A stretch of 41,431 bases of DNA from a virus: positions 1 to 41,431 of the IMG/VR virus record IMGVR_UViG_3300042887_004038; one strand, given 5' to 3'. The position numbers and the translations under genes are program-made. Under the pieces are notes generated by a model, which saw nothing but the letters and a program-made list of their open reading frames with translations, did no database searches and was not told where the DNA came from. Each line of letters opens with the position of its first letter. The first letter of the stretch is position 1. This document shows positions 1-41,431 of this stretch, in pieces.

Positions 1-2
1 AT

Positions 3-737
3 ATACCAACAACAGAAGAAGCTACAGCAGAACGTTCAAGAATTGGTAACGTAAACACCGCAGTAAGCTTGATAAAAGCAAGATCGCTAAACAATAACTT
101 TGGTTGTACTTATTACCCATGGGTATCAATTGACGCTGGCGGCGGTATACCATTATGGGTTCCACCATCTGTTGTGGCTCTCGGCACAATGGCAAGCAGT
201 CAAGAAGCAACCGCTGTGTGGTTTGCACCAGCCGGATTTAATCGTGGTGGTTTAAGTAATGGTTCATCAGGCTTAACTGTTCTTGATGTTCGTGAAAGAC
301 TAAGTCTTAAACAGCGCGATGCTCTCTATGAAGTAGGTGTTAATCCTATTGCTTCATTCCCAAGTGAAGGTATTGTAATCTTTGGTCAAAAGACACTACA
401 AGCAACTTCAAGTGCACTTGACCGCATCAACGTTCGTCGTCTCGCAATCTATCTTAAAGATAAAATTGCCAAGATTTCAAAAGGTATCTTGTTTGACCCA
501 AATCTACAAGTTACATGGGATCGTTTCCTTGCGCAAGTCAATCCATTGATGGCTGATACAAAGGCTCGTTTTGGTCTAAGTGATTATAAAGTTGTTCTTG
601 ATAGTACAACCACCACTCCTGACTTAATTGATCGTAATATAATGTATGCCAAAGTATACATCAAACCAGCACGTGCAATTGAATTTATCGCAATTGACTT
701 CATCATAACAAATACCGGTGCAAGTTTTGACGAGTGA
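3..737 (+). CDS. Tail sheath protein, C-terminal part (5' end outside window)
   Basis: The frame is open from the first bases of the window, so this is the 3' part (about 244 codons) of a longer gene; the first internal ATG is at 69. The sheath protein polymerises around the tail tube and contracts during DNA injection. A W-F-A-P-A-G-F-N-R-G block near position 220 matches the conserved WxAPAGxxRG element of contractile-phage sheath proteins. An ER-(L)SLKQRDALY-type helix and a C-terminal strand rich in I/V follow, also as in sheath C-terminal domains. The tail tube gene follows 38 bases downstream, the standard sheath-tube order. Family assignment is firm; T4 gene-18 equivalence is by role and position only. 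Confidence 0.88.
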   Translation: MPTTEEATAERSRIGNVNTAVSLIKARSLNNNFGCTYYPWVSIDAGGGIPLWVPPSVVALGTMASSQEATAVWFAPAGFNRGGLSNGSSGLTVLDVRERLSLKQRDALYEVGVNPIASFPSEGIVIFGQKTLQATSSALDRINVRRLAIYLKDKIAKISKGILFDPNLQVTWDRFLAQVNPLMADTKARFGLSDYKVVLDSTTTTPDLIDRNIMYAKVYIKPARAIEFIAIDFIITNTGASFDE

Positions 738-775
738 TATATTTATTAATATAACCGATAAAGAGGATTTATAAA

Positions 776-1408
776 ATGAGTTTAATATGGACACAGGCAA
801 GTTTAGAACCAAAACGCAAATTTAGGTATCTTGTCGACATAGCTGGCGACGCAAGCGATGCAGACTTCACTGAAGCTATAAAAAATGTTAGATTTCTAGC
901 TCAAACTTGTGATCGCCCCGGTGTAAAAGTCGGAGCAAGCGAACACAAATATTTTGATAAAACTTATTATCATCCAGGTCGTGTCACATGGGATCCAAAT
1001 CCTATTAGTATTAAACTTGTAGATATACAAGCAAAAGAATCAAGTGGCGTTGATACTAACGCTACGTTGTTACAAGCTTTTGCTAAATCAGGATTACAAA
1101 TTTTTACAGCAGATAATCAATTTAGAACAATAGGAAAAAGTCGTGCTGTAGGTGCCCTCGGAAGTGTAAAAATTCAGGTTCTAAGTTCTCTCACTGATTC
1201 TACTGGCTTCATAGCTGGCGAACCAGCTCTCGCCAATGGTGGCGTTGCTGAACAATGGATTCTAAAAAATGCTTGGCTTGAATCGTTTAAACCAGACGCA
1301 TTAGATTATGGCTCAGAAGATATATTAACCGTAACTATTCAAGTTAGATACGATTATTGTGAATTTATTAGTCCTGGTGGCGCTTTTGGCCAACCAACTG
1401 AATCTTGA
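776..1408 (+). CDS. Tail tube protein
   Basis: This 210-residue protein directly follows the sheath and has the size of T4-type tube proteins. It would stack into the inner tail tube through which DNA passes. The N-terminal half contains an RFLAQTCDRPGVKVG segment followed by a short YFDKTYYHPGRVTWDPNPISIKLVD stretch, a layout typical of gp19-like tube subunits, where a loop precedes a beta strand used for stacking. The start is supported by an AAAGAGG ribosome site 8-12 bases upstream. It is presumably co-transcribed with the sheath gene as a late gene. Confidence comes from size, position and overall pattern rather than from a diagnostic motif. Confidence 0.82.
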   Translation: MSLIWTQASLEPKRKFRYLVDIAGDASDADFTEAIKNVRFLAQTCDRPGVKVGASEHKYFDKTYYHPGRVTWDPNPISIKLVDIQAKESSGVDTNATLLQAFAKSGLQIFTADNQFRTIGKSRAVGALGSVKIQVLSSLTDSTGFIAGEPALANGGVAEQWILKNAWLESFKPDALDYGSEDILTVTIQVRYDYCEFISPGGAFGQPTES

Positions 1409-1422
1409 TATAGAGGTGATAG

Positions 1423-2292
1423 ATGAATGATAGAGATAATGAACGCAGACTGCAATTAGCAGCTGAAGACCAAGTCTCTACAAATGTAGTTGCAAGCGGC
1501 GGGCTTAAGTCAAAATTAGACTTGGCCTTTGCCGCTCCAACTCTTTTTGTAGAGCTTCCATCAAAAGGTAAATTCTATAAACCAGAGAATTGCTTACATG
1601 GAAAAGAAACTTTAGAAATAAAGTTCATGACAGCCAAAGAAGAAGATATTCTTACTTCAAAGGCTCTTATCAAGAAAGGCATAGTTCTTGATAGGTTATT
1701 AGAAAGTATTCTTGTTGATAAATCTGTAAGTACATCTGACTTATTGGTGGGAGATAGAAATGCTCTCCTAATTGATTCAAGAATTTCAGGATTTGGAAGC
1801 AAATATGTTACAAGCGTGGGATGTCCTGCTTGTAATACCGTTGCAAAACACTCTTTTCTATTGGATGAAAATAAAAAATTATCTGATGGAACTGTCCCGG
1901 AACATTTAGCAGATAAAGTTAAGCATATTGAAGGCAAGTTATTTTCAATTATCCTTCCACAAACAGGTGTAGATATCCACATTCGCTTGATGGACGGCTC
2001 TGATGAAAAGGCCATCATGCAAATAACTGAAGCAAATAAAAATAGCACTGTTGATAGCAGTAATACACAGCAATTAAAATTGCTAATTGATTCTGCAGAG
2101 GGTGAAAAAGATAAAAAGCTCATATCTCGGTTTGTTGATGTTATGCCCGTAAGAGATTCAAGGTTCTTGAAAGAAGCTTATAAAGCTATTACACCAAATG
2201 TTGATTTAACTCAACAATTTGAATGCAAAGCCTGTGAGTACAGTGCAGATATCGAGGTTCCATTTAATTTGGAATTCTTTTGGGTTAAGTGA
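1423..2292 (+). CDS. T4 gp26-like baseplate/tail protein with two CxxC zinc motifs
   Basis: The 289-residue product resembles the T4 gp26 baseplate family (T4_baseplate). It has a short disordered N-terminus, a core beginning near residue 40 (FVELPSKGKFY), a FMTAKEEDIL segment, and two CxxC pairs at C134/C137 and C268/C271 that could bind zinc. It ends in EFFWVK, like the FFW ending I associate with this family. In T4 this protein belongs to the baseplate hub assembly. Its place between tube and tape measure is also where other phages keep tail-assembly chaperones. A second coding frame overlaps its end (2282-2467), so the gene may be read through by frameshift. RBS: AGAGGTG about 6 bases before ATG. 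Confidence 0.7.
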   Translation: MNDRDNERRLQLAAEDQVSTNVVASGGLKSKLDLAFAAPTLFVELPSKGKFYKPENCLHGKETLEIKFMTAKEEDILTSKALIKKGIVLDRLLESILVDKSVSTSDLLVGDRNALLIDSRISGFGSKYVTSVGCPACNTVAKHSFLLDENKKLSDGTVPEHLADKVKHIEGKLFSIILPQTGVDIHIRLMDGSDEKAIMQITEANKNSTVDSSNTQQLKLLIDSAEGEKDKKLISRFVDVMPVRDSRFLKEAYKAITPNVDLTQQFECKACEYSADIEVPFNLEFFWVK

Positions 2293-2467
2293 TGAGTACA
2301 TTGAAAGTGTGTATGAAATGTTTTTTGCCCTCAAATATCATGGAGGGTGGAGTTTTACAGAAGCCTACAACTTACCAATACCAATACGTGACTGGTTTGT
2401 CAAGCGTCTGGTGAAACAGAAAAAAGAAGAAGCTGACCAGATGGAAAAAGCTTCTCGCGGAAGATAA
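2282..2467 (+). CDS. Short ORF overlapping the gp26-like gene; possible +1 frameshift extension
   Basis: A different frame from the gp26-like gene is open across its stop codon and continues to 2467. From about 2282 it reads like real protein: GLSDEYIESVYEMFF, then a GGWSFTEAYNLP-type block and R-D-W-F-V-K-R-L, ending in a charged tail. ATG codons in this frame exist at 2219 (inside the upstream gene) and 2318, and GTG at 2309, but none has a convincing ribosome site. A +1 slip on TTT-T at 2278-2281 would join it to the end of the upstream protein. Function is unknown; position suggests tail assembly. Either a separate small gene or the tail of a fusion; the start given here marks where coding-like sequence begins, not a proven start codon. 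Confidence 0.5.
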   Translation, partial: GLSDEYIESVYEMFFALKYHGGWSFTEAYNLPIPIRDWFVKRLVKQKKEEADQMEKASRGR

Positions 2468-2474
2468 AGAAAAT

Positions 2475-2522
2475 ATTGTACCTTGCTACTAAATAATAAT
2501 GTAGCAAGGTACAATTTTATTT
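2475..2522 (+). terminator. Strong rho-independent terminator before the tape measure gene
   Basis: A perfect 15-bp inverted repeat (2475-2489 with 2501-2515) encloses an 11-base loop and is followed by TTTTATTT. It sits inside the tail operon, between the assembly-chaperone-like genes and the tape measure gene. It would lower read-through into the low-copy tape measure protein. Confidence 0.85.
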
Positions 2523-2536
2523 AGGAAATGTATTAA

Positions 2537-5467
2537 ATGGACATTGATGTTAAAAAACTAATTGAATTACTTCAAAAAGCAGCAGGCAGTAGTGAACGCA
2601 CACAAGCTTCGCAACAACAAGAAGTAAATGATCGTTCTGCTGCACCACTTAAAACAGATATCAAGGATCAAAAAACATTTAATGATCTTTTAGAAGAAGG
2701 CAAAAAAAAATATACAGATATTGATGAAAAAATTAGAATAGCAAGAGAAAACAAAAAAGCATTAATTGATGATGAACAGATTATTCTTGAATTGCAACAG
2801 ACTCAAACAGAAGAGTTAAAAAATCAATTTCAAATAAATCAAAAGAATTTATTAAATTTAATTGAACAACTTAAAGTTGGTAAAGAAAAAGGTACGCTCT
2901 CAGAACAAGAACAAAAAGATCTAAAAGAAAAAATAACAATATTAAAAGACATAACTTTCCTGCAAGGCAAAGATTTAGAAAAAATAGAAAAAGAAAAGAA
3001 ACTTAAAGAAGGTATACTTTCCATAGGTAAAGAAATATGGCAAGGTATAATGCAGCAGACAATCGCCTTAGACGCACACATAGTGAATATCAGCAAACTT
3101 AATGGTGGCTATGCTGAACATAACAGTAAGTTAAGAGAAGCAAATGTACAAATATATCAAGCAACCGCTGGGAGCGGTGTAATGCTTGAAGAAGCTAATG
3201 CTGCTCTAGCTGGTTTATCGCAAAATTTTATAGGTTTAACAACACAGTCACAAGAATCTATCAAAACAATGGCTACTGGTGCAGCATTTTTAACAAAATT
3301 AGGTGTTGATGCCGGTGTGGCTTCAAAGAGTATGGATAGTTTAGTTAATGCGATGGGTAAAACTCCTCAACAAGCATATAAAATACAAGAAAGCTTTGTT
3401 CAAATGGCGGCAAAGAATCGTTTAGCCTTGAGCGCAGTAAGTCAAGCATTTGGAGAAAACTCAAGTCGCTTTGTTGGCTATGGCGAAAAAATGACAAAAG
3501 TTCTTGAAGGTCTTTCAGAACAATCCTTAAAGACCGGAGTATCAATAGGAAAATTAGTAGCAATAGCACAGGGATTTGATACATTTGAAGATGCAAGTAA
3601 AAAAGTTGGTAATCTAAATGCGTTATTAGGTGGTGATTATTTTAATTCAATTGAATTATTGACTGCGAGTGATGAAGATAGAATAAAACTGTTAAAAGAA
3701 GGTGTTGCAGCAAGTGGTATGCAATTTGAAAGCATGAACCGTTTTCAAAAAATGGCAATTGCAAATGCTGCAGGTATTACTGACCTAAATGAAGCTTCAA
3801 AATTATTTGGTCAAACATCATTACAAAATACAAGACAACAAGACGAATCTGCAAAAGTTCAAAAAACACTCGCAGAACAAGCCGAAAGTGTCAGCACTTC
3901 TATGGATAAAATGAAAAGCGTAATCAACGGTGTTGTAATTGCGCTAGATCCGCTTATAGATATATTTAGAATTGTAGTTAACGGCTTAACGTGGTTTGCT
4001 AAAGCCGGTGGAGAAGCTGGAGAAAAATTAGGAGGCTGGGGAGGTAAAGTAATTACTGTTTTTGGAAGCTTAATAAGTCTTGCGGCGATATTAGCAGCAA
4101 AAAATTTATTATTAACAGGAAGTTTTGGACGAATTGGTTCCGTAATAGGTGGAGCTACTAAAAAATTATGGGGATGGATTGCTGGGAAAGAAGCTGCAAA
4201 TAAAATTCCAGATGCAGCAATACAAAGAACTACAAGTTCAAAATTAGATTCGGCTGCTGCTGGTCCTACCGCCGCCGCTGGACCTGGAAAATTTACATCT
4301 TTTATTAACAATATAAAGCCTGGTAATTTAATTGCTGCAGCAGGTGCTTTATTACTATTATCATTAGCCTTATTGGCATTAGGAATTGCATTACAGCAAT
4401 TTGCTGTTTTTGCTGGTATGTCAGAAAATAAAGCATCTGCTATAGGTATAGCTATTGCAACAATTGCAGGTCTAGTTGGTATATCTTACGCTTTAAATGC
4501 AGCAAAAGTTACTATTTCAACAGGCGTAATAGTATTAGCTATTATGTCTGGCTCTTTATTACTTCTTGGAATTGCACTACAATCATTTAGTAAAGTTGAT
4601 TGGAAATTAGTTGCTGGTGTTGGACTAATAATACTTGGATTGGGTTTAGCTATAGCTGGTTTAGGAATGGCATTAGCTGCCGGTCCACAAGCAATCACTC
4701 TTGCTATTGGTATAGGTGTCATAGTCACGATTGCTGCAGCCTTAGCTTTATTGGGACTAGCTTTGAAAACTATTGTTGATGCAATCGCTAACGCATCTCC
4801 TGCATTAAGTAATTTAGCTAATTCATTCAAGCAATTGTTTGAGATAAAAGATTTAAAAGATAAATTTTCTTCAATAGAGTCTTTTTTGTCTCAATTATCT
4901 AATATAGATTATGATCCGATCAATAAACTTGCAGATTCTGTTGGTACCTTGGCAACAAATTTTGAAAAACTATCCAGTATTTCAGCTAATCCATTTAAAC
5001 AATTGTTTGAAATAAAAGATTTAAAAGATAATTTTTCTTCAATAGAGTCTTTATTTTCTCAATTATCTAGTATAGATTATGATCCAATTATTAAACTTGC
5101 AGATTCTATTGGCATGTTATCAACAAATCTTGAAAAACTAGCTAGTATTTCATCTAATATGAGTATTAAAGGAAGTGTTGATGCCACAACAACAGAAAAT
5201 GTCAATCTAGCTGTTCAAGGAGTAGCAGAAAAAACAAGACAAATAAGTGAAGCATCTGCACAACAAAAACAATCCTTGATTCCAGTACAGCAAACAACGA
5301 CGTTTGTTCCTCTTATTGTTCAAATCAATGGAAAAAACATTATTGATGTATTAAGAAGAGATATACAGATTATTTCTGGTGAAGAAACATTAAGAATGAT
5401 GGATTCAACAGGAATAGTGCGGAGTTCTGATTACATACAATCTTCCCCAGTTGTAATAAAGGATTAA
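2537..5467 (+). CDS. Tape measure protein
   Basis: This is the largest gene of the tail block (976 residues). The N-terminal ~190 residues are lysine/glutamate-rich coiled coil. A globular helical region follows (residues ~190-450, with AAFLTKLGV and LNALLGGDYF). Three hydrophobic, probably membrane-active stretches lie at about 595-626, 633-684 and 690-752. A tandemly duplicated 56-residue unit starts at 764 and 820. Tape measure proteins fill the tail lumen, set tail length and help form the DNA channel in the host membrane. By the usual ~1.5 angstrom per residue this length would predict a tail near 145 nm, which is an inference. Start supported by AGGAA 9 bases upstream. Downstream gene follows after 5 bases. 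Confidence 0.88.
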   Translation: MDIDVKKLIELLQKAAGSSERTQASQQQEVNDRSAAPLKTDIKDQKTFNDLLEEGKKKYTDIDEKIRIARENKKALIDDEQIILELQQTQTEELKNQFQINQKNLLNLIEQLKVGKEKGTLSEQEQKDLKEKITILKDITFLQGKDLEKIEKEKKLKEGILSIGKEIWQGIMQQTIALDAHIVNISKLNGGYAEHNSKLREANVQIYQATAGSGVMLEEANAALAGLSQNFIGLTTQSQESIKTMATGAAFLTKLGVDAGVASKSMDSLVNAMGKTPQQAYKIQESFVQMAAKNRLALSAVSQAFGENSSRFVGYGEKMTKVLEGLSEQSLKTGVSIGKLVAIAQGFDTFEDASKKVGNLNALLGGDYFNSIELLTASDEDRIKLLKEGVAASGMQFESMNRFQKMAIANAAGITDLNEASKLFGQTSLQNTRQQDESAKVQKTLAEQAESVSTSMDKMKSVINGVVIALDPLIDIFRIVVNGLTWFAKAGGEAGEKLGGWGGKVITVFGSLISLAAILAAKNLLLTGSFGRIGSVIGGATKKLWGWIAGKEAANKIPDAAIQRTTSSKLDSAAAGPTAAAGPGKFTSFINNIKPGNLIAAAGALLLLSLALLALGIALQQFAVFAGMSENKASAIGIAIATIAGLVGISYALNAAKVTISTGVIVLAIMSGSLLLLGIALQSFSKVDWKLVAGVGLIILGLGLAIAGLGMALAAGPQAITLAIGIGVIVTIAAALALLGLALKTIVDAIANASPALSNLANSFKQLFEIKDLKDKFSSIESFLSQLSNIDYDPINKLADSVGTLATNFEKLSSISANPFKQLFEIKDLKDNFSSIESLFSQLSSIDYDPIIKLADSIGMLSTNLEKLASISSNMSIKGSVDATTTENVNLAVQGVAEKTRQISEASAQQKQSLIPVQQTTTFVPLIVQINGKNIIDVLRRDIQIISGEETLRMMDSTGIVRSSDYIQSSPVVIKD
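4826..5161 (+). repeat. Tandem in-frame duplication (2 x 168 bp) inside the tape measure gene
   Basis: Copies 4826-4993 and 4994-5161 are diverged direct repeats of 56 codons. Both encode FKQLFEIKDLKD, then SSIES, then DYDP and KLAD at matching places. The period is an exact multiple of three, so the tape measure frame is kept. Confidence 0.9.
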
Positions 5468-5472
5468 TAATT

Positions 5473-6261
5473 ATGGTTAATGTTCCAAATACAGATAAAA
5501 GTGCGCAAGTAATAATAACTTCGCTTGCACATAAAAATGTAAAAAATAAAAATATTCAAATTAGTTTTTTTCCTTATGATTTTGAATTTGATGATTCGTA
5601 TAAACCCGAATGGGGAACATATGAGGGATTCGGAAGAATGGATCCAATAATGACTTACAAGAGAACAACGCGAGAGGTAAATCTTAGTTTTAACGTTGTT
5701 GCTGAAAATTCAAAGATGGCCAAAATTAATTTTATAAATCTTCAAACTTTTATAAAATGTTTGTATCCAGATTATAAATCTGTTGATTTAAGTACTACAG
5801 CTCAAGCATTACAAGAGAGAAGAGATAAACTTCTTCCACAAATAGAAGAAAAAAGGGCAGCACAACAACTTGAAGAAACACAAAGACTTAATGAAGGGGA
5901 ACCACAACAAAGTCTTATTGAAGATGAACTATTCCAAGAAGGAGAAGCTATTGATAACGAACCTTTACGTATGGAAGCGCAACAGGCCGAAACACTATTG
6001 ACTCAAGAAATTCAAACAATCAGTGACTTTGGAGTAAACGTAATTAATAAGTCTCCATTATTTCAAATTTCATTTATGAATTTATTAAATAAACAACAAT
6101 TTGTTGCTGCCATCACATCATTTAAACATAAAATGAAATTTGATGCTGCCGACACAAGTTTTTCGAACGGTCAAGCGATACCCGGTGAATTTAGTATTAA
6201 TATAAGTTTTAAAGTATTGCACACTGATATTCCTGGTAATAGATTAAATTATGGGTTTTGA
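5473..6261 (+). CDS. Putative tail tube initiator/connector-type baseplate protein
   Basis: The 262-residue product starts 5 bases after the tape measure gene. Residues ~25-100 contain FFPYDFEFDDSYKPEWGTYE and then a TREVNLSFNVVAEN strand, a pattern like the small baseplate proteins that connect tail tube and hub in contractile systems. A glutamine/glutamate-rich coiled-coil insertion occupies about 115-185. A second beta-rich part (PLFQISFMNLL, then SFKVLHTD) closes the protein, so the fold looks like a beta domain split by a helical insert. Adjacent LysM-like and hub genes support a baseplate role. I do not recognise a named homologue, and assignment rests on position and pattern. Confidence 0.5.
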   Translation: MVNVPNTDKSAQVIITSLAHKNVKNKNIQISFFPYDFEFDDSYKPEWGTYEGFGRMDPIMTYKRTTREVNLSFNVVAENSKMAKINFINLQTFIKCLYPDYKSVDLSTTAQALQERRDKLLPQIEEKRAAQQLEETQRLNEGEPQQSLIEDELFQEGEAIDNEPLRMEAQQAETLLTQEIQTISDFGVNVINKSPLFQISFMNLLNKQQFVAAITSFKHKMKFDAADTSFSNGQAIPGEFSINISFKVLHTDIPGNRLNYGF

Positions 6262-6271
6262 GGCACTATAA

Positions 6272-6613
6272 ATGACAATAAAAAGATATAAAAATAGAAA
6301 AACTAAATATAATACCAATGAATTAATACAAAAAATATTAGATATTAAAAATATTAATGGGATAAGGCATTATACTTCTGGAGAAATTAAAATACCAACT
6401 TATTTAGACAGAATAAATATTAAAACAGTTGGAGCAGTTTGGAAAAGAGGAGATCGCTTGTCTAGATATGCAGAAAAATATTATAACGATCCACAATTAT
6501 GGTGGATTATTGCAATATACAATAGTAAACCAACTGATGCTCACTTTGTTATAGGTGATCTTTTTTATATACCGACTGATTTGAACAATTTATTTCAATA
6601 TATGGAAATATAA
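6272..6613 (+). CDS. LysM-like baseplate protein (gp53-like)
   Basis: The 113-residue protein carries a LysM-like or gp53-like core in its C-terminal half: GDRLSRYAEKYYNDPQLWWI, then a spaced GDLFYIP ending. This is the usual ' worn-LysM ' pattern of contractile-tail baseplate proteins, where it packs against the tube base rather than binding peptidoglycan. The N-terminal ~40 residues are basic and asparagine-rich. It lies 10 bases after the putative tube-connector gene and 3 bases before the hub gene, matching the tube-LysM-hub order of contractile injection systems. The best family guess is T4 gp53. Confidence 0.6.
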   Translation: MTIKRYKNRKTKYNTNELIQKILDIKNINGIRHYTSGEIKIPTYLDRINIKTVGAVWKRGDRLSRYAEKYYNDPQLWWIIAIYNSKPTDAHFVIGDLFYIPTDLNNLFQYMEI

Positions 6614-6616
6614 AAT

Positions 6617-9112
6617 ATGACTGAAGATGAAAAATTAAATGCTAGAAGAATAGTAGATCAATCTGCTTTAATACAAAATATCAATACACTAAAAGATGCA
6701 ACATTTTATACAATTGATTCTGGTCCTTTTGTTAATGGTCTTTCTTTGGACGAAGAAGGATCACTTGAAAACTCTGGCACCACAATAAACAGACTTTACA
6801 ATTTTAAAAATTTTATTAAAGCTTACAATCAATTAACTCCCGCTTCTTTATCAACTTTAGTTCCTTATATACAAATTTTTAAAGTCTATGAAGATGAAGC
6901 AGAATTTATAATACCTTTTAATAATTTTTATCCAAAATCTGCAATTGATTCAATAACAAGTGCCGGTTCCGACAGAGGTTATCAGGCTAATCTTATTAAT
7001 TTAGAATTTATATCTCAAGGTAAAGACACTGCAACTACATTTATATATCAAGTAAAGCTTAAAATAATATTTGATTCAGTTCAAACACTGTTTAGTGAAA
7101 AAAATAGATACATAGAGCTTTTTAATCCTCCTAAAAAATCAGGCATGTTCAAAAGAGGAGATAAAGATCCAAAATATTATCAAATAAAATTAAAATTTGG
7201 TTGGAATTTTGATAAAGAACTCCCATCAGATTTAAGTCCAAAACAATTACAAACATTTTCTGATGTCTCTGGTAGTGAAATATTTTTAAGTTATGTTATA
7301 CATCGATTAACAATAAATGAAGATGGTTCTGTAGAATTACAAGTTGAATATATAGGCTCCCTTGAAGCAGTGGCAAGAGATTCAACCAAGTTGACTATTT
7401 TATCAAGTGAAAAACTTCAACAATTAGATGAAGTTTCACGACAAATAAGCGTCATAGAAGAAAGACTGGAACAGAGAAACGGAAATTTAAAAGTCAAAAA
7501 AGATGAAGATAAAGATGGAAAAATTACAATAAAAATCGTTAACAGTAACGATGAAGAACAACAAGCAAGTGAAAAAGGCGATTTACAAAGATTATATGAA
7601 GAGCAATCTTCTCTTACAACAAATAATAGAAAAGAATTCTTAAATGGAATTTTTAATAAAATCTACAAACAATATGCAGGAGCGTTACCATTATTAAAAA
7701 TAAATCAATCAGAATATAACAAAAGAAATCAATTTACAACTTCTTATTCTTCTTTAAATGATAATGAAAGATTAAATAAAACTGCAGAATCTAACAAATT
7801 AATTGCAGCTGAAACAAATCCAAACAATGTTAAATTTGTGCAGGGAGCATCAACTGATAGCGCACTTAATAATCCTGATATTGAAAAATATTTGAAAGAA
7901 TTAGAGGAGCCTGAAATTTACTCAATTCCTTTTTTTACATTTGGAAGACTGTTAAAGGCAATTGATTCTCTTGGTGAAACTTCTGAAGAAGGTCAGCCAG
8001 CAAAAGAAAGTGATTTTATAATATTGTGTTCAGATTGCAATATTTCTTCTTTTGGAGATGGCAATTTTGTTGATGCAAAAGATTTATCAAAAAATCCAAA
8101 TTACAAAATGTATATTGATAATGGTCTTGTAATTGGTGATAATTTAGCAATATTGGAAAACAATGTTACTCGTATTAACATAACACAAATACCGATAGCA
8201 ATTTCTACATTTCAATATTGGATAAATAAAAATATAACTTCTCAAAATATTACACAAATGAGTTTAATTAATTTTTTAAATACATGTATTACAGATTTGT
8301 TAAATCTAGCAGTGAAACCTACAAACGAAGATTACGTTCCAACGCAAAATTTAAATTTTAAATTTTTCTTTGATAAAGTTGAAATAAATAAAGATGACAA
8401 ATTTTTGTCTTTAATAAAAACTAATCAAGGTATTACAGAAGTATTAACAAAAAATACATATGGACAAATTGATGATTTCATAATTAATAAACAAATAAAA
8501 TCATCAAATTCAGTTAAAAAAAATATTATAATATTTTATTCAATGCCGTCTCATAACACAAGAAAAAGTAATTTTTCCGCAGATCTTAAAGATGGAATAC
8601 CACATTTTTTCTATGGACAAAGTAAGGGAATAATAAATAAAATTACATTTAGAGAAGAAAGTATGCCTTTCGTAAGAGAAGCAAATATACAAACTCAAGT
8701 TGATAAAAAGCCGTGGAAAGCCGGTGTATTTTTAAGAGGAAAATATAATGTCACTATTGATATGCTTGGTACTGTAAATTTTAGAATTGGTAGTATGATT
8801 TATATTTCTCCATCTTTTCCCGGAGTTATTAACTTTGGAGATCCAATAGAATATGGTATTGGTGGATACTTTGTTATTATATCAATAAAAACATATATAG
8901 AATCTGGTAAGTATATTACTACACTTGAAGCAAATTGGGTTGCAACTGGAACCGGCGAGTTTACAGATTTAAAAAATCTGCCATTTAAAGTAATAAAACT
9001 TCAAAAACCACTTGAAGAATTACAACAACAACAAATAAAGGACGACGCAACGAAACTTGAGGCACAAGTTGTCGCCGAGGACACAAACGCAGCCCTCTTA
9101 GGTCAAAGATAA
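6617..9112 (+). CDS. Large baseplate hub-type structural protein
   Basis: The protein has 831 residues and no motif I can name with certainty. The N-terminal ~250 residues are beta-rich (FIIPFNNFYP; VKLKIIFDSVQTL; IKLKFGWNFD). Residues ~270-330 form a charged helical segment with KDEDKDGKI, which looks like a loop rather than a true EF-hand because it stands alone. The C-terminal ~120 residues (FRIGSMIYISPSFPGV, then GGYFVIISIKTY) resemble the hub barrels that hold the spike in contractile tails. It directly follows the LysM-like gene. Role as central hub is an inference from position, size and the C-terminal pattern; a T4 gp27-like core with extra domains is possible. Confidence 0.5.
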   Translation: MTEDEKLNARRIVDQSALIQNINTLKDATFYTIDSGPFVNGLSLDEEGSLENSGTTINRLYNFKNFIKAYNQLTPASLSTLVPYIQIFKVYEDEAEFIIPFNNFYPKSAIDSITSAGSDRGYQANLINLEFISQGKDTATTFIYQVKLKIIFDSVQTLFSEKNRYIELFNPPKKSGMFKRGDKDPKYYQIKLKFGWNFDKELPSDLSPKQLQTFSDVSGSEIFLSYVIHRLTINEDGSVELQVEYIGSLEAVARDSTKLTILSSEKLQQLDEVSRQISVIEERLEQRNGNLKVKKDEDKDGKITIKIVNSNDEEQQASEKGDLQRLYEEQSSLTTNNRKEFLNGIFNKIYKQYAGALPLLKINQSEYNKRNQFTTSYSSLNDNERLNKTAESNKLIAAETNPNNVKFVQGASTDSALNNPDIEKYLKELEEPEIYSIPFFTFGRLLKAIDSLGETSEEGQPAKESDFIILCSDCNISSFGDGNFVDAKDLSKNPNYKMYIDNGLVIGDNLAILENNVTRINITQIPIAISTFQYWINKNITSQNITQMSLINFLNTCITDLLNLAVKPTNEDYVPTQNLNFKFFFDKVEINKDDKFLSLIKTNQGITEVLTKNTYGQIDDFIINKQIKSSNSVKKNIIIFYSMPSHNTRKSNFSADLKDGIPHFFYGQSKGIINKITFREESMPFVREANIQTQVDKKPWKAGVFLRGKYNVTIDMLGTVNFRIGSMIYISPSFPGVINFGDPIEYGIGGYFVIISIKTYIESGKYITTLEANWVATGTGEFTDLKNLPFKVIKLQKPLEELQQQQIKDDATKLEAQVVAEDTNAALLGQR

Positions 9113-9121
9113 TAACGCTTT

Positions 9122-10396
9122 ATGAAATATAAAAACACACAAGATAAATACTTGCAGGAAATGAACAAAATAGCAGATCAGGCCGATCTGTATTCTACCG
9201 ATCCAAAATATAGAATAATTCCACAAGGAAATAATAACCTAACAACAAAAATTTTATATTACCAAAGATTAAATTACGAATCAGAATTTAATAATGTAAA
9301 TTTAATGAATGGAGTAATTCCAGAAAATTTTAAAGATTATCTTTATTCGCATCAATTATACGGAAAGTTAAATTTAAATAATGATATTATCAATATTGAT
9401 GAAAACAAATTAAAAAGCTTAGACGCAGATCAAAAATTAATGCTTGTTTCACCGGCAGCTGATGCTTTTAATGCATTGTATAGTCGTCACAAGCGTTTAA
9501 TAGATTCAAATGTTATAAGTTCAAAAAGTAAGTTTTACAATATAAAACCAAAAAAAGCATTTATTTCTGCAAATTTACAACATTCTGAATATATCAATGT
9601 TTATTTTAACAAATTTTATGACTTTATCAACAATAATAATTTAAATAACAAAATTATTAATTTTAAAACATTTATAAAATATTTTATATTTTTTTACAAT
9701 CAAAGCGACAAGATATTTAATAAAACAGAGTTTATGAGAACTACTGCATGTTCTCCTTATTGTTCTGGTCTAGTTGTTGAGATCAGTCCGGATAAACATG
9801 GTGATGATAAAAAATCATATGAAAATTATTTAATTGACGAGTCTTTCGGTATATTTGATACCTTATCAAAACAACACGGCTTTGTAATGGATAAACATTC
9901 TCCTTGGAGATTGACTTTTGATATTGCTGGGGCAAATGCTAAACAATATTTACAACCTTATGATACTCAAGAGCTAAACTCTTATTTTGATCAATTTTAT
10001 TATTTTACTGAATATTTCAACTTTGAAAGTTTAAAGATTTATTTATTAAATTTATTTAATTTTATTGTACAAGAACAACCAATTGCAAGAAGTGTGGAAA
10101 CAAGTTTTAAAAATGGTAAAGCGTGCATATATGAAAAACAAATTTTAAGAGAATTTATAAGATACGAAGATCTGTACAATCAGATGCCAGAAGAAAATTT
10201 ATTAAAATTATATTTTTACATAAAAGTAAAAGAAAATAACATAATTTCATCTGACAGTCAATTTGAACAGATGTTTTCTGAAATTTTGACAATTAATAGA
10301 TATAATGGAAATATTGCTGTTTTTGATTTTATTAATAATAAATGTAAGAGTGCAAGAGACACCGGCGATATAAAATATACAAGAACATTCCTATAG
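9122..10396 (+). CDS. Hypothetical protein at end of the tail operon
   Basis: The 424-residue product is rich in asparagine, tyrosine and lysine. I recognise no family. The middle contains a hydrophobic aromatic stretch (about 180-200, FKTFIKYFIFFYNQ) and a FMRTTACSPYCSG segment with two cysteines, followed by an alternating helical C-terminal half. It follows the hub gene by 9 bases and is the last gene before an early-type promoter, so it is probably a late structural or assembly protein. No signal peptide. A baseplate wedge component is possible but not shown by sequence. Confidence 0.6.
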   Translation: MKYKNTQDKYLQEMNKIADQADLYSTDPKYRIIPQGNNNLTTKILYYQRLNYESEFNNVNLMNGVIPENFKDYLYSHQLYGKLNLNNDIINIDENKLKSLDADQKLMLVSPAADAFNALYSRHKRLIDSNVISSKSKFYNIKPKKAFISANLQHSEYINVYFNKFYDFINNNNLNNKIINFKTFIKYFIFFYNQSDKIFNKTEFMRTTACSPYCSGLVVEISPDKHGDDKKSYENYLIDESFGIFDTLSKQHGFVMDKHSPWRLTFDIAGANAKQYLQPYDTQELNSYFDQFYYFTEYFNFESLKIYLLNLFNFIVQEQPIARSVETSFKNGKACIYEKQILREFIRYEDLYNQMPEENLLKLYFYIKVKENNIISSDSQFEQMFSEILTINRYNGNIAVFDFINNKCKSARDTGDIKYTRTFL

Positions 10397-10397
10397 G

Positions 10398-10426
10398 TTG
10401 ACATTGGGCTAGATTGCGGCTATGAT
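10398..10426 (+). promoter_or_regulatory. Consensus sigma70-type promoter of the polA-like gene
   Basis: TTGACA (10398-10403), a 17-base spacer and TATGAT (10421-10426). The predicted transcription start is near 10433, only about two bases before the ATG at 10435, so the mRNA should be leaderless or nearly so. No ribosome site precedes the ATG. Confidence 0.85.
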
Positions 10427-10434
10427 CGGTTCTT

Positions 10435-11616
10435 ATGACTTACCTAACGCTAGACGATAAAAGTGAATGCATCGGGTTCTATTCTAATGGCGAACTTGTA
10501 TTTGGTCAAGCCCCGGTTGAAATTTTAGATAAAACTTGGAAATATTCAAAATTTAGCAATAATAATACTTTATATGCTAGTCTTTTTTGTGAAGGAAAAG
10601 ATTATGAGGAAGCGTGTCCAGAACATCTAAAAGATCTTTGGACATTACTTAACACACAAGCAAAATCATTTATTCGTTCTTTTATTGAAGCAAAGGTTTC
10701 ATTAAAAGAAAATTGTTTTTACGATCTTGTTCCACGCAAATTTTTAATTGATTTTTGTGATATTAAGTGTCAGATAATTGATCATGTTATAGAAAACAAT
10801 CCAAAACCAATTGATTATGAATTTCAAAAAGATTTATCAATCTTGATCCAAGATATCTCGTTTCAAAAACTGTCATTTGATGAAAGCTTGATTAAAAACA
10901 ACTTACATGATAATAAAGTAAAAGAGTTTCATCAAAAATACTCCAACAGAGATAACTTGATTGTTTATAATCAGTTCCATTCAAAAACTGGTCGGTTGAC
11001 AACAGATGATAATAGTTTCCCAATTTTGAACTTAAGCAAAGACTTGAGAGGCTTCATTAAACCAGATGGAGACTTCCTGCTTGATATTGATTATAATGCT
11101 GCAGAAGTTCGTATGTTTCTTGCTCTAAGTGGACTCAATCAGCCTATTAATGATATCCATGAGTGGAACCGAGTTAAATTTGGTTACGATGATAGAAAAG
11201 TGGCAAAAAACGAATTCATTTCTTGGTTGTATGGTAAGAAGAATGAAAAAGAAAAGCAATTTAAAGAAATTTATAACTCAGACTTAATTAAGAAGAAGTA
11301 TTGGGATGGAAGAACAGTTAAAAATCATTATGGCAAATTCATTGAAGCAGATGAGTTCCATTCAGTAAATTATATTGTTCAAAGTACGACAGCAGGTCTT
11401 GCCTTGAGGCAAGCATTAAAAGTAAATGAATTACTAAAAGATAGTCAATCAAAGATTAAAATTGTTATTCATGATAATGTGATTATTGACATGAAAAAAG
11501 AAGATAAACACTTGGTTCAACAAATTGTTGATGTATATAACAATACTGAGTTTGGTAAATTTAAGTCATCGGTTAAGATTGGCAAGACTTTGGGAGATAT
11601 GAGGAAAATAATATGA
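10435..11616 (+). CDS. Compact family A DNA polymerase (no 3'-5' exonuclease domain)
   Basis: Only 393 residues, against ~600-930 for most Pol I-type enzymes. All polymerase motifs are present in order: template-binding S-K-T-G-R-L near 183-188; motif A around D217-I-D219-Y-N-A-A-E-V-R; motif B R254-x3-K258-x7-Y266-G267; motif C I-H346-D347-N348. The usual HDE of motif C is HDN here; the catalytic aspartate is kept. The N-terminal ~170 residues are too short and lack the DxE/ExoII/ExoIII pattern, so there is no proofreading domain. It should be a DNA-dependent DNA polymerase for repair, primer processing or replication. A full DnaE-type polymerase is encoded 22 kb away. It overlaps the next gene by 4 bases. 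Confidence 0.85.
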   Translation: MTYLTLDDKSECIGFYSNGELVFGQAPVEILDKTWKYSKFSNNNTLYASLFCEGKDYEEACPEHLKDLWTLLNTQAKSFIRSFIEAKVSLKENCFYDLVPRKFLIDFCDIKCQIIDHVIENNPKPIDYEFQKDLSILIQDISFQKLSFDESLIKNNLHDNKVKEFHQKYSNRDNLIVYNQFHSKTGRLTTDDNSFPILNLSKDLRGFIKPDGDFLLDIDYNAAEVRMFLALSGLNQPINDIHEWNRVKFGYDDRKVAKNEFISWLYGKKNEKEKQFKEIYNSDLIKKKYWDGRTVKNHYGKFIEADEFHSVNYIVQSTTAGLALRQALKVNELLKDSQSKIKIVIHDNVIIDMKKEDKHLVQQIVDVYNNTEFGKFKSSVKIGKTLGDMRKII

Positions 11617-12455
11617 TTTCTTTGGTTGGAATAGGTAGTTTTTGTTCTGAGCTTGTAAATAAGTTTTCTTCATATCCTCAATATGAAGTTTATAGCATAG
11701 ATACAAGCGACAATGAATGTAATACATTTGTCATGCCAGAATTTAAAAATTCTGAAGAATATGAAAAAAAGTGTTCAAAAGAATTAAAAGATTTCATTGT
11801 TGACAAGAATGATGAAATATCGGTATTTGTTGATGGTTCGGAACCTATAAGTGGAATAATACTTGCATTTTTAGAAAACTTTAAAAAAAGAAAGATCAAT
11901 GTCTATTATGTTCGTTCTGATTTAGAATTAATGGGTAATATTGAAAAATTGCAAGATAAGATTACATTCAGTATTTTGCAAGAATATACAAGATCCGGAT
12001 TGTTTAAAACCTTTGTAGCTTTTGATAAAATAAATTTAGAAAAAATACTGAATCAAGTTAGTATTCTAGAAATGAACGATCAGTTAACTAACTTAATTTC
12101 TTCTACTTCTCATTATATTAACATTTATAGCAATATAAAACCTATATTGTCTAATAACATAGAATTAAGTGATATAACAAGAATCCAAACCTATGGATTA
12201 TCAGAAATAGGCACTACAGAAGTAAAGTGGTTTTTTGAATTGAATAATATAGAAGAAATTGTTTATTACTTTGCTATCAATTCAAACACACTGAAAAAAG
12301 AAAAAAATCTGTTACAAACCATCAAGTCTCAGATTAAAGAAAAACAAAAAGAAAATGTTAAAATATTGTTTCAAATATATGAAACAAACTACCAAGAAAA
12401 TTTTGTTTATTGTGTCGCAAAAACCAAGTTCATCCAGCCTCCGAGCCAGACTTGA
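11613..12455 (+). CDS. Divergent FtsZ/tubulin-like protein
   Basis: I match this 280-residue protein by eye to the FtsZ fold. The start LVGIGSFCSELVN fits FtsZ's first glycine-rich loop and YEVYSIDTSD the next strand. VFVDGSEPISG stands where FtsZ has its GGGTGTG signature. YYVRSDLEL, a helix LQEYTRSGLFKTFVAFDKIN and KIL fit the region ending in the NDKL segment. A helix (SILEMNDQLTN...) then ELSDITRIQTYGLSEIG fits the DFADVRTVM...GxAMMG part. The GTP-binding glycines are largely lost, so it may bind nucleotide weakly or not at all. It is translationally coupled to the polymerase (ATGA overlap). Jumbo phages use a tubulin (PhuZ) to centre replicating DNA; whether this one polymerises is unknown. 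A generic Rossmann protein remains possible. Confidence 0.5.
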   Translation: MISLVGIGSFCSELVNKFSSYPQYEVYSIDTSDNECNTFVMPEFKNSEEYEKKCSKELKDFIVDKNDEISVFVDGSEPISGIILAFLENFKKRKINVYYVRSDLELMGNIEKLQDKITFSILQEYTRSGLFKTFVAFDKINLEKILNQVSILEMNDQLTNLISSTSHYINIYSNIKPILSNNIELSDITRIQTYGLSEIGTTEVKWFFELNNIEEIVYYFAINSNTLKKEKNLLQTIKSQIKEKQKENVKILFQIYETNYQENFVYCVAKTKFIQPPSQT

Positions 12456-12480
12456 CAAGCGAAGTGATCTCTGCTAAGAT
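12452..12480 (+). promoter_or_regulatory. Consensus sigma70-type promoter with leader hairpin
   Basis: TTGACA (12452-12457), 17 bases, TAAGAT (12475-12480). The -35 box overlaps the stop of the tubulin-like gene. The short leader can fold: CACCGA at 12492-12497 pairs with TCGGTG at 12513-12518, with an inner ACC/GGT stem. The AAAGGA ribosome site at about 12526 follows. Confidence 0.82.
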
Positions 12481-12538
12481 TGGTCCATCATCACCGAAGA
12501 CCCAAGCGGTTGTCGGTGCTCTAACAAAGGAACTCAAA

Positions 12539-12925
12539 ATGTCAAAAGTAACTGTTAATCGTCGTGGTCCAACCGGAAAAGCCGGACGTGTAACGCTTTC
12601 TCACCTTCGTGCAGGAGAAACTTTCCGTTTTCCACGTTCAGCTACGGGAACTGTATATCAACTACTTTCAGTTAGTGCTCGTTCATTGGAAGAAGGAACC
12701 CTAGATGAAGTAGATTCATTTATGTTTGCAAATGTAGCTACTGGTCAAGTATATGCGACTGAAGATAGCCGTGCAGTAGTTCCAGTAGATTGTTCACTCA
12801 CAGTACGTGATCGTGTAGCTGCTACCACTACTTCTACGCGTGCAAAGAAGTCAGCAGCTTCAGGTCGCGTTACTGCAACCCGTGCTCGTAACGTAGTAAA
12901 GACTAAGAGCCGTTCACGTAGCTGA
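12539..12925 (+). CDS. Small basic protein, function unknown
   Basis: Starting at ATG 12539 (AAAGGA 8 bases upstream) the product has 128 residues. An upstream in-frame ATG at 12410 would place the start before the promoter and inside the previous gene, so it is not used. Residues ~15-90 form a compact beta-rich domain with a repeated idea: LRAGETFRFPR...TGTVYQLLS and later VATGQVYA...AVVPV. The last ~40 residues are a lysine/arginine/serine/threonine tail with no acidic residues, suited to binding nucleic acid. It has its own promoter and terminator, so it is a monocistronic, probably well-expressed early gene. GC content is visibly higher than its neighbours. I do not recognise a family. 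Confidence 0.7.
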   Translation: MSKVTVNRRGPTGKAGRVTLSHLRAGETFRFPRSATGTVYQLLSVSARSLEEGTLDEVDSFMFANVATGQVYATEDSRAVVPVDCSLTVRDRVAATTTSTRAKKSAASGRVTATRARNVVKTKSRSRS

Positions 12926-12941
12926 TAAGTAAAGATACTTG

Positions 12942-12978
12942 AAGTTTAGGGCGGAGAAATCTGCCCTTTACTTTTTTA
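12942..12978 (+). terminator. Rho-independent terminator
   Basis: AGGGCGGA and TCTGCCCT pair around a GAAA tetraloop (one G-U pair), extended by AAGT/ACTT, and are followed by TTTTTT. It ends the small basic protein transcript. Confidence 0.8.
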
Positions 12979-13002
12979 TGAGAGCATGTTAGTTATATAT
13001 GA

Positions 13003-13037
13003 GTCGGTATTGAAAGCTATTTGATATGCTTACCGAC
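13003..13037 (+). other. Inverted repeat/hairpin upstream of the SSB gene
   Basis: GTCGGTA (13003-13009) and TACCGAC (13031-13037) are perfect complements, with an inner AGC/GCT stem. The hairpin lies 79 bases before the SSB start. I see no consensus promoter in the 12979-13115 gap. T4 gp32 represses its own mRNA through a structured leader, so a similar role is conceivable, but this is an inference only. Confidence 0.45.
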
Positions 13038-13115
13038 AATATGATTGGCATTGTTAGTTCCAACATTAACGGTCTACGCAACAATAAGTTGACGTGCCAC
13101 AAGGAGTAATTAATT

Positions 13116-13853
13116 ATGGGTATTGATATTCGTGCTATGCAGAAAAAACTTGAGAAGCTCAACAACAAAGGTAAATCAAATTCAGAATCAGCCTTTTGGA
13201 AGCCAGAAGATGGGCTTCACGAAGTGCGTGTTCTGCCAACGCCAGATGGTGATCCGTTCAAGGAGTTCTGGTTCCATTATAATGTTGGAAGCCAGAGTGT
13301 AATGTGTCCAAAGCGTAATTTCGGAGAAGATTGTCCGATTTGCGAATTTGCAACCAAGCTATTCAAATCAGGTGAACCTGACAGCGTAGCTGCTGCAAAA
13401 GAACTTTTCGTTCGTCAACGTTTTCTTTCACCAATCCTTGTTCGGGGAAGTGAAAAGGACGGAGTAAAGGTATGGTCATACAGCAAGGTCGTTTACGAGG
13501 AACTTCTAAAGACTGTTCTTGACCCAGATTTTGGAGATATTACTGATCCAGAAAACGGATTTGATTTGAAAGTTGATAAGAACAAGAAACCTGGTGCTCG
13601 GTATTCAATGATGGGCGTAAAGCCTAAACCAAAGTCAACCCCAATGTGCAAGGGACTTGATAGTCAGGAGTGTAAAGATCTGCTGGATAGTATTCCTGAT
13701 CTTTCAGCTATCTTTACGAGAATGACCACAAAGGAAGTGCAGGCTGCATTGGATAAGCATCTTGCTGAACCAGATGAAACCAGTGTAGGTGTGGAAAAGG
13801 GTGGTGGCGTTGATAACGCTGTAGACGCTGCCATTCGTGAACTAGACCTTTGA
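13116..13853 (+). CDS. Single-stranded DNA-binding protein, T4 gp32-like
   Basis: The 245-residue protein has the gp32 zinc signature in its core. H54 is followed by C64-x8-C73-x2-C76 (MCPKRNFGEDCPIC), close to T4 gp32's H-x12-C-x9-C-x2-C. The N-terminal ~25 residues are basic (RAMQKKLEKLNNKGKS), like the cooperativity domain, and the C-terminus is acidic and ends in IRELDL, like the partner-binding tail. It would coat ssDNA at replication forks and load UvsX. Strong AAGGAG ribosome site 8 bases before ATG. It stands alone between two terminators and is followed by uvsX, a classic functional neighbour. Confidence 0.88.
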   Translation: MGIDIRAMQKKLEKLNNKGKSNSESAFWKPEDGLHEVRVLPTPDGDPFKEFWFHYNVGSQSVMCPKRNFGEDCPICEFATKLFKSGEPDSVAAAKELFVRQRFLSPILVRGSEKDGVKVWSYSKVVYEELLKTVLDPDFGDITDPENGFDLKVDKNKKPGARYSMMGVKPKPKSTPMCKGLDSQECKDLLDSIPDLSAIFTRMTTKEVQAALDKHLAEPDETSVGVEKGGGVDNAVDAAIRELDL

Positions 13854-13866
13854 TAATATCTAGTAC

Positions 13867-13895
13867 TTGACAGGAGCCACCAAAGAGGGTAAAAT
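13867..13895 (+). promoter_or_regulatory. Consensus promoter embedded in a terminator hairpin (upstream of uvsX)
   Basis: TTGACA (13867-13872), 17 bases, TAAAAT (13890-13895). The spacer contains the 5' arm of the SSB terminator and the -10 box is the terminator loop. The predicted start is near 13902, so the uvsX transcript begins within the 3' arm. Confidence 0.8.
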
Positions 13896-13916
13896 CTCTT
13901 TGGTGGTTTTCTTTTT
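13877..13916 (+). terminator. Terminator of the SSB gene, overlapping the uvsX promoter
   Basis: A perfect 11-bp stem (13877-13887 with 13896-13906) with an 8-base loop is followed by TTTTCTTTTT. It ends the SSB mRNA, while the same DNA carries the next promoter. Confidence 0.88.
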
Positions 13917-13946
13917 GAACCAAAAGAAATATTGAGGAGAATATAA

Positions 13947-15113
13947 ATGGCAGCAAGAATTAAAGAAAAACAAGAAGTAAAAGTCGGTAAAGTAGACGTT
14001 GCTGAATTGAGGAAATCTCTTAATTCAAAACTAAAAGGCGCTGTATTTGATCTAAAAAAAGAAAATCCAACTGACGTTAAAGAGTGGATTTCTACCGGAT
14101 CTACTTGGCTTGATGCTATTGTGGCAAAAGGCAAGATGGGTGGTATTCCCGTTGGAAAAATTATTGAACTAGCAGGGCTACAATCTACCGGTAAAAGTTA
14201 TCTCGCAGCCCAAATTGCTGGAAATGCACAAAAGCAAGGTATCACTCCAGTATACTTTGATGCCGAGAGTGCTTTGAATAGTGAATTCTTAGAAAAAGCA
14301 GGATGCAATGTGGATGATTTGATTTATATTCAACCACCCGATCTTGAAACCGTATTTGAAACCATTGAAACATTGATGGGAACAAGTGATCAGAAGTACT
14401 TATTTATTATTGATAGCCTTGCTGCTACGCCAACAAGAGTTGATACCGAGGGAACATTTAATCCAAATGAACGGATCGGTGTAAAGGCTGCACTATTGTC
14501 AAAAGCATTTCCAAAAATAACTACACCTCTTGCCCAAAGAGAATGTACGCTATTAATTTTGAACCAACTAAAAATAAACATTAAAGCAACAAGTGAAGCC
14601 CCAATGAATGGAAAGTATTTGACTGACAGCCAGAAATATAATACTCCTGGCGGAAGTTCACCAGATTACTTCACCAGTCTTCGTATATGGCTCACAAAGT
14701 CATTTGCCAAAGATAGTATGGTATATGACGACAAAGGCTATCAGATTGGTTCTAATGTCAAAGCACGCATAGAAAAAAGTAGGTTCGGAACGCAGAACCG
14801 TGTTGCAGAATTCAAAATCCTATGGGGAGACACAGTCGGCGTAATGAACGAAGAAAGTATACTTGAAGCAATCAAGGGCAAAACAGATCATCTTGAAAGC
14901 GGCGTATGGAATAAGCTAACTTATGCCGACGGAACAGTAGAAAAATGGCAAGGTCTTGAAGAAGGGTTCACTAAACTAATGAAGACCAATGATAAATTCA
15001 AACAACGCGTTATGGAAATTTTTGATTATGAAGTAATTCAGAAGTTTGATAAAAAAATTGGCAATGCGTCAGATTTCCTTAATGATGGCGCGGGAGAAGA
15101 TGTTCAGCGTTGA
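13947..15113 (+). CDS. uvsX: RecA/UvsX-like recombinase
   Basis: The 388-residue protein has the RecA core. Walker A is G77-L-Q-S-T-G-K83-S, followed by DAESALNSEFLEKAG (the RecA 'DAE' segment). Walker B is near residue 150 (YLFIIDSLAA). A loop-2-like region runs LILNQLKIN through NTPGGSSPDYFTSLRIWL, where RecA binds ssDNA. It is slightly longer than RecA and matches T4 UvsX in size. It would drive strand exchange and recombination-dependent replication with the SSB encoded just upstream. RBS GAGGAG at about 10 bases. It has its own promoter built into the SSB terminator and ends at a terminator at 15125. Confidence 0.9.
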   Translation: MAARIKEKQEVKVGKVDVAELRKSLNSKLKGAVFDLKKENPTDVKEWISTGSTWLDAIVAKGKMGGIPVGKIIELAGLQSTGKSYLAAQIAGNAQKQGITPVYFDAESALNSEFLEKAGCNVDDLIYIQPPDLETVFETIETLMGTSDQKYLFIIDSLAATPTRVDTEGTFNPNERIGVKAALLSKAFPKITTPLAQRECTLLILNQLKINIKATSEAPMNGKYLTDSQKYNTPGGSSPDYFTSLRIWLTKSFAKDSMVYDDKGYQIGSNVKARIEKSRFGTQNRVAEFKILWGDTVGVMNEESILEAIKGKTDHLESGVWNKLTYADGTVEKWQGLEEGFTKLMKTNDKFKQRVMEIFDYEVIQKFDKKIGNASDFLNDGAGEDVQR

Positions 15114-15124
15114 TTAAAAATAAC

Positions 15125-15152
15125 AAAGAACCCGCAGAAATGCGGGTTTCTT
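15125..15152 (+). terminator. Terminator after uvsX (copy 1 of a 28-bp direct repeat)
   Basis: AACCCGCA/TGCGGGTT stem with a GAAA tetraloop, followed by TCTT. The same 28 bases recur exactly at 15786-15813, so this terminator is also a direct repeat flanking the gene between. Confidence 0.85.
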
Positions 15153-15163
15153 CTGCTGAGTGA

Positions 15164-15171
15164 ACTATTTA
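15164..15171 (+). promoter_or_regulatory. ACTATTTA octamer, candidate late signal (1 of 3)
   Basis: The octamer lies 24 bases before the ATG at 15196, in a short gap with no TTGACA box. The same octamer precedes two other virion-type genes (23939, 40034). Speculative, because such AT-rich octamers also occur by chance. Confidence 0.3.
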
Positions 15172-15195
15172 GTTTTTGTAACAGGAGATTTATAC

Positions 15196-15783
15196 ATGAA
15201 ATTAACAAGAGATACTTTAAAAAAGATAATTAAAGAAGAGCTGCAACAAATTATGACAGAGCAAGAATCTTATAAAATAGGTTCTATTGATTCAGTAACT
15301 TTCTCAACATTGGTAGATGGTCTTAAAGCAAAAAATCCTGCGGCTGCTCGACTTGTTCAATGGGCTGGTTCTGCAGAAACTATATATGTAACTAGAATAA
15401 AACCCGGTACCTCTCCTTCTAGATTTTTAGAAGGCACTACTTTTTGGAATTCTAATCCGATTGAATTAGTCAAAACACTAAAATCTTCTGAGGATATAGA
15501 GCAAATGAAGATGAAACATGGTGTGAATATTGGAATTCCAGATATAAAGTCGGCTTTAGCTACAAGACCGGAAGACCAACGTGATGTAAATAAAGCTATT
15601 GATTTTGCAGAAAACAACATGGATTTCTTATTCGTCATACAGGATAAAATGAAAGAACTTAAGGGTATGGAACAGTACAAACAAGGTCAACAAGCACAAA
15701 AATCTGTGACTGCTGCACCAGCACAACAAGGTCAACAACCAAGACCGCCAGCTGCTCCCGTTCAAGAAAGAAAGAAAAGATGA
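15196..15783 (+). CDS. Small virion-type protein between duplicated terminators
   Basis: ATG 15196 with AGGAG at 15183 gives 195 residues; an upstream in-frame start at 15160 lacks a ribosome site. The N-terminus MKLTRDTLKKIIKEELQQIM is an amphipathic helix of a kind I associate with internal virion proteins of T4-like phages. It may be a capsid-targeting sequence, but this is not proven. The middle (residues ~25-150) is mixed helical/beta; the last ~35 residues are glutamine/proline-rich and end in ERKKR. It sits alone between two identical terminators with no early promoter, so it may be a late cassette placed among early genes. Function unknown. Confidence 0.6.
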   Translation: MKLTRDTLKKIIKEELQQIMTEQESYKIGSIDSVTFSTLVDGLKAKNPAAARLVQWAGSAETIYVTRIKPGTSPSRFLEGTTFWNSNPIELVKTLKSSEDIEQMKMKHGVNIGIPDIKSALATRPEDQRDVNKAIDFAENNMDFLFVIQDKMKELKGMEQYKQGQQAQKSVTAAPAQQGQQPRPPAAPVQERKKR

Positions 15784-15785
15784 TT

Positions 15786-15813
15786 AAAGAACCCGCAGAA
15801 ATGCGGGTTTCTT
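15786..15813 (+). terminator. Terminator (copy 2 of the 28-bp direct repeat)
   Basis: Identical to 15125-15152: an AACCCGCA/TGCGGGTT stem on a GAAA loop, with a short T run. It ends the 15196-15783 gene three bases after its stop codon. Confidence 0.85.
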
Positions 15814-15832
15814 ATTTGTACCGCCCTGCCGC

Positions 15833-15861
15833 TTGACATGTACGCGATCCCCTGCTATGAT
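15833..15861 (+). promoter_or_regulatory. Consensus sigma70-type promoter with leader hairpin
   Basis: TTGACA (15833-15838), 17 bases, TATGAT (15856-15861). A hairpin at 15865-15887 (TGACC...GGGTCA with inner ACG/CGT) forms at the start of the mRNA, immediately before the strong AGGAGGG ribosome site at 15890-15896. Confidence 0.85.
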
Positions 15862-15902
15862 GGCTGACCAACGCCCCACGTGGGTCAACAGGAGGGATGA
15901 AT

Positions 15903-16398
15903 ATGAATTATTCGTCGTTTGTAGTATCTCGCTGAAAGTATTGCTACTGAATATCGTGACGACACCTTGCAGCACCAAATTGTTGCTTTTGCCGTGAAGG
16001 GTGGTAAGATTATTAATTTCGGCGTCAATAAGCGTCGTTATGCCCGTAATAAGTCGGTTTTCAAATGTTCAATGCACGCTGAAATTGATCTATTGAGTAA
16101 ATTGGGAGAAAAAGCAAACGGTAGTAAGTTTTACTTGTATCGTTTCAATAATACGACTTCGAATATTGCTCGCGAAAACCATAATGGTAAGCCATGTCTT
16201 CTTTGCCAACACAACTTGAAACAAGCAGGTGTTTCACGCGTGACATACTTGAACGATGATGGTATTGTAAGCCAGTTGAAGAACCGCGACATGATTGGTC
16301 TTATTGGACAACCAAGTAAACTTACTAATCTGTTTCTTGATCGTCATGGCGACTCACATCATGGTAAGTTTGTTGTAACTGAATTCATCGCTATCTAA
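15903..16398 (+). CDS. Cytidine-deaminase-fold protein, apparent +1 frameshift near the start
   Basis: The body has the zinc signature of the deaminase superfamily: CSM-H-A-E followed ~30 residues later by K-P-C-L-L-C. H, C and C would bind zinc and E would act in catalysis. Deaminating dCMP or a related base would supply dUMP to the ThyX encoded downstream, but the substrate is not readable from sequence. The AGGAGGG site points to ATG 15903, whose frame stops at TGA 15933. The deaminase frame is open only from 15925, after a TAG at 15922, and reads YLAESIATEYRDD, plausible N-terminal protein. A +1 shift between these points joins them. The alternative is a late TTG start at 15967, giving 143 residues without a ribosome site. 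Confidence 0.7.
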
Positions 16399-16410
16399 AA
16401 AGGAAATATT

Positions 16411-16812
16411 ATGAATAAGAATTTTATTGTCAGTGTAAAAATTAAAGTTCAAAAAGAACACGAACACATTAATAAGATCAAGTATTTGTTTCTTACTATG
16501 GAAAGGTCAGATCGTCGGCTCATTATTATGAACCGATATATCAAGGAAAACTATCCAAGCAGTATTACATATACTGAATTGGTATTCAATACTAAAAAGC
16601 AAGATATTGCCGAGCGTATTCGCGAAAATCTACAACTGTCGCTGCGTGCTAGCGGTCTTTCTGGCAAGATCACAGTTTCTTCTCAAACAGATACTGGTTG
16701 GAAGTTTGTAAATGTTAAAAAGCAGAATAATGAATCTGATTCATTGTTTGCGAAAAATCGCAATATGATGTTGACTAATTCGCAACCAACATCAGAAGAT
16801 ATGGTGAACTGA
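16411..16812 (+). CDS. Hypothetical protein
   Basis: 133 residues with an AAAGGAAA ribosome site 7 bases upstream. The sequence alternates basic helices and strands (FIVSVKIKVQKEHEHINKIKYLF; KITVSSQTDTGWKFVNVKKQ). No family recognised. It lies 12 bases after the deaminase-like gene and touches the next gene through a stop/start overlap, so the three form one early transcript from the promoter at 15833. Confidence 0.65.
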   Translation: MNKNFIVSVKIKVQKEHEHINKIKYLFLTMERSDRRLIIMNRYIKENYPSSITYTELVFNTKKQDIAERIRENLQLSLRASGLSGKITVSSQTDTGWKFVNVKKQNNESDSLFAKNRNMMLTNSQPTSEDMVN

Positions 16813-17018
16813 TGAACAGTGATTTTGATCAAAAAACAAGCGAAGGTTTATATACCTTTAACCAAGATGAAGTGTTTGAAGCACTAAAAATCTGGTGTTT
16901 GCAAAAAGGTATTACGCTTGATAAAAATAGTGTAAAATCTTTTGATTGTTCTCACATTGGAAACGGTTGGTCAGTATTTTTAGGTTTCAATCACAAGTCA
17001 GCAAAACCTAATATTTAG
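16812..17018 (+). CDS. Hypothetical small protein
   Basis: 68 residues, translationally coupled to the previous gene (the ATG overlaps its stop as ATGA-type junction). It is acidic at the N-terminus with a short IGNGWSVFLGFNH strand near the end. It is the last gene of the deaminase transcript, which ends at the hairpins at 17021-17070. No family recognised. Confidence 0.6.
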   Translation: MNSDFDQKTSEGLYTFNQDEVFEALKIWCLQKGITLDKNSVKSFDCSHIGNGWSVFLGFNHKSAKPNI

Positions 17019-17020
17019 GT

Positions 17021-17070
17021 AGCATGTAAAAGTAATACATGCTATGATCCCCCCTTATGGGGGGATTTTT
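17021..17070 (+). terminator. Double hairpin terminator
   Basis: First hairpin: AGCATGT (17021-17027) with ACATGCT (17037-17043). Second: ATCCCCCC (17047-17054), a TTAT loop, GGGGGGAT (17059-17066), then T run. The C6/G6 stem with T run is a typical strong terminator. The first arm may act as an anti-terminator or a second block. Confidence 0.85.
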
Positions 17071-17086
17071 ATTTATGGGTAATAAA

Positions 17087-18055
17087 ATGAAAAAAATATT
17101 GATAATTGATTTTCTGAACTTGTTCATTCGTTCTTATGTTGTCAATCCTTCTATTTCCAAGCAAGGACAGCCTGTTGGTGGAATAGTTGGTGTTTTCAAA
17201 TCTTTACAAAAAATTAGTCGCGAGACAAAACCAGACAAAATCATTATTTGTCATGATGGACCTGGCGGCAGCATGAAGAAGAAAGCTCTTCACAAGGATT
17301 ATAAAGAGGGTAGAAACCCATTGCGTCTTAATAGAAACATACAGGTCTTAGATGAAAAGCAAGAATTTGAAAATCGTATCTGGCAACAGTTCAAAACTTT
17401 TGATTATCTGAATCTTTGTCCGGTAATCCAATTAATGGAAGAAAATGTTGAAGCAGATGATATCATCTCTTATGTTGTTCAGCACAAAAATCATAAAAAT
17501 TATGTAAAAGTAATTGTATCCAGTGATAAAGACTTTATTCAATTATTGGACGATAAAACTATACTAATGCGACCTGTTCAAGAAGAGATCTTAAACAAGA
17601 ATCGTGTTATTGAAGAATTTAAGATCCATCCAAACAATTTTGCTCTTGCTCGTTCTATTGTGGGAGACAAAAGTGACAATCTTGATGGTGTTCGTGGTGT
17701 TGGATTGGTAAATTTAGCTAAGAAATTCCAATGGCTTGCCGAAGAAGAAAGATATACCACTGATGATATATTTGAGAAATGTGAAAACACCAAAGAAGGT
17801 GGAAAAATATTTGAAAGTATATTAGCAGAAAAAGAAAAAATATGCTTAAACTACCAAATTATGCAACTCTATCAGCCAAACATGTCTCTTCAGTCGCAAC
17901 GCAAAAGTGATTATGTTTTAGACAATTTTATACCAGAATTTAACAAAACAGAATTTTTAAAATCTTCCATTATGGATGGATTTGCTGATTTAAATTTAAA
18001 TGAATTATTTACTACTTTCAATAGGATGATAAATGATCACAAGACCACGCCTTGA
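17087..18055 (+). CDS. 5'-3' exonuclease/flap nuclease (T4 RNase H / FEN-like)
   Basis: From ATG 17087 the protein has 322 residues. An alternative ATG at 17075 adds four residues; one at 17057 lies in the terminator loop and is unlikely. It begins KKILIIDFLNLFIRS with the first metal aspartate. It contains EENVEADDIISYV (acidic metal cluster), VSSDKDFIQLL (another metal site) and the helix-3-turn-helix GDKSDNLDGVRGVG that grips DNA. This is the T5 exonuclease/T4 RNase H family, which removes RNA primers and flaps on the lagging strand. No start-site SD is obvious. The helicase gene follows after a promoter. Confidence 0.88.
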   Translation: MKKILIIDFLNLFIRSYVVNPSISKQGQPVGGIVGVFKSLQKISRETKPDKIIICHDGPGGSMKKKALHKDYKEGRNPLRLNRNIQVLDEKQEFENRIWQQFKTFDYLNLCPVIQLMEENVEADDIISYVVQHKNHKNYVKVIVSSDKDFIQLLDDKTILMRPVQEEILNKNRVIEEFKIHPNNFALARSIVGDKSDNLDGVRGVGLVNLAKKFQWLAEEERYTTDDIFEKCENTKEGGKIFESILAEKEKICLNYQIMQLYQPNMSLQSQRKSDYVLDNFIPEFNKTEFLKSSIMDGFADLNLNELFTTFNRMINDHKTTP

Positions 18056-18080
18056 CACCACAGCCCAGCTGAAGTATGCT
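18052..18080 (+). promoter_or_regulatory. Consensus sigma70-type promoter of the helicase-RNR unit
   Basis: TTGACA (18052-18057), 17 bases, TATGCT (18075-18080). The -35 box begins within the previous stop codon. Predicted leader is about 14 bases and carries GAGGAGAG directly before ATG 18101. Confidence 0.83.
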
Positions 18081-18100
18081 GACGTTCCCTTGAGGAGAGT

Positions 18101-19501
18101 ATGGCCATAAAAAACGAACCTTCACTTGGTTCTTTTGGAAAAGAATTCCAAGAGAAACTTGTTCAACTAATTCTAGATGATTCAATTTTTGCCTCACAAA
18201 TAAGTGAGGTATTAGATATTAATTTCTTTGAATTAAAATACCTACAAGTATTTGTAGATTATGTATTTAAGTATAACCAATCATATGGTTGTTTTCCAAA
18301 CCGTTCAACCGTAGAAACAATTTTACGGTCAGAGCTTGAAAAGCAAACACCTGTAATGCAAAAACAGGTACGTGATTATTTTGCGCGTGTTCTTTCCGGA
18401 AACATTGAAGATATTGAAGATGAATATGTAAAAGATAAAAGTCTTGATTTCTGCAAAAAGCAGAAACTAAAAGAAGCAATGTTAAAGAGTGTTGGTCTGA
18501 TGGAATCTTCTTCATTTGACGAAGTTGCTAAAACTATTAACAACGCTCTTAAGCTTGGACTTGACACTGAACATGGGTATGAATTTTTAAAGCATTTTGA
18601 AGAGCGATATAAACTCAAATCACGCGATCCAATTTCAACCGGCTGGGATGTTATTGATAACTTTATCCAAGGAGGTCATGGAAAAGGAGAGTTGGGTGTT
18701 GTTGTTGCTCCAACAGGTGCAGGTAAAAGCATGATACTTGTCCATCTTGCCGCACAGGCAATGAAGCAAGGAAGAAATGTTGTTTATTACACACTAGAGC
18801 TTGGAGATACAATTATTGGAAGACGTTTTGACAGTTGTATAACTGGCTTTCCTCTTAAGCAATTAAATTTTGTTAAAGAAGAAGTTTTCGAAAAAGTTAG
18901 AGACATTCCCGGCAAGCTTATAATTAAAGAATATCCAACGAAATCAGCTTCAACAGAAACGTTGAGAAATCACCTTAAGAAACTTGAACAAAGAGATTTT
19001 AAGGTAGATATGATAGTGGTTGATTATGGAGATCTATTGAAGCCAGTAATGGCTCAAAGAGAGAAACGAAATGAATTGGAAGGTATTTATGAGGAACTTC
19101 GCGGTATTGCAGCAGAACTTAAGTGTCCTGTTTGGACAGCCTCACAAACCAATCGTTCAGGTCTAAATGCCGAAGTAGTAACGATGGAAAGTATTAGCGA
19201 AGCGTTTAATAAATGTTTCGTTGCAGATTTTATCTTCTCACTCTCCAGAACAGCTACGCATAAACAAAACAATACAGGACGTATTTTTATTGCAAAAAAT
19301 AGAAATGGTCCGGATGGTGTTGTTCTCCCGATTTTCATGGATACGTCAAATGTAGAGATTAAAGTGATGGAACCTACAAATGAATCAATAGATGAAATCA
19401 ATAAAAACTCTGCGGCAGAACAATCTAAGAAATTAAAAGAAAAATACGCAAAACACAAAAAAGAACAGAAAGAATTAACCGGAGGAAATACAAATGGATA
19501 A
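18101..19501 (+). CDS. Replicative DNA helicase, DnaB/gp41-like
   Basis: The 466-residue protein has an N-terminal helical domain (to ~170) like the DnaB primase-interacting domain and a RecA-type motor. Walker A is A203-P-T-G-A-G-K209-S. A following YYTLELGDTIIGRRF segment is the DnaB H1a region. Walker B sits near residue 305 (DMIVVDYGDLLKP), and WTASQTNR is motif H3. The arginine-finger region NRNGPDG is near 405. The last 35 residues are lysine-rich and disordered. It unwinds DNA at the fork as a hexamer. Its final codons overlap the RNR start, so the two are translationally coupled. Confidence 0.9.
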   Translation: MAIKNEPSLGSFGKEFQEKLVQLILDDSIFASQISEVLDINFFELKYLQVFVDYVFKYNQSYGCFPNRSTVETILRSELEKQTPVMQKQVRDYFARVLSGNIEDIEDEYVKDKSLDFCKKQKLKEAMLKSVGLMESSSFDEVAKTINNALKLGLDTEHGYEFLKHFEERYKLKSRDPISTGWDVIDNFIQGGHGKGELGVVVAPTGAGKSMILVHLAAQAMKQGRNVVYYTLELGDTIIGRRFDSCITGFPLKQLNFVKEEVFEKVRDIPGKLIIKEYPTKSASTETLRNHLKKLEQRDFKVDMIVVDYGDLLKPVMAQREKRNELEGIYEELRGIAAELKCPVWTASQTNRSGLNAEVVTMESISEAFNKCFVADFIFSLSRTATHKQNNTGRIFIAKNRNGPDGVVLPIFMDTSNVEIKVMEPTNESIDEINKNSAAEQSKKLKEKYAKHKKEQKELTGGNTNG

Positions 19502-21563
19502 AGCAAGCAAAATATTGTCAGATGTAACAGTTTTTTCACGATATGCCAAGTTTGATGAAAAACTAGGACGACGTGAAAATTGGATTGAGTTGGTTGATCG
19601 TAATAAAGCAATGCATATTTCTAAATTTCCTGATCTAAAAGATCAGATTGAAGAAGCATATAAATTTGTTTATGACAAAAAAGTTCTTCCATCAATGCGC
19701 TCAATGCAATTTGGTGGTAAAGCAATTGAAGTAAACAATTCACGCATTTATAATTGTTCATTCCAACACATTGATAGTATTCATAGTTTTAACGAAACTA
19801 TGTTTCTACTGCTTGCTGGTTGTGGTGTAGGTTATTCAGTTCAGAAAAAACACATTGAAAAACTACCTCCGGTTACAAAGCCAACAAAAGGAGAAAAGAA
19901 GTTTCTCATTGGTGACAGCATTGAAGGTTGGGCTGACTCTGTAAAGGTATTGCTAAAATCATACATGCAATCAAACTCACCAAAAATTCGTTTTGATTAT
20001 TCATCAATTCGCGCCAAAGGTACACCAATTAAAACTGGTGGAGGTAAAGCACCCGGTCCAGAACCACTAAAGCGAGCACTTGATAATGTTCGTGGTATCC
20101 TTGACAGTGTAGAAAGCGGAGAACAACTTCGTTCAGTACAAATTCACGACATTCTTTGTCATTTGGCTGACGCTGTTCTTGCTGGTGGAATCCGACGTTC
20201 AGCAATGATTTCATTGTTTGATATTGATGATGAAGTGATGCTTACCTGCAAGAGTAATTTTAAGCTTGTAAGTTATGAGCCAATTACTATTACAAAGCAT
20301 GATCAATATGGCAATCAAGTTAAGCTTGAAGTACGTTCTGTTGATGAGGCTACAAATACCACCTACAAACGTCTTAAAATGGCCTACAGTGACCCAGCGT
20401 ATGGTGTCCGCACCGTTGAGGCGGATGTAGCAGAACATGACATTCCGTTCTTTTTAGATAGCGGTATTGTTCCATGGTTTTATGTTCAAGAACAACGCGG
20501 TCGTGCAAACAATAGTGTTGTTATTGTGCGTCACAAAATGAAAGACAAAAGCGACTTTGAACGTATTTTAAAGATTACTGAAGAAAGCAAAGCTGGAGAA
20601 CCAGGTATTTTTTGGACGAACAATCCAGATTGGGGAACAAATCCATGTGGTGAAATTGGCTTGAGGACCAATCAATTCTGTAATCTTTGTGAAATCAATG
20701 CTAGCGATCTTGTTGATCAAGCCGATTATGAAGCTCGCGTAAAAGCTGCGGCATTTATTGGAACTCTACAAGCTTCATATACAGATTTTCATTATCTCCG
20801 TGATATTTGGCGAAAGACAACAGAAAAAGAAGCACTTCTTGGTATTGGTATGACTGGTATTGCAAGTGGAAAAGTCTTACAACTTGATATGGCCTCTGCA
20901 GCAGAAATAGCAATAAAAGAAAACGAAAGAATGGCAAAAGTTCTTGATATTAACAAAGCAGCCCGCGTAACAACTGTAAAACCAAGTGGTACAACTTCTT
21001 GTGTTCTCGGTTCAAGCTCTGGTATTCATGCTTGGCATAGCGACTTTTATCTACGTCGTATGCGTCTACTAAAAACAGAAACGATGTATGGTTATCTAAA
21101 AATGTTCCATCCAGAACTTCTTGAAGATGATGCTTTCAATAAAAACAATGGTATTCTTGTATTACCACAAAAAGCACCAGAAGGTGCCATTACAAGAAAT
21201 GAAACCGGTATTGAGCAACTTGAGCGTATGAAGAAAGTATATCTTGATTGGGTCCAAGGTGGGCATAAGAGAGGAGACAATACACACAATGTTTCTATCA
21301 CTGTATCAGTCCGAGATGGTGAATGGGCAGAAGTTACTGATTGGATGTGGAACAATAAAGATAGCTATGCAGCAATCTCTTTACTGCCTCATTCTGATCA
21401 CACTTATCATCAGGCACCGTTCCAAGACATTGGCGAAGCTGAATATAAACAGCGTATGGAACAATTAGTTAGTGTTGATATTGATATGATCCGTGAAGAT
21501 CAAGACTATACAAATCTTTCTGGAGAAGCAGCTTGTAGTGGTGGAGCTTGCGTCGTGACTTGA
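19494..21563 (+). CDS. nrdJ: Class II (adenosylcobalamin-dependent) ribonucleotide reductase
   Basis: The 689-residue protein reads as a monomeric B12-dependent ribonucleotide reductase, making deoxynucleotides from ribonucleotides. The glycyl-free class II/I core motif NPC385GE387 is followed by NQFCNLCEIN. The partner cysteine lies in YNCSF near residue 88. The C-terminal redox pair is C681-S-G-G-A-C686. No NrdB, NrdG or NrdD-type glycyl site is seen. Compared with what I remember of this family, about 65 residues are inserted between DDEVMLTCKS and QRGRANNS (residues ~262-327). The ATG overlaps the helicase stop region with GGAGGA upstream. Host or phage must supply cobalamin. Confidence 0.9.
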   Translation: MDKASKILSDVTVFSRYAKFDEKLGRRENWIELVDRNKAMHISKFPDLKDQIEEAYKFVYDKKVLPSMRSMQFGGKAIEVNNSRIYNCSFQHIDSIHSFNETMFLLLAGCGVGYSVQKKHIEKLPPVTKPTKGEKKFLIGDSIEGWADSVKVLLKSYMQSNSPKIRFDYSSIRAKGTPIKTGGGKAPGPEPLKRALDNVRGILDSVESGEQLRSVQIHDILCHLADAVLAGGIRRSAMISLFDIDDEVMLTCKSNFKLVSYEPITITKHDQYGNQVKLEVRSVDEATNTTYKRLKMAYSDPAYGVRTVEADVAEHDIPFFLDSGIVPWFYVQEQRGRANNSVVIVRHKMKDKSDFERILKITEESKAGEPGIFWTNNPDWGTNPCGEIGLRTNQFCNLCEINASDLVDQADYEARVKAAAFIGTLQASYTDFHYLRDIWRKTTEKEALLGIGMTGIASGKVLQLDMASAAEIAIKENERMAKVLDINKAARVTTVKPSGTTSCVLGSSSGIHAWHSDFYLRRMRLLKTETMYGYLKMFHPELLEDDAFNKNNGILVLPQKAPEGAITRNETGIEQLERMKKVYLDWVQGGHKRGDNTHNVSITVSVRDGEWAEVTDWMWNNKDSYAAISLLPHSDHTYHQAPFQDIGEAEYKQRMEQLVSVDIDMIREDQDYTNLSGEAACSGGACVVT

Positions 21564-21587
21564 CACCGACTGAAAACCTGTTAGACT
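21560..21587 (+). promoter_or_regulatory. Sigma70-type promoter with leader hairpin
   Basis: TTGACA (21560-21565), 16 bases, TAGACT (21582-21587). The -35 box overlaps the RNR stop. The leader folds as GCGTCCC...GGGGCGC (about 21592-21614) before the TAGGAG ribosome site. Confidence 0.7.
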
Positions 21588-21632
21588 GGAGGCGTCCCAC
21601 TAGATCGGGGCGCTTTCTATTAGGAGAATAAA

Positions 21633-21914
21633 ATGACTGATCTAAAGACCCTTGAGCAAAACGATAAAAAACTTAACCGCGAAGAACATATTGTCAACTA
21701 TCTCAAGCAACTGAATACGATTGAAGAAGCTATTGAGCCTTATCGTGAGCATAAGCTTGCACTTAAAAAGCACTATGCTGATAATAGCTTTCTTTCGCGT
21801 GAAGATCAAAGTAAACTTCTTCGTGCATACCGTATGGCCCAAAAGGGCGAAGAACTTGAAGATTTTGAAGAATTCATCAGTGTGATTAAGAACAAGCTTA
21901 AAATTGGAGTCTGA
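21633..21914 (+). CDS. Hypothetical helical protein
   Basis: 93 residues, very charged and predicted almost wholly alpha-helical (NREEHIVNYLKQLNTIEEAIEPY; SREDQSKLLRAYRMAQKGEELEDFEEF). No cysteines and no membrane segment. GGAGAATAAAATG provides a good start. It shares its promoter with the co-chaperonin gene two bases downstream. Function unknown; a small helical adaptor would fit. Confidence 0.7.
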   Translation: MTDLKTLEQNDKKLNREEHIVNYLKQLNTIEEAIEPYREHKLALKKHYADNSFLSREDQSKLLRAYRMAQKGEELEDFEEFISVIKNKLKIGV

Positions 21915-21916
21915 GA

Positions 21917-22195
21917 ATGAAACTTGAAGCAAGAAATAAGCGACTTGTCTTGGAAAGACTAAAAACAGAAGAGGAACAACCTCAATCTGGCTTTATTCTT
22001 CCAGACAAGCCAAAGAAGAACAGATCTGAGAATGAAGTATTACGCGTACTTGATTATTCAAATGATTGTACTGTATCAGTACACATTGGTGCGCTAGTTT
22101 TGGTTGAAGGAAGCATGGTTGAAGAAAGCAGGGTTGGAGATGAGTCATTTCTAACTTGCAAAGAAAATTTTGTTATTGGAATTGTTAAAGAGTGA
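21917..22195 (+). CDS. GroES/gp31-like co-chaperonin
   Basis: The 92-residue product follows the GroES pattern. N-terminal basic strand KRLVLERLKTEEEQPQSGFILPD corresponds to GroES 'RVLVKR...SAGGIVLP'. A disordered KPKKNRSENE loop stands where GroES has its mobile loop region. VLRVLDYSND, then a V-H-I-G-A-L-V-L-V-E-G strand (like 'VKVGDIVIF') and a C-terminal FVIGIVKE (like 'DILAIVE') complete it. T4 gp31 replaces GroES with host GroEL to fold the capsid protein; this gene would do the same. Length equals GroES rather than gp31. It follows the preceding gene by two bases and ends at a strong terminator. Confidence 0.75.
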   Translation: MKLEARNKRLVLERLKTEEEQPQSGFILPDKPKKNRSENEVLRVLDYSNDCTVSVHIGALVLVEGSMVEESRVGDESFLTCKENFVIGIVKE

Positions 22196-22203
22196 ATTAC
22201 GAT

Positions 22204-22255
22204 AATCCTTGATGGACTAATTTTCAACGAGTTAGTCCATCAAGGATTTTTATTG
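22204..22255 (+). terminator. Very strong rho-independent terminator
   Basis: A perfect 17-bp stem (22204-22220 with 22232-22248), 11-base loop, then TTTTATTGTTTT. It closes the promoter unit of 21560 and separates it from the next genes. Confidence 0.92.
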
Positions 22256-22274
22256 TTTTGATAGGAATAAATTT

Positions 22275-22844
22275 ATGAAAAAAGAACTTGAAGAAAAACT
22301 TTACAATGAATATCCAAAATTGTTTAAACAACGACACCTTCCCATAACACACAGCTGTATGCCTTTTGGATGTGAACATGGTGATGGTTGGTTTAGTATT
22401 CTAAATAATGCATGTGGTGTTATTAATTGGCACATTGAACAAAGCCGTAAATCTACGGCTCTCTCTAAGAGATATAATCGTGCACTAAAACAAGCTATAA
22501 GCGGTAACACTAAAAATCTCACTTATTACTATAAGACAAAGCTCCGATATCCAGATGAAAAAGTTCAGGAATATGTAGCAAAAGACATAGAAAAGAAACA
22601 ATTTAGAGAACAATGGCAACAAGTACCAACACCACTTGTATTCTCTCAAATTAAAGAGAAGTTCGGAACACTGCGTATCTACAGCTATGGTGGAGATCAC
22701 TTCTGTGAAGGCGTTATTGCTATGGCAGAAAGAATGAGTGCTGTTACTTGCGAACATTGTGGACTACCGGGAAAAATAAATAACGATGGTTGGATAACAA
22801 CACTGTGTTCTAGTTGTCGTAAAGAAGAAAATTCAGAGGAATAG
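22275..22844 (+). CDS. Conserved phage protein with C-terminal zinc ribbon
   Basis: 189 residues. Features: a G-C-E-H-G-D-G-W-F segment near 35, a V-x-F-S-Q-I-K-E-K-F-G-T-L-R-I-Y core, a helix EGVIAMAERMSAVTCEHCG, and C-terminal C-E-H-C...C-S-S-C, which should bind zinc. I have met this 'GDGWF ... EKFGTLR ... CExCG' arrangement in many tailed phages as a protein of unknown function. TAGGAA ribosome site. It is the first gene after the terminator at 22204, and no consensus promoter is visible before it. Confidence 0.75.
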   Translation: MKKELEEKLYNEYPKLFKQRHLPITHSCMPFGCEHGDGWFSILNNACGVINWHIEQSRKSTALSKRYNRALKQAISGNTKNLTYYYKTKLRYPDEKVQEYVAKDIEKKQFREQWQQVPTPLVFSQIKEKFGTLRIYSYGGDHFCEGVIAMAERMSAVTCEHCGLPGKINNDGWITTLCSSCRKEENSEE

Positions 22845-22848
22845 TAAC

Positions 22849-23379
22849 ATGAAAATCATTTCAATTGACAAATCCGAGATCACTAAGTCACATAGCGAAA
22901 ACAGCTTTTTTTTTAAAATTACTGTAGAATTTGAAGCACCAGCAGAAGATCCCTATTTTGGTATGCTTGGTAAATATTTTAAAGCAGTTGTTTTGCTTGA
23001 TCGCGAAAAGTATGAACAGCATTACGCTCATTTTGATACAGATGACGTGTCTTTTGTAGAGACAGAAGATAGCGAATTTAAACAAATGGTATTTAAGAAA
23101 CCAAGTCCTTATGTGCTTGGTTATTGTAAAACACTTGATTGCGTTGGCTCAGACTGTCTTGTACCTCTTGGAGATAACAAATTCAAGTATTCTCAATATA
23201 TTTCTTCTAATTTTATTACAGAAGCAGCCATCAAACAACTTGAAGAGATGAAACAACATATTGATAACAACTATTGTCGCTATGGCGATTTCCCAACGCA
23301 AGTTGGTGCTTTCCGCAGCGGAGATCCATTTAGTGATTTTATTGGTATTTTAGAAACACTTGATAGATTTTGGGATTAA
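22849..23379 (+). CDS. Hypothetical protein
   Basis: 176 residues, acidic, beginning with a beta-rich half (KIISIDKSEITKSH...FFFKITVEFEAPAED) and ending with a helical half. Contains C-K-T-L-D-C-V-G-S-D-C, three cysteines in a short span that might bind metal. Starts 4 bases after the zinc-ribbon gene with GAGGAA ahead, so the two are co-translated. No family recognised. Confidence 0.65.
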   Translation: MKIISIDKSEITKSHSENSFFFKITVEFEAPAEDPYFGMLGKYFKAVVLLDREKYEQHYAHFDTDDVSFVETEDSEFKQMVFKKPSPYVLGYCKTLDCVGSDCLVPLGDNKFKYSQYISSNFITEAAIKQLEEMKQHIDNNYCRYGDFPTQVGAFRSGDPFSDFIGILETLDRFWD

Positions 23380-23397
23380 GACATAATTATATATATT

Positions 23398-23511
23398 ATG
23401 GAAATTATAGGTATTTATATTGTTATATCAAGCATAATAGTAAGTATACCTTTTTGGTTTATCGGTATATGCTTTGCTGCTATATATGAAACAATAAATA
23501 AAAAAAAATAA
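23398..23511 (+). CDS. Tiny single-span membrane protein
   Basis: The 37-codon reading frame encodes an almost continuous hydrophobic helix (IIGIYIVISSIIVSIPFWFI, then GICFAAIY) and a lysine-rich end. No ribosome site is clear, and the length is at the limit of what can be trusted. It ends three bases before the M15 peptidase start, so a lysis-linked holin/antiholin role is possible. It could also be an AT-rich chance frame. Confidence 0.45.
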   Translation: MEIIGIYIVISSIIVSIPFWFIGICFAAIYETINKKK

Positions 23512-23514
23512 ATT

Positions 23515-23937
23515 ATGAAATTAACTCAACATTTTACCCTAGAAGAAATGACTAAGTCACAAACTGGTGCCCGTAAAGGCATTGATAATACTCCAGGTCC
23601 AGAAGTGGTAGAAAACCTAAAACAACTTTGTGAAAATGTTTTAGAAAAAATAAGAACTAACTTTGCAAGACCAATAACAATTAATAGTGGTTATCGTGGA
23701 CCAGCCTTAAATAAGGCAATTGGTGGAGCAAAAAACAGTCAACATTTAACAGGACAAGCGGCAGATATTGAGATTGCTGGAATTGATAATAAAACACTTT
23801 TTAACTGGATCAAGGATAATCTGCAATTTGATCAGTTGATTTTAGAATACTATAAAGAAGGTGTTCCTGAAAGTGGCTGGGTTCATGTTTCTTGGAATTC
23901 TTTTCGTAACAGAAAACATATTTTAACAATTAAATAA
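23515..23937 (+). CDS. M15-family peptidase (endolysin-type)
   Basis: The 140-residue protein belongs to the D-Ala-D-Ala carboxypeptidase/L-alanoyl-D-glutamate peptidase group (peptidase M15). Motif I is S-Q-H77-L-T-G-Q-A-A-D84-I, with the zinc His and Asp. Motif II is W-V-H124-V-S-W, with the third zinc ligand. A TRANS-like start INSGYRGPALNKAIGG precedes it. It would cut peptidoglycan cross-link peptides, as an endolysin or a virion-associated enzyme. No signal peptide. No clear ribosome site. The gene lies between the tiny membrane protein and the fibre-like gene. Confidence 0.85.
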   Translation: MKLTQHFTLEEMTKSQTGARKGIDNTPGPEVVENLKQLCENVLEKIRTNFARPITINSGYRGPALNKAIGGAKNSQHLTGQAADIEIAGIDNKTLFNWIKDNLQFDQLILEYYKEGVPESGWVHVSWNSFRNRKHILTIK

Positions 23938-23938
23938 A

Positions 23939-23946
23939 ACTATTTA
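23939..23946 (+). promoter_or_regulatory. ACTATTTA octamer, candidate late signal (2 of 3)
   Basis: The octamer lies 40 bases before the ATG of the ASH-domain protein. A small stem AGAGTC-ACC-GACTCT follows just before its GGAG ribosome site. Confidence 0.3.
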
Positions 23947-23986
23947 TATCTGTTAAAAGAGTCACCGACTCTGGAGAAATATAAAT

Positions 23987-25387
23987 ATGTTTTTTTATAG
24001 TGAACAAATACCATCAATTGTCGTTCCGTTACATTTAACTTCTAGCTTCAATAGCTTAAGCTTTCCATCTACCTGTATCGGTACAAGTAGTTTATTAAGT
24101 GTTTATGTGTCGGCAGCACAACTATCTGGTTCAACAGTTGAAATAGTATCGGTTGGAGATGATTCTGACCAATTTGATCAAACACCTTTAAGCTTTGCTT
24201 TAACAGGCGGTGTAACAAGTCAAATAATTGATATCACTTTTACACCAACAAGTTGGGGTCTCAAAACAGCAACTGTTATATTGAGTGCCAGTAATGGTAG
24301 TGTTATAAACGTTTCGTTGGAAGGTATGGCAGCTGCTGTGCCATTGGTGTTAACGTCAAGTGTTAATTCACTTTCATTTGGAACAACAACTGTAAATACA
24401 ACTAGTTCTATGAATGTTGTTATTTCTGCTGGTGGTTTCACCAGTGTTGTAGAAACTGTAACCTTAAGCGATAATTCAAATCAATTTAGTTTCTCACCGG
24501 CTAGTATTGAATTAACCGGTAGTGGAACAAGCAAAACAGTTGCAGTGACTTATTCACCAACTATAACCGGCTCGGTAACCGGAACATTGACATTAAGTTC
24601 TAGTGGTGGCAATACAAAAAACATTTCATTATCAGGTGATACCGGTGTTGCTGCAACTTCTGTTGTTTTTAACAGGATGGCTGCAACTAATAACTGGTCA
24701 CCAAATTATGTTACACTAAATCTAACTGGCGCAATGGCTGGTGATTTGTTGGTAGTTTACGCTAGCCGCACTTCTCAAAATCAATATAACGTTCCGTATT
24801 GTCTTGTATCAAGTTCTGCTGGAAGTAATTGGCGTAACTTAGCAGATAATAAAATTGCCGCTGCAGCTTTTAATAGTTATAGTGGAGTATTGACAACTTA
24901 TTGGAACTGTAGTGGCAATAACAATGGAACTGTTGCAAACACATACTATGGAGAAGCTTTCGTAGATATGAAGCGTTTAACTGCAACAGATTTATCTGGT
25001 CTTGTTAAGGTTGGATGTTTTCAAGGAAATATCAATTATATGGTTATAAGAAATGTTAATTCTTATGATATTCTTAAAGATTCTTCTGGTGTAGCAATCA
25101 GTAAAATACTGCGACCTGACGGTAGTAGTGGTAATTATTCTTGGCCAGTTACTAATACAAATATAACAAATTCAACACAAAAACTGCTTATCGTTGGTAA
25201 ATTAGCATCTGGTGTTGCAAGTATTCCTGGCGTTTCAGATAGTTCAGCATATACTAGTACAAAACTGTTTGACGTCGGTGCTGCTCAATTAACCGGTTCA
25301 ACAGTGCCATTTAATCTTACAAGAACTGCTACAGAAGTAAACAATCGCTATCCTTTCGGTTCGTTTGTGGCAATAGTAATAAATTGA
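23987..25387 (+). CDS. ASH/Ig-like repeat protein, probable fibre or surface decoration
   Basis: 466 residues. Two tandem ~100-residue beta-sandwich units (about 15-117 and 118-215) each start with L-T-S-S-x-N-S-L-S-F and end in x-x-x-x-I-S-L-S-G-type strands, as in ASH/HYDIN 'choice-of-anchor' Ig-like domains. Residues 220-466 form a different beta-rich region with V-F-N-R-M-A and repeated S/T/N runs, perhaps a receptor-binding or anchoring part. GGAG site 11 bases upstream. Such domains decorate heads, tails or fibres of phages. The gene is flanked by cell-wall hydrolases and ends at its own terminator. Confidence 0.7.
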   Translation: MFFYSEQIPSIVVPLHLTSSFNSLSFPSTCIGTSSLLSVYVSAAQLSGSTVEIVSVGDDSDQFDQTPLSFALTGGVTSQIIDITFTPTSWGLKTATVILSASNGSVINVSLEGMAAAVPLVLTSSVNSLSFGTTTVNTTSSMNVVISAGGFTSVVETVTLSDNSNQFSFSPASIELTGSGTSKTVAVTYSPTITGSVTGTLTLSSSGGNTKNISLSGDTGVAATSVVFNRMAATNNWSPNYVTLNLTGAMAGDLLVVYASRTSQNQYNVPYCLVSSSAGSNWRNLADNKIAAAAFNSYSGVLTTYWNCSGNNNGTVANTYYGEAFVDMKRLTATDLSGLVKVGCFQGNINYMVIRNVNSYDILKDSSGVAISKILRPDGSSGNYSWPVTNTNITNSTQKLLIVGKLASGVASIPGVSDSSAYTSTKLFDVGAAQLTGSTVPFNLTRTATEVNNRYPFGSFVAIVIN

Positions 25388-25410
25388 TAGTATAATCTAT
25401 TTTATATTAT

Positions 25411-25440
25411 AAACCCGCCTGAAATATGGCGGGTTTTTTT
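25411..25440 (+). terminator. Rho-independent terminator
   Basis: AAACCCGCC (25411-25419) pairs with GGCGGGTTT (25428-25436) around an 8-base loop, followed by TTTT. Ends the ASH-domain gene. Confidence 0.9.
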
Positions 25441-25449
25441 TATGTAACA

Positions 25450-25510
25450 TTAAAACTTTATAAAATCAGCTGTATGATATAAGCCCACCCCAAACAAGAT
25501 AGGCTTATAT
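25450..25510 (+). promoter_or_regulatory. Possible promoter and inverted repeat before the lysozyme
   Basis: TTAAAA (25450-25455), 17 bases, TATGAT (25473-25478) is a weaker promoter. A 9-bp inverted repeat ATATAAGCC (25477-25485) / GGCTTATAT (25502-25510) overlaps the downstream edge and could bind a regulator. Confidence 0.4.
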
Positions 25511-25580
25511 TTTGAAAAAGTTAATATTATTAATATTCTTGACCATATTTATAAAAAGCGATTCATTGGAGACTCTAAAT

Positions 25581-26045
25581 ATGGCAGAAAAAATAACAAA
25601 AGTTTCAAAAGAAGCTTTGATTCTTATAAAGAAGTTTGAAGGTTTCTGTGCACAACCATATCTTTGTCCAGCAGCGGTGCCAACTATTGGTTACGGTGCA
25701 ACATTTTATGAAAATGGAACAAAAGTAAAATTAGAAGATCCACCAATCACAGAAGAAAGAGCAACTCAGCTTCTTCAAAATGTATTAAAAACATTTGAAA
25801 AACATGTTGATTCGTATTCAAGAGATGATATAACTCAACATCAGTTTAACGCTCTTGTGTGCTTTGCTTATAATGTTGGTGTGGGCGCATTAAAATCCTC
25901 TACACTGCTTAAATTGGTGAACACCAATCCAAGTAACCCATTAATCAAGAACGAGTTTCTGAAGTGGAATAAAGCTGCGGGAAAGGTGTTAAAAGGTTTA
26001 ACAACTCGCAGACAAGCAGAAGCAGAACTCTATTTTAAAAACTAA
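25581..26045 (+). CDS. T4-type lysozyme (GH24)
   Basis: From ATG 25581 (GGAG ahead) the protein has 155 residues. The catalytic pattern is E20-G-F-x6-C29-x5-T35, i.e. E-8-C-5-T, where T4 has E-8-D-5-T; cysteine at this place is a known variant in the E-8-D/C-5-T family. T-I-G-Y-G follows, and QFNALVCFAYNVG with a C-terminal TTRRQAEAELY match GH24 lysozymes. It cleaves peptidoglycan glycan chains during lysis. A longer TTG-started version (25512) would add a hydrophobic stretch LKKLILLIFLTIFIKS, a possible signal-anchor-release segment. Confidence 0.87.
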   Translation: MAEKITKVSKEALILIKKFEGFCAQPYLCPAAVPTIGYGATFYENGTKVKLEDPPITEERATQLLQNVLKTFEKHVDSYSRDDITQHQFNALVCFAYNVGVGALKSSTLLKLVNTNPSNPLIKNEFLKWNKAAGKVLKGLTTRRQAEAELYFKN

Positions 26046-26066
26046 TTATTGGTGGTAGGTATTTTT

Positions 26067-27239
26067 ATGAAATTTGAAAGAAAAGTTAATGTTGGCATTA
26101 CAGTTTTGGTTGATAAGCCAAACGATTCTTTGTTTACGAATGGTATTCGCCAAAACGTTATTACATTAAGAGATGTTTATGAAAAATGTCGTAATGTTGA
26201 AAACGCTTATATAATAAACACAGCATCAGAAAAGATTCCATTAGACACAACAGGTCCATGGAAAGATTATGCTAAGCATATGATAAGTCTTGATGAAGCA
26301 AAAGAAAAATGTGATCTTATTGTTGTAGGTCAAGGTTCAATGCATCGTGATCGTTATCGCGATTTCAAGAAGCTTGGCAAAAAAATTGTTAAACAAATCA
26401 TGGGCGCTGAATTATCAGTCTTTAATGAAACTGTTTTATTTAAACCAAACGAAGAAGCAAGAAATATCTATTTAAGAAACTCAGGAACGGTTAGTGCTGT
26501 TTGGTTATCTCCTCACTTCTTTGATAGAGATAGATACTTGTTTGAAGCACAATATGGTTGCCCAACTTATATTGGTCCCTATATTTGGGATCCAAGATTT
26601 ATTGAAGAACACGCAAGATTGTTAAATGCTTCAAATCCAAAAGACTTTCCAGGAAAATATACACCATCTGGATTAAAGCAAAAACGTATTTCAACAATGG
26701 AACCAAATATCAATATGGTGAAAACCAGCTTGGTTCCTATCATAACCACAGAACTTTTCTATAGAAAAAATCCTGATTTATTAGAAAGATTAAATGTGTT
26801 TTGTGGAGAAAAGATTAAAACAAAACCAGACATGGTAACATTTGTAAAAGAACTTGATAGTTATCTTGCTAAAAAAATGTTCTTTGAAGCAAGATATCCA
26901 ATGACTTGGACTTTACAAAAACATACAGATATTGTTTTAAGTCATCAAAACCAATGTGAATTAAATTATGTATACCTTGATGCTTCTTGGCTTGGTTATC
27001 CTGTTATTCATAACAGTCCATTCATGAAAGAGCTTGGTTGGTATTACAATGAAAATGATGTTGTAAAAGCTGTAGAGCATTTAGCATATGTTGCTGAAAA
27101 CTTTGATGATAATGAATATCTTAACGATGAGTATCTTAAAAAATCACGTGAATTCTCGTACCGTTATATGGTAGACAATCCAGAAAATGTTCGTGGCTAT
27201 GAAAGATTGATTGAATTGGCAATGGACAGTAAAATATAA
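26067..27239 (+). CDS. DUF2827-like GT-B glycosyltransferase
   Basis: From ATG 26067 (GGTAGG ahead) the product has 390 residues. It starts VNVGITVLVDKPNDSLFTNGIRQNVI, close to the start of the DUF2827 family, and has VVGQGSMHRDR and a C-terminal sugar-nucleotide-binding-type half (LSHQNQCELNYVYLDASWLGYP, then VIHNSP). DUF2827 proteins are predicted GT-B glycosyltransferases that modify surface polysaccharide or, in phages, perhaps virion proteins or host receptor sugars. Substrate not readable. It lies between the lysozyme and a tiny basic gene with no separate promoter seen. Confidence 0.65.
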   Translation: MKFERKVNVGITVLVDKPNDSLFTNGIRQNVITLRDVYEKCRNVENAYIINTASEKIPLDTTGPWKDYAKHMISLDEAKEKCDLIVVGQGSMHRDRYRDFKKLGKKIVKQIMGAELSVFNETVLFKPNEEARNIYLRNSGTVSAVWLSPHFFDRDRYLFEAQYGCPTYIGPYIWDPRFIEEHARLLNASNPKDFPGKYTPSGLKQKRISTMEPNINMVKTSLVPIITTELFYRKNPDLLERLNVFCGEKIKTKPDMVTFVKELDSYLAKKMFFEARYPMTWTLQKHTDIVLSHQNQCELNYVYLDASWLGYPVIHNSPFMKELGWYYNENDVVKAVEHLAYVAENFDDNEYLNDEYLKKSREFSYRYMVDNPENVRGYERLIELAMDSKI

Positions 27240-27249
27240 GGAGATATAT

Positions 27250-27351
27250 ATGGGTAAAGGTCAAGAAAAAACTAACAATAATAATAAACAAAAATTGACA
27301 ACAAAAGAAAAACAGGAAAAGAAAAAGGAAAAGAAAGAAGGAAAGAGATAA
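27250..27351 (+). CDS. Tiny lysine/glutamate-rich protein (33 aa)
   Basis: ATG 27250 sits 7 bases after AAGGAGAT, one of the best ribosome sites in the window, in the gap after the glycosyltransferase. The product is a very charged helix (MGKGQEKTNNNNKQKL then TTKEKQEKKKEKKEGKR). Function unknown. It could be a nucleic-acid-binding or anti-host peptide, or simply a translated leader. Confidence 0.6.
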   Translation: MGKGQEKTNNNNKQKLTTKEKQEKKKEKKEGKR

Positions 27352-27392
27352 TTTTTATACTTTAATCATTCTGCCTGCTTGTCAGTTTCGTT

Positions 27393-27435
27393 GATCCGTG
27401 GTATGCTTCCAAAGCGCCACGGATCTCGCTTTTTA
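27393..27435 (+). terminator. Terminator-like hairpin
   Basis: GATCCGTGG (27393-27401) pairs with CCACGGATC (27417-27425), with a small inner GCTT/AAGC stem, followed by TCGCTTTTT. The rest of the 27352-27507 gap shows nothing convincing. Confidence 0.72.
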
Positions 27436-27507
27436 ATGACATACTTATGATTTCATTTTATTCCTAGAAATTTACAACTGAATGCAGCAAAAGAAAGTCG
27501 GTGATAA

Positions 27508-27735
27508 ATGACTAATCGTTTCCAAGACCAACCTTGGCATATCAAACTTTGGCGATTTAGGTGGTATTTGAGGATCCCACTTGATACAATTAGATATCGT
27601 TACAAAAGTAGATTTAGTGATGGAGAATGGAAAAAGGCTTATAGTTTAGCCATTGGTGATGCTCAGTATAAAATGAAGTGGTTTTATACTTTAGAAGAAG
27701 CAAGAGAAAAACTTGCAAAGAAGAGGAAGAAGTGA
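27508..27735 (+). CDS. Small PW-H/Y-IKLWRxRWY family protein, copy 1
   Basis: 75 residues: RFQDQPWHIKLWRFRWYLRIP, then a helix AYSLAIGDAQYKMKWFYTLEEA and a basic tail. The same architecture recurs 440 bases downstream (28174-28428), so these are paralogues. I have seen this short 'QPWxxKLWRxRxYxxIP ... AxSxAxxxAQxxMxWxYT' family in several phages without a known function. Overlaps the next gene by four bases. Confidence 0.7.
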   Translation: MTNRFQDQPWHIKLWRFRWYLRIPLDTIRYRYKSRFSDGEWKKAYSLAIGDAQYKMKWFYTLEEAREKLAKKRKK

Positions 27736-27920
27736 AAATTATTATTGCTGGAACAAGAAATTTTACTGTAAACTTTACTGATACAAATTTTTATCTGTTG
27801 AGTTATAATTTTAATGGTAAATATATTAATGATACTTCGTATCCTATCTATCCTGTCCTGTATCAGGATCAGTTCGGAGAAACTTATGCGAAATATGTTA
27901 CGAAAATTGGTGAGAAATGA
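27732..27920 (+). CDS. Hypothetical small protein (GTG start)
   Basis: From GTG 27732 (overlapping the upstream TGA, AGAGG upstream) the product has 62 residues beginning with KIIIAGTRNF, a strand-loop that looks like the start of an SLOG/Rossmann-type nucleotide fold, but the protein is too short to be a complete one. It ends with a four-base overlap to the next gene. An ATG 54 bases earlier would put 18 residues inside the previous gene and is unlikely. Confidence 0.55.
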   Translation: MKIIIAGTRNFTVNFTDTNFYLLSYNFNGKYINDTSYPIYPVLYQDQFGETYAKYVTKIGEK

Positions 27921-28177
27921 ATAATAGAAAACTGTCTCCTTTTGGTGATTTAGAAGAAAATACCGACATAGAAAAACTATTTTCTGCTTTAGCTAAATCA
28001 ATTGATGCCTTTGGTAGAGAACACGGTAAAAAAGGCACAACTGGTGGTTTTTCTGGACCATTTGCTATGCGTATTATGTCTTCTCTGCAAAAATATATTG
28101 ATGGAGAAGATATACAAGTTGTTTGTGATCGTTTGTTATCAAATGAGCAACTAAATAAAAAGAAGCAGGCTAAATGA
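27917..28177 (+). CDS. Hypothetical protein
   Basis: 86 residues, mostly helical, with a glycine-rich GKKGTTGGFSGPF turn near the middle. Four-base overlap with the gene before (ATGA) and with the gene after. No family recognised. Part of the same coupled operon. Confidence 0.65.
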   Translation: MNNRKLSPFGDLEENTDIEKLFSALAKSIDAFGREHGKKGTTGGFSGPFAMRIMSSLQKYIDGEDIQVVCDRLLSNEQLNKKKQAK

Positions 28178-28428
28178 GTAAACAAGACAGATTCCAGTAT
28201 CAGCCTTGGTATATTAAACTTTGGCGCTATAGGTGGTATTTGCTAATACCACTTGACATTTTCAAAATGTGGCTCTACAATAAAACAAGCAAAGATTTTA
28301 TACCTCCAAACCCATATTCTCTTCAAAATTATTGCGATATAGCAATCAGTTCGGCACAAATCAAAATGAAATGGGTATATGACTTTGAAGATCTGACCTT
28401 TCGCCGACCTAAAAACAAGAAAGAATAA
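28174..28428 (+). CDS. Small PW-Y-IKLWRxRWY family protein, copy 2
   Basis: 84 residues: RFQYQPWYIKLWRYRWYLLIP, then an insertion, then IAISSAQIKMKWVYDFED. It is a paralogue of the product of 27508-27735, with ~10 extra residues between the two shared blocks. Origin by duplication is likely. A consensus promoter lies within it. Confidence 0.7.
   Translation: MSKQDRFQYQPWYIKLWRYRWYLLIPLDIFKMWLYNKTSKDFIPPNPYSLQNYCDIAISSAQIKMKWVYDFEDLTFRRPKNKKE
28253..28281 (+). promoter_or_regulatory. Intragenic consensus promoter candidate
   Basis: TTGACA (28253-28258), 17 bases, TACAAT (28276-28281), inside the second PW-Y-IKLWR gene. It would transcribe the following hypothetical, membrane and ThyX genes. 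Chance cannot be excluded since the sequence is also coding. Confidence 0.5.
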
Positions 28429-28431
28429 GCT

Positions 28432-28650
28432 ATGAATGCTCTTTATCGTATTTTAGAACAACAAACTGAAAAACTTCGCCTACAAAACAAAGAACTTATT
28501 GATTTTGTAAAAATGACACAAGTCATAGCTTCACATCTTATTCAAGATCAGGATGTTGTTGGCTATGGTAGACAAGCAACACAAGATTTGCTAGATGAAG
28601 CAAATGTACTGTGTAAGGCACACAATATTACTTGGGATGTGAAAAAATGA
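28432..28650 (+). CDS. Hypothetical coiled-coil protein
   Basis: 72 residues, N-terminal amphipathic helix (LYRILEQQTEKLRLQNKELIDF), C-terminal helix ATQDLLDEANVLCKAHNI. Three bases after the previous stop. Four-base overlap with the next start. No family recognised. Confidence 0.65.
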   Translation: MNALYRILEQQTEKLRLQNKELIDFVKMTQVIASHLIQDQDVVGYGRQATQDLLDEANVLCKAHNITWDVKK

Positions 28651-28832
28651 AAAACGATGGTCTTATTATGTTTTTGATTGGATTATTGGTTGGTGGTTTT
28701 GTGATCACAGTATGGTGTATCAAAGAAATACCGGTGCAAAGACAAATTATAATTGAAGGTGCCTGTGGAACTTGTCAAGAACGTGGCAAGATCTGTGGAG
28801 AATATGTTTGCTCAAAGGATGGCTGGAAATGA
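28647..28832 (+). CDS. Small membrane protein with cysteine-rich tail
   Basis: 61 residues from ATG 28647 (overlapping the preceding TGA). Residues ~5-25 are a single membrane helix (LIMFLIGLLVGGFVITVWCI). The tail CGTCQERGKICGEYVC has four cysteines spaced like a small metal- or disulfide-stabilised knot. Orientation is probably N-in. Lies directly before thyX with a four-base overlap. Role unknown. Confidence 0.6.
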   Translation: MKNDGLIMFLIGLLVGGFVITVWCIKEIPVQRQIIIEGACGTCQERGKICGEYVCSKDGWK

Positions 28833-29443
28833 ATAACAGTGTTCAACTTATTGGAACTTATGGATCAGATGAAATCATGGCAATGTCTGCTTGGACAAGC
28901 ACAAGTAGAGAACTAACAGAAGAAAAAGTAAATCGTATTCCTGCTCTTCTAAAAATGTTGGCCGATAACAACCACGAGACTCCGTTTGAGAAATCATCAT
29001 TACATTTTTTGGTAACATCTGAAATCGCTTCGCATATCCACGCAATCAAACATCGCATTGGTGTATCAATCAACTGTGAAAGTGCGAGATATAAAGAACT
29101 AAAAGAAGACAAGTATTATATTCCAGAAGATTGGTCACAGGAAGAACAAAAATTATTACAAGAGCACTGTGAACAATCACTTACAAGATATCACGAAAGT
29201 CTGGCAAGATTGACACCGGTTCTTGGTAGGAAACGAGCAAAAGAAAGTGCTCGGTTTTATCTACCATATGCTACTCAAATCACTTATGACGTAATGTTCA
29301 ATATGCGTTCATTTGTTCACTTTCAGCGTCTTCGTAATAGTGAACACGCACAAGTAGAGATCCGTGAGATATCTGCTGAAATGCTGCGTCTTGTAAAAGA
29401 AAAACCAGAGTTTCAACATACTCTTACTGCTTTTGGACTATAA
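28829..29443 (+). CDS. thyX: Flavin-dependent thymidylate synthase
   Basis: From ATG 28829 the protein has 204 residues. The ThyX signature is present in a modified form: K74-H-R-I-G-V-S-I-N-C-E-S-A-R-Y, against the usual RHRxxSxNExSxRY. RSFVHFQRLRNSEHAQVEIR matches the conserved second half that binds dUMP and FAD. It converts dUMP to dTMP with NADPH and flavin. dUTPase and a deaminase-like gene in the same region would supply dUMP. An upstream ATG at 28772 lies inside the previous gene. Confidence 0.88.
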   Translation: MNNSVQLIGTYGSDEIMAMSAWTSTSRELTEEKVNRIPALLKMLADNNHETPFEKSSLHFLVTSEIASHIHAIKHRIGVSINCESARYKELKEDKYYIPEDWSQEEQKLLQEHCEQSLTRYHESLARLTPVLGRKRAKESARFYLPYATQITYDVMFNMRSFVHFQRLRNSEHAQVEIREISAEMLRLVKEKPEFQHTLTAFGL

Positions 29444-29460
29444 ATAATGGAAATATTAGG
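29435..29460 (+). repeat. 26-bp direct repeat, copy 1
   Basis: Twenty-six bases running across the thyX stop and the first ATG after it, from GGACTATAAATAATGG to AATATTAGG. Recurs exactly at 29648-29673. Confidence 0.9.
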
Positions 29461-29467
29461 AGAAAAA

Positions 29468-29656
29468 ATGGATGAAAAAGAAACAAAATATCATAAAGAT
29501 ATGTCAGAAATGATAGATAAATTGGAAAATATGAACAAATCAATCAATCCAGATGATAGAAAACAACTTGAAGAATTTGTTCAGTGTGTTGTGGAAATAC
29601 GAAAAAAAATGGAAGAAAGGAAGAAAGATATTCTTGAAATTATAAAAGGACTATAA
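29468..29656 (+). CDS. Small coiled-coil protein inside a repeat-bounded cassette
   Basis: ATG 29468, with AGGAG 8 bases upstream, encodes 62 residues, almost all charged helix (KYHKDMSEMIDKLENMNK; MEERKKDILEIIKGL). An earlier ATG at 29447 is part of the direct repeat and lacks a ribosome site. The gene is enclosed by the 26-bp repeats, so it may have been inserted by recombination. Function unknown. Confidence 0.6.
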   Translation: MDEKETKYHKDMSEMIDKLENMNKSINPDDRKQLEEFVQCVVEIRKKMEERKKDILEIIKGL

Positions 29657-29673
29657 ATAATGGAAATATTAGG
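29648..29673 (+). repeat. 26-bp direct repeat, copy 2
   Basis: Exact second copy of 29435-29460. It holds the start codon of the PQ-loop gene, just as copy 1 holds an ATG right after thyX. Confidence 0.9.
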
Positions 29674-29929
29674 TTGGATTGGTGGTCTTTGTCTTGCTGT
29701 CTGCGCTTTTCCACAGGCAATAAAAGTACATAAAGAAAAAAACGCAGATGGCACAAGTCACGTTATGTTATGGCTGTGGATGATAGGTGAGATCAGTACT
29801 TTATTATATGTCGTTTTTGCAAATTTTTCTTACCCATTATTCATAAACTATTCGCTAAACATTGTTTTCGTTGTCGTGATATTCTATTACAAATATTTAT
29901 ATGGAAAAATTAGAAAAACTAAATTATGA
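29660..29929 (+). CDS. PQ-loop / SemiSWEET-like membrane protein
   Basis: 89 residues, three membrane helices (about 3-20, 38-55, 62-80) with A-F-P-Q-A in the first helix, the PQ motif of SWEET/MtN3 transporters. K-x-x-K and D-G-T-S-H loop residues and W-L-W-M-I-G-E-I fit the bacterial SemiSWEET pattern. SemiSWEETs act as dimers and carry sugars. Role in a phage is open. Overlaps the next gene by 29 bases. Confidence 0.8.
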   Translation: MEILGWIGGLCLAVCAFPQAIKVHKEKNADGTSHVMLWLWMIGEISTLLYVVFANFSYPLFINYSLNIVFVVVIFYYKYLYGKIRKTKL

Positions 29930-30659
29930 CACGGTAATTCTTGGCGGAACATTAGAAGCACTTATACACAGTTATGTTGAGGGTTTGCCACTAATAATGG
30001 TAAATCCTCAAATACCTTTTTATAGAGATGTTGATCCTCTCGGTGCTAATAAAGCAAGGATATGGAGAAAACTCAGTTATTATTTATCTTATGCAGGATT
30101 AAATCCTATTGGTCAAAAAGCTGGCAGTTATAGACTTGACGATGACAATGTCGTTACAGTGTTTGGAAAAACAGCATACAAGGTAGAAATCCATAATAAA
30201 GAACTGATTAGATATGATCAGGCTCAGAATACAGAAAAATTAAGGGTATTTGATTATATTAAGATTGAAAATATACAATTACCAGATATAGAAATAATAA
30301 ATAAAATTAACATCAACGATGACTTCATCAATAATTTTTATACAATGATAGAGGGAAGAGCTACTGAAGTTGCTGCTATTTCTTCTCTAACACAAAAACA
30401 ATTAAATGATGAAAGATATAGCGAAGTTTATGCTCGCTTAAAAGCAACAGAAATATTGAAACATCACGGAATTATTGGTAGAGTAGAACAACTAAAAAAA
30501 GGTTGCAGAACTCACAAAATAAAAACAACAACTCTTAAAAGAGAAGTATTGTTTGATACGCAACAACAAGAAGACAAGATATTGATGGAAAGAAAACAAA
30601 CAAAAAGTTCATTAATGAAAAAAGTAACAGATATGTTAGGAAATCCATATGTTGACTGA
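29901..30659 (+). CDS. Rossmann-start protein of unknown function
   Basis: 252 residues. Starts with YDTVILGGTLEALIHSYVEGLPL and a M-V-N-P-Q-I-P-F strand, which resembles the first beta-alpha-beta of FAD/NAD-binding enzymes, but the usual GxGxxG is reduced to GGTLEA. The rest is helical and charged. It overlaps the nucleotidyltransferase-like gene by 11 bases, so the two are co-translated and probably act together. No clear ribosome site. Could be a dinucleotide-binding partner or an unrelated protein. Confidence 0.6.
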   Translation: MEKLEKLNYDTVILGGTLEALIHSYVEGLPLIMVNPQIPFYRDVDPLGANKARIWRKLSYYLSYAGLNPIGQKAGSYRLDDDNVVTVFGKTAYKVEIHNKELIRYDQAQNTEKLRVFDYIKIENIQLPDIEIINKININDDFINNFYTMIEGRATEVAAISSLTQKQLNDERYSEVYARLKATEILKHHGIIGRVEQLKKGCRTHKIKTTTLKREVLFDTQQQEDKILMERKQTKSSLMKKVTDMLGNPYVD

Positions 30660-31584
30660 TATAGAAGACGGCAAAAAAGATGTTAATACGTTTCACTTGG
30701 CAGGAATAATTCCTATTGCTGGACAGAAACTTGATTTTAAATTTCCATGGCATGACTCCCTTATGCCTGTTGCTGATAATTTAACAGCAGTAGAAAACGC
30801 CGTCCTTCAATGTACTTATGCTGGGTGTGAAAGTATATGGATCGTTGCTCATCGTGAAATGCAGCCTATTTTACGCGATAGAATAGGTGATTGGATATTT
30901 GAGTATGGTTCACTACTTCAATCACGATTTAAAGAAAGAATGGCGAGTGAACAAGTTAGAGAAACCTCAATATATTATGTTCCAATCCATCCAAAAGATC
31001 GTGATAAACGAGATTGTTTAGCGTGGAGTGTAATATATGGTTCTCTCAGAGCTTTTCACATTTCAAAAACAATTAGTTCATGGGTGGTACCCGACAAATA
31101 TTTCGTTTCATTTCCATATGGTATTGTGCCCCTTGATTCAATCTATAAAAGTCGTTCTCTGATAAGTTCTCCAAAGAATTTTTATATGCAACATGATGGA
31201 AAGACCATACGAGATGGAGAATACTTACCTTTCACTTTTGATAAAGAAGATTTTAAAAAGTTCCGCAGAGTCATAAGATCCGAAGGGACAGGAGTGTTTA
31301 CTGATTTTCAAATTGACAAAGTAACAAAAAATATAACAGAAACAAGACTACCAGCAAACCAACAATACAGTGCCCGATCCTTTACACTTGACAAGGTGTT
31401 CGGGTGTGCTACCCTAGAGGGGAACAACGTAGGTCAAGCTGCATGGTATTCTCGCATAGATTCTTGGAAAAACTATCAAGAATTCATGCGTTCGGAAAAT
31501 AGTAGACTGGTTTATAGACCGTCATTTTTTAAATATCATGAATGGAGTCCCATCGCTGTGGACAAAGATGATTTAGAGGAGTAA
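30649..31584 (+). CDS. Nucleotidyltransferase-like protein
   Basis: 311 residues with an N-terminal A-G-I-I-P-I-A-G-Q-K-L-D-F-K-F-P-W-H-D-S-L-M-P-V segment, like the nucleotide-binding start of sugar nucleotidyltransferases, then GCESIWIVAHREM. The long remainder (PIHPKDRDKRDCLAWS, then SWVVPDKYFVSFPYGIVP) is conserved-looking but not assigned. It would activate a sugar or similar compound. TAGGAA 8 bases ahead of ATG. Possible link to surface glycosylation or DNA modification, not shown. Contains a possible promoter near its end. Confidence 0.55.
   Translation: MLTDIEDGKKDVNTFHLAGIIPIAGQKLDFKFPWHDSLMPVADNLTAVENAVLQCTYAGCESIWIVAHREMQPILRDRIGDWIFEYGSLLQSRFKERMASEQVRETSIYYVPIHPKDRDKRDCLAWSVIYGSLRAFHISKTISSWVVPDKYFVSFPYGIVPLDSIYKSRSLISSPKNFYMQHDGKTIRDGEYLPFTFDKEDFKKFRRVIRSEGTGVFTDFQIDKVTKNITETRLPANQQYSARSFTLDKVFGCATLEGNNVGQAAWYSRIDSWKNYQEFMRSENSRLVYRPSFFKYHEWSPIAVDKDDLEE
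31388..31415 (+). promoter_or_regulatory. Intragenic promoter candidate
   Basis: TTGACA (31388-31393), 16 bases, TACCCT (31410-31415) with TG ahead as an extended -10. The surrounding GC-rich style resembles the intergenic promoters. It lies 190 bases before the next gene. Confidence 0.35.
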
Positions 31585-31601
31585 TTACTTTTGGAGGAAT
31601 T

Positions 31602-31970
31602 ATGGAAATGTCTATAACAGAAGATAAGAAACTTATGGCTCGTTCTCCAAAAATGGAGGATGAACTTGATTTTGAAAAGGTAAAGGAAACAACGAAAAAA
31701 GCTCGTCAAGAAATGATTGTTTCTGAAAAACCAATGACACAAGCAGAACTTAAAAGTATTCCTCTTTATATTAATGATATTGCGAGATACATTCACAAAT
31801 ATGCACAACAAGGTAAATTTCAATTTGAGTACGACTGCACAAAACTGACTCAAGCATGTTTCTTTGAACTCGCAATTCAATTCAAACATAAATACAAAGA
31901 ATTTTTCGTTGTAACAAGTTCTAAAACTCAAATTCTCACAATTAACTGGTCAGGAAAAAGTGAAGCGTGA
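31602..31970 (+). CDS. Hypothetical protein
   Basis: 122 residues with GGAGGA upstream; a second ATG six bases later is equally possible. N-terminal ~60 residues are charged and disordered; the rest is a helix-strand pattern (YINDIARYIHKYAQQGKFQF; KYKEFFVVTSSKTQILTINW). Ends with a four-base overlap to the next gene. No family recognised. Confidence 0.65.
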   Translation: MEMSITEDKKLMARSPKMEDELDFEKVKETTKKARQEMIVSEKPMTQAELKSIPLYINDIARYIHKYAQQGKFQFEYDCTKLTQACFFELAIQFKHKYKEFFVVTSSKTQILTINWSGKSEA

Positions 31971-32158
31971 AAATACGATATATTCATCCTGCTGACAATG
32001 AAGATGGGTTTGAAAAAGTGATTGTATCAACGGAAGAAGCAATAAAAATTCAAAGAGAAGTTGTTGCAAAAGTTCGTCCTGATTTCATTTACAAAAATGA
32101 TGAAGAAGCATTGATGGATTATATTACTGTTCATTGGGCAGATGTTATTGAGGACTGA
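31967..32158 (+). CDS. Hypothetical small protein (GTG start)
   Basis: 63 residues beginning KIRYIHPADNEDGFEKVIVS. GTG overlaps the upstream TGA by the GTGA pattern. Acidic, likely alpha/beta. No family recognised. Confidence 0.55.
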   Translation: MKIRYIHPADNEDGFEKVIVSTEEAIKIQREVVAKVRPDFIYKNDEEALMDYITVHWADVIED

Positions 32159-32160
32159 GT

Positions 32161-32352
32161 ATGAAATTCAGTATTGGCGATATGTTTGTGGAAGCAACTT
32201 CCACAGAAAATATCTTTTGGATTTTTCTTAGACAAGATGCAAAAGGGCTTCATCTTGAAGCCGGAAAAAGAAAAATCAGATACTCCACACGTTTTCAGTT
32301 GAAACAACTGATTTCTTGTGGTATCTATCAATACTTCCCTGTCGTAAAATAA
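32161..32352 (+). CDS. Hypothetical small protein
   Basis: 63 residues beginning KFSIGDMFVEA, a beta-strand pattern continuing as ENIFWIFLRQD and a basic helix near the end. Two bases after the previous stop; 11 bases before dnaE. No family recognised. Confidence 0.55.
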   Translation: MKFSIGDMFVEATSTENIFWIFLRQDAKGLHLEAGKRKIRYSTRFQLKQLISCGIYQYFPVVK

Positions 32353-32363
32353 AAGAGGTTTAA

Positions 32364-35300
32364 ATGACTGAACGTAAACTGTCCAAAATTAAGTTTGTTG
32401 GACTTCATGCCCATTCGGGCTTTTCTATTTTTGATGGATTAGGTTATCCCGGCGAACACATGGATTTCGCATATTCCAATGGTTCACAAGCACTTGCTTT
32501 GACAGACCACGGCAATTGTAATGGCTTATCGTATCAAGTACTACATGCCAAGAAAATGAAAAAGGAAGGAAAGGATTTCAAGCCGATCTATGGCTGTGAA
32601 ATGTACTTTCATCCTTCTATTGCTGCTTGGCGAAAAGACAAGCAAGAAATTGAAAAAACTACAAAGTCAAAGAAAGAGGACGAAGAGATTTCTGGAGCAA
32701 CTGTTGAGAACGAAGAAGAAACAAAGAAGACCAAGAAGAGTGTTCTCAATCGCCGTTCGCACCTTGTTATTCTTGCTCAAAATCAGAAAGGTTTGAACAA
32801 CCTTTTTACTCTTATCAGCAAGAGTTTTTCAGATGAAAACTACTATCGTTTTCCTCGTATTGACTATGAATTGCTGAAACAATATAACGAAGGTATTATT
32901 GCATCTTCTGCCTGTCTTGGTGGAGTGTATGCTACTGACTTTTGGGAAAATTGGGAAGCTGGCGATGACGCTGTAATGAATGCCATGCGTGAAACATCAC
33001 GCAAGATGGTTGATATTTTCGGTGATCGTTGGTATGGCGAAGTACAATGGAATGGTATTCAAGAACAGCATAAACTTAATCAATTTGTGATCCGAGTTTG
33101 TGAAGAATTCGGCATTAAAGTTATTAGTACCGCAGATAGTCATTACCCTTCTCCGGGTGCATGGAAAGACCGAGAAATTTACAAGAAACTTGGCTTTCTT
33201 GGTAATGGTAAGACAATTGATACTACACTTCCAGATAGCATTGACGATATGGAATACACACTATATCCCAAGAATGGCGATGAAATGTGGTCTTCGTACA
33301 AGAAGTATTCTGCTAAGTGTGGTGTAAGATATAACGATGATTTCGTCCTCAATTCAATTGAGGAAACCTGGAATATTGCCTTTAATCGCATTGAAGAATT
33401 TATTCCAGATAATACCGTTCGTCTTCCAAACTTCCTTCTCCCAGAAGGAAAAAAAGCAGAAGAAACTCTTGACACACTCGCAGAAACAGGTTTGCGAGAA
33501 ATGAAGAGGTGGAGTAATAAAGAATACCATGATCGTGTCGTTCGTGAGCTTGATGTAATCAAAGAACGTGGTTTTGCTAAATATTTTGTAACAATGAAGG
33601 CAATTTCTGATCGCGCTAATCAAAGTTATCTTACTGGTCCCGGTCGTGGTTCTGCTGCTGGTGCTCTTGTAGCGTATGTACTTGGAATTACTCAAGTTGA
33701 TCCCATGAAACACGGACTTCAATTTGAACGCTTTCTTTCAAAGACAACATCAGATTATCCAGATATTGACTATGATGTTAGTGATGCCATGGCATTGAAA
33801 CAGAATCTTATTGATGAATGGGGAAAAAATAATGTTGTTCCAATCACGAATTGGAACACACTACAACTTCGTTCTCTTATCAAGGATATTAGTAAATTTT
33901 ATGGAGTTGACTTTCAAGAAGTGAATGCAGTAACCAACAAGATGTTGATTGAAGCAACTCCACTTGCGAAAGCGGAACATGGTATTACGGCTGGTATTTA
34001 TACTCCAACATTTGAAGAGGTGATGAAACATTCACCAACTCTTCAGGCATTTCTTGCTACCTATCCCAATATTAAAACTCATATTGAACAACTGCATGGT
34101 TCAATTCGTTCAGCTTCTCGCCATGCTGGCGGTATTGTTGTTGGTGAAAATCTTGATCAGTGGATGCCATTGATCAACAGCAAGGGTGTACGTCAGACAC
34201 CATGGAGCGAAGGACAAAACGTTCGCCATCTTGAACCAATGGGTTTTATCAAGTTTGACGTTCTTGGACTTGAAACACTTAATGTGTTTGAGAAATGTAT
34301 TCAGCATATTCTTCGTCGTCACAAGAATATAAAGGAACCGACGTTTAAAGATGTAAAAGACTTTTATTCAAAACATCTGCATCCAGACGTACTGGATATG
34401 AATGATAAGAATGTATATGAAAATATCTTTCATGCAGGTAAATGGGCAGGTATTTTTCAGTTCACAGAAAGCGGAGCACAGAATTTTTGTCAACGTGTAA
34501 AGCCAAATAACATTGTTGACATTTCTTCTATTACTTCTATCTTCCGTCCGGGTCCACTATCTGCTGGTGTAGATAAATCGTTTGCTGAAAGCAAACATAA
34601 TCCTGATGACGTTGTTTACGAACATGAATTAATCAAGGAGGCAACAAGTGAAACGTATGGATACCTCATCTTCCAAGAACAAATTGCTCTTCTCGCTCAT
34701 AAACTTGGTCGTGATATTTCTCTTGACGAAGGCAATTCTCTACGAAAAGTATTGACCAAGAAAGGTACAGGCAAGGAAGCAGAAGTAAAAGATAAGCTGC
34801 ACGATAAATTTATCAATGGTTGTATTGATAAGGGAATTGGAAAAGTCATCGGTGAGAAAATGTGGCAGAAGTTTATTTACTTCTCAGGGTATGGTTTTAA
34901 TAAATCTCACGCTGTTTCTTATTCTATTATTTCATTCCAGTGTGCTTGGTTGTATAATTACTATCCAAGTGAGTGGCTAGCGGCTTATCTTGATAGTCAG
35001 CCTGATGCAAAGAAAGAACGCGCAGTAAATATTGTAAAAGCAGCCGGATATATTGTTCAACCTGTTGATATTAATAAATCAGGAAAAGTATGGGAAATTA
35101 GTGAAGATGGGAAAACTCTAATTCAACCTCTTTCTGCTATTAAGGGTGTAGGTGATTCTGCAATTAAAGAGATCCTTGACCACAGGCCATTTAAAAATAT
35201 TGAGGACTTCCTTTTCCACCCACGTGTAAGTTACAGTAAGTTGAATAAAAAGAATGTTGATGCTCTTTGTCGTAGCGAAGCGTTGATCACGTTGATGGAT

Positions 35301-35786
35301 AGTAGATTTACAGGAGCAAAACATTTCTGGTCAGCAATTGCCGTTGATCGTCCTCGTAAGCCAGATAATCTTGTTGAGAATATTAAAACTTATTCACCAG
35401 AAGGTGACTTTACAAGAGATGAAAAGATTTTGAATACTTTGGAGTTGACAGGAGTGTATCCAATCAATATGATAGTGCCCGAGGAAGTGCAGAAGAAACT
35501 TGCCGAAAAGATGATTCCTCCTTTGGGAGAGTATGATCAAGAGTTAGGTATTTGTTGGTTTATTCCAAAAAACCTTGAGAAGAAAGTAACAAAGAATGGA
35601 AAGCAATATTTGATTGTTGAGGCAATTGATGAAACCAACATTGTAACTAAAATTAAGTGCTGGAGCTATGACCCAAAGAAAGACGTAATCCATCTTAATC
35701 ATCCTTATGTGGCGAGATTGGATTATCAGGAAGATTGGGGATTTAGTACGCGATCTATTGGTAAGTCATTTAAACTAATTGGGTGA
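32364..35786 (+). CDS. dnaE: C-family replicative DNA polymerase (DnaE-type Pol III alpha)
   Basis: The 1140-residue protein starts with a PHP domain (LH15AH17SGFSIFDG near the N-terminus, then TDHGN). Residues ~90-130 are a lysine/glutamate insert in that domain. The palm follows: YLTGPGRGSAAGALVAYVLG, then P-D467-I-D469-Y-D with two catalytic aspartates, and F-I-K-F-D632-V-L-G-L with the third. RHAGGIVV, FQEQ and SGYGFNKSHAVSYSIIS belong to the fingers/active site. A (HhH) region lies near 930-1000 (IKGVGDSAIKEIL), and a C-terminal OB-like part ends it. It is a complete replicative polymerase. The phage also encodes a short family A polymerase. AGAGG ribosome site. Confidence 0.92.
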   Translation: MTERKLSKIKFVGLHAHSGFSIFDGLGYPGEHMDFAYSNGSQALALTDHGNCNGLSYQVLHAKKMKKEGKDFKPIYGCEMYFHPSIAAWRKDKQEIEKTTKSKKEDEEISGATVENEEETKKTKKSVLNRRSHLVILAQNQKGLNNLFTLISKSFSDENYYRFPRIDYELLKQYNEGIIASSACLGGVYATDFWENWEAGDDAVMNAMRETSRKMVDIFGDRWYGEVQWNGIQEQHKLNQFVIRVCEEFGIKVISTADSHYPSPGAWKDREIYKKLGFLGNGKTIDTTLPDSIDDMEYTLYPKNGDEMWSSYKKYSAKCGVRYNDDFVLNSIEETWNIAFNRIEEFIPDNTVRLPNFLLPEGKKAEETLDTLAETGLREMKRWSNKEYHDRVVRELDVIKERGFAKYFVTMKAISDRANQSYLTGPGRGSAAGALVAYVLGITQVDPMKHGLQFERFLSKTTSDYPDIDYDVSDAMALKQNLIDEWGKNNVVPITNWNTLQLRSLIKDISKFYGVDFQEVNAVTNKMLIEATPLAKAEHGITAGIYTPTFEEVMKHSPTLQAFLATYPNIKTHIEQLHGSIRSASRHAGGIVVGENLDQWMPLINSKGVRQTPWSEGQNVRHLEPMGFIKFDVLGLETLNVFEKCIQHILRRHKNIKEPTFKDVKDFYSKHLHPDVLDMNDKNVYENIFHAGKWAGIFQFTESGAQNFCQRVKPNNIVDISSITSIFRPGPLSAGVDKSFAESKHNPDDVVYEHELIKEATSETYGYLIFQEQIALLAHKLGRDISLDEGNSLRKVLTKKGTGKEAEVKDKLHDKFINGCIDKGIGKVIGEKMWQKFIYFSGYGFNKSHAVSYSIISFQCAWLYNYYPSEWLAAYLDSQPDAKKERAVNIVKAAGYIVQPVDINKSGKVWEISEDGKTLIQPLSAIKGVGDSAIKEILDHRPFKNIEDFLFHPRVSYSKLNKKNVDALCRSEALITLMDSRFTGAKHFWSAIAVDRPRKPDNLVENIKTYSPEGDFTRDEKILNTLELTGVYPINMIVPEEVQKKLAEKMIPPLGEYDQELGICWFIPKNLEKKVTKNGKQYLIVEAIDETNIVTKIKCWSYDPKKDVIHLNHPYVARLDYQEDWGFSTRSIGKSFKLIG
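35445..35473 (+). promoter_or_regulatory. Intragenic promoter candidate inside dnaE
   Basis: TTGACA (35445-35450), 17 bases, TATGAT (35468-35473), identical in both boxes to the polA promoter. It would drive the nucleotide-metabolism genes behind dnaE. Confidence 0.5.
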
Positions 35787-35789
35787 AAT

Positions 35790-35969
35790 ATGGATGAGAA
35801 ACTAAAAGAAGAATTACTTGCATTTTTTACAAATATTGATAGAACCATGAAAGCGTACAATATTGCTCTCACTTCAAGAGACTATATTGATCCAGACTCG
35901 CACATGCGCAATATTGAAAATATCAATCGTCTTTGCTCAGAATTAAAAAAGAAAGTGAAAAATTCATGA
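35790..35969 (+). CDS. Small hypothetical helical protein (59 aa)
   Basis: ATG 35790, three bases after the dnaE stop, encodes 59 residues (EKLKEELLAFFTNIDRTM; then NIENINRLCSELKKK). It ends in a four-base overlap with the next gene, as is usual here, which supports it being real. No family recognised. Confidence 0.6.
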   Translation: MDEKLKEELLAFFTNIDRTMKAYNIALTSRDYIDPDSHMRNIENINRLCSELKKKVKNS

Positions 35970-36154
35970 ACGACATTGTTTTTGCAAAAATTAGGAAGGC
36001 ACGGATGGAAGTAGAAAAAGAAATTATTAGCGAAAATATGATGGGTATTGACTTTACCGCTCTTTTGTGCGAATGTAGAACTGCCTTACAAATCATGTGT
36101 ACCTCTGAAGAGTTTGGTGGACATGAAATGCAATTTAAAAAGGGTGAATGGTAA
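35966..36154 (+). CDS. Small hypothetical protein
   Basis: 62 residues from ATG 35966 (overlapping the preceding TGA). An earlier ATG at 35933 would fall inside the preceding gene. Helix-rich (NDIVFAKIRKARMEVEKEII) with two cysteines in LLCECRTALQIMC. Overlaps the dUTPase start by one base (TAATG). Confidence 0.6.
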   Translation: MNDIVFAKIRKARMEVEKEIISENMMGIDFTALLCECRTALQIMCTSEEFGGHEMQFKKGEW

Positions 36155-36654
36155 TGTTGTTAGAATATAGTACTGTACATGAAAATGTTTTGGCACCTAA
36201 AAGAGCCAATCCAAGCGATGTTGGGCTTGATCTTTTCTTTTGCCCTGATGTAAAAGAAGGAGAACATGACCAAGAAAAGAATATGCCACTTGGTAGCATA
36301 GTGATTATGCCAAGTCAGTGTATGAAGTTGAGAACAGGATTACGATTTGCTATTCCACATGGATTCTGCTTGGAAATCAAGAACAGAAGTAGTGTAAGTA
36401 GTAAAAAAGAATTACTTGTTGGTGGTGGAGTTATTGATCCGGGATATGACGGCGAAGTTGTAATTATCATGCATAACGTCGGCAGAAATCCCCAAATCAT
36501 AAAGCCGGGAGATAAAATAGCTCAAGCAGTAGTATTTCCAGTTATTCATGTTCGTCCAATTCTGGTTGACAAAGAAGAACTTTACTGCGATAATATCGCT
36601 ATAAGTGAACGTGGTGACCGTGGTTTTGGAAGCACTGACACCGTAAAGAAATGA
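36154..36654 (+). CDS. dut: dUTPase (deoxyuridine triphosphatase)
   Basis: From ATG 36154 the protein has 166 residues; ATG 36148 is the alternative. All five trimeric dUTPase motifs appear: ANPSDVGLDLFF (1), KNRSSVSSKK (2), GGGVIDPGYDGEVVI (3, with the catalytic Asp), GDKIAQAVVFP (4), and ERGDRGFGSTDT (5). It hydrolyses dUTP to dUMP, keeping uracil out of phage DNA and supplying ThyX. A TTGACA / GATAAT pair at 36566 inside it looks accidental. Confidence 0.93.
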   Translation: MLLEYSTVHENVLAPKRANPSDVGLDLFFCPDVKEGEHDQEKNMPLGSIVIMPSQCMKLRTGLRFAIPHGFCLEIKNRSSVSSKKELLVGGGVIDPGYDGEVVIIMHNVGRNPQIIKPGDKIAQAVVFPVIHVRPILVDKEELYCDNIAISERGDRGFGSTDTVKK

Positions 36655-36660
36655 GAAAAT

Positions 36661-37152
36661 ATGTTAAAAAAAGATATGGATGTTCTTTTCTCTCACAAAA
36701 GTGATGAATGGGCTACGCCTCAACATATTTTTGATGTACTAAATCAAAAATACAATTTTACGCTTGATCCTGCAAGTGATGGTGTAAATAACAAGTGTGT
36801 TAAACACTACACAATACAGACAGATGGTTTAACTCAATCGTGGCACGGAGAATCTGTATTTATTAACCCCCCATACAGTAAAACGTATGATTGGGTATTT
36901 AAAGCTTTCCACGAAGCACTAAGAGGAGATACAACGATTGTAATGCTCTTACCAGCAAGAACTGATACAAAGTGGTTCCATGAATTTTGCCTAGATCCAA
37001 TACTTGTTAAAAGTGTTACCCTTATCAAGGGAAGACTAAAATTCGGAGGACATAAGAATTCAGCACCATTTCCATCAATGGTTGTTGAATTTTGCCCTCC
37101 AAAGAAAACGCCATCAATGCCAGTATTCACTACAATGAGTAATAAACGATGA
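36661..37152 (+). CDS. Dam-type N6-adenine DNA methyltransferase
   Basis: 163 residues, the size of phage Dam-like methylases. DEWATPQHIFDVLNQKY, then FTLDPASD (SAM-binding), and N69-P-P-Y72 (catalytic NPPY) followed by S-K-T. KWFHEFCLDPI and GRLKFGG belong to the target-recognition half of this family. It would methylate adenine in phage DNA, giving some protection from host restriction or marking DNA. Recognition site unknown. Overlaps the next gene by four bases. ATG 36661 or 36676 may be used. Confidence 0.88.
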   Translation: MLKKDMDVLFSHKSDEWATPQHIFDVLNQKYNFTLDPASDGVNNKCVKHYTIQTDGLTQSWHGESVFINPPYSKTYDWVFKAFHEALRGDTTIVMLLPARTDTKWFHEFCLDPILVKSVTLIKGRLKFGGHKNSAPFPSMVVEFCPPKKTPSMPVFTTMSNKR

Positions 37153-37409
37153 AACAAATAAAAGAAGAGAATAGGTCTCACAAAGACAAAGAAAAAGAAC
37201 TCAAACAAAAGTTGAACATGTTTGATAAGTTAGGCGACTGTTGTCTTACTTGCAATAAACCGTTTGACAAAAAAGACAAAGAACAAGTAAAAAGCTGGTT
37301 CGTTGTGGTAAAAAATGCTGAAAATAAAGTGAACCTCTACTGTCCAGATTGCTGGGGTAAAGCAACTGCACTCGTCCAACAAGTAATCAATGGAGAAAAT
37401 AATGATTAA
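37149..37409 (+). CDS. Small zinc-binding protein
   Basis: 86 residues with C-C-L-T-C near 30 and Y-C-P-D-C near 67, the two halves of a zinc site. The N-terminal ~25 residues are a very charged helix. The arrangement GDCCLTCNKPFDKKDKEQ...LYCPDCWG is one I recall from other T4-like phages as a conserved unknown. Its end overlaps the IMPDH/GMPR gene start. Confidence 0.7.
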   Translation: MKQIKEENRSHKDKEKELKQKLNMFDKLGDCCLTCNKPFDKKDKEQVKSWFVVVKNAENKVNLYCPDCWGKATALVQQVINGENND

Positions 37410-38436
37410 GACCGCGCTTACCTTTGATGATATTTTGCTTGTGCCTTCTTACAGCACAATCACAAGCAGAAATGAAGTTTGTTTAGAACAACATTTGGAT
37501 AGAAACATTAAACTGGATCTACCACTAGTATCCGCACCAATGGATACGGTTACGGAAGTTGATATGGCAGTCACCATATCAAAAGCAGGTGGTTTGGGTA
37601 TTATTCATCGCTACAATAGTATTCAACAACAAGTAGACATGGTAAAACTTGCTCTCAATACAGGCGCCAAATATGTTGGTGCTGCAGTTGGTTCAACCGG
37701 TGATTTCCTTGAAAGAGGAAAAGAGCTTTTTAAAGCAGGTGCTAATGTTATTTGTGTTGATGTCGCTCATGGTCATCATGAGAATGTAAAAATTGCTATG
37801 CAAAAATTGAATGATGATTTTGCTTATGATTGCCATCTTATGGTTGGAAATGTTGCAACAGGAAAAGCATTTCAAGATTTGAGTGATTGGGGAGCAGATA
37901 GTGTTAGAGCAGGTGTAGGTGGTGGTGCTATTTGTAGCACACGTCTACAAACTGGTTTTGGAGTACCAAATATGAGTGTTATATTTGATTGTGTCCAAAC
38001 ACTGGCATATAAAACAGGTAAATCAAAACTTATTATTGATGGTGGAATTAAATATACTGGCGACATGGTAAAAGCATATGCTGCTGGTGCTCACTTTGTT
38101 ATGTGTGGAAGTATGCTCGCCGGGACTAACGAAAGTCCAGGAGAAACATTTGTTGATGGCAATGGTGTGATGATGAAGAACTACCGTGGTATGGCTTCAC
38201 GCGAAGCACAAAACGATTGGAGAGGTAAAAGCTCTGCACCTGAAGGTATTTCCACCTTTATTAAACACAAGGGTTCTGTTGAGCCAATCCTTAATGATAT
38301 TCGTGGAAACATTCAAAGTGGTTTTTCATATGCCGGTGCAAGAAACTTTGAAGAATTTATGGGTAAAGTTCAGTTAGTTCAACAAACGAGTGCAGGCATG
38401 AGTGAAAGTTTTACTCACATATTAAACAAGAAGTGA
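37402..38436 (+). CDS. IMP dehydrogenase / GMP reductase family enzyme
   Basis: From ATG 37402 (GGAG ahead) the protein has 344 residues, a single TIM barrel with no CBS domain. TFDDILLVPSYS is the family start. The active loop is GVGGGAIC178STR, with the catalytic cysteine, followed by LQTGFGVP. GGIKYTGDMVKA and GSMLAGTNESPGE follow, then a short PEGIS flap. The lack of CBS and the short flap resemble GMP reductase, while other blocks resemble IMP dehydrogenase, so direction (IMP to XMP, or GMP to IMP) is not certain. It would change host purine pools for phage DNA synthesis. Confidence 0.82.
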   Translation: MIKTALTFDDILLVPSYSTITSRNEVCLEQHLDRNIKLDLPLVSAPMDTVTEVDMAVTISKAGGLGIIHRYNSIQQQVDMVKLALNTGAKYVGAAVGSTGDFLERGKELFKAGANVICVDVAHGHHENVKIAMQKLNDDFAYDCHLMVGNVATGKAFQDLSDWGADSVRAGVGGGAICSTRLQTGFGVPNMSVIFDCVQTLAYKTGKSKLIIDGGIKYTGDMVKAYAAGAHFVMCGSMLAGTNESPGETFVDGNGVMMKNYRGMASREAQNDWRGKSSAPEGISTFIKHKGSVEPILNDIRGNIQSGFSYAGARNFEEFMGKVQLVQQTSAGMSESFTHILNKK

Positions 38437-38439
38437 TAT

Positions 38440-38988
38440 ATGAAAAAATGTTATACATGTCAAATTGTTAAAAATTATGATGAATTTTATAAAAATAAAT
38501 CATCTCGCGATGGTTACTCATCCCAGTGTGGTAAATGTAACAATGAACAGAATAAATTATTTGCTAAAAATAATCCAGAAATATCGAGAAAAAGAAATTT
38601 AAAATATCGCCTAAAACACTCTGAAGAAATTATACAAAAAGACAGAATAAGATATATAAAAGACTTTAAAAAAATAATGCTAAGTCATGCCAAAGGAAGA
38701 GCGAAAAGAAAAAAATTGCCTTTTGATATGAAGTTGGAAGATTTTGAAATACCAGAAATATGTCCAATCTTTGGAATAAACATTGAAATAGGAGCAGGTA
38801 AAAGAACGGTCCAACTAAACTCTCCTACTTTAGATCGCATTATACCTGAAAAAGGATATGTAAAAGGAAATATCCAAGTTATTTCACACAAAGCAAATAT
38901 GATGAAAAATTGTGGCTCCTTAGAAGAAATGATTAAATTAGGAGAATTTGCTAAAAAACTATTAGAAGAAGCAAAGAAAAATGACTGA
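38440..38988 (+). CDS. HNH-type endonuclease (probable homing or mobile nuclease)
   Basis: 182 residues. N-terminal zinc-type motif C-Y-T-C...C-G-K-C (residues ~4-28), a basic middle, then the HNH-like core: C-P-I-F-G, L-D-R-I-I-P, K-G-Y-V-K-G-N-I, V-I-S-H-K-A-N. This L-D-R-I-x-P / G-N-I / A-N combination is typical of the phage HNH/recombination nuclease VII-like family. It starts three bases after the IMPDH/GMPR gene and may be a free-standing homing endonuclease. Lysine-rich overall. Confidence 0.78.
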   Translation: MKKCYTCQIVKNYDEFYKNKSSRDGYSSQCGKCNNEQNKLFAKNNPEISRKRNLKYRLKHSEEIIQKDRIRYIKDFKKIMLSHAKGRAKRKKLPFDMKLEDFEIPEICPIFGINIEIGAGKRTVQLNSPTLDRIIPEKGYVKGNIQVISHKANMMKNCGSLEEMIKLGEFAKKLLEEAKKND

Positions 38989-39319
38989 AGAGCGAAAACC
39001 ACCTCAAGGAGCAAATCCTTGCAAAATTTGTTTTGAAACAGTAGATGGAGAGTATGCTCGTCTAATGATAAAACTACGCCATGAAGAACTCACTAAAAAA
39101 GAGTTCTTCATTGCTATCATTAAAGGTTTTCTTGAAGATGAGCCAAATCTTCGTTCTTTTCTCAAGGAATATCGTAAGAGTAAAGGATATGCTCAATGGA
39201 AAGAAGAAGTACTTGACAAAGAGATAGAAGAAGGTAAAATAGAGATGCGTAAACTAGCTCTAGATAAAGATGAGATAGATGATATTTACGATCTCTTTGA
39301 TGAAGAAGGTGGCTTATGA
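38981..39319 (+). CDS. Hypothetical acidic helical protein
   Basis: 112 residues starting with a C-K-I-C pair in the first 20 residues, then a mostly helical, charged body (ELTKKEFFIAIIKGFLED; MRKLALDKDEIDDIYDLF). Overlaps both the HNH gene and the next gene, so it is fully embedded in the operon. No family recognised. Confidence 0.65.
   Translation: MTEERKPPQGANPCKICFETVDGEYARLMIKLRHEELTKKEFFIAIIKGFLEDEPNLRSFLKEYRKSKGYAQWKEEVLDKEIEEGKIEMRKLALDKDEIDDIYDLFDEEGGL
39213..39240 (+). promoter_or_regulatory. Intragenic promoter candidate
   Basis: TTGACA (39213-39218), 16 bases, TAAAAT (39235-39240), just before the zinc/sigma-like gene. In coding sequence, so possibly accidental. Confidence 0.4.
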
Positions 39320-39552
39320 AAAAATGTAGCGAAAAATGTGTTGAATTAAAAACAGAATGTCCAAATATAGAATGCAGATATTGGGTAGAGCATCAAAATA
39401 GTTTAAATTGTACTTTTATCGCCATAGAACAAAATGGAGAAATGGATTTAAGGACAGTTGGTGACATAATGGGTGTTAGTTTTGTACGTATAAAGCAGAT
39501 ACAAGACAAGGCAGTTCACAAGGCAAATAAAATACTTAAAGTACTAAATTGA
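39316..39552 (+). CDS. Zinc-finger protein with sigma-region-4-like helix-turn-helix
   Basis: 78 residues. The first half has C-S-E-K-C...C-P-N-I-E-C-R-Y-W and one more Cys, a small zinc unit. The second half, MDLRTVGDIMGVSFVRIKQIQDKAVHKANKIL, fits sigma70 region 4 ('L-x-E-V-A-x-x-L-x-V-S-x-E-R-V-R-Q-I-x-x-x-A'). I have seen this zinc plus region-4 combination in other large phages. It may redirect host RNA polymerase to middle or late promoters. Overlaps the preceding gene by four bases. Confidence 0.65.
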   Translation: MKKCSEKCVELKTECPNIECRYWVEHQNSLNCTFIAIEQNGEMDLRTVGDIMGVSFVRIKQIQDKAVHKANKILKVLN

Positions 39553-39594
39553 TACTAATTACACTGTTATATTTGTTCTTGGAGGATTTATGTC

Positions 39595-40008
39595 ATGGGT
39601 AATGAAATAGTCGCAAATGGTGCCTTGGTAGCTACATTGTTAGCACTCGCAATAAGAGAATTATTCTCTTGGTTAAAAGAAAAAAGTTTGCAAACCACAG
39701 ACAATAAAATTGTTCAAATTAACAATAGTCTTAAATCAATAACTGACCGTGTTGAAAAAGTAGACATTAAAATTGATATGGCTAATCAAATGAATAAAAC
39801 AATGTTTGATTGGCATGACAAAAGTGATGAAGATGGTGTAAAAATTTGGTATGTTCGCCGCTCTCTTGAGGAAGCTATCAATATTTTAGCAAAAAACAGC
39901 GACATGCAAACAAGATTACTTGAAGATATGGTCAGACAAAACAAAGAAATCAGTAAAGATCAGATAATTTTATCAAAATTACTTGAAAGATTGATAGATA
40001 AGCAATAA
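39595..40008 (+). CDS. Membrane-anchored coiled-coil protein
   Basis: 137 residues with GGAGG 9 bases upstream. Residues ~5-25 are a hydrophobic helix (IVANGALVATLLALAIREL), followed by a long coiled coil (IVQINNSLKSITDRVEKVDIKIDMANQM) and a second helix. This shape occurs in phage spanin/holin-associated and injection proteins, but no family can be named. Ends 70 bases before the acidic virion-type gene. Confidence 0.6.
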   Translation: MGNEIVANGALVATLLALAIRELFSWLKEKSLQTTDNKIVQINNSLKSITDRVEKVDIKIDMANQMNKTMFDWHDKSDEDGVKIWYVRRSLEEAINILAKNSDMQTRLLEDMVRQNKEISKDQIILSKLLERLIDKQ

Positions 40009-40033
40009 TTTTTTGTATTTCACCGAATAAAGC

Positions 40034-40041
40034 ACTATTTA
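40034..40041 (+). promoter_or_regulatory. ACTATTTA octamer, candidate late signal (3 of 3)
   Basis: Located 36 bases before the ATG of the acidic protein. Same octamer as at 15164 and 23939. Confidence 0.3.
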
Positions 40042-40077
40042 CAACTAGATTTCTTTATTTTTTAAGGGAGAAACGTG

Positions 40078-40872
40078 ATGAGTAAGAAAAAACTATTAGA
40101 AGAAAGCACAATCCGTAGCTTTATGAAACTGGCTAACCTACAGCCATTAACTGCTAAATTCTTGAAAGAAGCAGAAGAAGCAGAAGAAAAAGAAGACGAA
40201 GAAGAAGAAGAGTCTGAAGAAAAAGACGAATTGAAAGAAGCAGAAGAAGCAGAAGAAGGTGACGCAGTAGCCGAAGGCAAAGAAAGCGAAGGCCGTCCTG
40301 CTTCAAAAAGCCAACCAGCAAAAGGAACTTCACTAGCTGGTAAAGCCCCAGGTAAAATGGATGCAGCTAAAAATGCCGCAGGTGATGCGAAATTAAAACC
40401 TCTTAAAGCAGGCACGCATCATTCCGATAAACCAGACAGTATTCAGTATACTGATAAATCAAATGCTCCAAAGAAAAATAACTCAACTTTTGAAGTTGTT
40501 GCAGAATCTCTCCAAGAAATGGAAGACCAAGAAATGGAATCACCAGATATGGGTGGCGAAGCCCCAGAAGCTGGTGCTGAAATGGGTTCAGCCGGTGAAG
40601 GTGACGAACACCAAGGCAAAATGAAAGAACTAATTCGTGGCATGTTAAATTCCCTAAAAGATATGGGCGCTGAATATGGTATGAGTATGGAAATTTCAGA
40701 TGAAGGTGGCGAACCAGAAGCCCCAGAAGCTGATGCCGAAATGGGTCCACCAGAAGCTGAAGAACCACAAGACCAAGAAGCCATGATGGAAGAAAAACTT
40801 GATGAAATCGTTGAAAAACTAACCAGAAGAGTAGCATCAAGACTTGTTAAAGAAACGAAAAAGAAACGCTGA
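40078..40872 (+). CDS. Very acidic low-complexity protein, probable internal virion/prohead protein
   Basis: 264 residues from ATG 40078 (GGGAG ahead). The N-terminus KKLLEESTIRSFMKLANLQPL resembles a short helix I have seen at the start of internal head proteins of T4-like phages, possibly a targeting segment. Residues ~30-65 are nearly all E/D/K; 155-245 contain two E-A-P-E-A-x-A-E-M-G units; the C-terminal helix (MMEEKLDEIVEKLTRRVASRLVKE) is basic. Fits a prohead core or DNA-packaged protein. Late gene; ends at a GC-rich terminator. Confidence 0.6.
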   Translation: MSKKKLLEESTIRSFMKLANLQPLTAKFLKEAEEAEEKEDEEEEESEEKDELKEAEEAEEGDAVAEGKESEGRPASKSQPAKGTSLAGKAPGKMDAAKNAAGDAKLKPLKAGTHHSDKPDSIQYTDKSNAPKKNNSTFEVVAESLQEMEDQEMESPDMGGEAPEAGAEMGSAGEGDEHQGKMKELIRGMLNSLKDMGAEYGMSMEISDEGGEPEAPEADAEMGPPEAEEPQDQEAMMEEKLDEIVEKLTRRVASRLVKETKKKR

Positions 40873-40901
40873 ATCTCTGTATAAATAAAGAAATCGGGAC
40901 T

Positions 40902-40931
40902 GGCCGGGGTATATCCCCGGCCTTTCCTTTG
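40902..40931 (+). terminator. Rho-independent terminator
   Basis: GGCCGGGG (40902-40909), TATAT loop, CCCCGGCC (40915-40922), then TTTCCTTTG. Ends the acidic protein gene. Confidence 0.85.
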
Positions 40932-40934
40932 TGG

Positions 40935-40963
40935 TTGACAGGGCCACCGACCGGTGGTAGGAT
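40935..40963 (+). promoter_or_regulatory. Sigma70-type promoter with a dyad in the spacer
   Basis: TTGACA (40935-40940), 17 bases, TAGGAT (40958-40963). The spacer contains CCACCG-AC-CGGTGG (40944-40957), a dyad that could be an operator. The leader is about 13 bases and includes GGAGG. Confidence 0.75.
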
Positions 40964-40982
40964 TGAAAGGAACGGAGGCAGA

Positions 40983-41431
40983 ATGATAAGCGCATCAGCA
41001 TGGAAGTTTACAGTAGACGATGAAGGCCATGTATATCGTATTCAAGTAAATAATGTAGATGGCAACACTCGTCCTATTGTAGAAAAATCCCTTGAAGGAT
41101 GGAAAGAGTGTGGAGAAGGTTGGAATAATGATGGACAAATTCTATTCTTTGTAAAGAAGTTTGCTGACACAGAGAAATGGGAAGAATGGACAAAACGATT
41201 TAAGGATTTTAATCTAAGAGTTCTTGATCGTGAAGGTAAAGCAAAAAAAGAAATAAAAGGAGAAGGCATACCCGTTGAGGCTGTGTCTTCTGTTCGTGTT
41301 TGTTCAAAGTGTAAATTACCGGGCCACAATGCTGCGACTTGTCGCGACTTTCACCGCAAGACAGTAACAACAACGGTCTCCGTTGTTTCTACTGCGTCTA
41401 GCATTGTTGCTGAAGACAAAGGAAAGCGAAC
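40983..41431 (+). CDS. CCHC zinc-knuckle protein, 3' end outside window
   Basis: ATG 40983 with GGAGG 5-9 bases upstream opens a frame that runs off the window end (149 codons seen). Residues ~1-95 are an aromatic, charged domain (GWKECGEGWNNDGQILFF; EKWEEWTKRFKDF). Then a perfect CCHC zinc knuckle, C-S-K-C-K-L-P-G-H-N-A-A-T-C, and a threonine/valine-rich stretch. Zinc knuckles usually bind single-stranded nucleic acid. Early promoter directly upstream. Complete length and function unknown. Confidence 0.7.
   Translation, partial: MISASAWKFTVDDEGHVYRIQVNNVDGNTRPIVEKSLEGWKECGEGWNNDGQILFFVKKFADTEKWEEWTKRFKDFNLRVLDREGKAKKEIKGEGIPVEAVSSVRVCSKCKLPGHNAATCRDFHRKTVTTTVSVVSTASSIVAEDKGKR

Follow-up and report, generated by a model that had tools for sequence, protein, structure and literature searches.

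A predicted tubulin-fold protein of uncultured phages lacks the T7 catalytic loop and is encoded beside a minimal family A DNA polymerase

The relatives of tubulin and FtsZ are familiar chiefly as GTPases that form filaments, and the phage member PhuZ centres phage DNA. Family A DNA polymerases are known to take accessory subunits, such as thioredoxin with T7 gp5 and POLG2 with Pol gamma. In FtsZ, the phosphates of the nucleotide are held by loops T1–T4 and its ribose by T5, with T6 taking part in binding of the base; two aspartates of a further loop, T7, promote GTP hydrolysis of the adjacent subunit (PMC8936486). PhuZ, encoded by phiKZ-like jumbo phages, forms GTP-driven filaments and possesses a T7 catalytic aspartate (PMC3678025, PMC4244570). 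The protein described here resembles PhuZ in being phage-encoded and, by its predicted fold, a member of the tubulin superfamily, but belongs to a family that has neither T7 nor helix H8, and whose gene is tied to that of a DNA polymerase. It was found in a 41 431 nt stretch of viral DNA (IMG/VR record IMGVR_UViG_3300042887_004038; this entire stretch is termed the window below), where an ORF at positions 11613–12455 of the plus strand specifies 280 aa.

This ORF had been proposed in a first-pass annotation of the window, and its relatives bear it out, as IMG/VR homologues at 60–98 % identity keep the full frame. Comparison with six relatives of its own clade gave pN values of 0.11–0.31 and pS values of 0.60–0.74; against the nearest relative the values were 0.007 and 0.18, respectively. 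As nonsynonymous change was far below synonymous change with all of the relatives compared, 11613–12455 is a constrained, selected gene rather than a decaying one, and strong purifying selection acts upon it. A GAGGAA sequence lies ∼10 bases 5′ of the ATG, and the ATG itself overlaps, as ATGA, the TGA of the preceding ORF (10435–11616). The latter specifies a family A DNA polymerase, so that the coupling to a polymerase asserted from the sequence alone is likewise upheld.

The fold of the 280 aa protein was predicted using AlphaFold2. With 112 diverse sequences, the set that also underlies the family alignment and the residue counts given below, a model with a pLDDT of 95.3 and a pTM of 0.92 was obtained; an earlier run with 10 close sequences had been poor (pLDDT 58), although Foldseek nonetheless ranked FtsZ first. 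The model contains an N-terminal Rossmann-like domain, the long central helix H7 and a C-terminal α/β domain, with elements in an FtsZ-like order up to S6-H6-H7-S7-S8-H10-S9-S10. The best 50 PDB matches returned by Foldseek were all FtsZ or TubZ, near full length, with TM scores of 0.64–0.73. FtsZ shares the whole fold and was aligned over essentially its full length (TM ∼0.7), albeit at 9–14 % identity, whilst TubZ, the plasmid and phage partition tubulin (4ei7/4ei8), was matched in the same search with an E-value of ∼7e-11. The tubulin fold claimed in the first-pass annotation has therefore survived structure prediction and structural search, both domains being present and only FtsZ and TubZ appearing in the top 50, and the model supports placement of the product in the tubulin/FtsZ superfamily by fold.

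At the level of sequence, the relationship to tubulins was not usefully detected by single-sequence or profile searches (Pfam, PHROGs, NCBIfam and PDB sequences). The window protein had no match to Pfam PF00091, for which its relatives reached an E-value of 0.05 at best in a protein scan, below the cut-off, and BLAST and HMMER searches made no connection between the family and PhuZ. Profile–profile alignment of the family with PhuZ gave a score of 44.3 (P 2e-5) over the first 100 residues, aligning T1 (CGGAGFRIG in PhuZ, GLGxAGCxIA in the family), the end of S2 (IDT and ID, respectively) and the T4 loop. As the maximum from 60 column shuffles was 20.4, a chance match is excluded; the reversed profile scored 22.1, whilst comparison with two further families of phage proteins gave ∼17 or less. 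The score against the FtsZ profile was marginal (23.3 versus a shuffle maximum of 20.9). Here T1 was paired with T1 and T4 with T4, whilst positions 139 and 159 (numbering of the window protein), the sites of N139 and N159 in the family, were aligned with the FtsZ Asn residues of the PNDKL motif and of H7, respectively. The glycine-loop (T1) and NDKL-like matches to FtsZ, previously drawn from the sequence alone, were thus recovered by an independent profile alignment. That the product is some other Rossmann-type protein without a tubulin fold is barely conceivable: T1 does weakly resemble NAD-binding domains in sequence-only searches, but a confident whole-length model with both domains and the central helix, best 50 PDB matches consisting entirely of FtsZ and TubZ, and a PhuZ profile score twice that of the best shuffle all speak against it, and this candidate was rejected because the AlphaFold2 model and the Foldseek matches contradict it.

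The connection between H7 and S7 (residues 174–190, positions 12132–12182 on the plus strand) contains neither the catalytic acid pair of T7 nor helix H8. This stretch is of equal length in 112 of 112 sequences, with no conserved acid pair in residues 172–190, and the model also lacks helix H9 between S7 and S8. A segment previously equated with T7 ('D-F-A-D-V') could not be sustained as such, there being no conserved acidic pair, no T7 motif and no H8. T7 and H8 are absent across the whole family. The family differs from FtsZ in having no T7 motif, H8, H9 or GGGTGTG loop and in not being a cell gene, and from TubZ in having no T7 motif and in being linked to a polymerase, not a partition operon. 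With T7 missing, canonical interfacial GTP hydrolysis should be impossible in the family; the usual protofilament contact would likewise be without its lower face, and a tubulin-superfamily protein of this kind should not form a canonical GTPase filament. The first-pass suggestion that the protein may serve as a scaffold and not as a filament would be in line with the absence of T7 and H8. A rival explanation is a cytoskeletal, nucleotide-independent scaffold that would polymerize without GTP hydrolysis and would place the phage replication machinery or DNA in the cell, much as PhuZ does with phage DNA, the polymerase being made alongside as cargo. The tubulin fold, the closest profile relation being to PhuZ and the position of the gene among replication genes are in keeping with this; it is nevertheless unlikely, given that the family lacks the T7 motif and H8, which in FtsZ belong to the longitudinal interface, and that the nucleotide pocket within that interface is destroyed in several clades.

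Uncultured phages also encode a canonical FtsZ-like protein (L174/L199 family), which is likewise a phage-borne member of the tubulin superfamily and sometimes present in the same genome. Unlike the family described here, it is ∼364 aa in length, has a full GGGGGTGS loop and is encoded elsewhere in the genome, not beside the polymerase. One member, at 1027–2121 on the minus strand of L174 (record G008), matches the FtsZ profile with a P value of 2e-10; DNA-pattern searches for a second GGGTG-type loop returned chance sites only, apart from this G008 gene. The canonical family (L199–L278) was seen in at least 107 uncultured-phage stretches, and the polymerase-coupled protein was also found in 7 of 20 such records.

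Most members of the polymerase-coupled family have a recognisable guanine site, made up of a GLGxAGC T1 loop, an xG[SA]GxISG T4 loop, Asn139 in H6 (92 of 112 members) and Asn159 in H7 (98 of 112). In the window protein, T1 (residues 6–12, 11628–11648, plus strand, as for the other motifs of this protein) reads GIGSFCS, having lost the alanine and third glycine of the family motif. T4 (residues 74–81, 11832–11855) reads DGSEPISG, with Glu77 in place of a loop glycine. The guanine-contacting residues of H6 and H7 are replaced by Lys139 (12027–12029), at the FtsZ PNDKL Asn position, and by Thr159, at the base-contacting Asn position of the central helix (residues 151–173, 12063–12131). The degenerate GTP loop recognized at first pass is therefore real at T4, and neither DGSEPISG nor the family consensus is a canonical GGGTGTG-type loop. 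Several lineages have lost the pocket. Among them is the window's clade (SH-aLRT 100; seven sequences), whose changes consist of DGSEPISG in T4, Pro to Ser in T5, Asn to Lys in H6 and a varied H7 position.

In 20 of the 112 members, the window's clade among them, T4 has an acidic residue at position 76 or 77. Asn139 was lost in 19 of these 20 versus 1 of the 92 others (Fisher 3e-19) and Asn159 in 14 of 20 versus 0 of 92, counts and a Fisher value that are affected by the shared ancestry of the sequences. On a tree built without those columns the T4 acid trait underwent ∼8 changes, and an independent-pairs test using strongly supported branches, with ∼3 informative pairs, gave 3 : 0 (p 0.25). 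From these alignments, repeated and concerted loss of the pocket across lineages is well suggested. Q123, R127 and S128, within the sequence QEYTRS at residues 123–128 (11979–11996), are invariant in 112 of 112 sequences, even in members with a destroyed pocket, which suggests that the indispensable surface of the family probably lies elsewhere than the nucleotide site. These patterns also bear upon the idea of a nucleotide sensor, in which bound GTP, dGTP or an alarmone would regulate the polymerase in most members, the window's clade being sensor-dead. Whilst a sensor would be consistent with a family that has no hydrolytic loop, and in which T1, T4 and the H6 and H7 Asn residues are kept together in ∼80 % of members and mostly lost together elsewhere, several lineages have lost the pocket yet kept both gene and linkage, and the T4 loop is half canonical at most, intact members included; we consider it quite unlikely.

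The partner encoded at 10435–11616 (plus strand) is a minimal family A DNA polymerase of 393 aa that matches the palm and fingers part of Pol I (Pfam PF00476, 4.5e-9) and has motifs A, B and C intact; an exonuclease domain was not found in this ORF. D219, R254, K258, Y266, H346 and D347, which belong to motifs A–C, are kept in 111–113 of 113 polymerases, with the motif A Asp and Glu, the motif B Arg/Lys/Tyr and the motif C His-Asp essentially invariant among these relatives. With such intact motifs, the polymerase should be an active enzyme. Directly after the motif C Asp, where Pol I has the Glu of HDE, 77 of the 113 sequences have Ser, 14 have Asn and 22 have Glu. At the position corresponding to F762 of Pol I, Phe is found in most, Ile in the window's clade and Thr in another clade; a connection of this change with loss of the pocket was set aside, as it rests on two clades.

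Wherever a contig has sufficient flank it carries both genes, with the polymerase upstream: every contig with the polymerase alone ends inside the polymerase gene, and every contig with the tubulin-like gene alone begins at most ∼2 kb upstream of it. For 105 distinct tubulin-like genes the polymerase ORF was also recovered, and 83 of them overlap it or lie within 10 bases; in the other 22 there is a spacer, often of ∼300 bases, or inserted genes. In L030, the nearest relative of the window, the two are separated by a GIY-YIG endonuclease-like ORF (4794–5528). This linkage weighs on a further explanation, namely that the protein is a decoy that caps or poisons host FtsZ filaments and blocks division, with the polymerase neighbourhood merely setting early expression. 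An FtsZ-like fold without T7 does resemble a filament-capping subunit, and some phages inhibit host division, lambda Kil being one example (PMC3961180). A gene for host takeover would not be expected to stay so strictly linked, across wide divergence, to a single polymerase family, however, and the sequence profile is nearer to PhuZ than to FtsZ, such that we give a decoy function little credence.

Relatives were reached by searching with the partner polymerase and then reading the gene downstream of it. In most of 66 polymerase loci the homologue was the next long ORF; in L030, L057 and L084 it lay one or more genes beyond that position, and the remaining few loci end inside the polymerase gene. 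At least 594 matching stretches were found in IMG/VR. There was no match to the window protein in isolate phages, Pfam, PHROGs or NCBIfam, and no tblastn match in isolate phages for two query polymerases. A search of GTDB genome contigs with short conserved patterns, which a diverged copy could escape, found no cellular copy. The family has thus been found so far only in uncultured phages. An earlier comparison with jumbo phages holds in part, the longest contigs with the polymerase-coupled protein being ∼150–203 kb. Keyword searches of the open-access literature, to which subscription papers and preprints mostly do not belong, gave no listing that describes such a protein. Within the databases and papers searched, the family has no counterpart, nor do its pairing with a polymerase and the loss of its catalytic parts; the fold was already known.

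The order of an orphan gene of the type at 9122, the polymerase, the tubulin-like gene, gp32 SSB, UvsX, 5′ exonuclease and helicase is kept over wide divergence, with small insertions. In the window, the conserved orphan ORF (9122–10396, plus strand, 424 aa) lies directly upstream of the polymerase, as was the case in 12 of 12 loci compared. Its family had no match in Pfam and ranges from about 390 to 490 aa across the compared loci, and it may represent either a tail gene or a third component. Downstream, on the same strand, are a gp32-like single-strand DNA-binding protein (13116–13853), a UvsX/RecA-like recombinase (13947–15113), a 5′–3′ exonuclease (17057–18055), encoded in the same cluster as the polymerase, and a DnaB-like replicative helicase (18101–19501). 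Between the tubulin-like and SSB genes, the window's clade has an ORF of uncertain start (12410–12925, plus strand) that differs from the small ORFs at that place in L094 (10252–10506), L062 (10033–10266) and L068 (10429–10677), the first of which weakly matches WYL_2 (Sm-like barrel).

The window contains two DNA polymerases of different families, as a DnaE-type (Pol III alpha) enzyme with a PHP domain (32364–35786, plus strand) is present in addition to the bare family A enzyme. The DnaE-type polymerase was also found in 12 of 14 related records, and a family B enzyme in 0 of 14. Elsewhere in the window are a 466 aa protein (23987–25387) that contains an Ig-like domain of the ASH/HYDIN type (Pfam PF15780, 7e-13), which is best known from proteins of cilia and centrosomes; an IMP dehydrogenase/GMP reductase-type protein of guanine nucleotide metabolism (37390–38436; Pfam PF00478, 3e-101); a ribonucleotide reductase (19494–21563; PHROG 367), which weakly matches the B12-dependent insertion domain; and a DUF2827 protein (26049–27239; 2.7e-83).

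The overlap of the two genes, the strictness with which they occur together and the lack of an exonuclease domain all point to an accessory subunit. This tubulin-superfamily protein, whose family has so far been seen in phages only, constantly accompanies a bare family A polymerase at the genetic level, and we place at roughly 50 % the probability that it is a non-filament accessory subunit of that enzyme. As an accessory subunit, the tubulin-like protein would be made in step with the polymerase by virtue of the overlapping genes and would form no GTPase-driven filaments, because the catalytic loop and H8, a helix at the filament interface, are missing. It would bind the polymerase as a clamp, tether or replisome adaptor, and would supply the processivity, or the link to SSB and UvsX, that an exonuclease-less polymerase lacks. 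In most relatives, binding of a guanine nucleotide would probably regulate or stabilize the subunit, whilst in the window's clade nucleotide control would have been lost and the subunit would be constitutive. Such a protein would be analogous to thioredoxin and POLG2 as a borrowed fold serving as polymerase partner, although the folds are unrelated. Several considerations count against a subunit: genes may be linked through shared timing and not through any binding of their products, which could explain part of the pattern; a filament might conceivably assemble without T7; and most members keep a guanine pocket that would be needless for a plain scaffold. That the tubulin fold acts specifically as a stoichiometric subunit of a DNA polymerase holoenzyme, with a guanine switch lost for good in several lineages, is a tentative proposal that we hold with some doubt.

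A protein that kept the fold, dropped the parts concerned with hydrolysis and the filament interface, and was tied to a polymerase would be a clear non-cytoskeletal use of the tubulin fold. A large tubulin-fold family beside a polymerase suggests that a cytoskeleton fold has been reused in DNA copying, and phage replication gains a candidate new accessory factor. A thinly populated part of the tubulin superfamily gains hundreds of sequences, and the natural lineages with a dead pocket permit a test of what nucleotide binding serves. If a role as polymerase subunit were demonstrated, it would be categorically new.
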